DNA from: Prevotella sp.
GTDB lineage: Bacteria; Bacteroidota; Bacteroidia; Bacteroidales; Bacteroidaceae
Length of the DNA stretch: 47,799 nt
NCBI GenBank assembly: GCA_017619755.1
Contig: JAFZRU010000044.1
Location: 1-47,799, forward strand
Direction of reading: 5' to 3'
Shown here: positions 1 to 47,799 of the stretch, in pieces
Layout: every line of letters starts with the position of its first letter
Position numbering within the stretch: the first letter of the stretch is position 1
The notes under the pieces: generated by a model
Seen by the model: the letters and a program-made list of their open reading frames with translations, nothing else
Database searches by the model: none
What the model was told of the DNA's origin: nothing
Made by a program: the position numbers and the translations under genes

Positions 1-84
1 ACAAGAAAATTTAATAGCAGATAACTATGTTTTTACGAATCTTATTTGGTAGTTTACTGGATTAAATCTAATTTTGCCGACAAT

Positions 85-141
85 TGGAAAGTGGTACACT
101 TTTCAATTACTAAGTGGTACACTTTTGGATTACCATATACA
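85..141. mobile_element. Possible right end of an IS21-like element
   Basis: Two copies of the 15-mer AAGTGGTACACTTTT lie at 89-103 and 112-126. Each contains AAGTG and CACTT as a small inverted repeat. Closely spaced repeated motifs of this sort next to a tip ending in CA are typical of the multiple terminal repeats of IS21-family elements; a plausible tip is the ACA at 139-141. No transposase is visible because the window starts here. The rest of 1-409 is AT-rich and holds only the promoter for the next gene. Assignment to IS21 is inference. Confidence 0.35.
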
Positions 142-360
142 GTCTATGTTTGTCGCTGTTATAATTGCTATTGTAGCGACTAATATATCAAACAAAATAG
201 AATACACAAGGCCAAAATTACATACATTCTTGTTAACTGTATATATTATCTGTTATGCACATTTCGGTAAAATATAACATTCAACTGAACATAAAATGAC
301 ATACTAGAGTTGAATTTCGTTAATAAAACAGCGGAATTTAAGTATTTTATCAACTTTCCG

Positions 361-391
361 CTTGTTTTCTCCCGAAAAAGTATTATCTTTG
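361..391 (+). promoter_or_regulatory. Bacteroidota-type promoter of the DUF234 ATPase gene
   Basis: TTG at 362-364, a 19-nt spacer and TATCTTTG at 384-391 match the -33/-7 pattern of Bacteroidota sigma-ABfr promoters. Transcription would begin near 398, which supports the ATG at 410 over the earlier in-frame start at 362. Confidence 0.55.
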
Positions 392-409
392 TGGCGTGAA
401 TCAAAATTA

Positions 410-1840
410 ATGGATGCCATGCTAATAGGTCGAGAAAAAGAAAAACAAGTATTACAGAATGCACTCTACGAAGAGTACTCGCAATTCATTGCCGTATATG
501 GAAGGCGTCGTGTCGGTAAGACTTTTCTAATCAGAGAAACCTTTGAAAACCGATTCGACTTCCAATTTACCGGTGCTGCAAATTTGACTTCAAGAAAGCA
601 GTTGGTGCGTTTCCGTCGTGCGCTCAAAGAACATGGGCAGAAAGATACTCCGGAACTAACCAATTGGGGCGATGCTTTCAGTGAACTCAAACGATTCATT
701 ATGGGGCTGTCTGAAGGCAAAAAGGTTGTTTTCCTTGACGAGCTTCCATGGATGGATGCACCACGCTCTGGATTTTTATCAGAGTTGGAATCGTTTTGGA
801 ATGGATGGGCATCTGCACGAAAAGATATTGTTTTTGTGGTTTGCGGTAGTAGCACCTCATGGATGGTGAAGAAAATCATTAAGAATAAAGGTGGATTGCA
901 CAATCGTCTGAACCACCGTATTTCCCTCAATCCATTCCCTTTGGGATTATGCGAGAAACTAGCTCAGTCACGAGGTCTTGTGTTGAATCGTAAACAGATG
1001 CTTGAAGCCTATATGATATTTGGCGGTGTACCATATTATTGGAGTTTGTTACAAAAAGGAACTAGCATAACTGCTGAAATTGATAGGTTGATTTTTTCGC
1101 CTAACGGAGAGTTGCATGACGAATTTGAGATGCTATATGCTTCATTGTTCAAAAAAACTGAACCATACATTCGCGTAATTGAGTTATTGGCCAAGAAAAA
1201 GATGGGCATGACTCGACAAGAGTTGTTGGTGGCAGGAAAATTTGAAGACAACGGAGCATTCTCTGACATTCTGAAAGATCTGGAGTGGTGTGGCTTTATT
1301 CGTAGTTACACTATGATGGGGTATAGGACAAAATCGGATATTTTCCAGTTAATAGACCATTATACATTATTCTATTACGAATACATTTATGGAGTACGTC
1401 AAGGTTCAAACTATTGGAAATCAATGTTGGGTACGCCGAAGTATAACACTTGGTGCGGCTTGGCATTTGAGCGCACTTGCCTATGGCATGTTGACCAGAT
1501 TAAAAAGAAACTTGGTATCAGCGGAATATTGACAAATGAATATGCATGGCGTTGCTTGCCAGATGAGAACATCGGCAGACCAGGAGTTCAGATAGATCTG
1601 CTTATAGACCGTAGCGATGGAATAATTGATGTGTGCGAAATGAAATACTCGAAGGATTCATACACCATCACTTCTGATTATTCAGATGAACTTGCCCGCA
1701 AACGAAATGTGTTCCAGACTGTAACTGGCACAAAAAAAGCTATTCATTCCATTATGGTTACTACCTATGGCCTAACTCGGAATGAATACTGGGGAGACAT
1801 TCAGGCAGAAATACAACTGGACGATTTGTATGAACTATAA
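410..1840 (+). CDS. AAA-type ATPase with C-terminal DUF234 (archaeal ATPase family)
   Basis: A 476-residue cytoplasmic protein. The N-terminal half is a P-loop ATPase: Walker A GRRRVGKT begins at residue 31 and Walker B VVFLDELPW has D110-E111. The C-terminal part fits DUF234, which resembles PD-(D/E)XK nucleases; D396 in QIDLLID and E410-x-K412 in CEMKYS are the expected metal-site residues. Such proteins are common in archaea and anaerobic bacteria. Their role is unclear, though the fold suggests ATP-driven action on nucleic acid. The ATG at 410 is preferred because the promoter overlaps the longer start at 362. The gene is AT-richer than the carbohydrate genes that follow and sits between a possible IS end and a broken gene, which suggests an acquired accessory segment. 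Family assignment is firm; function is unknown. Confidence 0.85.
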   Translation: MDAMLIGREKEKQVLQNALYEEYSQFIAVYGRRRVGKTFLIRETFENRFDFQFTGAANLTSRKQLVRFRRALKEHGQKDTPELTNWGDAFSELKRFIMGLSEGKKVVFLDELPWMDAPRSGFLSELESFWNGWASARKDIVFVVCGSSTSWMVKKIIKNKGGLHNRLNHRISLNPFPLGLCEKLAQSRGLVLNRKQMLEAYMIFGGVPYYWSLLQKGTSITAEIDRLIFSPNGELHDEFEMLYASLFKKTEPYIRVIELLAKKKMGMTRQELLVAGKFEDNGAFSDILKDLEWCGFIRSYTMMGYRTKSDIFQLIDHYTLFYYEYIYGVRQGSNYWKSMLGTPKYNTWCGLAFERTCLWHVDQIKKKLGISGILTNEYAWRCLPDENIGRPGVQIDLLIDRSDGIIDVCEMKYSKDSYTITSDYSDELARKRNVFQTVTGTKKAIHSIMVTTYGLTRNEYWGDIQAEIQLDDLYEL

Positions 1841-2050
1841 AAAACATATGTCGGAGATGTGTCGGAGACGAAATTCACTGAGCATCAGCAGAAAATACTG
1901 AATTTCATCAAAGAGTCTCCGACAGTAACTGGCCGACAAATGTCGGAGATGATGTCGGTGAGCCAACGTGCCATCGAACGTGACAACCTTCCAAATAGAA
2001 ACTGGTCACAAAGGTGGAGTGCAAGTCAGTACCACGTATGGACTGCATGA
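1841..2050 (+). pseudogene. 3' remnant of a winged-helix (AlbA_2/RecG-C-like) regulator
   Basis: In the same frame as the preceding ATPase, just after its stop, comes a short stretch reading VGDVSETKFTEHQQKILNFI, then TVTGRQMSEMMSVSQRAIERD. This is the usual C-terminal winged helix of Bacteroidota AlbA_2-type ATP-binding regulators, including the linker that precedes it. The N-terminal domain is absent and the sequence loses family resemblance after IERD, where the recognition wing should follow, so it is both truncated and probably frameshifted. A GTG at 1859 could start a 63-residue peptide, but I see no sign that it is functional. Confidence 0.6.
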
Positions 2051-2118
2051 GAATATGAATTCGGAAATCTCGCTTGTTCCGAATCACACCCCTCTTTTCT
2101 CATTTTTCCCCGATTTTG

Positions 2119-2150
2119 TTTGCATGGGGAAAAGATTTGTCGTATATTTG
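2119..2150 (+). promoter_or_regulatory. Promoter of the carbohydrate operon
   Basis: TTTG at 2119-2122, a 20-nt spacer and TATATTTG at 2143-2150 form a textbook Bacteroidota promoter. The start site would be near 2157, leaving a leader of about 25 nt before the ATG at 2182. The genes from 2182 to 9806 are closely packed and could be transcribed from here. Confidence 0.7.
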
Positions 2151-2181
2151 CATAAAATACGCCATAACCTAAACAAATCAG

Positions 2182-3456
2182 ATGAGAAAAGACGTGATGA
2201 AAGCCTTGGTGCTGTCGGTGTTGCTCTTGCTGCCGACCGTCTATGCCGATGCCGCCAAGGCGAAGAAGGCCCCGCAGAGCGACCGCGAGTACTGGTGCTC
2301 TTTGGCTTACGCCATGGCACAACCCGTGTTGGAAAACATGGCCCGCGGCGAGTTGCAGAAGAACATGCTCACGGAATACAGCCCCAGTTTCGACAATCGC
2401 AACCGCAAGGTGGTGTATATGGAGACCTTCGGGCGGCTGATGGCCGGTATCGCCCCGTGGCTCTCGCTGCCCGACGACGACACACCGGAGGGCGTGCAGC
2501 GCAAGCAACTGCGTGAGTGGGCCTTGGCGAGTTACAAGAACGCCGTGGACCCCGCCTCGCCCGACTACCTGCTGTGGGCCGGCTCCGGTCAGGCATTGGT
2601 TGATGCCGCCTATCTGGCCGAAAGTTTCCTCCGCGCCTACGACCAGTTGTGGAAGCCCCTCGACGACCTCACCAAGCAGCGTTACATCAAGGAGTTCACC
2701 GGTCTGCGCGGCGTGGACCCGCCCTACACCAACTGGTTCCTTTTCTCCTCCGTCATCGAGAGTTTCCTGGCCAAGAGCGGCGCACCCTACGACGAGTTCC
2801 GCGTCAACACCGCCTGCCGCAAGGTGGAGGAGTGGTACGTGGGCGACGGGTGGTATGCCGACGGCCCCGTCTTCGCCTTCGACTACTACACCAGCTACGT
2901 CTTTCACTCCATGTACCTTGAGACGCTCCAGGCCATGGTGGATGCCAAGGCCAACACCCGCATCGACTACAAGAAATATTATGCACGGGCTTTGAAACGC
3001 GCACAGAAATTCTCCGTCATCCTTGAACGCTTCATCTCACCCGAAGGCACCTTCCCCGTCATCGGGCGAAGCACCCCCTACCGCATGGCCGCCATGCAAC
3101 CCTTGGCGCTGATGGCCTGGTATCAGACGTTGCCCGCCGAGTTGAGCAACGGACAGGTGCGGGCGGCACTGACAAAGGTGATGCACCGCATGTTCGACAT
3201 CAACAACAACTACAACGCCGGCGGCTTCCTCACCATCGGCTTCTGCGGTTCGCAACCCGACACCGCCGACTGGTACACCAACAACGGCAGCCTTTATATG
3301 GCCTCCCTCGCCTTCATGCCCCTGGGCCTGCCCGCCACCCACGCCTTCTGGACCGACGAGCCACAACCTTGGACGCAGGTGAAAGCCTGGGGCGGCATGC
3401 CCTTCCCCAAGGACCACCGATGGGCCGACGACCCCGCCACGCCCGACAAATGGTGA
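2182..3456 (+). CDS. Secreted DUF2264 family protein
   Basis: A 424-residue protein with an N-terminal signal peptide (hydrophobic run VLSVLLLLPTVYA, cleavage near DAA). The rest fits DUF2264, an all-helical, probably (alpha/alpha)6-barrel family found in polysaccharide utilisation loci beside GH105 enzymes. Recognisable stretches include YMETFGRLMAGIAPWL near residue 80, GVDPPYTNWFLFSS near 177, and WYVGDGWYADGP with FDYYTSYVFH near 215-240. The many aromatic and acidic residues in these blocks suit a sugar-binding cleft. It is first in an operon of hydrolases, 26 nt before the GH105 gene. The reaction is not established from sequence; a glycoside hydrolase-like role on acidic oligosaccharides is inference. 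The second Met (residue 6) is an alternative start. Confidence 0.8.
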   Translation: MRKDVMKALVLSVLLLLPTVYADAAKAKKAPQSDREYWCSLAYAMAQPVLENMARGELQKNMLTEYSPSFDNRNRKVVYMETFGRLMAGIAPWLSLPDDDTPEGVQRKQLREWALASYKNAVDPASPDYLLWAGSGQALVDAAYLAESFLRAYDQLWKPLDDLTKQRYIKEFTGLRGVDPPYTNWFLFSSVIESFLAKSGAPYDEFRVNTACRKVEEWYVGDGWYADGPVFAFDYYTSYVFHSMYLETLQAMVDAKANTRIDYKKYYARALKRAQKFSVILERFISPEGTFPVIGRSTPYRMAAMQPLALMAWYQTLPAELSNGQVRAALTKVMHRMFDINNNYNAGGFLTIGFCGSQPDTADWYTNNGSLYMASLAFMPLGLPATHAFWTDEPQPWTQVKAWGGMPFPKDHRWADDPATPDKW

Positions 3457-3481
3457 CACCGCAACACCTTATCCACACGAT

Positions 3482-4684
3482 ATGAAAAAGACACTTGCAC
3501 TATGCATCGCGGCGCTGTTCTGCGCCACCCTCTCGGCCGCCTCGCACAACGCCCGTGCGAGGAAGGTGATGGCCATCATCGACAAGGTGAACACCTACTG
3601 GCAGGCCAACAACAAGGCCGAGGTGCGCGCCTTCTGGGACAACGCCGCCTACCACACCGGCAACATGGAGGCTTGGTTCCTCACCGGCGAGCCGCGCTAC
3701 CTCTATTACTCCCTGCAATGGGCGGAGCACAACAACTGGATGGGAGCCACGGAATCCGACCCCGCCAAGTGGGAGTACAAAACCTACGGCGAGGACCAGC
3801 AACACGTCCTCTTCGGCGATTGGCAGATCTGCTTCCAGACCTACATCGACCTCTACTGGGTCGCCATGGGCAAATACGCCCCGCAAGGCGGCAACATGAA
3901 GCGCGTGCCGGTGGCCGACAACCCCGCCAAGAGGGTGGCACGGGCGAAGGAGGTGATGGGCTACGAGGCCGCCTCGAAGGCCAACGACTACTGGTGGTGG
4001 GCCGACGCCCTCTACATGGTGATGCCCGTGATGACCAAGATGTACAAGCTCACCGGCGACGCCCGCTACCTCGACAAGCTCTACGACAACATCCGCTACA
4101 CCGACAGCATCATGCTCGACAAGGAGACCGGCATCTATTTCCGCGACGGGAAATATGTCTATCCCAACCACAAGACTGAGAGCGGGAAGAAGGACTTTTG
4201 GGCTCGTGGCGACGGATGGGTGCTCGCAGGACTGGCCAAGGTGCTGCAGGACCTGCCAAGGGAGTACAAGCACCACCAGTTCTTCGTGGACAAATACGTC
4301 ACGTTGGCACACGCCGTGGCCGCCCTGCAACAGAAGGAGGGCTACTGGACGCGCTCCATGATGGACCCGGCGCAAGCACCAGGCCCGGAGACCAGCGGCA
4401 CCGCCTTCTTCACCTACGGAATACTCTGGGGGGTCAACAACGGCTACCTCCCCCGCAAGGAGTTCAAGAAAGTCATCGACAGGGGGTGGAAATACCTCAC
4501 CAAGACCGCCCTGCAGCCCGACGGCAAGTTGGGCTACGTGCAACCCATCGGCGAAAAGGCCATCCCCGGACAGGTGGTGGACGCCAACAGTCAGGCTAAT
4601 TTCGGCGTGGGGGCCTTCCTCCTCGCCGCCTGCGAATATGTGAAATACCTTGACAATTACTGCAACAACATCCTGGGAATATGA
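3482..4684 (+). CDS. GH105 unsaturated uronyl hydrolase (YteR-like)
   Basis: A 400-residue secreted enzyme with signal peptide MKKTLALCIAALFCATLSAA. GH105 enzymes hydrolyse the 4,5-unsaturated uronic acid left at the non-reducing end after lyase cleavage of rhamnogalacturonan or related acidic glycans. The catalytic Asp is D175 in WWWADALYMVMP; other family marks are the WARGDGWVLAGLAKVLQDLP block and GPETSGTAFFTYGILWG. Length is normal for the family. The stop overlaps the start of the GH2 gene (ATGA at 4681-4684), indicating translational coupling. It fits an operon for trimming pectin or arabinogalactan side chains; whether the true substrate is unsaturated galacturonate or glucuronate cannot be told from sequence. 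Confidence 0.88.
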   Translation: MKKTLALCIAALFCATLSAASHNARARKVMAIIDKVNTYWQANNKAEVRAFWDNAAYHTGNMEAWFLTGEPRYLYYSLQWAEHNNWMGATESDPAKWEYKTYGEDQQHVLFGDWQICFQTYIDLYWVAMGKYAPQGGNMKRVPVADNPAKRVARAKEVMGYEAASKANDYWWWADALYMVMPVMTKMYKLTGDARYLDKLYDNIRYTDSIMLDKETGIYFRDGKYVYPNHKTESGKKDFWARGDGWVLAGLAKVLQDLPREYKHHQFFVDKYVTLAHAVAALQQKEGYWTRSMMDPAQAPGPETSGTAFFTYGILWGVNNGYLPRKEFKKVIDRGWKYLTKTALQPDGKLGYVQPIGEKAIPGQVVDANSQANFGVGAFLLAACEYVKYLDNYCNNILGI

Positions 4685-7600
4685 AAAAACTAACCTTCGC
4701 CCTTATGCTCTGTGCAGGGCTCGCACCGGCCGCCGTCATGGCCGACAACGCACCAACCTTCACCGAATGGCACGACATGCAGGTGAACGACATCAACCGC
4801 TTCAAGCCACACACCTCGTTCTTCGCTTACGAGAACGAGCAGTTGGCACGGCGAGGTGACATGAAAGCCTCGGCCAACTACCTCTCCCTCGAAGGCTCAT
4901 GGGACTTCCTGTGGGTGGAAAACGCCGACCAACGGCCCGCCGACTTCTTCACACCCGGGTACGACGCCTCCTCGTGGGGCAAGATGAGTGTGCCGGGAAT
5001 GTGGGAGCTCAACGGATTCGGAGACCCCGTGTATGTCAACATCGGCTTCCCTTGGCGAGGGCATTTCGACAGCAATCCCCCGCAGGTGCCGGTGAAGGAC
5101 AACCACGTGGGTAGCTACCGACGCTTCATCGACATCCCCGACAACTGGAACGGGCGGCAAGTCATCGCCCATTTCGGCTCTGTCACCTCCTGCATGTACC
5201 TGTGGGTCAACGGCACCTTCGTGGGATATACCGAGGACAGCAAGATGGCGGCGGAGTTTGACATCACGCCATACTTGCAGAAAGGCAGGAACCTCATCGC
5301 CTTCCAAGTGTTCAGGTGGTGCGACGGCACCTACTGCGAGGACCAGGACTTCTGGCGCCTCTCGGGCGTGGCCCGCGACAGCTACCTCTACTCCCGTGAC
5401 AAGGCCGTCCACGTGGACGACCTCCGCATCACTCCCGACCTCGACGACAACTACAAGGACGGCAAACTCGACATCAAGATGGAGGTGAGCGGAAAATGCC
5501 ATCTGGCACTCACCCTGCTCGACAAGGAGGGCAACACCGTGGCCGCCAAGACCATCAACAACGCTACAGGAGCCGTGGAGGCGACCATCGAGGTGCCCAA
5601 CCCGAAGAAATGGACCGCAGAGACGCCCTATCTCTACACCCTCGTGGCAACACCCCTGCCCGTCAAGGCGGGACAGGCTCCCTACGAGGCCATCCCGCAG
5701 AAGGTGGGCTTCCGCAAGGTGGAGATACGCAATGCCATGCTCCTCGTCAACAACCAGGCGGTGTATATCAAGGGCGCCGACCGCCACGAACTGGACCCCG
5801 ACGGCGGATACATCGTGTCAAGGGAGCGTATGATAGAGGACATACGCATCATGAAACGCTTCAACATCAACGCCGTACGCACCTGCCACTACACCGACGA
5901 CCCGGTGTGGTACGACCTCTGCGACGAATACGGCATCTACCTTTGCGCTGAGGCTAACCAGGAGTCCCACGGCTTCGGCTACCGTGACAACTCCGAGGCC
6001 AAGAAGCCGCAGTTCGCTCTGCAAATCCTGCAACGCAACCAGCACAACGTGTGCGTCAACTTCAACCACCCCAGCATTATCACGTGGTCCTTGGGCAACG
6101 AGACGGTGAACGGCCCCAACTTCGACGCCGCCTACGACTGGATCAAGACGCAGGACCTGAGCCGGCCCGTGCAGTTCGAGCAGGCCGGAGGGGGACGCAA
6201 CACCGACATCAGGTGTCCCATGTATGCCAGCCAGGAGTGGTGCGAGAGATACGCCAAGAGCGACAGGCCCGAGGACCAGAAGCCGCTCATACAGTGCGAG
6301 TACAGCCACGCTATGGGCAACTCCTGCGGTGGCTTCAAGGAATACTGGGACTTGGTGAGAAGGTACGGCAAGTTCCAAGGTGGATTTATCTGGGACTTCG
6401 TTGACCAGGCCCTCCACGGCACCGACAAGGACGGAAAGGCCATCTACACCTACGGCGGTGACTACAACAACTACGACGCGAGCGACAACAACTTCAACTG
6501 CAACGGCCTCATCAGCCCTGACAGGAAGCCCAACCCGCACATCTACGAGGTGGGATATTATTATCAGAACATCTGGGCCACCCTCAACGGAGTGGAAAAC
6601 GGCAAGACCAAGGTGAGGGTGAAAAACGAGTTCTTCTTCAGAAACCTCGACAACGTGAAGATGGAGTGGGCGCTCATGGTGGGAGGAAAGGTGGAGAAGC
6701 AGGGCGTGGTGGACAACCTCGACATCGCCCCGGGAGGACGTGCCGATTACTTGCTGCCCGTTGACCTCACCGCCGCCTACGACGACGAGCCGATGCTCAA
6801 CATCGACTTCAAACTGAAAACCGCCGAACCGCTGATGGAGGCAGGGCAGACCATCGCTTACGAGCAGTTGAAGGTGATGGAATACAGTTACGCGGAGGAC
6901 ATCATCGTGCCACTCAACGACAAGCTGAAACTCACCAACAACAAGAAATCGCCTGTCATCTCACTCACAAGCCCGCGCTTGGAGATGACTTTCGACAAGA
7001 CCACCGGACTGCTCGCCACCTACAAGGTGGACGGCAAAAGCCTCTTGGGCGAGGGCGGCACGCTGAAGCCCAACTTCTGGAGGGCGCCCACCGACAACGA
7101 CATGGGGTCGGGCATACACCGCAAATACAGCGCATGGAGGGCTCCACAGATGGAACTGAAGAGCATAGAGGCCAAGAAGACCATCACCGTGCATGGCAAG
7201 GTGAAGGTGAACAACATCTTGGTGACAGCCGTCTATGACATGCCACAGGTGAATGCCACCCTGCAATTGGACTACTTGGTGGACACACAGGGAAGGGTGA
7301 CTGTCACCGAGACCCTCGACGCCACAGAGGATGCCAAGGTGGGCAACATGATGCGCTTCGGAATGGTGATGCAGATGCCATGGGAGTTGGCATACAGCGA
7401 ATACTACGGACGCGGGCCGGTGGAGAACTACGCCGACCGCAAGTTCTCGCAGCGCATAGGCATCTACCGCCAGACTGCCGACGAGCAGTTCTTCCCGTAT
7501 GTAAGACCGCAGGAGACCGGCACGAAAACCGATATGCGATGGTGGAGACAGACTGACGCCGCTGGATGCGGAGTAAGAATACAGGCCGAGAAACCTTTCA

Positions 7601-7830
7601 TCGCCAGCGCACTGCACTATGACATCGAGGCGCTCGACGACGGGGACGACAAGGAGCAGAGACACGCACCGCAGGTGCCGCAGTCGAAATACACCAACCT
7701 CTTCATTGATGGTGAGCATACCGGAGTGGGCGGCGTTGACTCGTGGAGCCCCAATGCGGAGGCCCTGAAGCCCTACCGTGTGTTGTATGGCGACAAGAGG
7801 TTCACGTTCACCATCACGCCCTTGAAATGA
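4681..7830 (+). CDS. GH2 beta-galactosidase (LacZ type), secreted
   Basis: A 1,049-residue enzyme with signal peptide MKKLTFALMLCAGLAPAAVMA. It has the full LacZ layout: GH2 sugar-binding N-terminal domain (about 45-220), immunoglobulin-like domain (225-330), TIM barrel (335-620), a connecting beta domain and a C-terminal small-chain domain (about 760-1049). The acid/base is E474 in WSLGNE and the nucleophile is E540 in IQCEYSHAMGNS. The product would remove terminal beta-galactose from oligosaccharides, probably in the periplasm. It overlaps the GH105 gene by 4 nt and is followed after 38 nt by the GH51 gene. Activity on galactan or arabinogalactan side chains is inferred from the neighbours; some GH2 enzymes of this form act on other beta-glycosides. 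Confidence 0.9.
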   Translation: MKKLTFALMLCAGLAPAAVMADNAPTFTEWHDMQVNDINRFKPHTSFFAYENEQLARRGDMKASANYLSLEGSWDFLWVENADQRPADFFTPGYDASSWGKMSVPGMWELNGFGDPVYVNIGFPWRGHFDSNPPQVPVKDNHVGSYRRFIDIPDNWNGRQVIAHFGSVTSCMYLWVNGTFVGYTEDSKMAAEFDITPYLQKGRNLIAFQVFRWCDGTYCEDQDFWRLSGVARDSYLYSRDKAVHVDDLRITPDLDDNYKDGKLDIKMEVSGKCHLALTLLDKEGNTVAAKTINNATGAVEATIEVPNPKKWTAETPYLYTLVATPLPVKAGQAPYEAIPQKVGFRKVEIRNAMLLVNNQAVYIKGADRHELDPDGGYIVSRERMIEDIRIMKRFNINAVRTCHYTDDPVWYDLCDEYGIYLCAEANQESHGFGYRDNSEAKKPQFALQILQRNQHNVCVNFNHPSIITWSLGNETVNGPNFDAAYDWIKTQDLSRPVQFEQAGGGRNTDIRCPMYASQEWCERYAKSDRPEDQKPLIQCEYSHAMGNSCGGFKEYWDLVRRYGKFQGGFIWDFVDQALHGTDKDGKAIYTYGGDYNNYDASDNNFNCNGLISPDRKPNPHIYEVGYYYQNIWATLNGVENGKTKVRVKNEFFFRNLDNVKMEWALMVGGKVEKQGVVDNLDIAPGGRADYLLPVDLTAAYDDEPMLNIDFKLKTAEPLMEAGQTIAYEQLKVMEYSYAEDIIVPLNDKLKLTNNKKSPVISLTSPRLEMTFDKTTGLLATYKVDGKSLLGEGGTLKPNFWRAPTDNDMGSGIHRKYSAWRAPQMELKSIEAKKTITVHGKVKVNNILVTAVYDMPQVNATLQLDYLVDTQGRVTVTETLDATEDAKVGNMMRFGMVMQMPWELAYSEYYGRGPVENYADRKFSQRIGIYRQTADEQFFPYVRPQETGTKTDMRWWRQTDAAGCGVRIQAEKPFIASALHYDIEALDDGDDKEQRHAPQVPQSKYTNLFIDGEHTGVGGVDSWSPNAEALKPYRVLYGDKRFTFTITPLK

Positions 7831-7868
7831 GCAACAGGCACAATCATCAACCCTAACAAATAACAACA

Positions 7869-9806
7869 ATGAAAAAAATCAAAACTATCGCCACCCTTGC
7901 CTTGGCAGCGGCTCTCGCCATGCCGGCCATGGCACAGCGACAACTTACCGTCCAGGCCAACAAGCCCGGGGCGGTCATCCAACCCACCATGTACGGCATC
8001 TTCTTCGAGGACATCAACTTCGGTGCCGACGGAGGACTGTATGCCGAAATGGTGCAAAACCGCTCTTTTGAGTTCCCCAACCGCCTCATGGGATGGGAGG
8101 TCTTCGGAAACGTGGACCTTCGCGACGAGCGTCCGGCATTCGCCAACAACCCGCACTATGTGGCCGTCACCGACCCGGGACACGCTCACAAGCGTTCGGG
8201 AATAGAGAACAGGGGCTTCTTCGGCATGGGATTCAAGAAGGACCTGAGATATGACTTCTCCGTGTATGCCCGTCTCCACGATGCCGGAAGCAAGCCGGCA
8301 CGCATCAGGGTGGAGCTGGTCAACTCGCGCAACGGTGTCATCAAGAGCGAGACGGTGAACATCAACAGTCGCGAATGGAAGAAATACACCTGCTCCATCA
8401 CGCCCAACATCACCGACCCCAAGGGACTGATGAGAATCTTCCTCGAAGGAACGGTTGGCGTGGACCTCGACCACGTGTCGCTCTTCCCCTCCGACAACTG
8501 GAACGGCATGCGTGCCGACTTGGTGAAGGACTTGGAGGACCTCCATCCCGGCGTCTTCCGCTTCCCGGGAGGATGCATCGTGGAAGGCACCGACCTGGCT
8601 ACCCGCTACCAGTGGAAAAACTCCGTGGGGCAGGTGGAAAACAGGCCGCTCAACGAGAACCGCTGGAACTACACCTTCCCGCACCGCATGTACCCCAACT
8701 ATTTCCAAACCTACGGCATGGGGTTCTATGAGTTCTTCCTCCTCTCAGAGAAAATCGGAGCCGACCCGCTGCCCGTGGTGAGTTGCGGACTGGCTTGCCA
8801 GTACCAGAACGACGACATCAAGGCGCATGTGGCACTCGACCAGATGCAGCCTTATATCGACGACGCCCTCGACCTCATCGAGTTTGCCAACGGTGGCACC
8901 GACACCAAGTGGGGAAAGCTGAGGGCCGACATGGGGCATCCCGCTCCCTTCAACCTCAAGCAGATCGGCGTGGGCAACGAGCAGTGGGGTCCTCTCTACC
9001 CCGAGCGTCTCGAACTCTTCGTCAAGGCCATACGTGCCAAATATCCCAACATCCTCATCTGCGGCAGCAGTGGACCGTTGGCCGAGGGCAACGACTTCGA
9101 CTATGGGTGGAAGGAGATGAAACGGCTGAAGGTGGACTTGGTGGACGAGCATTACTACAAGCCACCGCAGTGGTTCTTCGAGAATGCAGGACGCTACGAC
9201 AACTACGACCGCAAGGGACCGAAGGTCTTCGCTGGCGAGTATGCCGCCCATGGCAGGGGCGCCCGCGAGGTGAACAACTGGGAGGCAGCCCTCTCCGAGG
9301 CCGCCTTCATGACCGGACTGGAGCGCAACGCCGACGTGGTCTATCAGGCCACCTACGCTCCGCTCTTCGCCCATGTGGAGGGATGGCAGTGGAAACCCGA
9401 CCTCATCTGGTTTGACAACCTCACCTCGGCTCGCACGCCCAACTGGTATGTGCAGATGCTCTACGGCACCAACAAAGGCACCAACGTGCTCAACCTCACC
9501 GAGGACAAGAAGCCGGTGGAGGGCAAGGACGGGCTGTATGCCTCCGCCGTCTATGACAAGGACAGCAAGGAGTATATCGTGAAGCTTGCCAACGCCGCCG
9601 ACCAGAGCCAGAAGGTGGTCGTCACCTTCAAGGGACTGAAGAAAGTGGGAGCCGCCAAAGGCACCATCCTCACCGGCAACCTCGACATGGAGAACCTCGT
9701 GGGACGCCCGGAAACCATCAAACCCACCACGGTCAACCTGCAAGGCAGTGGCAACACCCTCACCATCGACGTGCCAAGCAAGGCCTTCATGGTCGTCAAG
9801 TTCTGA
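7869..9806 (+). CDS. GH51 alpha-L-arabinofuranosidase, secreted
   Basis: A 645-residue protein with signal peptide MKKIKTIATLALAAALAMPA followed by MAQ. It opens with the carbohydrate-binding-like region seen in larger GH51 enzymes (FFEDINFGADGGLYAEMVQN near residue 45), then a TIM barrel and a C-terminal beta-sandwich. The acid/base is E371 in IGVGNEQWG and the nucleophile is E457 in FAGEYAAH, with YQATYAPLF and LIWFDN also typical. It releases terminal alpha-L-arabinofuranose from arabinan, arabinoxylan or arabinogalactan. It follows the GH2 gene by 38 nt and probably shares its transcript. A few GH51 members are endoglucanases, but this motif set matches arabinofuranosidases. Confidence 0.9.
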   Translation: MKKIKTIATLALAAALAMPAMAQRQLTVQANKPGAVIQPTMYGIFFEDINFGADGGLYAEMVQNRSFEFPNRLMGWEVFGNVDLRDERPAFANNPHYVAVTDPGHAHKRSGIENRGFFGMGFKKDLRYDFSVYARLHDAGSKPARIRVELVNSRNGVIKSETVNINSREWKKYTCSITPNITDPKGLMRIFLEGTVGVDLDHVSLFPSDNWNGMRADLVKDLEDLHPGVFRFPGGCIVEGTDLATRYQWKNSVGQVENRPLNENRWNYTFPHRMYPNYFQTYGMGFYEFFLLSEKIGADPLPVVSCGLACQYQNDDIKAHVALDQMQPYIDDALDLIEFANGGTDTKWGKLRADMGHPAPFNLKQIGVGNEQWGPLYPERLELFVKAIRAKYPNILICGSSGPLAEGNDFDYGWKEMKRLKVDLVDEHYYKPPQWFFENAGRYDNYDRKGPKVFAGEYAAHGRGAREVNNWEAALSEAAFMTGLERNADVVYQATYAPLFAHVEGWQWKPDLIWFDNLTSARTPNWYVQMLYGTNKGTNVLNLTEDKKPVEGKDGLYASAVYDKDSKEYIVKLANAADQSQKVVVTFKGLKKVGAAKGTILTGNLDMENLVGRPETIKPTTVNLQGSGNTLTIDVPSKAFMVVKF

Positions 9807-9855
9807 CATGTTCCCCGACACAAGCCTTGTTTCTACATAAAAGGGCTTGAAATCA

Positions 9856-9907
9856 CCTCCCGCACCGATAACGGAAGCCGTCTGGCAAACCGTCACGATG
9901 CGGGAGG
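9856..9907. terminator. GC-rich stem between GH51 and GH43 genes
   Basis: CCTCCCGCA at 9856-9864 pairs perfectly with TGCGGGAGG at 9899-9907. The 34-nt interior contains weaker GACGG/CCGTC-like pairing. Only a short T run follows, so it may be a weak terminator or processing site that separates expression of the double GH43 gene from the upstream operon. Confidence 0.4.
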
Positions 9908-9934
9908 ACTTTTCCAAATCAAACGACATACCGC

Positions 9935-12082
9935 ATGAAATACATCTTATTCTTGGTCGCATTGTTTGCCGCATGGGCAACAACAGGAGAGGCTAAAAAA
10001 CAAAAACTGCCTTCGGAGAAGGACATGGGTGCCTATCTCTTCACGTATTTCAACGACCCGACGCACTCGCTGTTCATGGCCATCAGCTACGACGGCTATA
10101 CTTTTACCGCTGTCAACGGCAACAAACCGGTCATTGCCGGAGATTCCATCGCCGAACAGCACGGCATCCGCGACCCGCACATCTACCGTGCACCCAACGG
10201 GAAGTTCTATATTGTCATGACCGACTTGCACGTGTTCGGCAAGCAGAAAGGGCTGCGCATCTCACAATGGGAGAGGCCGCAGAAATATGACTGGGGCAAC
10301 AACCGAGGACTGGTGCTGATGGCTTCCGACGACCTGATTCATTGGACGCATCATGAGGCCCGCATCGACAAGCTTTTTCCTGAGAAATTCGGCGATTTGG
10401 GATGTGCCTGGGCACCGCAGACCATTTGGGACCCTGCTGTCAACAAGCCGATGGTGTATTTCACCATCCGCCAGCAACCAGGTGAGCGCACGAAACTATA
10501 TTACAGCTACGCTGACGAAGCCTTCACCACCTTGGAGACCGAACCGCAATTGCTCTTTGAATATCCCGATGAGAACATCCAAACCCTCGATGCCGACATC
10601 TGTCCGATGCCGGACGGTCGATACTTCATGACTTATGTGGCACAGGAGAGTCCAGGCGGCATCAAGTATATGATTTCCGACCGTATCAACCAGTTCAACG
10701 ATTATCATCCCGAACAGATCGACAGTGAAAGCCGAGGGTGCGAGGCCCCCAACGTATGGAAGCGAATCGGGGAGAACAAATGGGTCGTCATGTACGACAT
10801 CTACAGCGTCAATCCCCACAACTTCGGATTCGTGGAAACCAGCGACTTCAAGACCTTCACACCACTCGGACGTTTCAACGAGGGGGTGATGAAAGCCACC
10901 AATTTCGTCTCTCCCAAGCATGGGTCTGTCATACACATTACCAAGGCCGAGGCCAAGCGCCTCAAACGCTACTGGGCCAGCCAGCCGGAGTGCACCACGA
11001 TCAGGAACGGTGAGTTGTGGCGAGACGACAGCGGCCGGCACATCAACGCCCACGGTGGAGGTATCATGAAGTACGGCGACACCTATTATTGGTTTGGTGA
11101 GCACAAAGCCGACACCACATCGTCGGCAATGGTCGGAGTGATGTGCTATGCCTCGAAGGACCTCGTGAACTGGAGGAACCTGGGAGTGGCGCTGTCGGTT
11201 TCCGACGAGAGAGGCTCAGACATCGAGCGCGGTTGCGTGCTGGAGCGTCCGAAGGTGATCCATAATCCTGTGACGGGTAAATTCTGCATGTGGTTCCACC
11301 TGGAACTGAAGGGTCGGGGCTACTCGGCCGCCCGCTATGGCGTGGCTGTCAGCAACCGTCCGGAAGGGCCTTATAAGTTCCTCTATTCCCAGCGTGCCAA
11401 TCCGGGTACCTATCCTGTTGTACCAACTGCCGACGGGCGGGGAACAAACCCGTTGAGCCAACAAGAGATGGCTGTCTTGGACACGCTCAACTTGGAGAAT
11501 TTCAAGGAAGAGTGGACACCCGGTTGGTGCAAGGCGATCACGCAGGGACTTTTCCTGAAGCGAGACTTCGGCACAGGACAGATGTCCCGCGACATGACGC
11601 TGTATGTCGATGACGATGGAAAAGCATACCACATCTTCTCTTCCGAGGACAATCTGACCATGCACATCGCAGAACTGACCAACGACTACCTGCACCATTC
11701 GGGCCGCTATACCCGCATGGCACCCGGCGGCCAAAACGAGGCTCCGGCCATCTTCAAGAAAGATGGTACCTACTGGATGATTACATCGGGCTGCACTGGT
11801 TGGAATCCCAACGAGGCCCGCATGTTTTCCGCACCCTCCATCTGGGGACCCTGGACGCAGCATCCCAATCCCTGCCGAGGACCCAAGCAGGAGCTTACAT
11901 TCGGAGGACAGTCAACCTATATCCTTCCCGTCGGCGAACACTTTGTCTTCATGGCCGACATCTGGCGCCCCTGGCACCCGAGTGACGCCCGCTACATCTG
12001 GCTCCCCATCGAGTTTGAGGAGGGAAAACCAGTCGTCAGGTGGCGTGACGCATGGAATATCAGTGAATTGGGGCAAAAATGA
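9935..12082 (+). CDS. Tandem GH43-GH43 protein, secreted
   Basis: A 715-residue protein with an N-terminal signal peptide (YILFLVALFAAWATTGEA) and two GH43 five-bladed propellers. Domain 1 (about 25-345) has the family RDP motif in HGIRDPHIY and a candidate general acid in SRGCEAPNVWK. Domain 2 (about 365-712) begins INAHGGGIMKYGDTYYWFGE and contains VLERPKVIHNP, the signature of the GH43_24/34 group that includes exo-beta-1,3-galactanases; in GH43_24 enzymes the usual catalytic base Asp is known to be missing. The fusion could remove arabinose and then galactose from arabinogalactan. It lies 128 nt after the GH51 gene behind a GC stem, so it may be transcribed separately. Subfamily and linkage are by-eye judgements. 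Confidence 0.8.
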   Translation: MKYILFLVALFAAWATTGEAKKQKLPSEKDMGAYLFTYFNDPTHSLFMAISYDGYTFTAVNGNKPVIAGDSIAEQHGIRDPHIYRAPNGKFYIVMTDLHVFGKQKGLRISQWERPQKYDWGNNRGLVLMASDDLIHWTHHEARIDKLFPEKFGDLGCAWAPQTIWDPAVNKPMVYFTIRQQPGERTKLYYSYADEAFTTLETEPQLLFEYPDENIQTLDADICPMPDGRYFMTYVAQESPGGIKYMISDRINQFNDYHPEQIDSESRGCEAPNVWKRIGENKWVVMYDIYSVNPHNFGFVETSDFKTFTPLGRFNEGVMKATNFVSPKHGSVIHITKAEAKRLKRYWASQPECTTIRNGELWRDDSGRHINAHGGGIMKYGDTYYWFGEHKADTTSSAMVGVMCYASKDLVNWRNLGVALSVSDERGSDIERGCVLERPKVIHNPVTGKFCMWFHLELKGRGYSAARYGVAVSNRPEGPYKFLYSQRANPGTYPVVPTADGRGTNPLSQQEMAVLDTLNLENFKEEWTPGWCKAITQGLFLKRDFGTGQMSRDMTLYVDDDGKAYHIFSSEDNLTMHIAELTNDYLHHSGRYTRMAPGGQNEAPAIFKKDGTYWMITSGCTGWNPNEARMFSAPSIWGPWTQHPNPCRGPKQELTFGGQSTYILPVGEHFVFMADIWRPWHPSDARYIWLPIEFEEGKPVVRWRDAWNISELGQK

Positions 12083-12296
12083 TGGTAACTTTTGCGATAC
12101 AATTATGGAGTGCCCTAACGGGCAGAACCAACGGTCGCGGATGCAAAGAAAGACGCAACCACTAATAGACGTAAATCAAATCATACAAATCTGTTCAAAT
12201 CAAACAAATCAAGCCAACTTGTTACTAAGCAACGTCATCATATCAGGAATATATGTCCACAGTTTGTTTCACATTGTTTTTTTAACTTTTTCCACT

Positions 12297-13235
12297 ATGA
12301 ATATACCAGCAAAATTCAGAGAATATATTTGGCTTGTGAACACTATTCGTAAAGCCAAACGCATAACATTTGCTGAAATTAACGAGAAATGGTTGGAATC
12401 TGAATTGAGTGGTGGTATAGAGATGGCACGAGCCACTTTCAACCGCCATAGGATTGCAATAGAGGACATGTTCGGTCTCATTATCGACTGCGACCGAAAC
12501 AAAGGCTATAAATATTTTATCAGTAACGAAAAAGTGCTGTATGAAGATAGTATTCAGAATTGGATGCTATCTACATTGTCTGTCAACAACATCATTTGTG
12601 AAAGTTTGTCGTTACAGAAAAGGATATTGTTGGAAACTATTCCTTATGAGGGCGATTTTCTGCCTATGGTAATAGAAGCGATGAAGCGGAATGTGCGCAT
12701 TGCTATCAAGTATAAGAAATATGGGGATGAGGAACCGCGAAAGTTGAATTTTGAACCCTATTGCTTGAAAATGTTCCGGCAACGATGGTATGTATTAGGT
12801 CATTTCCATAGGAATGTGATTGACGGACCAGATATAGATTACTTCGGTATGTTCTCCTTTGATCGTATCTTGGAGATGTCAATAACAGATATCAAGTTCC
12901 AAATAGACCCAGGCTTTGATGCAGAAGATTTCTTCAGTGAATGTTATGGTGTGCTGGTTAATGATGACACTCAACCAATAAAAGTCATAGTCCGAATCTT
13001 TGACTACGAACAGTATTATGTGAAGGATTTGCCCATTCACCATAGCCAGCATGAAATAGGATATGGGGATGATTATACCGACTTTGAACTATATCTGAGA
13101 CCAACACCTGATTTCATCCGCCATCTTATTGGTTTTGGGAATCAATTACAAGTTATTTCGCCTGAATGGCTGGCAAAAGAGGTTTGCCAGGAGCATTACG
13201 ACACCGTCTGCTTGTATGAAGAAATGGATGAATAG
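12297..13235 (+). CDS. WYL-domain transcriptional regulator
   Basis: A 312-residue protein. The N-terminal 75 residues form a helix-turn-helix region (ITFAEINEKWLESELSGG then ARATFNRHRIAIEDMFGL), followed by a WYL domain with the diagnostic KMFRQRWYVLGH and a C-terminal WCX-like part ending SPEWLAKEVCQEHY. WYL regulators often control defence and DNA-damage loci and can sense nucleic acid ligands. The ATG at 12297 is chosen over the in-frame upstream start at 11943 because the longer form overlaps the end of the GH43 gene and lacks family resemblance. The gene is clearly AT-richer than the hydrolases before it. A palindromic operator follows its stop, so it probably regulates the downstream genes. 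Confidence 0.85.
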   Translation: MNIPAKFREYIWLVNTIRKAKRITFAEINEKWLESELSGGIEMARATFNRHRIAIEDMFGLIIDCDRNKGYKYFISNEKVLYEDSIQNWMLSTLSVNNIICESLSLQKRILLETIPYEGDFLPMVIEAMKRNVRIAIKYKKYGDEEPRKLNFEPYCLKMFRQRWYVLGHFHRNVIDGPDIDYFGMFSFDRILEMSITDIKFQIDPGFDAEDFFSECYGVLVNDDTQPIKVIVRIFDYEQYYVKDLPIHHSQHEIGYGDDYTDFELYLRPTPDFIRHLIGFGNQLQVISPEWLAKEVCQEHYDTVCLYEEMDE

Positions 13236-13249
13236 ATGAATATTTCTTC

Positions 13250-13289
13250 TTGTTGTCTCACGATTTGAGACAACAAGGCTTTATCTTTG
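13250..13289 (+). promoter_or_regulatory. Operator-promoter O1: perfect palindrome over a -7 box
   Basis: TTGTTGTCTCA at 13250-13260 and TGAGACAACAA at 13266-13276 are perfect 11-bp arms around CGATT. The -7 element TATCTTTG lies at 13282-13289, so the palindrome covers the -33 region and binding there would block transcription. The same core recurs at 14389-14405 with the same distance to its -7 box. The WYL protein encoded just upstream is the natural candidate to bind it. Confidence 0.65.
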
Positions 13290-13327
13290 CGGCTGTTATT
13301 TATTTGTTCAATTAAAATTTCAAGTAT

Positions 13328-13858
13328 ATGAGTAAGTATGACAATATGACCGAAGAGCAATGGATTTCCGCCTTCGACGAGTTCGTTGAGAAATACAACG
13401 CGCCCGACCCAGAACCCATCAAGGTCTTGAACCTCATCATGAGAAAAGAGTTCGCAGAAGAAATCCTCCGTGGCACAAAGAAGGTAGAGATACGTGACTA
13501 CTCCGACTTCTATTACAAACGGCTCACCGACAAGGTGGTTGACAAATGGATGACCGAACACCGCGACGACGAGGGTATGGACAAAGAGGCGTTCGATGAG
13601 TTCATGTGCTCGACGCGCCCCGTGGACAGGATACACTTCCACAACTACAACAACTCATGGTTTCTGGATGTCACTGTGATTGAGAACGCATTGATAAGCA
13701 TCACCAGGCAGAATGTAGAGGACCTAAAGCAGAGGTTCAATTGTCATGAATTTGACAAAATTCTCGAAGACTGTGAGCATCGGAACGACGACTCGCGTCC
13801 ACTATTCTATTACTTCGCCATTGGTAAAGTGATAGACACCAATATTGAATTGTCTTGA
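13328..13858 (+). CDS. ASCH/PUA-like domain protein
   Basis: A 176-residue protein. Residues about 32-70 read [20 protein letters not shown] followed by [14 protein letters not shown], the usual opening of ASCH domains, a PUA-like fold that binds RNA or modified nucleotides. The hydrophobic strands [15 protein letters not shown] and the C-terminal [12 protein letters not shown] complete a plausible beta barrel. There is no signal peptide or membrane segment. It is the first gene after the O1 operator-promoter, with a leader of about 30 nt, and is followed after 26 nt by an unknown gene that probably shares its transcript. PUA-like folds often sense modified bases in defence loci, which fits the island; the actual ligand is unknown. 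Confidence 0.6.
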
Positions 13859-13884
13859 GTTGAAAATTCTAAAAATCCTGTAAA

Positions 13885-14343
13885 ATGTCTGACTACTTAT
13901 ACGCCGTTATCCCCTATCAAGGTGGTTCATCTTTTGCTCCTGATGAAGGAGAGACATACGTGTATTGTCCAGAAATACCTGAATTAAAAGGTGTTGACTC
14001 GGAGCTCGTTGAGCCTGATGGCTTGGTATTATTTGCCGACTTCTTGAGGATAAATACTTGTTATCGGCAATCTGTATTCACAGGAAACAGCAATGGATAT
14101 AGTTGGTTACGCGCAGAGATATACAAAATTGCCATGGCGTTAGGAGCAAAAGAAGTATGGTATGTTGCAGAGATGGCGACAGATGAAATGTATAGGAAAG
14201 ATTTCTCATTTGAAAAATGGATTAGAGATTTCAAAACAGGGGAACAGTTTGCAGCTGAACTCACAGTTGGTTGTCTAAAAGAGAACTCAATATGCACCTA
14301 TTATCACGATGACTTCACTGATATTATTTTAGAAAAACCGTAG
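13885..14343 (+). CDS. Hypothetical protein of the WYL/ASCH operon
   Basis: A 152-residue acidic protein that I do not recognise. It opens MSDYLYAVIPYQGGSSFAPD and has a mixed alpha/beta pattern: a helix near 71-90 (WLRAEIYKIAMALGAKEVWY), a second near 110-130, and a C-terminal YYHDDFTDIIL. There is no signal peptide, membrane helix or obvious catalytic motif. It lies 26 nt after the ASCH gene on the same strand and is probably co-transcribed from the O1 promoter. Codon use is AT-rich like the rest of the island. A partner role to the ASCH protein is inference from position only. Confidence 0.6.
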   Translation: MSDYLYAVIPYQGGSSFAPDEGETYVYCPEIPELKGVDSELVEPDGLVLFADFLRINTCYRQSVFTGNSNGYSWLRAEIYKIAMALGAKEVWYVAEMATDEMYRKDFSFEKWIRDFKTGEQFAAELTVGCLKENSICTYYHDDFTDIILEKP

Positions 14344-14388
14344 TGAATTGCATTGAGAAAGATAAAAATGGAAAAAGCATAAGCCTGG

Positions 14389-14421
14389 CTCACGATTTGA
14401 GACAGCAGGCATCTAACTTTG
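14389..14421 (+). promoter_or_regulatory. Operator-promoter O2: second copy of the palindromic core
   Basis: GCTCACGATTTGAGACA at 14389-14405 repeats the core of O1 (CTCA-CGATT-TGAG with the GACA extension). The -7 element TAACTTTG is at 14414-14421. In both copies the distance from CACGATT to the -7 box is 23 nt, so the element is conserved as a unit. The outer arms are less regular here. It faces an apparently non-coding stretch, not a gene start. Confidence 0.6.
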
Positions 14422-14427
14422 CATCTT

Positions 14428-14690
14428 CAATTAGTCATATTCAAACTGCACCATTTGATATGCCAAGATAGCGTCAGGCTGGCGTGATAATTTCAAGCAG
14501 ACTTTCTTGGGTGTGATAAGAGTTTTGCTTGTTCCATCGAGTCTCCCACTGCCGCCAGCTATCGGGAGATATAGAGAGGTTACGCCCCCGCTTCTTTTGA
14601 TAGCTGGTTGGATGAAAGAGTAGTACCTTGACTTCGGGTTAGCAAATCATTCGGCGGTTTCTTTTTCATTAAAAAAATGAAACTTTTTAA
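14428..14690 (+). ncRNA. Candidate structured RNA downstream of operator O2
   Basis: No convincing gene lies between O2 and the next start at 14772. A transcript from O2 would begin near 14428. It contains a perfect 9-bp inverted repeat, CCAGCTATC (14555-14563) and GATAGCTGG (14599-14607), enclosing a 35-nt purine- and C-rich loop. It could end at TTTCATT/AATGAAA (14664-14682) followed by CTTTTT, a terminator-like hairpin. The alternative is decayed sequence: the minus strand holds an open frame without a start codon across 14431-14646. An RNA product is inference. Confidence 0.35.
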
Positions 14691-14720
14691 TCAGTAGAAC
14701 AATGATACAATTATATTTTG

Positions 14721-14728
14721 TATTTTTG
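14721..14728 (+). promoter_or_regulatory. Likely -7 box for the T5orf172/nuclease pair
   Basis: TATTTTTG at 14721-14728 is followed by GCAG, as in many promoters in this window, and lies 43 nt before the ATG at 14772. No good TTTG is seen at the -33 distance, so it may be weak or activator-dependent. Confidence 0.4.
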
Positions 14729-14771
14729 CAGAAAGAAAAGAATAAGCGTTGACTACAAATAACAATAAATA

Positions 14772-15164
14772 ATGTGTAGGTTTACAAAAATCTCAATCGT
14801 CTACGTCTTTGGATCAGAACAATGCGAAGACAAGTATTTCAGCGACCAGATGATTTCGCTTAAGGACAATGAATGGGTCAAAATTGGTGAGACAAAATAC
14901 AAGGGGGAACTTGATTCTCTTCTTGCAGATTCAGGCGTGGTTATAAAGGCTGCTATGAAAAGGATAGAAGGCGAGACCCGCACGGGCATCCCTTTCCCGT
15001 CAAGAATCTTTGATTTGTTCATTTTCCCTTATAAGGTGAAAACGGACAACAAAATCAGGACAAGGCTTTGCCAAGACTTGTATGAAATAGATAATAGCAA
15101 GCGAATGAATCGTGAACGTAGAGAAGACAAATCGAGTATGTACTTTGTCATTAATAACGTGTGA
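14772..15164 (+). CDS. T5orf172-type (GIY-YIG superfamily) small protein
   Basis: A 130-residue protein. IVYVFGSEQ near residue 10 followed by WVKIGETKYKGELDSLL near residue 35 resembles the GIY...YIG pair as found in the T5orf172 family, and RTGIPFPSRIFDLFIFPYK near residue 75, followed by a helical DNKIRTRLCQDLYEI, matches the rest of that fold. A conserved Arg and a Glu in these helices would be catalytic if it is an active nuclease; a DNA-sensing or targeting role is also possible. It ends 22 nt before the large PD-(D/E)XK gene, so the two are probably one transcript and may act together. Assignment is by motif only. Confidence 0.55.
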   Translation: MCRFTKISIVYVFGSEQCEDKYFSDQMISLKDNEWVKIGETKYKGELDSLLADSGVVIKAAMKRIEGETRTGIPFPSRIFDLFIFPYKVKTDNKIRTRLCQDLYEIDNSKRMNRERREDKSSMYFVINNV

Positions 15165-15186
15165 ACCATTTATTTCAAATGAAGTT

Positions 15187-16758
15187 ATGAAAAAGATTTT
15201 AAAAACTAACTGGGAACGCTACAAGAACAGCATTGAAGGCAAGGAGGTAATTGCTTTGTTCAACCATCTGGCAGAGCCTGAGTGTACGGCAGAGGAAATG
15301 CTGGCAGTCATCAAACGCTTTAATCCTGTGTTTGCAAAGAATACTACTGCTAAAGAAGATGCACTCAATATAGAAGCTATTGTAAATTACAATAAGGTGA
15401 TAAAGGAGAATGTTCCCAATAACGAGGGAGACAGGGAAGACTTCAATTATGGCGATTTCTTTGGGTGGCTTACACATTGTATGGCAGTAAAAGACGAGAA
15501 CACTGACTTGTTTGATGCCCCACAAATTGGCTTTAAAAGGATTATCGGATATAATGTGTTCCTATCGGTAGCACTTAGTGCAAACATGCCGGAGTATTTT
15601 ATCCCTAACTTATTTGCTATGCAATTTGTCTACTTCAAGAAGTTTGCAGAAAAGTATGAATTAGACATTCCTGATATGCCTTTGCGTTCTGACTATCGCA
15701 ACAGATGGCTTTATTACATTCACATGTGTAATGCCATTGACACTTTCGCCACTGATAATGATATTCAAGACTTTGGGGAATTGTGTGCTTTCTTATTTGA
15801 CTATGAACTTACAAATATCAAGGAGGAAATGGCTGTCGAGCATGACAAGCCAATGCCTAAGGTTCCAGAGCAGGCTTGGATTCTTGTCGGCAATTATGGA
15901 GATGGAGAAAAAACGATGGAGGAGGGCGTATGGCAGTCAAACCAGTTTACATGTAAAGGCGATATCATGCTTTTCTATGAGAAATCTCCGGTCAAAAAAT
16001 TAAATTCTGTTTGGACAGCTATTGAAGATGGTTTTATTGACCCATTTGGCCCATATTACTCATATTCTATAATTGGTAATAAGATTGAAATACCCAATGA
16101 GCAAGCTGTTACGTTCGAAGACTTCAAGAACAGTGAACACTTCAAGGTTGAGAATCGTGGAAGAGAAGGGAATTTCGTTAGTAAGAATTTTCAGGACGTG
16201 AGCGGATGGGCTGTTACCTCTTCTGACTATAAAGAGATAAAAAGGATGCTGGAGGCCAAAGGATTTGACACATCAGCTCTTCCGTCGCTATATGAGCCAA
16301 AGAAACTTATTGACATAAACATCGAATTAGAGGAGGATGTCTCTGAGAAACTGCTTATTCCACTGCTCGAAGAAATGGGATGGAAACGAGACGAAGATTT
16401 CAAGGCAGAGGTGGAGTTCCCTGCTGGCAGAGGAACTACTGGGCATAAGATGGAAAAAAGGCCTGACTTCTGTCTGCACTTGACGGGTAAAGAAAAAGAC
16501 CTTGGGGCAAAAGTGGTGATAGAAGTAAAGCTCTGGATGAAGAACATTGAAGAGATAGAAGCCAATTACTATCAGGGGCTTTCTTATGCCAAATGGGGTA
16601 ATGCCCAAGTGCTCGTATTGTGTGACAAAAACCAAATAAGGGTTTATGAGCGCAATAAGAAGGGAGATTTTGACATTAATAAGTGGACAAGATTCTTTTG
16701 GGAGCAAATGGAGATATTGGAGAATTTCAATAAGTTAAAAAGATTGTTAGACATTTAA
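15187..16758 (+). CDS. Multidomain PD-(D/E)XK nuclease with possible EVE/PUA-like domain
   Basis: A 523-residue cytoplasmic protein in three parts. Residues 1-225 are a helical domain I do not recognise. Residues about 231-355 start AWILVGNYGDGEKTMEEGVW and run through CKGDIMLFYEKSPVKKLNSV to GWAVTSSDYKEI; the order W, G-W, KGD-x-x-x-FY recalls EVE/PUA-like domains, which can bind modified bases. Residues 365-523 match the N-terminal nuclease domain of type I restriction R subunits: D427 in KRPDFCLHL and E446-V-K448 in VVIEVKLWM form the PD-(D/E)XK site, followed by NYYQGLSYAKW and QVLVLCDKNQIRVYE. There is no helicase. A modification-dependent (type IV-like) nuclease is the working idea. The ATG at 15187 is preferred over the upstream GTG at 15112, which overlaps the preceding gene. 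Confidence 0.65.
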   Translation: MKKILKTNWERYKNSIEGKEVIALFNHLAEPECTAEEMLAVIKRFNPVFAKNTTAKEDALNIEAIVNYNKVIKENVPNNEGDREDFNYGDFFGWLTHCMAVKDENTDLFDAPQIGFKRIIGYNVFLSVALSANMPEYFIPNLFAMQFVYFKKFAEKYELDIPDMPLRSDYRNRWLYYIHMCNAIDTFATDNDIQDFGELCAFLFDYELTNIKEEMAVEHDKPMPKVPEQAWILVGNYGDGEKTMEEGVWQSNQFTCKGDIMLFYEKSPVKKLNSVWTAIEDGFIDPFGPYYSYSIIGNKIEIPNEQAVTFEDFKNSEHFKVENRGREGNFVSKNFQDVSGWAVTSSDYKEIKRMLEAKGFDTSALPSLYEPKKLIDINIELEEDVSEKLLIPLLEEMGWKRDEDFKAEVEFPAGRGTTGHKMEKRPDFCLHLTGKEKDLGAKVVIEVKLWMKNIEEIEANYYQGLSYAKWGNAQVLVLCDKNQIRVYERNKKGDFDINKWTRFFWEQMEILENFNKLKRLLDI

Positions 16759-16762
16759 CGGT

Positions 16763-17782
16763 ATGGCAAAAGATTTAACGACATCACAGATTGAGCGGCA
16801 GAACGTACTGAACAACAATGTGGCTCTACCAAGGATTCAGGAGGCTTTAGATGTGAAGCTCTTGGAGTTCGAGGGTCGCTATGTGCTGACAAAGCAGATG
16901 GTGGCGGATTATTATGATGTGGATATACGAACGGTTGAGAATTGCCTGAGTGCGAACGAAGATGAACTTCGACATAATGGTTACTTTTTATGTCGGGGTA
17001 ACAGCCTGAAAGAGTTTAAGTTACGTTTTGCTCCCGAAATCGATTTCGGGAGCAAAACCACGCAATTAGGACTTTTTGATTTCCGTTCTTTTCTAAACCT
17101 CGGTATGATACTTACCACAAGCGAGAAAGCAAAGTGGTTACGTGCCCGAATACTCGATATTGTGATTGCCACTATCAACGAGAAGACGGGTGGCGGCACG
17201 AAGTATATTAACCGCAGAGACAGAGAGTATTTGCCTGCTGCCATTCAGGAAGAAAACTACCACAAGAACTTGACGGAGGCTGTCAACAAATATGTAGACG
17301 GGCATAAAACGTACAAGTATGCGCAAGTGATGGATGCTATCTACAAGGCAGTGTTCTGCGAGAAAGCCAAGGAGTATCGCAAACTGCTCGACCTGAGTGC
17401 CAAGGACAATGTGCGCAGGACGCTATATGCCGAGGTGCTGAGGGTGGTATCATCATTCGAGAATGGTGTGGCCTTTGAAATTACCTGTCAAGCTAAAGAA
17501 CGTGGTGTGCTGACTGTGGCAGAGGTAAGTGAAATCTGTAATCAGATGGCAGAGCATCCTCTGCAGGCTCCATACATCTATGATGCCCGTCAAAAAATGG
17601 CTTCGCGCGACTTGGCTTTCCGTGATGTGTTCCATGGAAATATCGCAGAGTATCTGAAAGCCGTTACGCCAGAAGAGTTCGACAAGTTTATTGGAAGCAA
17701 GTCGCTCGACTTTGATGCGATTATGGCCCTGCCAGAGAATCAAGAGGTACTGAAAATCTTAAAGCAGGCAGAAGATGAGTGA
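16763..17782 (+). CDS. RhuM-like DNA-binding protein, likely Doc antitoxin
   Basis: A 339-residue protein. LTKQMVADYYDVDIRTVENC near residue 45 looks like a helix-turn-helix, and LGLFDFRSFLNLGMILTTSE followed by KAKWLRARILDIVI near 105-140 is the conserved RhuM-type core. The C-terminal half is helical, and its end (about 290-339) could neutralise the toxin. It overlaps the doc gene by 8 nt (doc ATG at 17775, stop at 17780-17782), the usual antitoxin-first order. RhuM-like genes beside Fic/Doc genes are common in Bacteroidota. It starts only 4 nt after the nuclease gene, so nuclease, antitoxin and toxin may be one transcript. Unusually, codons 88-99 coincide with a perfect 34-bp palindrome. 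Confidence 0.7.
   Translation: MAKDLTTSQIERQNVLNNNVALPRIQEALDVKLLEFEGRYVLTKQMVADYYDVDIRTVENCLSANEDELRHNGYFLCRGNSLKEFKLRFAPEIDFGSKTTQLGLFDFRSFLNLGMILTTSEKAKWLRARILDIVIATINEKTGGGTKYINRRDREYLPAAIQEENYHKNLTEAVNKYVDGHKTYKYAQVMDAIYKAVFCEKAKEYRKLLDLSAKDNVRRTLYAEVLRVVSSFENGVAFEITCQAKERGVLTVAEVSEICNQMAEHPLQAPYIYDARQKMASRDLAFRDVFHGNIAEYLKAVTPEEFDKFIGSKSLDFDAIMALPENQEVLKILKQAEDE
17025..17058. repeat. Perfect 34-bp palindrome inside the antitoxin gene
   Basis: The arm GTTTTGCTCCCGAAAT (17025-17040) is followed by CG and then its exact reverse complement (17043-17058). It encodes residues 88-99, RFAPEIDFGSKT, in frame. A perfect palindrome of this length in coding sequence is unlikely by chance and could be a protein-binding site, or could fold into a strong mRNA hairpin. 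Confidence 0.9.
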
Positions 17783-18230
17783 GATTCTGTACATCACATG
17801 GGACGAGCTGCTGCATGTCTACGAGAAGACCGTGGATGATAGTGGCGGTGGTTTTTCCGGTATCAGAGATCGTGAGCGGTTAGAGTCTGTACTTGAATTC
17901 GTGCAGAACGACCTATACTATCCTACGTTTGAGGACAAACTGACATTCTTGGTGTCACGCATCTGCACAGGCCATCTGTTTGATGACGGGAACAAACGTA
18001 TGTCGCTGACGTTAGGAGTGTATTTCCTTCATAAAAACGGACGATTCTGGGCTGCGACAACATTTATGACACACATGGCAGCCATCATTATGCACTTGGC
18101 AGCAGGGCATATTGACGAAGAGCTGTTGGGGCGCATCATCCCTCCTGTCATCAAAGGTGAAGACTTCAGTGAAGAACTGAAAATTGACATTGCCCATGCT
18201 ATGGAAAGCGGAGAATTGTTTAGTGAGTGA
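17775..18230 (+). CDS. doc: Doc-type Fic family toxin
   Basis: A 151-residue protein with the Doc form of the Fic motif, HLFDDGNKR, starting at H67. Doc toxins differ from AMP-transferring Fic enzymes in having Lys near the end of the loop (GNK here, ANK in phage P1 Doc). P1 Doc phosphorylates EF-Tu and halts translation, which is the likely activity. The N-terminal ITWDELLHVYEKTVDDSGG and GIRDRERLESVLEFVQNDLY are typical of the family. Length is normal and all key residues are present, so the gene looks intact. It overlaps the preceding RhuM-like gene, the presumed antitoxin. Last gene of the AT-rich island. Confidence 0.85.
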   Translation: MSEILYITWDELLHVYEKTVDDSGGGFSGIRDRERLESVLEFVQNDLYYPTFEDKLTFLVSRICTGHLFDDGNKRMSLTLGVYFLHKNGRFWAATTFMTHMAAIIMHLAAGHIDEELLGRIIPPVIKGEDFSEELKIDIAHAMESGELFSE

Positions 18231-18398
18231 TTTCTATCCCAATCCAACCTAATCATCTTAATTATGATGTGAAGTGAATTTTAGTTCGCCTAATTGTGGA
18301 GATGGTTAGTGCATCATGGTTGCCGAAGCCGCAATTTCTCGTTGTAAGAAGTCTCCCAATTATTTTAAGTTACGAAAGTTTTTAAGGTAATTCAGAAT

Positions 18399-18437
18399 AG
18401 CAAAGAAGGCGGCTCACAAGGAGCCGCCTTCTTTGCT
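18399..18437. terminator. Long GC-rich hairpin between convergent genes
   Basis: AGCAAAGAAGGCGGCTC (18399-18415) pairs perfectly with 18421-18437 around a 5-nt loop. It lies between the converging doc and minus-strand small-protein genes and probably ends transcription from one or both sides, although neither side has a long T run. Confidence 0.55.
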
Positions 18438-18454
18438 TGGTGCGTGAGAAGGGA

Positions 18455-18625
18455 TTATTTATCCCTTGAAGGCTTGCCGAACAGATCATCCACGACATCG
18501 TCGAATTCGTAGGTCACCTGGTTGGCCAACTGACCGCTGTCACCGCCGCTTGCCACGATGGGGAGGCTCTGCATCAGTTCAGGGCTTTGCAGAATTTTCG
18601 TGTTCGGTTGAATGTACTTTCTCAT
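18455..18625 (-). CDS. 56-residue peptide with double-glycine motif
   Basis: ATG at 18623-18625 and TAA at 18455-18457 give a 56-residue product beginning MRKYIQPNTKILQSPELMQS and continuing LPIVASGGDSGQ. An upstream GGAG, 6 nt before the ATG, supports translation. The first 28 residues resemble a leader ending in GG, like those cut by C39-type peptidase transporters (compare ELxxIxGG), and leave an acidic 28-residue tail. Small proteins opening MKKYxxPN are frequent in Prevotella and are normally unannotated. It follows the 1,067-residue secreted protein gene by 26 nt on the same strand and is probably co-transcribed. No processing transporter is in view. Peptide export is inference; a membrane or regulatory role is not excluded. 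Confidence 0.6.
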   Translation of the reverse strand: MRKYIQPNTKILQSPELMQSLPIVASGGDSGQLANQVTYEFDDVVDDLFGKPSRDK

Positions 18626-18651
18626 AATGTTTTCTCCTTTTTTTAGTTAAT

Positions 18652-21600
18652 TTATTTGATGACAACTTTCTTTCCGTTCATGATATACACACCCTTGTCC
18701 AGCTTGCCGTTGACGCGCACGCCGGAGATGGTATAGACCTCGTCGTTGTTCTCCGTGGAGATGGTGGCGTTGCTGATGCCGTCGGCCTCATCGAAGAGGA
18801 GATAGAAGTCGGCAAGCGATTGGGTGGAAGGCACATCGAGGTATGCCTTATGGGCGCCATTTGTGATGCTTTCACCACCAGCCACTTGATAGTAGAAGCC
18901 CACTTTGCCATTCTTGGTGGAGAGCATATAGTACTTGTGGCCACTCTCTGCAAAAGTTTTCTCATCGTCGGAGCCTTTAAGTTTGTTTTCGCCAACAGGT
19001 GTTGCATTTTCTATGACATCGAACTTGTATGTACCGGCAGGTCCCTCTATAATGACACCGGTTCTTAAAGGAATGGTTTTCACTTCGGCCAGTGCCAATT
19101 TGTTTCCAACGATATCACTCACAACGTATGCCTTTACATCATTTGGAACGGCGAGGTCCATTCCTCCATAATAGATGGTGGCCCATCCCACATCTGTAAT
19201 GGTCACCTCCACGGGTTCATAATACATGAGTGTGAAGTTGTTGAACAGTGTCCAGCAGTCCCAGATGTAATTCGGCTTGTTGATGGTGATGGTGAGTTTG
19301 CCATCTTCGCCAACGTAGGTGTAAAGTTCGTTGAGGTATTTGCCATCTTCGAATTTTTCCACGGCTTGACCAGTATTGTTGGGATTGTAGTTGCTATCTG
19401 CAGCATCAAACCAGGAAGCGAACCGCACCTGCTCGCCATTGGCCACCATGTTGGAACTCACAAGGTTGTAACCTTTCTGTCCAAGAGAATAAGATGTGGA
19501 ATTATTGGCTCTTCTCTCAAATCCGTTGACGGAGAGTTTGTAGATGCCTTGGGGAAGGTCTGTGATGGTCTGGGTCCAAGAACCTGTTGCATTCCATGCC
19601 TCACAGAAATCATCTCCGTATGCAGGTTGGTTGTTCTGGTGTCTGACTTCAGAGAATGTCCAGTCGCCTGCGTTTCCACTGAATGTGGCGGTACCTATAT
19701 AGTCGGTCATATCGACAGGAAGCATGGTTTTGAGATAGGTGTCCAAGTCTCCTTCAGCCTTTGCAGCAGCCATTACAGAAACCTTGTTTGCTGCAGGATA
19801 TGCATCCACGATGGCATCATGGTCGGCTTTGTTCATGATTGTCCATACAGTGGCGTCGGCAGCGGAAGTTGTGGTATGCAGATATTCTCCAAGATTTCCA
19901 AGGCTATGGGTGGCATAGAGAGAACCATCCATATTACACAATTTATAACCATCGGTGGCTGTTACAAATTTCCATCCAGTGGAGGCATTGTCTGTGTATA
20001 TACTTTCTTTCTTATCTCCTGTGATGAAAAGATATACACCAGTCCAGTCGATGAATTCAATGCTTCCTGCACCATCGGCTCCGGTTTTCCAATTGAATGG
20101 CACACCATATTTGTCGGCTACTGCTTCTGTACCCCAATTACCACCTCTGGCAAGGAACAATTTCGCATTGGCGTCGTAAAGGTAGTAAAGGCCATCGGCA
20201 ATATTCGGAGTATTGATTGCAATGGTGATTGCCTCGTTGACAGCTTGTCCTTCAAAACCAACCACGCCGGCGGGCAAAGTCAGAGTGTATGAAGATGCAG
20301 GTTGGAGTTGTACGTTGGAGAATGTGGCTGTTACTTTGTTTCCATTAAGTGTCAGGTCTCCTTCTGCCACGACGGTTTCACCATTCTTCAGTTGTGCCTT
20401 TCCGCTTCCAATGAGCGCAAAGGTTGCATTTGGGTCATCGGTGAATGGGTTATAGGTAATCTCCCATGTCGTAAGTGCACTTACGTAATTGCCGTCATTG
20501 ATGTTTAATGTTGGCTCCCCTAACTCATACGTATAGCTCAATGGTGTGAATGTGAGCGTTTGTGCGGTGGAGGATTTGAAATAATAGGTCCCCGCCGTGA
20601 GTGCCATGGTTGAGGTGAACTGCCCATTCACATTACTGGCTTCGGAGAGGACAATGGAGCCGTTGGTGGTATATACCACATTACTCAAATCTGTTCCAGC
20701 CACAACTTCATAATCCCCTGCGGTTGGTATTTCCACGGCATACCAAGTGTCCGCCAGTGCCTGGTCGCCACTCGTGAAGTCTTCAGCCACGACAGCTATG
20801 GTCGGCTCTCCACAGAAATAGAGTTTGAAGTTGTCAAAGTGAATCCAGTTCGCAGATCCCCCTGATTTTCCTGCTGTAATGGTGAGATCCTCATTTTCTC
20901 CGATAATGCAGATCAATTCATAGTCTTTATCGGTTGTCCAAGTGGCGGTTTTTTCATTCAGACTGACGTAGGTGCCATCGCCGCCCAAGTTGGCTGTCAG
21001 TTTGTAATAACCCTGTGGCAGGCCGGTCAATGTCTGGGTCATGCTACCATCGGGAAGAGCACCATCTGTAGAAGGTTGCCATTTCTCTGCATAAAAGCCA
21101 CCCACTTTGAAGTCTTGATTGTTGCCTTGTGTGCCGAAATACCCATCAGGAGAGACCGTCCATCCCGTCATGTTGCGATATTCAAATCCAGGATTGGTAA
21201 TGTAGCCGGTCACATCAAATGGGGCTTCCAACGATGCTGGCAAATCATTGTTGATGAGTTCGAATTGGCCTACGATGCACCAGGAGCGCGCTTCATCAAA
21301 CGTGCCATCAACACCAATCTCTATAGGGGTGTTGGCTTCATTGATGGTGAAATCAATCGTATGACGGTACATTTTTGAGTCGAAGACGTTTGCACCTTCT
21401 GCTTGATTGTTGGCGAAGCCGGAGGCGGGGATGCTTCGCAAGGTTTTCAAAAGGACACTTTTGTCACCAGCTCTCAAATACGCCAATGACTTGCTGTTAT
21501 GTTCTGGGTCGTCAGCATCGCCTTGGCGGAAGAACGAGTAGTTTACCAATGTGTAATGTCCTGCGGGCAGGGTGATGGTCTGCTTCATCGAATATTCAGT

Positions 21601-21855
21601 TTGAATCAGGCTTCCCCATCCTGCGTAAGCCTCAGTAGCCCAACCTGTTGTGTTGTTGCCACGGGTAGATTTGGAGAACGCATCAGCAGGATCATCGGTT
21701 GCCCATTCTTTCGAGAAGGTTTTTGTCCAGCCGTCTGTTCCGTTATACAGTGTCGCATTCGTGATGTAGTCTGAGGTGACATCCCTTTGCGCAAATGCAG
21801 CCAAACCCGTAAAAAGGGCAAGGACTGCCAAAGTTAGTAGTCGTAAATGTTTCAT
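18652..21855 (-). CDS. Large secreted multidomain protein with C-terminal sorting-like motif
   Basis: A 1,067-residue protein with signal peptide HLRLLTLAVLALFTGLAAFA. It holds at least three related beta-sandwich modules opening SDYITNATLYNGTDGW (about 28), GYITNPGFEYRNMTGW (about 211) and DYIGTATFSGNAGDW (about 715), each with a LPxGxYxL strand (for example LPQGYYKLTANLGGDG); this is the look of galactose-binding-like, often carbohydrate-binding, domains. Between them are Ig-like stretches. The end, VYTISGVRVNGKLDKGVYIM then NGKKVVIK, resembles type IX secretion C-terminal sorting domains, and PorT is encoded elsewhere in the window. No hydrolase site was recognised, so adhesion or glycan binding at the surface is more likely than catalysis. 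A TAAATTTG at 21893-21900 (minus) is a candidate -7 box. Confidence 0.7.
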   Translation of the reverse strand: MKHLRLLTLAVLALFTGLAAFAQRDVTSDYITNATLYNGTDGWTKTFSKEWATDDPADAFSKSTRGNNTTGWATEAYAGWGSLIQTEYSMKQTITLPAGHYTLVNYSFFRQGDADDPEHNSKSLAYLRAGDKSVLLKTLRSIPASGFANNQAEGANVFDSKMYRHTIDFTINEANTPIEIGVDGTFDEARSWCIVGQFELINNDLPASLEAPFDVTGYITNPGFEYRNMTGWTVSPDGYFGTQGNNQDFKVGGFYAEKWQPSTDGALPDGSMTQTLTGLPQGYYKLTANLGGDGTYVSLNEKTATWTTDKDYELICIIGENEDLTITAGKSGGSANWIHFDNFKLYFCGEPTIAVVAEDFTSGDQALADTWYAVEIPTAGDYEVVAGTDLSNVVYTTNGSIVLSEASNVNGQFTSTMALTAGTYYFKSSTAQTLTFTPLSYTYELGEPTLNINDGNYVSALTTWEITYNPFTDDPNATFALIGSGKAQLKNGETVVAEGDLTLNGNKVTATFSNVQLQPASSYTLTLPAGVVGFEGQAVNEAITIAINTPNIADGLYYLYDANAKLFLARGGNWGTEAVADKYGVPFNWKTGADGAGSIEFIDWTGVYLFITGDKKESIYTDNASTGWKFVTATDGYKLCNMDGSLYATHSLGNLGEYLHTTTSAADATVWTIMNKADHDAIVDAYPAANKVSVMAAAKAEGDLDTYLKTMLPVDMTDYIGTATFSGNAGDWTFSEVRHQNNQPAYGDDFCEAWNATGSWTQTITDLPQGIYKLSVNGFERRANNSTSYSLGQKGYNLVSSNMVANGEQVRFASWFDAADSNYNPNNTGQAVEKFEDGKYLNELYTYVGEDGKLTITINKPNYIWDCWTLFNNFTLMYYEPVEVTITDVGWATIYYGGMDLAVPNDVKAYVVSDIVGNKLALAEVKTIPLRTGVIIEGPAGTYKFDVIENATPVGENKLKGSDDEKTFAESGHKYYMLSTKNGKVGFYYQVAGGESITNGAHKAYLDVPSTQSLADFYLLFDEADGISNATISTENNDEVYTISGVRVNGKLDKGVYIMNGKKVVIK

Positions 21856-22080
21856 AGATGAATGGTATTAAATAAAATGTTATAATTGGATGCAAATTTA
21901 ATACTTTTTTTTCATTAAGTGCCTTTTCACCCTCTTTTTTTTCAAGTTTTGACATATTTCTCACATTTTGCATATCTTTTAGCGACATGGATGATGGGAG
22001 TTGGATAATAAAGTCCCGCAGTTTCTCGCTTGATATAAATCAAGTAATTGTCCTTTTTACACTTTTTCTTGCGAAAAAAC

Positions 22081-22111
22081 TTGCATGGGTCGGATATATC
22101 CCTTATCTTTG
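22081..22111 (+). promoter_or_regulatory. Promoter of candidate sRNA
   Basis: TTG at 22081-22083, a 20-nt spacer and TATCTTTG at 22104-22111 match the Bacteroidota consensus. No start codon with a credible frame follows; a terminator lies only about 45 nt downstream. Confidence 0.6.
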
Positions 22112-22116
22112 CATCG

Positions 22117-22179
22117 TGTTTTTCATAGTATTAGATTTAAGGTTAACAAAGGTTGGAGTACAGCGGTACTCCTTTTTTT
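22117..22179 (+). ncRNA. Candidate short sRNA of about 60 nt
   Basis: From the predicted start near 22117 the transcript carries an unstructured AU-rich segment (TAGATTTAAGGTTAACAAAG at 22131-22150) and then a strong intrinsic terminator: GGAGTAC (22155-22161), loop AGCG, GTACTCC (22166-22172) and seven T (22173-22179). A promoter followed within 60 nt by a terminator and no reading frame is the layout of an independent small RNA. I have an uncertain memory of similar single-stranded segments before terminators in other Bacteroidales, so it may be a conserved RNA; this is not verified. Confidence 0.55.
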
Positions 22180-22183
22180 GTGC

Positions 22184-22294
22184 CTATAGGCTATGGCATC
22201 TATAGTCTCTATAGCTTCTATAGTTTCTATAGCTCCTATGGCGTCTATAGCTTCTATAGCGTCTATAGCTCCTATTTCTCCTATCTCCTCCTAT
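22184..22294. repeat. CTATAG nonamer array A
   Basis: About twelve tandem 9-bp units with the palindromic core CTATAG and a variable trinucleotide (for example TTT, CTT, CGT), decaying to CCTAT towards 22294. The same kind of array occurs at 25939-25970 and 28707-28793. Confidence 0.85.
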
Positions 22295-22316
22295 AAATCC
22301 TCGTCCTGTGTGGATG

Positions 22317-22543
22317 GTTTTGTGCAAAGACGGCCTGAAAGGCCAATGAGATACCAGCCCAGGGCAACGCCCTGGGTAAATGGTAAATAACGGAGTAGAT
22401 TGCGCCCTGAAAGGGCAAAAGCCTTATAGATGTCATAATGCTTTTGCCCCTGCGGGGCGATATTTGGCTCACCCTCTTCCCCAGGGCGTTGCCCTGGGCT
22501 GATTGCTTTTGGCCTTGCAGGCCGTTTTCAACCGCACAGCACG
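22317..22543. repeat. 227-bp dispersed palindromic repeat, copy 1
   Basis: Near-identical to 36097-36326. It consists of nested inverted repeats: GGCCTGAAAGGCC-like ends, CCCAGGGCAACGCCCTGGG-type hairpins on both flanks, and a central GCCCTGAAAGGGC unit. It has no coding capacity beyond short frames. It looks like a MITE- or REP-like intergenic element; this copy lies between array A and the aquaporin promoter. Confidence 0.9.
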
Positions 22544-22608
22544 TAAAACTCCATCCCCAGTTTTTATGTCGCGCTTTTTTTATTTTGAGATAAAAATCTT
22601 AAAAAGTG

Positions 22609-22639
22609 TTGCGAATTTTAAATAATTTGGCTAATTTTG
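22609..22639 (+). promoter_or_regulatory. Promoter of the aquaporin gene
   Basis: TTG at 22609-22611, a 20-nt spacer and TAATTTTG at 22632-22639. The leader to the ATG at 22684 would be about 40 nt. Confidence 0.6.
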
Positions 22640-22683
22640 CGTTTTATAAAGCAGAAATCATCATTTTTTAACAATTAATTGAC

Positions 22684-23361
22684 ATGAAAAAGTATTTAGC
22701 AGAAATGATTGGCACGTTTGTGCTTACCTTCCTGGGCTGCGGTGCTGCCGTGGCCTTGGGTTGTGATGTTCAAAATGCGGCCACAGTGGTGGGTACCGCC
22801 ATTGCCTTCGGTCTTTCCGTGGTCGCCATGGCCTACACCATCGGTGGTGTTTCCGGTTGCCACATCAACCCGGCCATCACCCTCGGTGTCTTCCTTAGCG
22901 GGAGGATGAACGCCAAGGATTGTGGCATGTACATGCTCTTCCAAGTGATCGGAGCCATCCTTGCGGGTGCACTCCTCTACGGCGTGGTAGCCACCTCCGA
23001 CCCCGACGTGTTGCGCGGCTTAGGAGCCAACACGTGCGCCTTCAACGTCACCAGCGGACTGATTGTGGAGATTGTCCTCACCGCCATCTTCGTCCTTGTC
23101 GTACTGGGAGCCACCTCCAAGACCAACGGTGCCACCAACAACTTCGCCGGACTGGCCATCGGCCTTTCGCTCATCCTCATCCACCTCGTGGGAATACGCT
23201 TCACCGGTACCTCCGTCAACCCGGCACGTTCCATCGGACCGGCGCTCTTCACTGGAGGGCAAGCCTTGTCGGAGCTTTGGGTGTTCATCGTTGGCCCGTT
23301 CATTGGCGGAGCAGTGGCGGCACTCATCTGGAAAGTCATCGGCTCGGAGCAGGATGACTAA
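22684..23361 (+). CDS. aqpZ: Aquaporin Z-type water channel
   Basis: A 225-residue inner-membrane protein of the MIP family with six transmembrane helices and two re-entrant NPA loops: HINPAITLG near residue 60 and TSVNPARSIG near residue 178. The selectivity-filter His (in LILIHLVGI), the small residue before NPA and the Arg after it agree with water-selective AqpZ and not with glycerol facilitators. Length is typical for AqpZ. The gene stands alone behind its own promoter; the following 280 nt contain AT-rich repeats and then the aldolase promoter. It allows rapid water flux during osmotic change. High confidence in family, good confidence in water specificity. Confidence 0.93.
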   Translation: MKKYLAEMIGTFVLTFLGCGAAVALGCDVQNAATVVGTAIAFGLSVVAMAYTIGGVSGCHINPAITLGVFLSGRMNAKDCGMYMLFQVIGAILAGALLYGVVATSDPDVLRGLGANTCAFNVTSGLIVEIVLTAIFVLVVLGATSKTNGATNNFAGLAIGLSLILIHLVGIRFTGTSVNPARSIGPALFTGGQALSELWVFIVGPFIGGAVAALIWKVIGSEQDD

Positions 23362-23377
23362 GGAACGTTGATTTTTC

Positions 23378-23455
23378 ACATATAATTACCATATAATTAA
23401 CCATATAATTTTGGAAACCAAGGAATTAATGAATAATTCGTGGTAATTCGTGTTT
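23378..23455. repeat. ATATAATTAMCC tandem repeat and ATTCGTG repeat, copy 1
   Basis: Three 12-bp units of the form ATATAATTAMCC at 23379-23410 are followed by AATTCGTGGTAATTCGTG at 23435-23452. The same two components recur at 46950-47101. The remainder of 23362-23567 is AT-rich with no gene. Confidence 0.7.
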
Positions 23456-23567
23456 AAAAATATATCGTATAATTCATCTAAATAATTGGAAACTTGTCAA
23501 GAATAAAGACAAAATTGTCAAGTTAATTGAGTAACAGTTCCTAAATGAGAAAAAAACTCGAAAAGTC

Positions 23568-23599
23568 TTTGGTGCTGTTAATAAAAAATGCTAATTTTG
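23568..23599 (+). promoter_or_regulatory. Promoter of fba
   Basis: TTTG at 23568-23571, a 20-nt spacer and TAATTTTG at 23592-23599: a full consensus match, as expected for a highly expressed glycolytic gene. Confidence 0.7.
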
Positions 23600-23649
23600 C
23601 AAGCACTAAGCAATGAAGCATCCTTAAAACATAAAAAATCATCAAACTT

Positions 23650-24660
23650 ATGGTAGATTACAAGACTTTGGGCCTGGTGAACACTCGCGAGATGTTTGCA
23701 CGTGCCATCAACGGCGGATACGCCATCCCCGCATTCAATTTCAACAACATGGAGCAGCTCCAGGCCATCATCAAGGCTTCGAGCGACTTGAAGAGCCCCG
23801 TCATCCTTCAGGTGTCGAAGGGTGCCCGCAACTACGCCAACCAGACACTTCTGAAGTACATGGCTCAGGGCGCCGTGGAATATGCCAAGGAGCTTGGATG
23901 CAAACATCCGGAAATCGCACTCCACCTTGACCATGGCGACAGCTTCGAAACTTGCAAGAGCTGCATTGATTTCGGCTTCTCGTCAGTGATGATTGACGGC
24001 TCTGCACTTCCCTACGAGGAGAATATCGCCCTCACCAAGAAAGTGGTGGAATATGCCCACCAGTTCGATGTCACCGTGGAAGGCGAGCTGGGCGTGCTTG
24101 CCGGCGTGGAGGACGAGGTGGTGGCCGCTGAGAGCCACTACACCAAGCCCGAGGAGGTTATCGACTTCGTCAGCCGCACTGGCGTGGACTCCCTCGCCAT
24201 CTCCATCGGCACCTCCCATGGCGCATACAAGTTCACCCCGGAGCAGTGCACACGCGACCCGAAGACCGGCAAACTCGTACCGCCGCCATTGGCTTTCGAC
24301 GTCCTCGACGCCATCATGGTGAAGCTCCCCGGCTTCCCCATCGTGCTTCACGGCTCGTCGTCGGTGCCACAGGAGTATGTGGACATCATCAACCAGTATG
24401 GCGGCAAACTGCCTGACGCAGTGGGCATCCCCGAGGAGCAGCTCCGCAAGGCTTCGAAGAGCGCCGTGTGCAAGATCAACATCGACTCTGACTCACGCTT
24501 GGCTTTCACCGCCGCAGTGAGAAAGGTGATGGTCACCAAGCCCGGTGAGTTCGACCCCCGCAAGTTCTGCGGACCGGCTCGCGACGAGATGGAGAAGATG
24601 TACAAGCACAAGATTTTGGACGTGCTCGGCTCCGACGGCAAACTCGCACAGCTCGACTAA
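23650..24660 (+). CDS. fba: Class II fructose-bisphosphate aldolase
   Basis: A 336-residue cytoplasmic zinc enzyme that interconverts fructose 1,6-bisphosphate with dihydroxyacetone phosphate and glyceraldehyde 3-phosphate. Family marks are YAIPAFNFNNMEQLQAII, the zinc-binding and catalytic LHLDHGDSFE near residue 98, GFSSVMIDGSALPYEEN, the VEGELGVLAGVEDE region with the metal-binding Glu, ISIGTSHGAYKF with a metal His, and LHGSSSVP with the third His. The C-terminal DEMEKMYKHKI is usual for the longer class II form found in Bacteroidota. It is preceded by a strong promoter and followed by a GC-rich hairpin. Start at 23650 agrees with the conserved N-terminus. Confidence 0.95.
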   Translation: MVDYKTLGLVNTREMFARAINGGYAIPAFNFNNMEQLQAIIKASSDLKSPVILQVSKGARNYANQTLLKYMAQGAVEYAKELGCKHPEIALHLDHGDSFETCKSCIDFGFSSVMIDGSALPYEENIALTKKVVEYAHQFDVTVEGELGVLAGVEDEVVAAESHYTKPEEVIDFVSRTGVDSLAISIGTSHGAYKFTPEQCTRDPKTGKLVPPPLAFDVLDAIMVKLPGFPIVLHGSSSVPQEYVDIINQYGGKLPDAVGIPEEQLRKASKSAVCKINIDSDSRLAFTAAVRKVMVTKPGEFDPRKFCGPARDEMEKMYKHKILDVLGSDGKLAQLD

Positions 24661-24723
24661 CAGCAATCCCCGGCTTCCGGCCCGCCATGGAGGCAGACTG
24701 GCCATCCGGGATTTACTTCAACA

Positions 24724-24757
24724 GGGCGGGTGTCTCCACAAGTGGAGGCTCCCGCCC
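24724..24757 (+). terminator. Hairpin after fba
   Basis: GGGCGGG (24724-24730) pairs with CCCGCCC (24751-24757), and within it CTCCAC (24734-24739) pairs with GTGGAG (24742-24747). A short TTTT follows. It probably terminates the fba transcript or separates it from the secreted esterase gene. Confidence 0.5.
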
Positions 24758-24790
24758 TCACGTTTTCAAACACCACACATCACCAACAAA

Positions 24791-25909
24791 ATGAAAAAGT
24801 TATTCTTATTTGCCATGCTTGCCACATTCGCGTCCACCATTCGGGCACAAGACAATTTCTTTTACATCTACCTCTGTTTCGGACAGTCGAATATGGTGGG
24901 ACAGGGAGCCATTGAGCCGCAGGATTGCGACATCGAGGACGGCGTGCTCAGCATGTCGGCTGTCGATGGGCCCGACGGACGAAAGGTGGGGGAGTGGAGG
25001 AAGGCTGTGCCGCCTCTCTGCCGCGCCAACACCGGTCTCTCGCCGGTGGACTATTTCCTGAGAGTGCTGCGCAAGAACCATCCGCTCAACGTACGCCTCG
25101 GAGTGGTGCACGTGGCTATTGATGGCTGTGGCATCGACCTTTTCGACAAGGACGCATGCCAGGAGTATGTGGCCAACGTCAAGCAGGACTGGATGAAAAA
25201 TGAAATCGACGCTTACGACGGCAATCCCTACCAGCGTCTCGTGGACATGGCAAGGAAGGCACAGAAAGAGGGCGTCATACGAGGCATCCTGCTACACCAA
25301 GGGGAGACCGACGCCTATAACGACCGATGGTTGGAGAAAGTGAAGAAAATCTACAACGACCTCATGGCTGACCTGAACCTCGACCCGGCCAAGGTGCCAC
25401 TCATCGCTGGAGAGGCTGTGGGAAAGGACCAAAACGGGGTGTGCGCCCATGCCAACCCCACCATCAACCGCCTCCCGGAGGTGCTGCCCAACTCCTACGT
25501 CGTCTCCTCCGAGGGATGTGAGGCCGGCCCCGACCACTTGCATTTCACCGCCCAGGGATATAGGACGCTTGGCATGCGCTACGGCATCAAGATGCTGCAA
25601 GCCATGGGGTTCAAAGAGTTGGGAGAAGGGATGGAATTGGAAGCCTCGCCCTCCGTTGCACAGCCCACGGTGACACCCATCGACGTGGATGCTTCTGTCG
25701 ATGACAAGGGGGTGATGCACGCCGTGGCCACCAAGCCCATCACAAAGATCGAGTATGTGAGCTTTTCCGGCAACACCCTCAAAACCATCAATATGAATGG
25801 GGAGACCAAGGCCGATGTGGACCTCAATCTCTTCCCCGAGGAGAAGCACCTCGTCATCGTCTTCCACGACAAAGACGGTGCCTCCACCTCCATCGATGTG
25901 ACAAGATAA
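24791..25909 (+). CDS. Secreted SGNH esterase (SASA/CE6-like)
   Basis: A 372-residue protein with signal peptide KKLFLFAMLATFASTIRA. The catalytic domain (20-270) belongs to the sialate O-acetylesterase/carbohydrate esterase 6-like group: the nucleophile is S33 in FGQSNMVGQG, the block GILLHQGETDA supplies the oxyanion residues, and D248-x-x-H251 in GPDHLHFTAQGY completes the triad. The C-terminal 90 residues (from about 283) form a small beta domain of unknown role. It would remove acetyl groups from plant polysaccharides such as xylan or pectin, consistent with the hydrolases elsewhere in the window. The ATG at 24791 is chosen because it gives a clean signal peptide; the frame is open upstream but overlaps fba. 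Confidence 0.85.
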   Translation: MKKLFLFAMLATFASTIRAQDNFFYIYLCFGQSNMVGQGAIEPQDCDIEDGVLSMSAVDGPDGRKVGEWRKAVPPLCRANTGLSPVDYFLRVLRKNHPLNVRLGVVHVAIDGCGIDLFDKDACQEYVANVKQDWMKNEIDAYDGNPYQRLVDMARKAQKEGVIRGILLHQGETDAYNDRWLEKVKKIYNDLMADLNLDPAKVPLIAGEAVGKDQNGVCAHANPTINRLPEVLPNSYVVSSEGCEAGPDHLHFTAQGYRTLGMRYGIKMLQAMGFKELGEGMELEASPSVAQPTVTPIDVDASVDDKGVMHAVATKPITKIEYVSFSGNTLKTINMNGETKADVDLNLFPEEKHLVIVFHDKDGASTSIDVTR

Positions 25910-25938
25910 AAAAAGCTCCCCCACTGGGGAGCTTTTTT
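25909..25938 (+). terminator. Intrinsic terminator after the esterase gene
   Basis: AAAAAAGCTCCCC (25909-25921), loop CACT, GGGGAGCTTTTTT (25926-25938). It is symmetrical, so it may also serve the converging minus-strand nnr gene, but CTATAG array B lies between. Confidence 0.9.
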
Positions 25939-25970
25939 CTATAGCTTCTATAGTTTCTATAGCTTCTATT
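25939..25970. repeat. CTATAG nonamer array B
   Basis: Three exact 9-bp units with core CTATAG plus one decayed unit, lying between the terminator and the end of the nnr gene. The stop codon of nnr (25966-25968, TAG on the minus strand) falls inside the last unit. Confidence 0.8.
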
Positions 25971-27486
25971 CCTCCTCCAAGAGGTGGAAAGCCTGGGGGA
26001 GATATTCTATCAAGTCGCTGGCCACGAGGCTCTCCTTGCCCTTGTCGCGGACGGCAAGGTCGCCCGCCAGGCCATGGAGGTACATGCCTAACTGGCAAGC
26101 CTCACGCTGGTGGTAGCCGCGGGCCAAGAGGCCGGTGATGATGCCCGTAAGCACGTCGCCACTGCCGGCGGTCGCCATCCCGGAGTTGCCGGTGCTGTTG
26201 AACACCACCTTGCCGTCGGGAAGGCACAGGGCGGAATAATGCCCCTTGAGGATGATGAACACCTGCAGGCGCACCGCCATGTCGACGGCCTTCATCAGAC
26301 GCTCGTAGTCGTCGCTGCTGCGCGACTCGGTGAGGCGGTCGAACTCCTTCGGGTGGGGGGTGAGGATGAGCCCCTTGGGCAGTTGCTGCATCCAGGCCTT
26401 GTGACTGCCAAGGATGTTCAGCGCATCGGCGTCGGCCACGATGGGAGCCTGCGTGCGGCGCAGCTGCGCGCTGAGGGCGATGGCCGTGCCTTCCACTTGT
26501 CCTAAGCCCGGGCCGATGCCGAGGGCGTCGTACTCCTCGGCAGGAACAGCGTCGGAAAAATAAGCATCCTCATAGTCGATTTGAAGCACTGCCTCCGGCA
26601 CCGCCACCTGCATCACGTCGCAGTTCTTCTTGGGGGTGTGGATGGTGAGCTTGCCGGCTCCGGAGCGGAGGCAGGCACGGGCGGCCAAGACGGCGGCGCC
26701 AGCCATGCCATAGCTGCCGGCGATGAGCAGCGCGTGACCCATAGAGCCTTTGTGGGCGAAGTCGTGGCGAGGGAGGAGCATCGGGCGCAAGTCGGAGGCT
26801 TCGAGCATTGTGTAGCTCGAAGGGGTGTTTTGTATGTAATCCTTCGACAGGCGGATGTCGAGCACCTTCAGACGGCCGATATATTGCTGGATGTCGGAGA
26901 AGAGGAAGGCGAGCTTCTTCATCTGAAGGGTCAAGGTCACGTCGGCGCGGATGATGTTGCCGTGGATGTTGTAGGTGTTGCACTCTGCCATCAGCCCGGA
27001 GGGCATGTCGATGCTCACCACGCGGCAGGGAGACTGGTTGATGTATTTCACCAAGGAGGGGAAGCCGCCCTCAAGGGGCTTCACAAGGCCGGTGCCGAAG
27101 AGGCCGTCAATCACCAGCGTGTTGGAGGTGAGAAGCGGTGGGTCGAACTCCTTGGTGACCTCCGTGAAACTCTTCATGCGCTTGCAGTCCATGGCGCGCT
27201 GCTTGTTCTCCTGGCAGTCGTCGGAAAGCTTGTTGTTGATGTTGAACAGATAGGCCGACACCGTGTAGCCGCGCTCGGCAAGCATGCGGGCAACGGCAAG
27301 GGCGTCGCCGCCGTTGTTGCCGGGGCCGGCGAACACCACAATCGGGGTGGTGGTGGTGCACTCGTCGATAATCGCTATCGTCAGGGCGCGGGCGGCACGC
27401 TCCATGAGGTCTATCGACTTGATGGGCTCGTTTTCTATCGTATATTTGTCGAGCTCCTTGATCTGGGTACTGGTAAATATCTTCAT
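25966..27486 (-). CDS. nnr: Bifunctional NAD(P)HX epimerase/dehydratase
   Basis: A 506-residue cytoplasmic repair enzyme for hydrated NAD(P)H. The N-terminal YjeF-type epimerase domain (about 1-215) has VFAGPGNNGGDALAVARMLA and IDGLFGTGL. The C-terminal ADP/ATP-dependent dehydratase domain (about 230-505) is ribokinase-like, with HKGSMGHALLIAGSYGMAGA, DADALNILG, LTPHPKEFDRL and the catalytic GSGDVLTG. Both halves appear complete. The ATG at 27484-27486 gives the usual start MKIFTSTQIKELD; the frame continues upstream across the promoter and is not needed. It is divergent from the HPRT-Adk gene with 89 nt between. The C-terminus ends next to CTATAG array B. Confidence 0.92.
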   Translation of the reverse strand: MKIFTSTQIKELDKYTIENEPIKSIDLMERAARALTIAIIDECTTTTPIVVFAGPGNNGGDALAVARMLAERGYTVSAYLFNINNKLSDDCQENKQRAMDCKRMKSFTEVTKEFDPPLLTSNTLVIDGLFGTGLVKPLEGGFPSLVKYINQSPCRVVSIDMPSGLMAECNTYNIHGNIIRADVTLTLQMKKLAFLFSDIQQYIGRLKVLDIRLSKDYIQNTPSSYTMLEASDLRPMLLPRHDFAHKGSMGHALLIAGSYGMAGAAVLAARACLRSGAGKLTIHTPKKNCDVMQVAVPEAVLQIDYEDAYFSDAVPAEEYDALGIGPGLGQVEGTAIALSAQLRRTQAPIVADADALNILGSHKAWMQQLPKGLILTPHPKEFDRLTESRSSDDYERLMKAVDMAVRLQVFIILKGHYSALCLPDGKVVFNSTGNSGMATAGSGDVLTGIITGLLARGYHQREACQLGMYLHGLAGDLAVRDKGKESLVASDLIEYLPQAFHLLEEE

Positions 27487-27575
27487 ACGGCGCAAAATTA
27501 CAAAATATTTGCCAACTCTTGACCGTCTTTCCCATTTTTTTTGTAAATTTGCTGCAAAATACAAAAACAAGCATT
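27487..27575. promoter_or_regulatory. Divergent promoters for nnr and hpt-adk
   Basis: On the minus strand a TAATTTTG -7 box occupies 27493-27500, almost touching the nnr start, which implies a nearly leaderless mRNA. On the plus strand TAAATTTG at 27544-27551 serves the HPRT-Adk gene. The -33 elements are not clear. Confidence 0.5.
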
Positions 27576-28712
27576 ATGGACATCATTCAAGTATTGGACA
27601 AGAAATTTCGAATCTCCATCCCGGAGGAGGTGGTGCTGAAACGTGTGGATGCCGTGGCGGAGCAACTCAACCGCGACATGGCTGGGAAGAACCCGCTCTT
27701 CCTCGCCGTGCTCAACGGCTCCTTCATCTTCGCGGCTGACCTCATGAGGCGCATCACCATCCCATCGGAAATCTCATTCGTGAAACTGGCTTCCTACCAG
27801 GGAACCATTTCCACAGGAAAGGTGACGGAGGTCATCGGCATCAACGAGGACATTTCCGGGCGCACCGTCGTCATCGTGGAAGACATCGTGGAGTCGGGGC
27901 TTACCATCCAGCGCATGATGGAGACTCTCGGCACACGAAACCCCAAGTCCGTGCACGTATGCACGCTCCTGCTCAAGCCGGACAAACTGGAGGTGGATGT
28001 GAACATCGACTACGTGGCCATGCGCATACCCAACGACTTCATCCTTGGCTACGGTCTCGACTACAACCAGCAAGGGAGAAACCTGAAAGACATCTACACC
28101 CTCGTCAGCGACGAGGAAAAAACCATAAACAATATCAATATGAGAAACATTGTCATTTTCGGCGCCCCCGGTTCGGGAAAGGGCACCCAGAGCGATCTGA
28201 TCATCGAAAAATACGGCCTCAACCACATTTCTACGGGAGATGTCCTCAGAGGTGAAATCAAAAACGGAACGGAACTTGGAAAGGTGGCCAAGCAGTACAT
28301 TGACGACGGCATGCTCGTCCCCGACACCCTCATCGTCGACATGCTCGCCAAGGTCTATGACACCTATGGACCACAGCACAAGGGGGTCATCTTCGACGGC
28401 TTCCCACGCACCGTCAACCAGGCGGAGGCCCTCAAGGAGATGCTCTCCAAGAGGGGACACAAGGTGGCTGCCATGATTGAGCTCGACGTCCCGGAGGATG
28501 AACTCATGACACGACTGCTCAAGAGGGGACTCGAGAGCGGAAGAAGCGACGACAACGAGGAGACCATCCGCAAGCGCCTCGGAGTGTATCACAGCCAGAC
28601 GTCTCCCCTCATCGACTGGTATGAGAAGGAGGGCATTCGCCACAAAATCAACGGCCTCGGAGAACTCCAACGCATCTTCCAAGACATCTCACAAGTGATA
28701 GACAGCCTATAG
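27576..28712 (+). CDS. hpt-adk: HPRT-adenylate kinase fusion protein
   Basis: A single 378-residue frame encodes two purine enzymes. Residues 1-178 are a hypoxanthine phosphoribosyltransferase with the PRPP loop VVIVEDIVESGLTI and IPNDFILGYGLDYN. Residues 189-378 are adenylate kinase with P-loop GAPGSGKGTQ, HISTGDVLRGEI, IFDGFPRTVNQAEAL and a short lid. About ten residues (DEEKTINNIN) join them without a stop or frameshift. An ATG at 28140 opens the kinase part at its normal start, so an unfused kinase could also be made by internal initiation. Fused HPRT-Adk proteins are, as I recall, annotated in some other Bacteroidota. The stop TAG is the first half-unit of CTATAG array C. Confidence 0.9.
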   Translation: MDIIQVLDKKFRISIPEEVVLKRVDAVAEQLNRDMAGKNPLFLAVLNGSFIFAADLMRRITIPSEISFVKLASYQGTISTGKVTEVIGINEDISGRTVVIVEDIVESGLTIQRMMETLGTRNPKSVHVCTLLLKPDKLEVDVNIDYVAMRIPNDFILGYGLDYNQQGRNLKDIYTLVSDEEKTINNINMRNIVIFGAPGSGKGTQSDLIIEKYGLNHISTGDVLRGEIKNGTELGKVAKQYIDDGMLVPDTLIVDMLAKVYDTYGPQHKGVIFDGFPRTVNQAEALKEMLSKRGHKVAAMIELDVPEDELMTRLLKRGLESGRSDDNEETIRKRLGVYHSQTSPLIDWYEKEGIRHKINGLGELQRIFQDISQVIDSL

Positions 28713-28793
28713 TTCCTATAGGGGCTATAGCCACTATAGCTTCTATAGTTTCTATAGCTACTATAGTTTCTATAGCTTCTATAGCCCCTATGC
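28707..28793. repeat. CTATAG nonamer array C
   Basis: Nine CTATAG cores start at 28707, 28716, 28725, 28734, 28743, 28752, 28761, 28770 and 28779, an exact 9-bp period, followed by CTATGC at 28788. It fills the space between the adk stop (which lies inside the first core) and the obg start at 28806. Confidence 0.95.
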
Positions 28794-28805
28794 CCACCAC
28801 TCACC

Positions 28806-29966
28806 ATGGAATCAAATTTTGTTGACTATGTGAAAATCTGCTGCCGCTCCGGGAAGGGCGGTCGTGGCTCCATGCACCTTCGCCATGTGAAATACAACCC
28901 CAACGGCGGACCCGACGGGGGTGACGGTGGCGATGGTGGAAGTGTCTTCCTCCGTGGAAACCACAACTACTGGACGTTGCTCCACCTGAAATACCAACGC
29001 CACATCTTCGCACAGCACGGAGGGAATGGTGGGAAGGACAAATGCCACGGGACAAAGGGGAAGGATGAATACATCGACGTACCGTGCGGAACCGTCGTCT
29101 ATAACGCGGAAAATGGGAAGTTTGTTTGCGACATCTCATACGACGGACAAGTGGTATGCCTGCTCAAGGGAGGAAGGGGCGGACTGGGGAATTTCCAGTT
29201 CCGCTCGCCTACCAACCAGGCACCGCGATACGCACAGCCGGGAGAACCCATGCAGGAGATGACGGTCATCATGGAACTCAAGTTGCTTGCCGACGTGGGA
29301 CTTGTGGGATTCCCCAATGCAGGGAAGTCAACGCTGTTATCCTCGCTCTCCAGTGCCAGACCGAAGATCGCCAACTACCCCTTCACCACTTTGGAACCAT
29401 CCCTCGGCATCGTGGGGTATCACGACAAACAGTCGTTTGTCATGGCCGACATCCCGGGCATCATCGAGGGGGCCAGCGAGGGCAAGGGACTGGGGCTGAG
29501 GTTCCTCCGGCACATCGAGCGCAACTCCCTCCTCCTTTTCATGGTGCCGGGAGACACCGATGACATCAAACACGAGTATGAGGTGCTGCTCGGTGAGTTG
29601 CGCAAATTCAACCCCGAGATGCTTGACAAGCACCGCGTCTTGGCGGTCACCAAGTGCGACCTCCTCGACGAGGAACTCATCGAGATGCTGCGCGAAACGT
29701 TGCCTACCGACGTGCAGGTGGTGTTCATCTCCGCTGTCACAGGCTACGGACTGGAAGAGTTGAAAAACGTGCTGTGGAAGGAACTGAACAGCGAGAGCAA
29801 CAAACTGCAAACCATCACGGCGGAGGACACCCTCGTCCACCGCGACAAGGACATGGGGAGTTTCCAATTGGAGATGGAGGCGGAGGGTGAGGACGCCATC
29901 CTCTTCGTCGATGAAGAGGAGGTGGAAGAACTCGATGACTTTGAGTATGATGAAGAACAGCCATGA
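28806..29966 (+). CDS. obg: Obg family GTPase
   Basis: A 386-residue ribosome-associated GTPase involved in 50S maturation and the stringent response. The glycine-rich Obg domain is at 1-160 ([35 protein letters not shown]). The G domain follows: G1 GFPNAGKST near residue 169, G3 DIPG in [18 protein letters not shown]4 TKCD and G5 SAV. The last 40 residues are strongly acidic ([17 protein letters not shown]). It follows adk across CTATAG array C and overlaps the start of pgeF by 4 nt, so the three genes probably share transcripts. Length and domain order are standard for Bacteroidota. Confidence 0.95.
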
Positions 29967-30775
29967 CTGCTTCTGACACTTGCCATGGGGGCGTCGTTCC
30001 CACCCTGCTCCGCTACAACATCGCAGATAACGTCACTGCGTTCAGCTCCACCAGGATGGGCGGGGCAAGCAAGGGGAACTATGCCGAGTTCAACATCAAC
30101 CATTACTGTGGCGACGATGAACAGGACATCGCCGCCAATTACGCTGCGCTGTGCCGTCTGCTTGGTATCGACGGCGTCCATTTGGCGTACCCCCATCAGG
30201 TGCATGGAACTGTCGTCAGAAAGGTTGACGAGGGATGGCCGTCGCTTTCTGCTTCCCGTCGGGCGGAGTGGTTGGAGGGGGTGGATGCAGTGATGACGGA
30301 TGTGGCAGGGCTTTGCATCGGGGTGTCCACAGCCGACTGCATCCCCGTGTTGCTGTATGATGCCGCCCACCATGCCTGTGCCGCCATCCATGCCGGCTGG
30401 CGGGGTACCGCCGCACGTATCACAGAGAAAACCGTGGAAGCGATGGCAACCACATTCGGTAGCGATGCCGCACAACTCAAGGCGGTCATAGGCCCCGGCA
30501 TTTCCTTGGAGAATTTTGAGGTGGGAGACGAGGTGTATGAGGTCTTCCAACGAGAAGGTTTTGACATGGAGCGCATCGCATGCAGACATGCCAAGTGGCA
30601 TGTCGATTTATGGGAAGCCAACCGTCTGTCGCTCATGAAAATGGGTGTAAGTGCCGATGCCATTCATGTATCAGGCATCTGTACCTACGCCCATGCCGAC
30701 CGCTTCTTTTCCGCCCGCCGTCTTGGTATCAACTCCGGGCGAATACTGACGGCCATTATGATAAATGAAAAATGA
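29963..30775 (+). CDS. pgeF: PgeF-type laccase-domain protein
   Basis: A 270-residue protein of the YfiH/PgeF (polyphenol oxidase laccase-domain) family. Metal-binding and catalytic residues occur in [23 protein letters not shown] and [14 protein letters not shown], giving the usual His-Cys-His set. Family members have been linked to peptidoglycan proofreading (removal of wrongly inserted Ser from muropeptides) and to purine nucleoside phosphorolysis, so a cytoplasmic housekeeping role is likely. Its ATG overlaps the obg stop (ATGA at 29963-29966), which implies translational coupling. It ends before an A/T-rich stretch and converges with the minus-strand purH group. Confidence 0.88.
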
Positions 30776-30803
30776 AAAATTAAAAATTAAAGATTAAAAT
30801 TCA

Positions 30804-31004
30804 TTATTTTTTCCTTCTTGCTCTTTGCTCGCGGTATTTCGCCTTTTGGCGAGCGCTGCCGCTGCCATGGGCACCGGTGATGTAGCCTTTCTTTTTAGCC
30901 TTCGTTTTCACCTTGCCGCTATTGTCGTTGTTGTCGCCGCCACCGCCGCGACCCCACACGATGCCGCCCTGGATGATGGCGTCGATGTCGTCTCCCTTGC
31001 TCAT
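30804..31004 (-). CDS. Small basic glycine-rich protein downstream of purH
   Basis: A 66-residue product beginning MSKGDDIDAIIQGGIVWGRG and ending in a very basic tail (SARQKAKYREQRARRKK). It lies 13 nt after purH on the same strand, so co-transcription is likely. The Lys/Arg tail suggests RNA or ribosome binding, but I do not recognise the family. The same frame is open further upstream into purH; the ATG at 31002-31004 is the first one outside purH. Confidence 0.5.
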   Translation of the reverse strand: MSKGDDIDAIIQGGIVWGRGGGGDNNDNSGKVKTKAKKKGYITGAHGSGSARQKAKYREQRARRKK

Positions 31005-31017
31005 CGTTGTGGCGTTT

Positions 31018-32199
31018 TCAATGGTGGAACAGGCGGACGCCGGTGAAGGCCATGGCGATGCCGTACTTGTCGCAGGTGGCGATGACGTGGTCGTCGCGCA
31101 CAGAGCCGCCGGCTTGGGCGATGTATTCCACACCGCTGCGGTGGGCGCGCTCGATGTTGTCGCCGAAGGGGAAGAAGGCGTCGCTGCCAAGGGAAACGCC
31201 GGTGTTGCGGGAAATCCATTCACGCTTCTCTGCTTGTGTCAGCACCTCCGGACGCTCGGTGAAGAATTGTTGCCAGGCGCCGTCGGCAAGCACGTCGTCG
31301 TGGTCCTCGCTGATATATACGTCGATGGTGTTGTCACGGTCGGCACGGCGGATGCCGGGCACGAAGGGAAGGTTCATCACCTTGGGATGCTGGCGAAGCC
31401 ACCAGATGTCGGCCTTGTTGCCGGCGAGGCGTGTGCAGTGGATGCGGCTCTGCTGACCGGCGCCGATGCCGATGGCCTGACCGTCCTTCACATAACACAC
31501 GCTGTTGCTCTGCGTGTATTTCAGCGTGATGAGGGCGATGACAAGGTCGCGACGGGCCTCGTCGGGGAACGTCTTGTTGGCGGTGGGGATGTTGGCGAAG
31601 AGGGAGGGGTCGTTGAGGCAAATCTCGTTGCGGCCCTGTTCGAACGTGATGCCGAACACCTGCTTCCGCTCCACAGGGGCGGGGCGGTAGGAGGGGTCGA
31701 TGCGGATGACGTTGTAGGTGCCTTTACGCTTGGAGCGAAGGATGTCGAGGGCCTCGGGAGTGAAGTCCGGGGCGATGACACCGTCGGAGACCTCGCGCTT
31801 GAGCAGCAGCGCGGTCTGGGCGTCGCAGGGCTCGCTAAGGGCCACGAAGTCGCCGTAGCTGCTCATGCGGTCGGCGCCACGGGCGCGGGCGTAGGCACTC
31901 GCCACGGGCGACAGCTCACCCTCGATGTCGTCAACGAAATACACGCGGCGAAGGGTGTCGCTCAAAGGAAGCCCCACGGCGGCTCCGGCGGGTGAGACGT
32001 GCTTGAAACTGGCGGCGGAGGCCAAGCCGGTGGCGGACTGTAACTCGCGCACCAACTGCCAACTGTTCAGGGCGTCGAGGAAATTGATGTAGCCCGGACG
32101 GCCGTTGAGCACCTCCAAGGGCAACTCGCCCTCCTCCATGAAGATGCGGGAAGGCTTCTGGTTGGGATTGCAACCGTATTTTAATGATAATTCTTTCAT
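31018..32199 (-). CDS. purH: Stand-alone AICAR transformylase (PurH C-terminal type)
   Basis: A 393-residue enzyme that formylates AICAR with 10-formyltetrahydrofolate in the ninth step of purine synthesis. It contains the transformylase part only: catalytic Lys-His in SFKHVSPAGAAVG, then GDFVALSEPCDAQTA, YVKDGQAIGIGAGQQSRIHC and SDAFFPFGDNIERA followed by HRSGVEYIAQAGGSVRDD. The N-terminal IMP cyclohydrolase domain of ordinary bifunctional PurH is absent, so cyclohydrolase must be encoded elsewhere; this split form is known in Bacteroidota. It is followed by a small basic protein gene and preceded by the terminator of rplS. Start at 32197-32199 agrees with MKELSLKYGCNPNQ. Confidence 0.9.
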   Translation of the reverse strand: MKELSLKYGCNPNQKPSRIFMEEGELPLEVLNGRPGYINFLDALNSWQLVRELQSATGLASAASFKHVSPAGAAVGLPLSDTLRRVYFVDDIEGELSPVASAYARARGADRMSSYGDFVALSEPCDAQTALLLKREVSDGVIAPDFTPEALDILRSKRKGTYNVIRIDPSYRPAPVERKQVFGITFEQGRNEICLNDPSLFANIPTANKTFPDEARRDLVIALITLKYTQSNSVCYVKDGQAIGIGAGQQSRIHCTRLAGNKADIWWLRQHPKVMNLPFVPGIRRADRDNTIDVYISEDHDDVLADGAWQQFFTERPEVLTQAEKREWISRNTGVSLGSDAFFPFGDNIERAHRSGVEYIAQAGGSVRDDHVIATCDKYGIAMAFTGVRLFHH

Positions 32200-32244
32200 C
32201 TTTTGCTTGCTTTTGTTATTGATAACGAATACTCCGAAAAATTG

Positions 32245-32278
32245 ACAAAAAAAGAGGCTTCATACCATGAAACCTCTT
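32245..32278 (-). terminator. Intrinsic terminator of rplS
   Basis: On the minus strand AAGAGGTTTCA, loop TGGTA and TGAAGCCTCTT form an 11-bp stem with one G-U pair, followed by seven T (32246-32252). It lies 10 nt after the rplS stop. Confidence 0.85.
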
Positions 32279-32288
32279 GTTTCTCTTT

Positions 32289-32681
32289 TTAGGATTGTGC
32301 TTTAGGAGCAGTCCACTTCTCCTTGATGCGGGCCTTCTTGCCGGTGAGGCCGCGGAGGTAGTACAGCTTGGCGCGGCGCACCTTGCCTCGCTTGTTCACC
32401 TCGATGCTGTCGATGTTGGGCGACTCAATGGGGAAAATACGCTCCACACCTACGGTGCCCGACATCTTGCGGACGGTGAAGCGCTTCTTCAGGCCGTGGC
32501 CCGAAATGCGAATGACCACACCGCGATAGAGCTGGATGCGCTCCTTGTTGCCCTCAATGATCTTGTAGGCCACGGTGATGGTGTCGCCAGGATGGAACTC
32601 GTCGAATTTCTTGCCGGAGGCCTTTGCCTGCTCGGCTACATTCGTTGCAAATGCTTCTTCAGCAACTTTGATTAAATCCAT
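32289..32681 (-). CDS. rplS: 50S ribosomal protein L19
   Basis: A 130-residue ribosomal protein at the 30S-50S interface. The start [11 protein letters not shown] at 32679-32681 is the conserved one; the frame continues 17 codons upstream without family resemblance. Marks are [51 protein letters not shown] and [20 protein letters not shown]. Bacteroidota versions carry a slightly longer C-terminal tail, as here (ending APKAQS). A promoter with TACCTTTG and an intrinsic terminator indicate a monocistronic unit. Confidence 0.95.
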
Positions 32682-32768
32682 TGTGATAGATGATTTTTGT
32701 TGGTTGTCATCCCACGCAACATAACTAGGCAACTCTTCTTCCTGTCATCGGTTACGTAAAAAGCGGTG

Positions 32769-32776
32769 CAAAGGTA
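32769..32776 (-). promoter_or_regulatory. -7 box of rplS
   Basis: TACCTTTG on the minus strand at 32769-32776, followed by GCACC. The leader to the start at 32681 would be about 80 nt, long enough for regulation, though no structure was evident to me. Confidence 0.5.
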
Positions 32777-32876
32777 ATACTTTTTTCTGAAAAATCAACC
32801 ATATCAGACATTTATTTCAAAAAAATGGCATCTTTATCGAAAAAAAACACTAACTTCGCACAAAAATTCAACTATT

Positions 32877-33653
32877 ATGAGAAACAAACGCTTCTTTTCA
32901 TGGGGCATGGCGGCTTTCGTTGCCATGGTCATGTCATGCGCCACACACTACCAAGTGACCGACGTCCAAAGGACACGGCTGCTCATAGACCAAAACTACG
33001 AACAAGCAACAACGGAGGAGGTAAAGGCATATATGCAACCCTTTACGGCGGAGGTGGACAAACTGATGAAGCCGGTCTTGGGAACGGCTGCAAAAGACCT
33101 CGTGACGGGAAGGCCGGAAGCTCCGCTGAGCAACCTCTTGCCCGACATCTTCGTCTGGGCTGGAAAACTGTATGGGGAGAAGCCCGACTTCAGCGTCTAT
33201 AACACCAACGGCATCAGGGCCTCCATCGCCAAGGGCGACATCACCATCGGAGACGTCTTCGAAGTGGCTCCTTTCGACAACAAAATCACCTTCCTCACGC
33301 TCTCCGGGGAGAAGGTGAAAGAACTCATGGAACAGATTGCGTATCGGAAAGGGGAGGGCGTCAGCCACGAGGTGAGAATGACCATCACACCGGAGGGAAA
33401 GTTGCTTTCGGCCACCATCGGAGGAAAGGAAATTGACCCCAACGCCTCCTATCGCATCGTCACCATCGACTACGTGGCACATGGCAACGACCGCATGACG
33501 GCTTTCAAGAGCGGAACAGACGTGAGGGAACTCACCGGGGAGGACGACTTGGCAAGAAGCGTCATCATGAAATACGTCAAGGAGCAGACCGCCAACGGAA
33601 AAGTGGTGGACTGCAACGTGGAAGGAAGAATAACCATAGTGGAAAAGCCATGA
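32877..33653 (+). CDS. 5'-nucleotidase C-terminal domain lipoprotein
   Basis: A 258-residue lipoprotein: hydrophobic segment FFSWGMAAFVAMVMSC with lipobox Cys at 21. The rest corresponds to the substrate-binding C-terminal domain of UshA-type 5'-nucleotidases: VYNTNGIRASIAKGDITIGD followed by VFEVAPFDNKI, then VKELMEQI and YRIVTIDYVAHGND. It has no metallophosphatase domain; that is encoded by the next gene, whose start overlaps this stop (ATGA at 33650-33653). The two products presumably assemble into one nucleotidase in the periplasm. The order is reversed relative to the single-chain enzyme. A TAACTTCG at 32851-32858 is a possible -7 box. Confidence 0.87.
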   Translation: MRNKRFFSWGMAAFVAMVMSCATHYQVTDVQRTRLLIDQNYEQATTEEVKAYMQPFTAEVDKLMKPVLGTAAKDLVTGRPEAPLSNLLPDIFVWAGKLYGEKPDFSVYNTNGIRASIAKGDITIGDVFEVAPFDNKITFLTLSGEKVKELMEQIAYRKGEGVSHEVRMTITPEGKLLSATIGGKEIDPNASYRIVTIDYVAHGNDRMTAFKSGTDVRELTGEDDLARSVIMKYVKEQTANGKVVDCNVEGRITIVEKP

Positions 33654-34495
33654 AAACAAATACATACATCATCGCCGCACTCCTGACGCTCAGCGCCACG
33701 TGCGCAACGGCACAAAACAAGCAAATCGTCGTGCTGCACACCAACGACACGCACAGCACCATCATGCAACTCAACCCCAACTTGACAGACAAGAACTTGG
33801 CTGGGAGAGGGGGATTCATCAGGAGATTGGAATTTCTCAAACAGCAACGGAAAGAGAATCCCGACCTCCTCTATTTCGACAGCGGGGACTTCTCACAAGG
33901 CTCGCCATACTACACCTTGTTTAAAGGCGACGTGGAGGTGGGGCTGATGAACATGATGGGCATCGACGCCGCCACCATCGGCAACCACGAGTTCGATTAC
34001 GGACTGGAGAACATGGCACGCCTTTTCAAGTTGGCCAACTTCCCCATCGTCTGCGCCAACTATGACTTCACAGGGACGCCGGTGGAGGGATTGGTGAAAC
34101 CGTGGATCATCATCAAGCGCAATGGCGTGAAGATTGGCGTCTTCGGCCTTGCGCCCAAACTCGACGGACTGGTGGAAAAGCACAACTGCGAAGGGGTGAA
34201 ATTCCTCGACCCGGTGGCAAAAGCCTTGGAGGTGGCCACCATGCTGAAGAAAAAGAAGAAATGCGACTTGGTGATTTGCATCTCGCATCTGGGATGGGAC
34301 ACCGACTTGGATGACGACATTGAAATGGCCAGTGGTTCAAGATACATCGACTTGATACTCGGAGGGCACTCGCACACCTATTTCGAGGAACTAAGATATG
34401 TGAAGGACCTCGACGGGAAGAATGTGCCGGTGGACCAAAACGGAAAGCACGGCATCTGGATTGGGAAAATGGTAGTGAACCTGGCGAAAAAATAA
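33650..34495 (+). CDS. 5'-nucleotidase N-terminal metallophosphatase
   Basis: A 281-residue protein with signal peptide KTNTYIIAALLTLSATCATA. It contains all metal-binding blocks of the UshA-type calcineurin-like phosphatase domain: VVLHTNDTHS, DSGDFSQGSP, GNHEFDYG, ISHLGWDTD and GGHSHTYFEE. It ends after this domain, where a normal UshA would continue into the nucleotide-binding domain now found in the upstream gene. The 4-nt overlap suggests coupled synthesis in equal amounts. The likely role is removal of phosphate from external nucleotides for nucleoside salvage. Confidence 0.9.
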   Translation: MKTNTYIIAALLTLSATCATAQNKQIVVLHTNDTHSTIMQLNPNLTDKNLAGRGGFIRRLEFLKQQRKENPDLLYFDSGDFSQGSPYYTLFKGDVEVGLMNMMGIDAATIGNHEFDYGLENMARLFKLANFPIVCANYDFTGTPVEGLVKPWIIIKRNGVKIGVFGLAPKLDGLVEKHNCEGVKFLDPVAKALEVATMLKKKKKCDLVICISHLGWDTDLDDDIEMASGSRYIDLILGGHSHTYFEELRYVKDLDGKNVPVDQNGKHGIWIGKMVVNLAKK

Positions 34496-34882
34496 ATGAT
34501 TATCTGCATAATTCCGTATCCTTACGATTAATGTGGGTGTCGTGATTAGCGGGCGAAGCCCATAAAATAATCGCAACTCTGTTGCGTAAACAATCACCCC
34601 GACCCTTTGACCTTCGGTCGAAGGCACTTACGCTCGGCAAAGAGAAAATTGCATTTTCTCTTTGCTCTCGCTTACTCGTGCCTTTTTATGGGTCGAGGGT
34701 TCCTTAATGTAAGAGCGACGAGTAGGAGCGGTTGAGCCCCCTCCCGATGTCGGGAGGGGGACGGGGGGAGGGTAGGTACCCCTCCTTAGGAAAAGGAGGG
34801 GGCGGGGTGGTTGTGAATTTTCCAAGTTGGAAACTTGAAAATGTTCAAGCTTTTGGCTTAATGATACACCGTTGGTGATGAC
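34496..34882. repeat. Intergenic region with three perfect hairpins
   Basis: No gene is seen. It lies between the converging nucleotidase and porT genes. Perfect inverted repeats are CAAAGAGAAAA/TTTTCTCTTTG (34638-34664), CCCCCTCCCGA/TCGGGAGGGGG (34737-34760) and CCCCTCCTT/AAGGAGGGG (34779-34801). The middle part, with GCTCGGCAAAG and CTCGCTTACTCG, has the look of a degenerate dispersed repeat. One or more of these may act as bidirectional terminators. Confidence 0.6.
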
Positions 34883-35617
34883 TTACTCGAAGTAAAACGA
34901 CAGGGCGATAATCTTTGTCGAAGCCTTGCTCACAGAGTTGGTGTACATGATCATGTCGCGGTTCTTCAGATGGTTGGCATGGTCTTTGTCCAAGCTGTTG
35001 GAAAGGCTGAACATGAATTTCAGTTCCGGGCGGAGCTTGAAAAAGGGCAGGTAGAAGTCGCAGCCCATGCCCACCTCGAAAAACATGTCGTAACGCTTCA
35101 GGCGAAGATAGTCGTTGTCTTTGCCTGAGAGGTTGATGACTGGGTTGAGGCCCGCCATCAGGTAGGGACGGTGGTTGTTGAAACGAGGGGCGGCAAAGAT
35201 CAGGTCGAGGGCGGAGGTGATGTAGGCCGTCTTCAAGTCTTGGTGCTCCTCCGTCAGCCGCTCGTCGCTGTGGTTGCGGAAGGTGAAGTGACGGGTGCCG
35301 AAATACATCGCAGGGGCGACGCGGAACTGGAAATAGGTGTTCAACCGGAACTCCCCAAGGACACCCACGTTGAACCCCGGATCCCAGCGGTCTTGGTCGC
35401 AGGAGACGAGACGCTCCACGTAGGTGCCGTCTTCCTGCTCTATCTGCTGGGGGCCGACGTTGAGAAACTCGATGTCCTGGAGATGGGTGCCCACCACCAC
35501 GCCGAAATGGAATTGGCGCAAGTCGCAATAGGGGCGGTTCTCTACCTTGCGCTCCTGACTAAATGACGGGCACCATGCAAGAAGTACCCAAAATAGGATG
35601 ATTGCACGTCTCAACAT
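34883..35617 (-). CDS. porT: PorT-type outer-membrane protein of the type IX secretion system
   Basis: A 244-residue beta-barrel protein with signal peptide RRAIILFWVLLAWCPSFS. The pattern YCDLRQFHFGVVVGTHLQD, PGFNVGVLGEFRLNTYFQFR, APRFNNHRPYLMAGLNPVIN and CDFYLPFFKLRPELKFMFS matches PorT, which is needed for type IX secretion in Porphyromonas gingivalis. The C-terminal ALSFYFE is a typical last barrel strand. Its presence agrees with the sorting-like C-terminus on the 1,067-residue secreted protein at 18652-21855. It is divergent from the ferredoxin gene. A short TTAATG region upstream gives no clear -7 box. Confidence 0.85.
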   Translation of the reverse strand: MLRRAIILFWVLLAWCPSFSQERKVENRPYCDLRQFHFGVVVGTHLQDIEFLNVGPQQIEQEDGTYVERLVSCDQDRWDPGFNVGVLGEFRLNTYFQFRVAPAMYFGTRHFTFRNHSDERLTEEHQDLKTAYITSALDLIFAAPRFNNHRPYLMAGLNPVINLSGKDNDYLRLKRYDMFFEVGMGCDFYLPFFKLRPELKFMFSLSNSLDKDHANHLKNRDMIMYTNSVSKASTKIIALSFYFE

Positions 35618-35693
35618 ATTATAATAACGGCATTCAACCCTGCTTATTGCCTTTTTCCTTATTTTGATTTTGTATAAATAGGAAAAAATGTAT

Positions 35694-35733
35694 TACCTAT
35701 TAGTAGGTATTTCAAAATATTTTCCTATCTTTG
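35694..35733 (+). promoter_or_regulatory. Ferredoxin promoter with palindrome at the -33 region
   Basis: TATCTTTG at 35726-35733 is the -7 box. TACCTA (35694-35699) and TAGGTA (35704-35709) form a perfect inverted repeat around TTAG, just at or before the -33 position, and a further TTAGGTAT lies downstream at 35747-35754. It may be an operator for a redox- or metal-responsive regulator; the regulator is unknown. Confidence 0.5.
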
Positions 35734-35824
35734 CAGCACATAACTATTAGGTATCAACCTGTCCATTGGAAGGCATGCCTCGAGACAATTAACATTATAC
35801 ATTAACAATAAAACATTAAAGACT

Positions 35825-35992
35825 ATGGCTTATGTAATTAGCGAAGACTGCATTGCTTGCGGTTCTTGTATCAGCGAATGCCCCTCCGAGGCCATCTCCG
35901 AGGGTGACATCTACTCCATCGACCCGGATCTTTGCACCGAGTGTGGCACCTGTGCAGACGTTTGCCCCAACGAAGCAATCAGCCTTCCGTAA
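35825..35992 (+). CDS. 2[4Fe-4S] ferredoxin
   Basis: A 55-residue clostridial-type ferredoxin. Two CxxCxxCxxxCP motifs are present: CIACGSCISECP near residue 9 and CTECGTCADVCP near residue 37, each followed by NEAIS or SEAIS. It carries low-potential electrons in the cytoplasm for enzymes such as pyruvate:ferredoxin oxidoreductase and hydrogenase, as expected for a strict anaerobe. It is monocistronic, with a leader of about 85 nt behind its own promoter, and is followed by GGCCCC-like hairpin sequence (GCGGCTCCGG at 36020). It is shorter than most gene-calling cut-offs but clearly real. Confidence 0.95.
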   Translation: MAYVISEDCIACGSCISECPSEAISEGDIYSIDPDLCTECGTCADVCPNEAISLP

Positions 35993-36096
35993 TACAATTA
36001 GAAAAACTTGCAAAAATATGGCGGCTCCGGAATTCCGGGGCCGCTTTGTTGATTTTATGTCTCTTTTTTGCAAGAAATTTTTCGACCTGCGGATTG

Positions 36097-36326
36097 ATTT
36101 TGTGCAAAGACGGCCTGCAAGGCCAACGAGATACCAGCCCAGGGCAACGCCCTGGGTAAATGGTAAATGACGGAGTAGATTGCGCCCTGAAAGGGCAAAA
36201 GCATTATGACATCAATAAAGCTTATGCCCTTTCAGGGCGATATTTGGCTCACTCTCTTCTTCCCCAGGGCGTTGCCCTGGGCTGATTGCTTTTGGCCTTT
36301 CAGGCCGTTTCCATCCGCACAACACG
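36097..36326. repeat. 230-bp dispersed palindromic repeat, copy 2
   Basis: Near-identical to 22317-22543 across its full length, with small indels in the centre (CATTATGACATCAATAAAGC against CCTTATAGATGTCATAATGC). It is again intergenic, between the ferredoxin gene and the terminator of the TPR gene. Confidence 0.9.
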
Positions 36327-36357
36327 AAAAAAATCCCGCAGGGGAACCCTGCGGGAT
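36327..36357 (-). terminator. Intrinsic terminator of the exb-tonB-TPR operon
   Basis: On the minus strand ATCCCGCAGGG and CCCTGCGGGAT form an 11-bp stem with a minimal loop, followed by seven T. It lies 30 nt after the TPR gene stop. Confidence 0.9.
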
Positions 36358-36387
36358 GATGGTTGTTGACTTGTGGTATCGTCGTCA

Positions 36388-37860
36388 TTATTGCTCCTCG
36401 TCGAGGCCGAGGGCTTTCTTGGCGATGTTCTTGTGTGTCTCCACGGTGGAGTAGTTGTACACGTCCTGGAAGAATGGCTTGGCGGCGTCCAAGTCGTTCT
36501 TGCTTGACCAGTAGATGTATCCAAGGTCGAAGCAGCTATTCGACAAGTAGTACTTGTCGTCGTCGGTGAGTTCGCTCTTGGCTCTGATGTTGCTCACGAG
36601 GGGCTGCAGGAACGTGATGGCCTCGTCATCCATACCCAGCACGAAAGCCTGGTGTCCTTTCTGATAGGCGGCATAGTCAGCGGTGTGCGGGTGCTTGGCC
36701 ACCAACTTGTCGTAGATGCTGAGGGCCTTCTGCCAGTTGGTGGCGGCGTCGGTGTCGTATTGACCAGCTTCGGCGGTCTTCTTGGCCTCCTTGGCGGCCT
36801 TGGCAAGTTCCATGGCCTCCTTTGTCTTCTCAATATAGACACCGGCAAGCTTGGAATACTCTGAAGGCTTGGCGTTGGGGTTGTTCTCCAAGTACTTGAT
36901 GCTGTACTCCTCAGCCTTGTCCATGTCGCCAAGGGCGGTGTAAGCCTCAGAGATGCTCTGCAGGTTGGCCACCTGGGTGTTGTCCATGGAGAAAGCCTTG
37001 CTGAACTGCTCAATGGCTTCTGTCAATTTTCCAGCGTTCATCAATGCGCGGGCGTAGTAGGTGAAGTCGTTGGAGCGCTTTTCCACGTCGCCGCTGTTGA
37101 TGAGTTGCTCTGCAAAGCTCACGGCATCGGGGCTGTTGGCCTCCACGGCATTGAACATGGCAAGGCGCAGGAAGGCCTTGTTCTTGGGGAAGCGGCTGAT
37201 GGCGGTCTTGGCTATCTCCAAGCCCTTGTCGTATTTGCCGGTGGAGAAGGCGGAGAGCACATACTCTGCGATGTAGCTCTCGGAGATGCTGTTGATTTTA
37301 GCCCTGCTGAAAGCCTCGAAGGCCTTGGCGTCGTTGCCGCTCTCATAGTAGTTGTGACCCATCTCGGCGTCGATGGGGTACTCCGGGACGTTGGCGCGCA
37401 ATTCGTTCAGCACACGCTCCGACTCCGACGGAGAACGCTTGCGATAGACGTTGGCGTAACGGGTGTAACCCATGGGGTTCTTCGGGTCGAGCTGCATGGC
37501 CTGCTGGTACCACATGGCGGCGTTGCCACCGTCGTCTTTCAGAGCTTCTGCGTCACCCTTGAGGATGTATGCGTCGCCTAAGTTCTTGTTCTTCTTCAAA
37601 GCCATGTCGGCGATGGCGTTGGCCTGTTCGTAATTCTTCACTGCAAGGTAGGAGTTGCCTAAGGCCACAAGGGCCTTGGGGTTTTTCTTGAACTGCTTCA
37701 AGTAATCCTTTACAACTTGCTTGGCTGAGCCGACACCCGTGGGGTCGCTCTTCAGTGCTTTAGACACGTTGTCGATGGCCGAGATGTAGTCTTGTGCCAT
37801 CACGGGAGCGGACAGTCCGAAGATGAAGGCTCCCATCAATAGATATTTAACTGCTTTCAT
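36388..37860 (-). CDS. Periplasmic TPR protein, last gene of the exb-tonB operon
   Basis: A 490-residue protein with signal peptide VKYLLMGAFIFGLSAPVMA. It is built of tetratricopeptide repeats, for example ALVALGNSYLAVKNYEQANA, NAAMWYQQAMQLDPKNPMGY, DFTYYARALMNAGKLTEAIE and LQSISEAYTALGDMDKAEEY. TPR superhelices bind proteins, so it probably acts as a periplasmic scaffold. It is 81 nt downstream of the PstS-like gene, and the order ExbB-ExbD-ExbD-TonB-PstS-like-TPR recurs in Bacteroidota, which points to a shared function in outer-membrane energisation or transport. The specific partner is unknown. Lys/Asp-rich linkers (KKTAEAGQYDTDAATNWQ) interrupt the repeats near residue 370. Confidence 0.85.
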   Translation of the reverse strand: MKAVKYLLMGAFIFGLSAPVMAQDYISAIDNVSKALKSDPTGVGSAKQVVKDYLKQFKKNPKALVALGNSYLAVKNYEQANAIADMALKKNKNLGDAYILKGDAEALKDDGGNAAMWYQQAMQLDPKNPMGYTRYANVYRKRSPSESERVLNELRANVPEYPIDAEMGHNYYESGNDAKAFEAFSRAKINSISESYIAEYVLSAFSTGKYDKGLEIAKTAISRFPKNKAFLRLAMFNAVEANSPDAVSFAEQLINSGDVEKRSNDFTYYARALMNAGKLTEAIEQFSKAFSMDNTQVANLQSISEAYTALGDMDKAEEYSIKYLENNPNAKPSEYSKLAGVYIEKTKEAMELAKAAKEAKKTAEAGQYDTDAATNWQKALSIYDKLVAKHPHTADYAAYQKGHQAFVLGMDDEAITFLQPLVSNIRAKSELTDDDKYYLSNSCFDLGYIYWSSKNDLDAAKPFFQDVYNYSTVETHKNIAKKALGLDEEQ

Positions 37861-37941
37861 AACCGTTGGTTTTTATTTCCTTTTTTAGATGTTGTTTGTC
37901 AGTTGTAGGATGTCGGCAGAAATGAAAAGTTTAAATTTTTC

Positions 37942-38901
37942 TCATTTCTTAACATTCACATAGTTGATCACGATGTCGCCGCGATAGGGGAGCAACCCGG
38001 AGCGCAGCACGATTTTCTGACCCACCGGCTTGGTGATGAAGTTGGCGAAGCTGTAGGGCAGCTTGCGGGGCGGGTCCACGCAGATGGCGTAGATGGTGCG
38101 TGCGAAGGGATAACGTCCGTCGAGGAGGTATCCGGCGTAGGGCTTCCAACTGTTGCCTTTTGTGGCTTCGTCTCTGGTGCTGACGCCCATCACACGAACC
38201 TTGTTGATGAAGGTGAGGTTGGTGCTGTCGTTCTTGTCGTTGAGCCAGTTGGAACCGATGACGCCGATGGCTCCCGGGGTGTCGTGTACATATTCGATGA
38301 CCTCCGCGCTCGTCTTGGCGGCTGTCACGTTGGGGTTGTCGATGGGCTTGCCTTCGAGGACGGAGTCCACCACATAGTGTAGCGTTGCAGACTCCTTGTT
38401 GTCGAAGACGACGTCGAAATTACCTAATTTGGAGCCGGGGTACACCTGGTTCCACTGCGTCACCTCTCCGGTGAGGATGCGCTTGATGTCCTTCACGGTG
38501 ATGCACGTGTCGTTGTTGGCTGGGTGCACGATGAACGCAAGGGCATCGTAGCCTATGGGGAATACTTCGGGAAGTTGGTTTTTCGTCTTGAGGTAGGCCA
38601 CCTCGCTGTCTTTCAGCGGACGGGTGGTGAAGAAGAGGCAGGTCTGCATGTCACGGATGAGCTCGAAGCCTCTGTTCTCCGTGGTGTCCAGGAGGTTGAT
38701 CTTCGCCTTGGGGTATTTGAACTGGAAGTCGTCGATGAGCTCCTGAATGATGGGTTTGAGGCTCTCATCCGCGGCGATGGTCACCTCTCCTGATGTTTCA
38801 GTGTCGGTGCGACCTCCGCGCTTGTCGCTGTTGTCGCACGATGTGAAGGCAATGCCGCCGAGCAGCATGCCGATGAAAGTGAGGATGAATGCCTTTTTCA
38901 T
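37942..38901 (-). CDS. PstS-like substrate-binding lipoprotein
   Basis: A 319-residue lipoprotein (signal AFILTFIGMLLGGIAFTSC, Cys 22). It has the PBP-like fold of phosphate-binding PstS proteins: VTIAADESLKPIIQELIDDF at the start of the mature domain, FPIGYDALAFIVHP, VKDIKRILTGEVTQWNQV and DTPGAIGVIGSNW, with a PFARTIYAI strand. No pstCAB transporter genes are nearby; it sits between tonB and a TPR gene, so it may serve TonB-linked uptake or sensing and not a normal ABC transporter. A strong hairpin precedes it, suggesting uneven expression relative to tonB. Ligand unknown; phosphate is only the family default. Confidence 0.82.
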   Translation of the reverse strand: MKKAFILTFIGMLLGGIAFTSCDNSDKRGGRTDTETSGEVTIAADESLKPIIQELIDDFQFKYPKAKINLLDTTENRGFELIRDMQTCLFFTTRPLKDSEVAYLKTKNQLPEVFPIGYDALAFIVHPANNDTCITVKDIKRILTGEVTQWNQVYPGSKLGNFDVVFDNKESATLHYVVDSVLEGKPIDNPNVTAAKTSAEVIEYVHDTPGAIGVIGSNWLNDKNDSTNLTFINKVRVMGVSTRDEATKGNSWKPYAGYLLDGRYPFARTIYAICVDPPRKLPYSFANFITKPVGQKIVLRSGLLPYRGDIVINYVNVKK

Positions 38902-38940
38902 GGGGGTGTGTGGTTTTGGTGTTGTGGATGTAAAATTTTC

Positions 38941-38972
38941 GTCAGGGGCGACAGTATTCCGTCGCCCCTGAC
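38941..38972. terminator. Perfect 12-bp hairpin between tonB and the PstS-like gene
   Basis: GTCAGGGGCGAC (38941-38952) pairs exactly with GTCGCCCCTGAC (38961-38972). On the minus strand it is followed by GAAAATTTTAC, so termination may be partial. It may lower expression of the two distal genes or protect the upstream mRNA from 3' decay. Confidence 0.6.
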
Positions 38973-39017
38973 GTCATGTAGTCCTACAATTGCTTGTAGT
39001 GGAATGTTCGATGCATC

Positions 39018-39884
39018 TTACTGGAGCTTGAACGTTACAGGAAGGTTGTACTTCACGCGCACGGCTTGTCCGTTCTGCTTGCCGGGCACCCACTTGGGCA
39101 TGGCTTTCACCACGCGTGTGGCCTCCTTGTCGAGCGACGGGTCAACGCCGCGAACCACTTGCACGTTGCTCACAGAGCCGTCGGGCTCGACGACGAATGA
39201 CATCACCACGCGGCCCTGGATGTTGTTCTCCTCAGCCACGGGAGGATAGTGGATGTTGCTGCTGAGCCACGACATGAGGGCGGCGTTGCCACCGGGGAAC
39301 GATGGCGGCTGCTCCACCACGTCGAAAATCTTCTGCTCAACTTCTTTCTGCACTTCCACTTTGGGCTCCGGCTTTGGCGGCTCCACTGCCTGAACGACGT
39401 CGGTGCGGGCGGCCTCGATGTTACGGTCCTTCACACCTTCCTCGTCTTTCACACCGACAGCCACGTCAGCGTCGAGCTTGTCCTGCTGCTTCAGCTGGTT
39501 TTCTTCCTTCACCAACTCGTCCTTCTTGATGACGGGCGCGGTGAACTTCTGAGTCTCGCGAACTTGAGGAATTTCCTTCTTGGGTTGCTCGATTTTCGGC
39601 TTCTCAATCTTCTGCTCTTCCTTGCGGTCTTTCTTGGCTTGCTCCTGGAGTTTGGAAAGCTCCAATTGCTCCATGTAAGCCTGACGCTCGGCAGCAGCCT
39701 TGTCGGCCTGAATCTTCCATACCAGGTATCCGCCGATAAGCACTGCGGCAGCAACGAGGATGGCCAAGGCCTTCATGTTGCGGTTGCCGGTGCCTTTACG
39801 CAGTTGGTAGGCTCCGTATTCCTTGTTCTTGTCTTGGAACACCAAGTCGATCCATTTGGGATCGTAAAGATCTATATTTGACAT
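39018..39884 (-). CDS. tonB: TonB energy transducer
   Basis: A 288-residue protein that carries proton-motive energy from the ExbB/ExbD complex to outer-membrane receptors. The N-terminal cytoplasmic DLVFQDKNKEYGAYQLRK is typical of Bacteroidota TonB. One transmembrane helix follows (ALAILVAAAVLIGGYLVWKI, about 40-59), then a charged Lys/Glu/Pro linker (residues 70-185) and the C-terminal TonB domain (FPGGNAALMSWLSSNIHYPP, GRVVMSFVVEPDGSVSNVQV, VKAMPKWVPGKQNGQAV). It is fourth in the operon, 23 nt after the second exbD gene. Such transducers power SusCD-type glycan import as well as iron uptake. Confidence 0.93.
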   Translation of the reverse strand: MSNIDLYDPKWIDLVFQDKNKEYGAYQLRKGTGNRNMKALAILVAAAVLIGGYLVWKIQADKAAAERQAYMEQLELSKLQEQAKKDRKEEQKIEKPKIEQPKKEIPQVRETQKFTAPVIKKDELVKEENQLKQQDKLDADVAVGVKDEEGVKDRNIEAARTDVVQAVEPPKPEPKVEVQKEVEQKIFDVVEQPPSFPGGNAALMSWLSSNIHYPPVAEENNIQGRVVMSFVVEPDGSVSNVQVVRGVDPSLDKEATRVVKAMPKWVPGKQNGQAVRVKYNLPVTFKLQ

Positions 39885-39907
39885 AGTTTCTTTTCTTTTA
39901 GGTCATT

Positions 39908-40561
39908 TTACATTTCCACTCCCTTCAGTTTGAGAAGCTTCTCGTCGTCGGGAGTGATCTTGTCGATGACGTATGTTCCAATACTCAAGATCTGCATCTC
40001 ATCCAAGGCATCGACCATGTTCTTGTAGGAAGCATTGTCGGTGGGTTTGATCACAATGGTGAGGGTGGGAATTTTTCCGTCCTTCAGCTCACCGCTCTTG
40101 ATCTCACTCAATTTCTTGTAGTAGATGCTGTCGTCAGGATAGTTTTGAGGGTTCTGCTGCTTGTCGCGTGCCAACTCCTTGGCAGCCAGCTCAATTCTCT
40201 TCACTGGCTTCGTGCCGTCCTCGATGGCGTGCTCGCGGAGCACGTCGCGGATGCCCTTGCTGCCCCAGGTGGTTTCCTTCACCCAGTCGGCATTGTTGTA
40301 CTCGGGTATTCCCTCGCCGTAGTAGATCTTGTCGTTGGCCGCCACATAAAGTGTAACAGTCTGAGAGGCCTTCGACTCGTTCTTCATCTCGTCGTTTTGG
40401 TTCTCGTCATTGGATGGCATGGTCAACTCCATCGTCTGCGGCTTGCTAAGTGTGGTACAAAGCATGAAGAACGTGATGAGAAGCATCAGCATGTCCACCA
40501 TGGGCGTGAAGTCCACGCGGACGTTCATTTTTTTCTGTTTGCTTTCTTTTTTCTTTCCCAT
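39908..40561 (-). CDS. exbD: ExbD biopolymer transport protein (second copy)
   Basis: A 217-residue protein with one N-terminal transmembrane helix containing the essential Asp (D23 in VDFTPMVDMLMLLITFFMLC) and a periplasmic domain ending in LTIVIKPTDNASYKNMVDAL. It is longer than E. coli ExbD (141 residues), with an insert around 75-140. It forms the proton channel with ExbB. Its ATG shares one base with the stop of the upstream exbD (40561), indicating coupled translation. Two different ExbD proteins in a row is usual in Bacteroidota and suggests a hetero-oligomer. Confidence 0.92.
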   Translation of the reverse strand: MGKKKESKQKKMNVRVDFTPMVDMLMLLITFFMLCTTLSKPQTMELTMPSNDENQNDEMKNESKASQTVTLYVAANDKIYYGEGIPEYNNADWVKETTWGSKGIRDVLREHAIEDGTKPVKRIELAAKELARDKQQNPQNYPDDSIYYKKLSEIKSGELKDGKIPTLTIVIKPTDNASYKNMVDALDEMQILSIGTYVIDKITPDDEKLLKLKGVEM

Positions 40562-41193
40562 TATTCTTCCTCCGCTACTTTAAGGTTGGTGATCATGTAG
40601 TAGTGGCTCTCATCCATGTCCTGAAGCTCGCTCATGACCTTCTTCACGGTCTTGTACGGGGTGGTGGCGTCCGACTTCAAGGCAATCTTGATCTTGTCGT
40701 TCACGTTGCGCGCGGCGTCAACCCACTGCTGGAACTCGCTCATTCCGCCGTCGATGCTGTCGAGAGGTATTCCCTTTGTGGGGAGCACCTTGTGACGTTG
40801 GTCGGTGGACATGTTGAGGTATGATTTCATCTCGTCGAGAGGCACGCCGAAGGTGCCCTCGCGGGTGAAGACGTCGAGCTCCAGCGCGTTGGCGTCGGGC
40901 AACATGGCTTGGAGCGTCTCACCCAGGTTCTCTGTGTTGTCGATGCTCATGAAGACCTGACCCTCGCCCGTGGGATTGCCGGCGGCATCCTTCTCCGGGT
41001 TGACGAGGATGGTCAGGACCCCGTTTTCAGGCACCTTGATTTCGGAGACAGACCCTGGCACGTTGACCTTCACTGGCTCGTTCTTGACGAATGTCGAGGT
41101 GAGCATGAAGAAGGTCAGCAGGAGGGTCATGACGTCCGACATAGGCGTCATGTCGATCCAGACATCACTTTTCTTAACTTTTACTTTACCCAT
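40561..41193 (-). CDS. exbD: ExbD biopolymer transport protein (first copy)
   Basis: A 210-residue protein. The transmembrane helix with the proton-carrying Asp is near the start (D20 in MTPMSDVMTLLLTFFMLTS). The periplasmic part includes VNVPGSVSEIKVPENGVLTI and a C-terminal QDMDESHYYMITNLKVAEEE. It differs considerably from the second copy, so they are not a recent duplication. It lies 30 nt after exbB. It works with ExbB and TonB in energising outer-membrane transport. Confidence 0.92.
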   Translation of the reverse strand: MGKVKVKKSDVWIDMTPMSDVMTLLLTFFMLTSTFVKNEPVKVNVPGSVSEIKVPENGVLTILVNPEKDAAGNPTGEGQVFMSIDNTENLGETLQAMLPDANALELDVFTREGTFGVPLDEMKSYLNMSTDQRHKVLPTKGIPLDSIDGGMSEFQQWVDAARNVNDKIKIALKSDATTPYKTVKKVMSELQDMDESHYYMITNLKVAEEE

Positions 41194-41223
41194 AGCGATA
41201 AATTATTAAAGGGTTAGCAAAAA

Positions 41224-42054
41224 TTAAGCCTCTTCAGTGTGGTTTGCTTCGTATGTCTGAGCGATAGAATATCCAACCTCGTCGAGTGCGAAGGTCAACT
41301 TGTCCACCTTGTTGGTGAAGTAGTTGTAAGACACCACGGCGCACCAGGAAGTACCGATACCGAAGGCGGTGTTGATAAGGGCCTCAGAGATACCAGCGGA
41401 AAGTTTTGCAGAGTCTGCACCACCACCGGCGGAAAGAGCGGAGAAGGACTTGATCATACCGACCACAGTTCCGAGAAGTCCGGTCAGCGTACCGAGGGTG
41501 ACGAGGGTGGCGATGATGGGGAGGTTCATCGTCAGGGTCGGCATTTCAAGCTGTGAGGCTTCCTCGTGTGCCTGCTGGATCTTGGCCACTTTCTGAGCCT
41601 TCTTGATGCCAGAGGTAGCTTCCATCTCCTTGTAAGCGTTCAGAGAGGCGCTCACCACGTTGGCCACGGAACCCTTCTGCTGGTTGCAGAGCTGCTGTGC
41701 CTTGGCGAAGTCGCCGGCGTTGAGGGCGGCCTTGATGTTGGTGACGAACTTGGGAAGTGCGCCTTTGCCGAAAGCGGTCTTCAGAGCCAGCCAGCGCTCG
41801 ATGGACATGGCGAGCACGGTGAGCAGGAGGGCGTGGATGACAGGCACGATGATGCCACCCTTGAAGATGGTGCCCCATACGTCTGTCGGGGTTTCCTTGG
41901 TGGCGTCGGTGAAGTGTGACTCACTGCCAAACCAGGTGAAGAACAGAGTGAAAGCGATGATGGCGCATACCACGATGATCCAGAATGCACCTCTTACTCC
42001 TGTGAAGCCCTCAGACTTTTTAGCGGGGGCTGCTGCTTTGTTTGAATTTGCCAT
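41224..42054 (-). CDS. exbB: ExbB/TolQ/MotA family proton channel
   Basis: A 276-residue inner-membrane protein, first of the operon. Transmembrane segments are at about 25-44 (AFWIIVVCAIIAFTLFFTWF), 67-87 (GGIIVPVIHALLLTVLAMSI), 180-200 (NLPIIATLVTLGTLTGLLGT) and 230-250. The family signature LGTLTGLLGTVVGMIKSFSA and GISEALINTAFGIGTSW are intact. It forms the pentameric channel around ExbD helices. A -7 box TAACTTTG lies about 120 nt upstream, giving a long leader. The protein is larger than E. coli ExbB because of an N-terminal extension that is usual in Bacteroidota. Confidence 0.92.
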   Translation of the reverse strand: MANSNKAAAPAKKSEGFTGVRGAFWIIVVCAIIAFTLFFTWFGSESHFTDATKETPTDVWGTIFKGGIIVPVIHALLLTVLAMSIERWLALKTAFGKGALPKFVTNIKAALNAGDFAKAQQLCNQQKGSVANVVSASLNAYKEMEATSGIKKAQKVAKIQQAHEEASQLEMPTLTMNLPIIATLVTLGTLTGLLGTVVGMIKSFSALSAGGGADSAKLSAGISEALINTAFGIGTSWCAVVSYNYFTNKVDKLTFALDEVGYSIAQTYEANHTEEA

Positions 42055-42173
42055 AATTTTTTTTAGTTTGTGATTTAAGTTATTAAAAATTTAAGTTGTA
42101 CTATTCTCGAATGATTGTTCAAGTAGTATGATGTTTTCGTTTATGCATGGCAATAGCATGGCGAATAACATGG

Positions 42174-42181
42174 CAAAGTTA
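42174..42181 (-). promoter_or_regulatory. -7 box of the exb-tonB operon
   Basis: TAACTTTG on the minus strand at 42174-42181. The leader of about 110 nt before exbB contains three GGCATA/GCCATG-like imperfect repeats (ATGGC at several positions in 42130-42175) but no clear reading frame. Confidence 0.5.
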
Positions 42182-42289
42182 ATCATTTCATTGAAACTTT
42201 TAGTTCAATTAGGTTTTTTTAACAAAACTTTTTTTCTTTTGCCGTCTCGCGTGAGATGCCGCCAAGTCGCCTTTGCCGTACCGTGGGGG

Positions 42290-43483
42290 CTATTCCAGTT
42301 GCTCCAAGGCCTGACGGATACGGCGGAGGGCCTCGCGGATGTTGTCATCGCTCGTGGCATAGCTCATGCGGAAGCACTCGGGGTCGCCGAAGGCGTCGCC
42401 GCCCACCGTGGCCACGTGGGCTTCCTCAAGGAGGTAGAGGGCCAGTTCGGTGGAGTTGTTGATGGTTTTGCCTCCGTAACTCTTGCCGTAGAAGCTGTTG
42501 CACTTGGGGAAGAGGTAGAAGGCTCCCTCGGGGCGGTTCACCTCCAAGCCGGGGATGTCGCGGGCCAGTTCGACGATGAGGTCGCGCCTCCGCTCGAAGG
42601 CCTGGCGCATCTCTTCCACGCATAGCTGCGACTGTGTGTATGCCGCCTCCGCTGCCTTCTGGCTCACGGAGCATGCGCCGCTGGTATATTGCCCCTGCAA
42701 CTTGTTGCATCCCTTGACAATCCACTCCGGACCGGCCATGTATCCTATTCTCCATCCCGTCATGGCGTATGCCTTGGAAACGCCGTTGATGATGATGGTG
42801 CGCTCCTTCATGCCTTCAAACTGGGCGATGCTCTCGTGGCTGCCGGTGTAGTTGATGTGCTCGTAGATCTCGTCGGCGATGACGAAGAGGTCGTCGTGTG
42901 ACAGCACCACGTCGGCCAGGGCGCGAAGCTCTTCCTTGGTATAGACGCTGCCGGTGGGGTTGCTGGGCGAGCAGATGACGAGGAGGCGCGTGCGGGGGGT
43001 GATGGCGTCCTCCAACTGCTTGGCGGTCATCTTGAAGTCCTGTCCGAAGCCGGTGGGCACGATGACGGGCGTCCCGCCGGCGAGCTTGGCCATCTGTGGG
43101 TAGCTCACCCAATAGGGCGCGGGGATGATGACTTCGTCGCCGTCGTCCACCAAGGCGAGCATGGTGTTGCACACCGCCTGCTTGGCGCCGTTGGAGACGA
43201 GTATTTCGCTGGGAGAGTAGCTCAGGCCGTTCTCACGCTTGAGTTTCTCGACGATGGCTTGGCGCAGGGCCGGGTAGCCGGGCACGGGGGAGTATTTCGA
43301 CCAGTTGTCGTCAATGGCTTGCTTGGCGCTCTCCTTGATGCCGTCGGGCGTGTTGAAGTCGGGCTCCCCCACGCTGAGGTTGATCACGTCGATGCCTTGG
43401 GCTTTCATCTCGCTGCTCTTCTGCGACATCACAAGTGTGGCCGAGGGGGCCAGACGCATGAGTCTTTGGGATAGTTGTGCCAT
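42290..43483 (-). CDS. aspC: Class I aspartate aminotransferase
   Basis: A 397-residue PLP enzyme of fold type I, subgroup I-gamma-like. Marks are INLSVGEPDFNTPDGIKESA, PSNPTGSVYTKEELRAL, the substrate-Arg and PLP-binding DEIYEHINYTG, and the Schiff-base Lys in NGVSKAYAMTGWRIGYMAG. The end has YLFPKCNSFYGK and the Arg-containing FRMSYATSDDNIREAL. It transfers the amino group between aspartate and 2-oxoglutarate; broader activity is possible. It is monocistronic, with TATCTTTG at 43504-43511 (minus) as -7 box and a short leader. Confidence 0.92.
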   Translation of the reverse strand: MAQLSQRLMRLAPSATLVMSQKSSEMKAQGIDVINLSVGEPDFNTPDGIKESAKQAIDDNWSKYSPVPGYPALRQAIVEKLKRENGLSYSPSEILVSNGAKQAVCNTMLALVDDGDEVIIPAPYWVSYPQMAKLAGGTPVIVPTGFGQDFKMTAKQLEDAITPRTRLLVICSPSNPTGSVYTKEELRALADVVLSHDDLFVIADEIYEHINYTGSHESIAQFEGMKERTIIINGVSKAYAMTGWRIGYMAGPEWIVKGCNKLQGQYTSGACSVSQKAAEAAYTQSQLCVEEMRQAFERRRDLIVELARDIPGLEVNRPEGAFYLFPKCNSFYGKSYGGKTINNSTELALYLLEEAHVATVGGDAFGDPECFRMSYATSDDNIREALRRIRQALEQLE

Positions 43484-43503
43484 GATATGGTTTTTGTTAA
43501 TTG

Positions 43504-43511
43504 CAAAGATA
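43504..43511 (-). promoter_or_regulatory. -7 box of aspC
   Basis: TATCTTTG on the minus strand at 43504-43511, followed by GCAATTAAC and the start codon at 43481-43483, giving a leader of about 15 nt. Confidence 0.55.
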
Positions 43512-43619
43512 AGGCATTATTTTTGAAAAAACGCACAAATCGTCACTTTATTTCATTTTTTTTCTTCCACTTTTCTTTTTTCCTCCTTTTTTCGGCTCCC
43601 ATGGGGGCGATGGCGTGCC

Positions 43620-44828
43620 TCACAGGTGGAGATTGTGGCCCATGCGCTCCTTCTTCGTGCGCAGGTAGCCGATGTTGTAGGGGGTGGGCGTGGTTTCGAT
43701 GGGGATGTTCTCCACGATTTCAAGACCGTAGGCTTCCAAGCCCACGCGCTTGACGGGATTGTTGGTGAGCAGCCTCATCTTGTGGATGCCCAGGTGGCGC
43801 AGCATCTGCGCGCCGCAGCCGTAGTCGCGCTCGTCGGGCTTGAAACCGAGGTGGGTGTTGGCATCCACCGTGTCGTAGCCCTCCTCTTGCAACTTGTAGG
43901 CGGCAATCTTGTTCATCAGACCGATGCCGCGGCCCTCCTGCTGCATGTAAACGAGGACACCCTTGCCCTCCTTCTCTATCATCTGCAGCGACTTGTGCAA
44001 CTGCTCGCCGCAGTCGCAACGTTGGCTGCCGAGGATGTCGCCGGTGGCGCACGAGGAGTGCACCCTCACCATTATTGGTTCGTCGTCGGCCCAGGTGCCC
44101 TTGATGAGTGCGAAATGCTCCAGGCCGTTGCTCTTCTGACGGAAGGGGATGAGTTTGAAATGTCCATAGGTGGTGGGCATGTCCACCTCCGTTCCCACGT
44201 CGATGAGAGAGTCGCGCTGCAGGCGGTAGGCGATCATGTCCTTGATGGTGATGATTTTCAGGTCGTGTTCGCGGGCCATCTCTTGCAGTTGCGGCATGCG
44301 GGCCATCGTGCCGTCGTCGTTCATGATCTCCATCAGGGCGCCGGCGGGGTAGAGGCCGGCAAGGCGGCACAGGTCGATGGTGGCCTCCGTGTGGCCGCTG
44401 CGCCGCAGCACGCCGTGGTCCTGGGCGTAGAGGGGGTTGATGTGGCCGGGGCGGCCGAAGGTGGCGGGGGTGGAGGAGGGGTCGGCCAGCGCACGGATGG
44501 TGGCGGCGCGGTCGTATGCGCTCACTCCGGTGCCGCAGCCCTCCAACTTGTCGATGGTCACGGTGAAGGGGGTGCCAAGGAGTGAGGTGTTGTCCGACAC
44601 CTGGGGTTGAAGGTCGAGCTCGCGGCAGCGTGAGATGGTGATGGGTGCGCAAAGGAGGCCGCGGGCGTGCTTGAGCATGAAATTCACCTTTTCCGGCGTC
44701 ACCTTCTCGGCGGCGATGATGAGGTCGCCCTCGTTCTCGCGGTCTTCATCGTCAACGACGATGACAAACTTCCCTTGACGGAAGTCGTCCACCGCGCTCT
44801 CTATCCTTTCTGTCAGTTTCTTGTCCAT
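43620..44828 (-). CDS. ribBA: RibBA: DHBP synthase/GTP cyclohydrolase II
   Basis: A 402-residue bifunctional riboflavin enzyme. Residues 1-205 are 3,4-dihydroxy-2-butanone 4-phosphate synthase ([59 protein letters not shown]). Residues 206-402 are GTP cyclohydrolase II, with zinc ligands in [38 protein letters not shown] and the C-terminal [15 protein letters not shown]. Both sites are complete. It supplies both precursors for lumazine. It lies 45 nt downstream of the LptF/LptG-type gene and may be co-transcribed with it. No FMN riboswitch is seen in the short upstream space. Confidence 0.95.
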
Positions 44829-44873
44829 GTGCTTGTCGTGTTTTCCACACCCTTTCGGATGGGTGGGCGTGGC

Positions 44874-46805
44874 TTATATTAATAATGTGTCGGATGGGGT
44901 GTCGGCGAGGCCTTTTTCCTTTATTCTCGCCGTCACCTTGCGGTTGGTGTTCTTGATGGTGCGGAGGTCCTTGAGCAGGCGCAGGCGGAAGGTCCACATG
45001 CGGATGTAGAGGAAGGCGCCCACGGGAACGAGGATGGCGGCCAGGCTGTTGAGCCACCGGTGCTCGAAGGGTCGTGTGTGGGCTTTCTCCGACACCACGG
45101 GATATTGCCCCAAGAGGCCCAGGATGATGCGGTCGCGGGTGTTGGAGAGGTCTTCGATCACCTCCTCCAGTTCCTCGCTGATGCGCTCTATTTCGTGGTC
45201 GGGTTGGTATTTGAAGAACACCTTGATGATATTGGGTGGCGACTTGAGGTTGTGCTCGTGAGAGTATTGCGTCACCTCCTCGCTGATGCGTTCCAAGCGG
45301 GCGACGTCGGAGGCGTAGTTGGGGTCGTTGATGATCACCTCCTTGCCCATGACGCTGCGCTTGCGCCTCATGCCGAGGATGCGCATGCCCAAGGTGATGT
45401 AGGAGTCGAGGTTGAACACGGCGGAGTCGTTGTTGGCCTTGTAGGTGATGAATGCCGCCGTGGGGGCGAGGATGGCGGTGGCCATTCCCTTTCCAAACCA
45501 GATGTTCCAGGCTCCAATCTTGGCCATGCGGTAGCCGGTGTTGTCGAGGATGTAGAAGATGATGAAGACGACGATGGAGGCGATGATGGGGATGCCCAGT
45601 CCTCCCTTGCGGATGATGGCTCCCAAGGGCGCACCGATGAAGAAGAAGATGATGCAGGAGAGTGAAAGCACGAACTTGTTGAGGGCCTCGAGCTTGTGCT
45701 GCCTGAGGTACAGGTCGCCGTCGCTGGTGGTCATGCTCTTGAAGTCGAGTTCGCTCATATGTTGGTTGACCTTCGAGAGGGCTTGGTTGACTGCCTGCCG
45801 TTGCTTGTCGGGGGGGAGGTGCTGGTACAGGCTGTCGAAGTTGAACTGCTTGCTGCGCGCGGCGGCAAGGGCGCGCAGGGAGTCGGCCTTGGTGATGCCG
45901 TTGATGTTGAACGTGTAGAGCTTCGCCTCCTTGAAGTAGGCGCGGCCTATGCTGTCGTAGGTGACGTTGAGCGAGTCGATGTCGGCACGGATTTGGTTGA
46001 GGCTCTTGGCCTGTGCGTTCTGGCCGAAGACCTCTGCGTCGGCAAGGTTGAAGTCGCCGTCGAAGTCGATGACGATGCGCTTGTTCCAGAAGGTCTCGCG
46101 GCGGTAAGGCACCTGCGCGGCGCCACCCAACTCGCTATTGCGCATGTTCTCAAACCACTCGCCGCTGTACAGGGTGAGCACCAAGTGCTTCTTCTCGGCG
46201 GTGGACTGCAACATGCCGGAGTCGGCCAGGACAATGGCGGCATCCTCGTAGCTGTCGGTCATCCTGTAAATCATGATGCCGTAGAGCATGCCGCTCTTCA
46301 AGTCCTTCTTCTGGACGTAGATGTTGCAGTTGGGGATGCCGTCGTAGAAGATGCCCTCCGGGATTTCCAACTCCGGGCTCTTCTGCTTCATGGAGATGAG
46401 GAGTTGGCCAATCTTCTTTTTCGACCGGGGGCCGACGTTGTTTTGGAAATAGAAGGAGAGAAGGGCGATGCAGGTGACGATGATGGCCAAGGGGCGCAAT
46501 GTCTGCATCAGGGAGATGCCGGCGGCCTTGATGGCCGTGAGCTCCGAACTCTCGCCCAAGTTGCCGAAAGCGATGAGCGATGAGAGGAGAATGGCAAGGG
46601 GAAGGGCTTGTGGCACCATCATGAGGGCCATGTAGGTGAAGAACTGCGCAAGAATGTCGAGGGTGAGGCCCTTGCCGATGAGCTGGTCCACATATTGCCA
46701 CACGAACTGCATCATCAGGACGAAAAGGCTGATGAAGAACGTGCCCACGAAGAGCAGCGCGAATTGCTTGATGATGAGTATGTAGAGCTTCTTTATTCCT
46801 AACAT
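44874..46805 (-). CDS. LptF/LptG (YjgP/YjgQ) family permease
   Basis: A 643-residue inner-membrane protein, part of the LptB2FG machine that extracts lipopolysaccharide. Three N-terminal helices (FALLFVGTFFISLFVLMMQF; ALMMVPQALPLAILLSSLIA; LAIIVTCIALLSFYF) precede a periplasmic domain (about 125-385) and three further helices from VLSLSCIIFFFIGAPLGAII onward. The conserved KKIGQLLISMKQKSP and EIPEGIFYDGIPN motifs are present. A cytoplasmic-side C-terminal extension of about 150 residues is predicted to be partly helical and is usual in Bacteroidota. The ATG at 46803-46805 is preferred over the TTG two codons upstream. Confidence 0.9.
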   Translation of the reverse strand: MLGIKKLYILIIKQFALLFVGTFFISLFVLMMQFVWQYVDQLIGKGLTLDILAQFFTYMALMMVPQALPLAILLSSLIAFGNLGESSELTAIKAAGISLMQTLRPLAIIVTCIALLSFYFQNNVGPRSKKKIGQLLISMKQKSPELEIPEGIFYDGIPNCNIYVQKKDLKSGMLYGIMIYRMTDSYEDAAIVLADSGMLQSTAEKKHLVLTLYSGEWFENMRNSELGGAAQVPYRRETFWNKRIVIDFDGDFNLADAEVFGQNAQAKSLNQIRADIDSLNVTYDSIGRAYFKEAKLYTFNINGITKADSLRALAAARSKQFNFDSLYQHLPPDKQRQAVNQALSKVNQHMSELDFKSMTTSDGDLYLRQHKLEALNKFVLSLSCIIFFFIGAPLGAIIRKGGLGIPIIASIVVFIIFYILDNTGYRMAKIGAWNIWFGKGMATAILAPTAAFITYKANNDSAVFNLDSYITLGMRILGMRRKRSVMGKEVIINDPNYASDVARLERISEEVTQYSHEHNLKSPPNIIKVFFKYQPDHEIERISEELEEVIEDLSNTRDRIILGLLGQYPVVSEKAHTRPFEHRWLNSLAAILVPVGAFLYIRMWTFRLRLLKDLRTIKNTNRKVTARIKEKGLADTPSDTLLI

Positions 46806-46949
46806 TCCCAAAGGGCTTCTGGCGCGTCCACGAAGACGGCATGCAAAATTACGACAAATAATTCAGAAACCCATATTTTTTTCACTTTTTTGAAGCATGG
46901 GCATGGGGGTGGATGTTTTTTCCACCATTTCGTAACTATTCAGCAATCA

Positions 46950-47101
46950 TTTATTTCAACACGAATTTCCACGAATTAATCATAAATTATTTAGAAAAAC
47001 CCAAAAAATTACCTGGTACGATTGTCAACATATAATTGCCATATAATTAATCATAAATTGTTGTGCATCAGGATTAATGGGATATTCGTAATCATTCGTG
47101 T
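46950..47101. repeat. ATATAATT tandem and ATTCGTG repeats, copy 2
   Basis: ACACGAATTTCCACGAATTA (46959-46978) and TATTCGTAATCATTCGTG (47083-47100) flank two units of the ATATAATTxxCC type (47030-47051). The components match 23378-23455 in a different order. The rest of 46806-47101 shows no gene. Confidence 0.65.
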
Positions 47102-47497
47102 TCACAACCCGGTGGACGTTCGCAGCTGGTCGAAATTTTGATCCCAAATGTCGATGAGGCTTTCCACGTCCTCCCACAGGGCGAAATCCGTGATATGGAG
47201 GATGTAGCCGCCTGTCACCTCCGTGTGGATGATGCGAAGCTCCAAGTAGGCTGCCGGGTCTGTCTCGTCATCCCACCGCAGGCGTATATGGCTGTTTCTC
47301 ACACGTTCGAGGATGGTCGCACTGCGTTTCTCCTGATGGCGCCACTCATCGCCCCAGGTGAAATGCAACTTGCCGTGCTCTTCATGCACCTTGTCGGCTA
47401 TCCATCGGCTAAGGCCGCCGTCGGTGCTGATGACCTTCCAAATGATGTTGGCCGATGTGGAGCGAAGGTCGTGCTCTATCTCTATCTTCTTCTTCAT
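47102..47497 (-). CDS. START-like (SRPBCC superfamily) protein
   Basis: A 131-residue cytoplasmic protein of the AHSA1-related START-like family that is conserved in Bacteroidota. It begins KKIEIEHDLRSTSANIIWKV, continues through LSRWIADKV and LHFTWGDEW, and ends with a long C-terminal helix, EDVESLIDIWDQNFDQLRTS, that would close the hydrophobic cavity. The fold binds lipids or other small hydrophobic molecules; the ligand is unknown. Its promoter is a full consensus match (TTTG, 20 nt, TAAATTTG), so it is a single-gene unit. Confidence 0.88.
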   Translation of the reverse strand: MKKKIEIEHDLRSTSANIIWKVISTDGGLSRWIADKVHEEHGKLHFTWGDEWRHQEKRSATILERVRNSHIRLRWDDETDPAAYLELRIIHTEVTGGYILHITDFALWEDVESLIDIWDQNFDQLRTSTGL

Positions 47498-47533
47498 GAT
47501 GTATTAGGTTGTGTGATGAGTGCCATACCGCTG

Positions 47534-47565
47534 CAAATTTACGATTTTTATGTGAAATCATCAAA
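47534..47565 (-). promoter_or_regulatory. Promoter of the START-like gene
   Basis: Minus strand: TTTG at 47562-47565, a 20-nt spacer, TAAATTTG at 47534-47541. A complete consensus match. Confidence 0.7.
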
Positions 47566-47580
47566 AAAAAATGGGAATTT

Positions 47581-47611
47581 TTTGTGCGTTGAAAAAAAAT
47601 GATTACCTTTG
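47581..47611 (+). promoter_or_regulatory. Promoter of the tRNA gene
   Basis: TTTG at 47581-47584, a 19-nt spacer and TACCTTTG at 47604-47611. Transcription would start about 10 nt before the tRNA. Confidence 0.7.
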
Positions 47612-47628
47612 CACCCGCAAAAAACGAT

Positions 47629-47702
47629 GGCGGGATAGCTCAGCTGGTTAGAGCGCATGATTCATAATCATGAGGTCGCCGGTTCAATCCCGGCTCCCGC
47701 TA
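47629..47702 (+). tRNA. tRNA with CAT anticodon (tRNA-Met or CAU-Ile2)
   Basis: Full cloverleaf: acceptor GGCGGGA with TCCCGCT (G-U at pair 1-72), D arm GCTCAGCTGGTTAGAGC, anticodon stem CATGA/TCATG around TTCATAA, and T arm GCCGG/CCGGC with TTCAATC. The anticodon is CAT. The 3' CCA is not encoded (ACA follows). Elongator Met is most likely; a lysidine-modified Ile tRNA cannot be excluded by eye. The 1-72 G-U is not the open C-A pair of a typical initiator. Confidence 0.93.
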
Positions 47703-47711
47703 CAATGAAAG

Positions 47712-47750
47712 TCAGAGAGTTACGAAGTTCGTGACTCTCTGATTTTTTTT
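47712..47750 (+). terminator. Intrinsic terminator of the tRNA
   Basis: TCAGAGAGT (47712-47720) pairs with ACTCTCTGA (47734-47742), extended inwards by ACGAA/TTCGT with one G-U pair, and followed by eight T. Confidence 0.9.
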
Positions 47751-47753
47751 AGG

Positions 47754-47775
47754 GTGATACGAAAGTGATACGAAA
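47754..47775. repeat. Two tandem GTGATACGAAA units
   Basis: GTGATACGAAA occurs twice without spacing at 47754-47764 and 47765-47775, directly after the tRNA terminator. Short repeats just past a tRNA can be recombinase arm or attachment sites; the window ends too soon to tell. Confidence 0.6.
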
Positions 47776-47799
47776 ATTTTAGAAAAGAGATTCCCCAAA

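Follow-up and report, generated by a model that had tools for sequence, protein, structure and literature searches.

A putative palindromic operator-promoter linked to a WYL-domain regulator precedes CRISPR-Cas and other defence genes in Prevotella and its relatives

Here we report a 37-nt promoter element that has a fixed geometry, is co-distributed with and adjacent to one subfamily of WYL-domain regulators, and stands before defence genes. Two copies, at about 13255 and 14387, lie in an island of predicted virus-defence genes of the gut-type bacterium Prevotella sp. within the window, by which we mean the whole 47,799-nt stretch of contig JAFZRU010000044.1 (assembly GCA_017619755.1) that was analysed; the original prediction for this DNA did not include the element. 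Many relatives have the same putative operator ahead of their CRISPR and other defence genes, which suggests a common control of immunity. WYL protein, operator and defence genes quite probably make up a regulon, and the island is probably one unit of this dispersed antiphage regulon, with the WYL protein in control of the operator promoters.

Results

Each copy of the element combines the palindrome TGTCYCA-n5-TGRGACA with a Bacteroidetes -7 promoter box that lies 10 nt further on. The first copy begins 19 nt past the end of the WYL gene (putative operator-promoter 1, 13254..13289, plus strand; TGTCTCA-cgatt-TGAGACA, 10 nt, -7 box TATCTTTG) and ends 38 nt ahead of an ASCH-like gene. The second (putative operator-promoter 2, 14386..14421, plus strand; TGGCTCACGATTTGAGACA), with its -7 box TAACTTTG 10 nt past the core palindrome, stands at the head of a stretch previously read as non-coding. 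Besides this promoter element, that stretch contains sequence conserved in other genomes. By the usual promoter spacing, the palindrome presumably lies over the -33 region. At no more than one mismatch these are the only two palindrome matches in the island's own genome (86% complete), and none of 100 shuffles yielded two.

Of 399 genomes of the family, 64 carry the full element, at 125 sites in all; the reversed pattern gives 5 matches. Among the WYL matches listed, the operator is present in 38 of the 41 genomes with a WYL protein at least 50% identical (hereafter, close WYL), versus 26 of the 358 others (Fisher 2e-32). This link holds within genera, as within-genus shuffling gave a mean of 19.5 and a maximum of 30 in 200,000 draws, against the 38 observed. 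The 26 operator genomes without a close WYL among the matches listed, one of which (G453) has 8 sites, are to be read with the caveat that some sites at three mismatches are chance matches and many genomes are incomplete. The operator is also physically close to the regulator, lying within 200 bp of 19 of the 47 close WYL genes (chance about 4e-5 per gene) and not within that distance of the other 28. Among 30 WYL genes, the window's included, 4 have it upstream and 12 downstream. Conversely, 36 of the 85 sites in close-WYL genomes, found in 24 of the 38 genomes, are not within 15 kb of the WYL gene on its contig, a separation that is shown only up to contig ends because most genomes are fragmented.

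The geometry of the element was assessed on 26 palindromes from loci fetched by protein similarity, hence without circularity. TAnnTTTG stands at offset 10 in 17 of them and nowhere else within 40 nt, while the remaining 9 have a variant box ending in TTTG at offset 10. Conservation extends beyond the search pattern at sites with at most two mismatches (T at 0 in 79/79, C at 36 in 73/79, A at -14 in 67/79). Of the 86 first genes called, only half, 43, begin no more than 70 nt from the -7 box. Beyond the family, a scan of the order found 23 sites, two of them the window's, in 20 of 393 genomes versus 9 reversed matches, and the operator is near background level there; just three non-window sites had at most two mismatches, two of them in a single locus (G229). 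That locus also contains a WYL gene and a relative of the nuclease P0005 described below. The exact operator pattern was not found in viral contigs.

The operator precedes cas9, cas12a, type I-C and I-B cas operons, and genes for helicases, HIRAN, GmrSD and RhuM-Doc; among the targets are Cas9, Cas3c, Cas6b/Cas8b, Cas12a, a DrmD-like helicase, an AbiU-like protein, a UvrD helicase, a reverse transcriptase, HIRAN and GmrSD. Such sites often lie on contigs other than that of the WYL gene. PADLOC families matched at 1e-10 numbered 188 for 91 operator-linked proteins versus 37 for 91 controls. Several sites precede genes without a known defence role (serpin, acyltransferase) or genes that we do not recognise. 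In three WYL loci (L173, L176 and L180) the operator lies between the WYL gene and, respectively, Cas12a, Cas3 and a large gene pair with a UvrD helicase as its last member; all three are without matches to the island's ASCH, RhuM or P0005.

Within the window, all seven plus-strand open reading frames of the island are present where they had been placed. The block was described as AT-rich between GC-rich neighbours, and its GC content is indeed 39-47% across 12,001-18,000 (1-kb windows); the contrast is sharp on the left only (54-60% across 8,501-12,000), because the right flank at 18,001-21,500 is itself about 46-48%. The first gene (12297..13235, plus strand) encodes a WYL-domain transcription factor of wHTH-WYL-WCX type, which we predict to regulate both the island and the operator family. 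Its WYL assignment was confirmed by Pfam, with both WYL (36.6 bits, cut-off 21.8) and WCX (32.9 bits, cut-off 23.9) over threshold. Pfam HTH models gave no match in the protein; we infer an N-terminal HTH from position and conservation, as the best-conserved stretch of the subfamily begins at residue 47, inside the presumed HTH region. A profile of 24 WYL sequences matched PDB chains of DriD (1.5e-4 to 5e-4; weak and mostly within the WCX part), PafBC (5e-4) and CapW (0.39). Chains 7tzv, 9pfq, 9pfv and 9pga were checked as DriD, and 7u02, 9cu3 and 8tp8 are taken to be DriD or PafBC.

Behind the first operator lie an ASCH-like (PUA-like) protein of 176 aa (13328..13858, plus strand) and a protein of 152 aa without a recognised function (13885..14343, plus strand). 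The ASCH label is borderline, at 21.0 bits against a Pfam cut-off of 21.2; homologues 57-68% identical are found 3' of the operator in four other loci (L130, L195, L189, L137). The 152-aa protein shares 68% identity over 152 aa with a portion of a 377-aa protein, encoded by gene four of an operon that the operator heads in locus L147.

The second operator is followed by a predicted RNA (14425..14663, plus strand) with a conserved word, GGTTAGCAAATCAT, and a conserved 3' hairpin (stem 14607-14614 / 14648-14655) with a T-rich run after it. The RNA is 76% identical across 138 nt to its counterpart in L145, and the -7 box is 351 nt from the next gene in the window and 330 nt in L145. Past the hairpin and ahead of the next frame there is, by sequence, a second Bacteroidetes-type -7 box, TATTTTTG (14721..14728, plus strand), also kept in L145. 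A covariance model of the RNA matched 3 of 97 sources, namely its own three source sequences, each 5' of a P0004-family gene. Rfam gave no match to the stretch at gathering score and sub-threshold matches only at E>2, folding of single sequences was unexceptional (z -1.1 for the window, -1.4 for L145, -2.1 for L130), and a search of viral contigs gave no match to the RNA core. ARAGORN finds no tRNA in the L130 RNA, so we abandoned a tRNA-like reading of it. The following gene, P0004 (14772..15164, plus strand; 130 aa), had been labelled T5orf172, a label that profiles did not bear out: Pfam and NCBIfam gave no match at E<=1. It is a truncated copy that lacks the C-terminal half of its relatives (281-285 aa), to which, in L145 and L012, its residues 8-120 are 44-50% identical. 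These full-length relatives have no Pfam match at E<=0.01, and a motif seen by eye makes P0004 a candidate GIY-YIG-like protein.

P0005 (15187..16758, plus strand) is a predicted restriction-type nuclease that travels with RhuM-Doc. It comprises an N-terminal domain, a putative central EVE/PUA-like region (about 225-360) and a C-terminal HsdR_N-type PD-(D/E)XK nuclease. Of the fusion proposed originally, the nuclease part stood, since the residues E382, D427, E446, K448 and Q463 of the PD-(D/E)XK core are invariant in 21 of 21 sequences; HSDR_N_2 scored 19.0 bits, under its cut-off of 25, and the C-terminus has a weak PADLOC MTase_I match. The EVE part was not confirmed: a search of the whole genome gave no match to EVE (PF01878) at E<=0.1, and the P0005 profile found no EVE-type fold in the PDB. 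Type IV restriction enzymes of EVE-PD(D/E)XK type are a described class (PMC7641849, in the part cited), which P0005 may resemble in architecture, and from which it differs by its additional N-terminal region and its coupling to RhuM-Doc. PHROG 37753 matches P0005 over its full length, so relatives exist in some phage set; a search for relatives in phages gave no match, and three stretches of viral contigs fitted a pattern, none of them confirmed. Relatives 25-27% identical occur on two Deinococcus plasmids, one of them flanked by BREX and GTPase genes and close to DarT; these searches are informative on defence context and not on function.

The RhuM-like P0006 (16763..17782, plus strand; PADLOC PDC-M59A, 1.1e-160) and the Doc/Fic toxin P0007 (17775..18230, plus strand; PDC-M59B, 1.3e-59; also Pfam / NCBIfam) bear out their earlier names, matching both models of the phage-defence candidate PDC-M59 nearly full length. 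Doc start and RhuM stop overlap by 8 bp, and Doc contains HLFDDGNKR, which we take to be the Fic motif. RhuM directly follows P0005 in 6 of 7 close P0005 loci, the window included, whereas in L147 the PDC-M59 pair stands directly behind the operator. Four of the seven P0005 loci are without the operator (best match 8-11 mismatches within 1.5 kb upstream, or within the just 1 kb available in L013), and the nuclease cassette can thus occur outside its control.

The island thus looks like a mosaic of modules (ASCH and the 152-aa protein; RNA and GIY-like remnant; nuclease-RhuM-Doc) beside one WYL regulator. Each of its six other genes is found again 3' of the operator in other genomes, in loci selected by the operator itself and against a background of 15 random control loci. 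That the genes belong together in a defence-type island is therefore supported more strongly than could be argued originally, through recurrence behind the same operator and not as a single fixed multi-gene system; co-occurrence extends to all six non-WYL genes, although the modules also occur apart. It is for that reason that we rejected the idea of one new system made up of all its genes.

Discussion

We infer that the WYL protein binds the palindrome, acts as an activator, senses single-stranded DNA and serves in phage defence. In the proposed mechanism, the WYL protein (12297-13235) would bind TGTCYCA-n5-TGRGACA, over the -33 region and 10 nt upstream of the -7 box, and would control such promoters next to its own gene and at other loci. 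It may be a DriD/PafBC-like activator, triggered by the single-stranded DNA that phage replication or DNA damage produces. The output of the island would then be cleavage of invading, perhaps modified, DNA by P0005 together with the RhuM-Doc toxin-antitoxin pair, with the ASCH protein and the small RNA also taking part. Activation by single-stranded DNA rather than derepression is a tentative choice, with nearly even prospects.

The palindrome stands at a constant distance from the -7 box and, by the spacing assumed above, overlaps the -33 region. DriD sites are alike, being pseudo-palindromic, overlapping -35 and keeping a constant distance from -10 (PMC12340889, in the part cited). DriD of Caulobacter and PafBC of mycobacteria are described in the cited passages as WYL activators that respond to single-stranded DNA (PMC12340889, PMC11804915); they are the best PDB profile matches of the WYL protein, with weak similarity in the case of DriD, and they have several targets, as proposed here for the WYL protein. 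The targets named there are DNA-damage genes (PMC12340889), whereas those of the operator are mostly defence genes.

It is possible, if rather doubtful, that the same regulon works with the opposite sign, a BrxR/CapW-like repressor on the palindrome silencing the island until infection frees the promoter. BrxR and CapW are WYL repressors of BREX and CBASS islands and, as in the window, wHTH-WYL regulators that adjoin defence genes (PMC9122601; CapW, PMC9122588; passages cited). The inverted repeats described for BrxR have a 5-bp spacer and two boxes per defence island, as here, and a palindrome over the -33 region would fit a repressor too, as with BrxR (PMC9122601, in the part cited). Toxic targets such as Doc and the nucleases would also favour repression. 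Yet the WYL profile is closer to DriD/PafBC than to CapW, for which similarity is not significant, and found no BrxR-named PDB chain at E<=10. For such a repressor the repeat would be expected in the regulator's own promoter, whereas the window's WYL gene has no site upstream (best match 10 mismatches), and a site centred near the -33 region at a constant 10 nt from the -7 box is as in DriD-activated promoters. The BrxR boxes described are in the regulator's own island (PMC9122601, passages cited), whereas the operator also occurs at other loci, including CRISPR-Cas.

Another transcription factor might bind the palindrome, WYL genes co-occurring since both cluster in defence islands, and the 26 of 64 operator genomes without a close WYL among the matches listed would agree with this. 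We consider it unlikely, given the 19 of 47 close WYL genes with the operator within 200 bp and its retention in the three WYL loci without island ASCH, RhuM or P0005 matches. Modules are shuffled among loci with the element kept at the 5' ends of many, as if it were a shared promoter or recombination site gathering mobile defence genes, the WYL gene being cargo; but WYL genomes nearly always have the element, also inside genera, a palindrome at constant spacing to the -7 box is what one expects where a transcription factor binds, and the window island showed no recombinase gene (ORF list, Pfam), which makes this quite improbable. AT-rich islands that gather defence genes are common, but an ordinary one, of unrelated genes without common control and with coincidental repeats, is very hard to reconcile with the shuffles and the family-wide operator data.

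Control of defence by WYL proteins, or of many systems at once, has precedents. In the literature cited here, in the passages used, WYL regulators act on individual islands, on a CRISPR locus or on DNA-damage genes, and we recognised no WYL regulon in Bacteroidota or spanning several systems among the CC-licensed PMC papers listed. Sll7009 of Synechocystis, a WYL repressor of a CRISPR I-D locus (cited in PMC9122601), resembles our case in that a WYL protein controls, or here would control, a CRISPR locus; it is described for one locus, whereas the operator stands before several types of CRISPR and before other systems. Gac/Rsm of pseudomonads coordinates many defence elements genome-wide through one pathway (PMC11888443, in the part cited), whereas here a WYL protein would act by binding DNA at one operator. 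RptR likewise combines a conserved regulator with a conserved palindrome at a defence-island promoter, but is described as a small repressor whose site is the 6-bp TAGCTA and which is linked to type I RM (PMC12255303, in the part cited).

In its widest form, our preferred reading is that a WYL activator sensing single-stranded DNA may be a family-wide antiphage master switch, acting through one operator in cis and in trans on CRISPR-Cas I-B, I-C, II and V-A, on restriction, helicase, reverse transcriptase and toxin-antitoxin systems, on AddAB-like nucleases and on a new RNA-plus-GIY module; we hold this with somewhat less than even expectation. How bacteria time the use of so many costly immune systems is a question that the field has yet to answer. 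A regulon, defined by sequence, in which one regulator unites CRISPR-Cas with innate systems would make this question of control directly testable. The genes of unknown function behind the operator become candidates for defence, and a master switch working through one operator would therefore make that operator a bait for defence genes not yet described.

Results

The AT-rich, plus-strand block at 12297-18230 had been proposed as a conflict island whose genes act together. All seven ORFs lie where they had been placed, and the base composition is indeed AT-rich against the left flank in a GC comparison. Profiles support the WYL label of the first protein (P0001, 12297-13235), which also carries a WCX domain, and identify the RhuM and Doc proteins as PDC-M59A and PDC-M59B, respectively; the match behind the ASCH label is borderline, and the T5orf172 label of the GIY-like ORF (P0004, 14772-15164) found no profile support. 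A second AT-rich patch at the left end of the window holds a low-GC ORF (362-1840, plus strand, 492 aa) with a P-loop (GRRRVGKT), DUF234-type ATPase-like by eye.

A 37-nt repeat is found at 13254 and again at 14386. Its core, GTCTCACGATTTGAGAC, is a palindrome (TGTCYCA-n5-TGRGACA), after which comes the motif TAnnTTTG, the Bacteroidetes -7 box; palindrome and box together are here termed the operator. Two core matches with up to three mismatches occurred in 0/100 window shuffles, and with up to one mismatch the organism's own genome (86% complete) holds the core at the two window places only, the reversed control giving none. In loci retrieved solely through protein similarity, the palindrome was found near WYL genes and near relatives of the predicted nuclease P0005 (15187-16758). 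Such loci hold 26 distinct palindromes, two of them from the window. In 17, TAnnTTTG starts exactly 10 nt past the palindrome and nowhere else within 40 nt, and the other nine have a variant box ending in TTTG at the same 10-nt place.

Allowing three mismatches, palindrome plus box gave 125 sites (25, 22, 33 and 45 with zero, one, two and three mismatches) in 64 of 399 Bacteroidaceae genomes, against five matches of the reversed pattern. Since the scan of 393 Bacteroidales genomes returned 23 sites in 20 genomes against nine reversed matches, the operator is near background outside the family, save in genome G229 and perhaps G151. Conservation at sites with up to two mismatches extends beyond the search pattern, with a T before the palindrome (79/79) and a C after the box (73/79), related genomes counting at full weight, and an A-rich tract 12-15 nt upstream.

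The operator tracks the WYL protein. Among the matches listed, it was present in 38 of 41 genomes with a close WYL protein (at least 50% identical to P0001) and in 26 of 358 others, the latter counting against the link (Fisher 2e-32); within-genus shuffling of this overlap gave a mean of 19.5 and a maximum of 30 in 200,000 draws. It lies within 200 bp of 19/47 close WYL genes, where about 4e-5 per gene is expected, although the remaining 28 again count against the link. A direct look at 30 WYL genes, the window's among them, found the operator within 200 bp downstream of 12 and within 120 bp upstream of four, and letter-shuffled downstream flanks never came below six mismatches in 600 trials. 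The most conserved stretch of this WYL subfamily, TFNRHRIAIEDMFGLII, is in the N-terminal part of the protein. In genomes with a close WYL protein, 36 of 85 operator sites (24 of 38 genomes) are not within 15 kb of the WYL gene on its contig. A distant WYL gene (41% identity; locus L212, genome G764, 3501) has a related palindrome-promoter (three mismatches) 26 bp downstream, which hints that such WYL-operator pairs form a broader family. An Rfam BTncRNA_FopS match lies in the window at 22116-22182 (plus strand, 77.6 bits), with a second copy directly ahead of the L130 WYL gene (1591-1661).

All six other island proteins recurred when compared by tblastn with loci picked by the operator itself, and none had a match in 15 control loci. 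The ASCH homologue lies 74 bp from the operator in L130 and L195 (73 bp in the window) and occurs also in L189 and L137; homologues of the unknown protein (L147, further down an operon that the operator heads), the GIY-like protein (L145), P0005 (L137, L135) and RhuM-Doc (L147, L137) complete the set. All of these follow an operator and share its strand. The exceptions are L179, where the operator is downstream of the P0005 relative, and two short Doc matches (41-48 aa), one in L186 and one, on the opposite strand, in L146. This answers the proposed check of co-occurrence from the operator's side; the converse test was weaker, since among seven close P0005 loci that a protein search returned only three (window, L012, L014) have an operator within 1.5 kb upstream. 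An unrecognised protein of 266-269 aa (MGWDVVEIGL...) follows ASCH or the operator in L130, L195 and L137, the L137 copy having no Pfam match.

Across 96 of the 106 merged regions there are 114 distinct operator sites, counting both from the window. A downstream gene was called for 86 sites, and in 43 of these cases its start falls at -15 to 70 nt from the box. Profiles placed Cas9 (L150, L188; also three of 52 A5 proteins, candidates L188, L191 and L201), Cas12a (L173), Cas3c (L176, L185), Cas6b with Cas8b (L204), a DrmD-like helicase (L129), an AbiU-like protein (L119) and, as second gene, a UvrD helicase (L180) behind it. HIRAN was matched in 5/91 operator-linked proteins, and GmrSD, AIPR, SIR2 and ADP-ribosylglycohydrolase in one each. 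A reverse transcriptase protein (L168, 3595-5226, 544 aa), 59 nt behind the operator, is a candidate defence RT. PADLOC families matched at E<=1e-10 numbered 188 for the 91 operator-linked proteins against 37 for 91 control proteins taken from these genomes at arbitrary places; these are families, not proteins, and the same protein was matched by several helicase models. Other targets look non-defensive (serpin and acyltransferase, 2/91 each), and many genes are unrecognised. Frequent among first genes are small stand-alone look-alike proteins (115-122 aa, 30-47 nt past the box; L121, L123, L143, L169, L194, L196, L203), the L121 copy matching HIRAN at 4e-13.

The box-to-cas9 gap is 217-375 nt (L150, L188, L191, L201), a longer leader than for Cas3 (22 nt, L176) or Cas6 (40 nt), with room for a small RNA, perhaps a tracrRNA; a 196-aa ORF preceding Cas12a starts 24 nt from the box. 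All four Cas9 sites are on contigs other than that of the close WYL gene, which alone is no proof of distance in fragmented genomes, but the site in G450 is more than 26 kb from either contig end.

The stretch between the second operator and the 14772 ORF is non-coding and shares 76% identity with L145 over 138 nt; it is also conserved with L012 around a hairpin and with L130 at its 5' end. The hairpin, at the 3' end, keeps an 8-bp stem in three sequences, one pair appearing as G-C, G-U and A-U, and encloses GGTTAGCAAATCAT, followed by a T-rich run and a second -7 box. A covariance model found it in 3/97 sources, the three that built the model, each upstream of a P0004-family gene. No Rfam family fitted the stretch, and no operator turned up ahead of the copy in L012. 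Because the 14772 protein is cut to 130 aa, against 281-285 aa in relatives, this module may be decaying in the window. An operator-headed segment of L130 (5102-5440) has its first 117 nt in common with L145 at 89% and a different 3' part, whose fold is closed by a 13-bp stem and which holds a T-loop-like GTTCGAATC; ARAGORN called no tRNA there, and the tRNA-like interpretation was set aside.

P0005 had been read as a possible EVE/PUA-like domain fused to a PD-(D/E)XK nuclease. The C-terminus has a sub-threshold HsdR_N-like match, and all 21 aligned sequences share E382, D427, E446, K448, Q463 and Y467, the pattern expected of a PD-(D/E)XK nuclease of HsdR_N type. Residues 225-360 look PUA/EVE-like by eye, a label for which no profile or structural support was found. 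A class of EVE-PD(D/E)XK enzymes, predicted to act in type IV restriction, has been described (PMC7641849). Protein search found relatives 63-70% identical at six other Bacteroidales loci, from rumen or omasum MAGs wherever a source is stated. Counting the window, RhuM directly follows P0005 in 6/7 loci and Doc follows both in 5/7; of the rest, one contig ends first and one locus lacks both, and neighbouring genes vary. Matches at E<=0.001, several covering the nuclease domain only, occur in 11/393 order and 19/399 family genomes, window included, and on two Deinococcus plasmids, one adjoining BREX genes. On the Deinococcus sp. QL22 plasmid (L038), the relative (27% identical) sits between BREX pglZ/brxL genes and genes for GTPases, and DarT is encoded close by.

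Discussion

In the literature as partly covered, WYL activators of damage genes are already known, as are WYL proteins that repress individual defence islands, the co-localisation of WYL proteins with many defence families (PMC9122601, PMC10924106), a WYL repressor of one CRISPR I-D locus (cited in PMC9122601) and, in Gac/Rsm, one genome-wide defence pathway (PMC11888443). Within that coverage, we found no WYL regulon joining several CRISPR types and innate systems via one operator.

The main rival reading is that the WYL protein is a BrxR-like repressor (PMC9122601). Matches of the WYL profile are to DriD (1.5e-4 to 5e-4) and PafBC (5e-4), with CapW at just 0.39. Judged by the usual -33 spacing of the promoter, the palindrome would cover the -33 region, with no TTTG at that spacing. 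The operator thereby shares the anatomy of DriD sites. According to PMC12340889, each such site is a pseudo-palindrome that keeps a constant spacing to the -10 element and overlaps a weak -35 element; DriD itself is an ssDNA-triggered activator. Because of these profile matches and this anatomy, we prefer activation over repression by analogy: the WYL protein would act as an activator at operator promoters.
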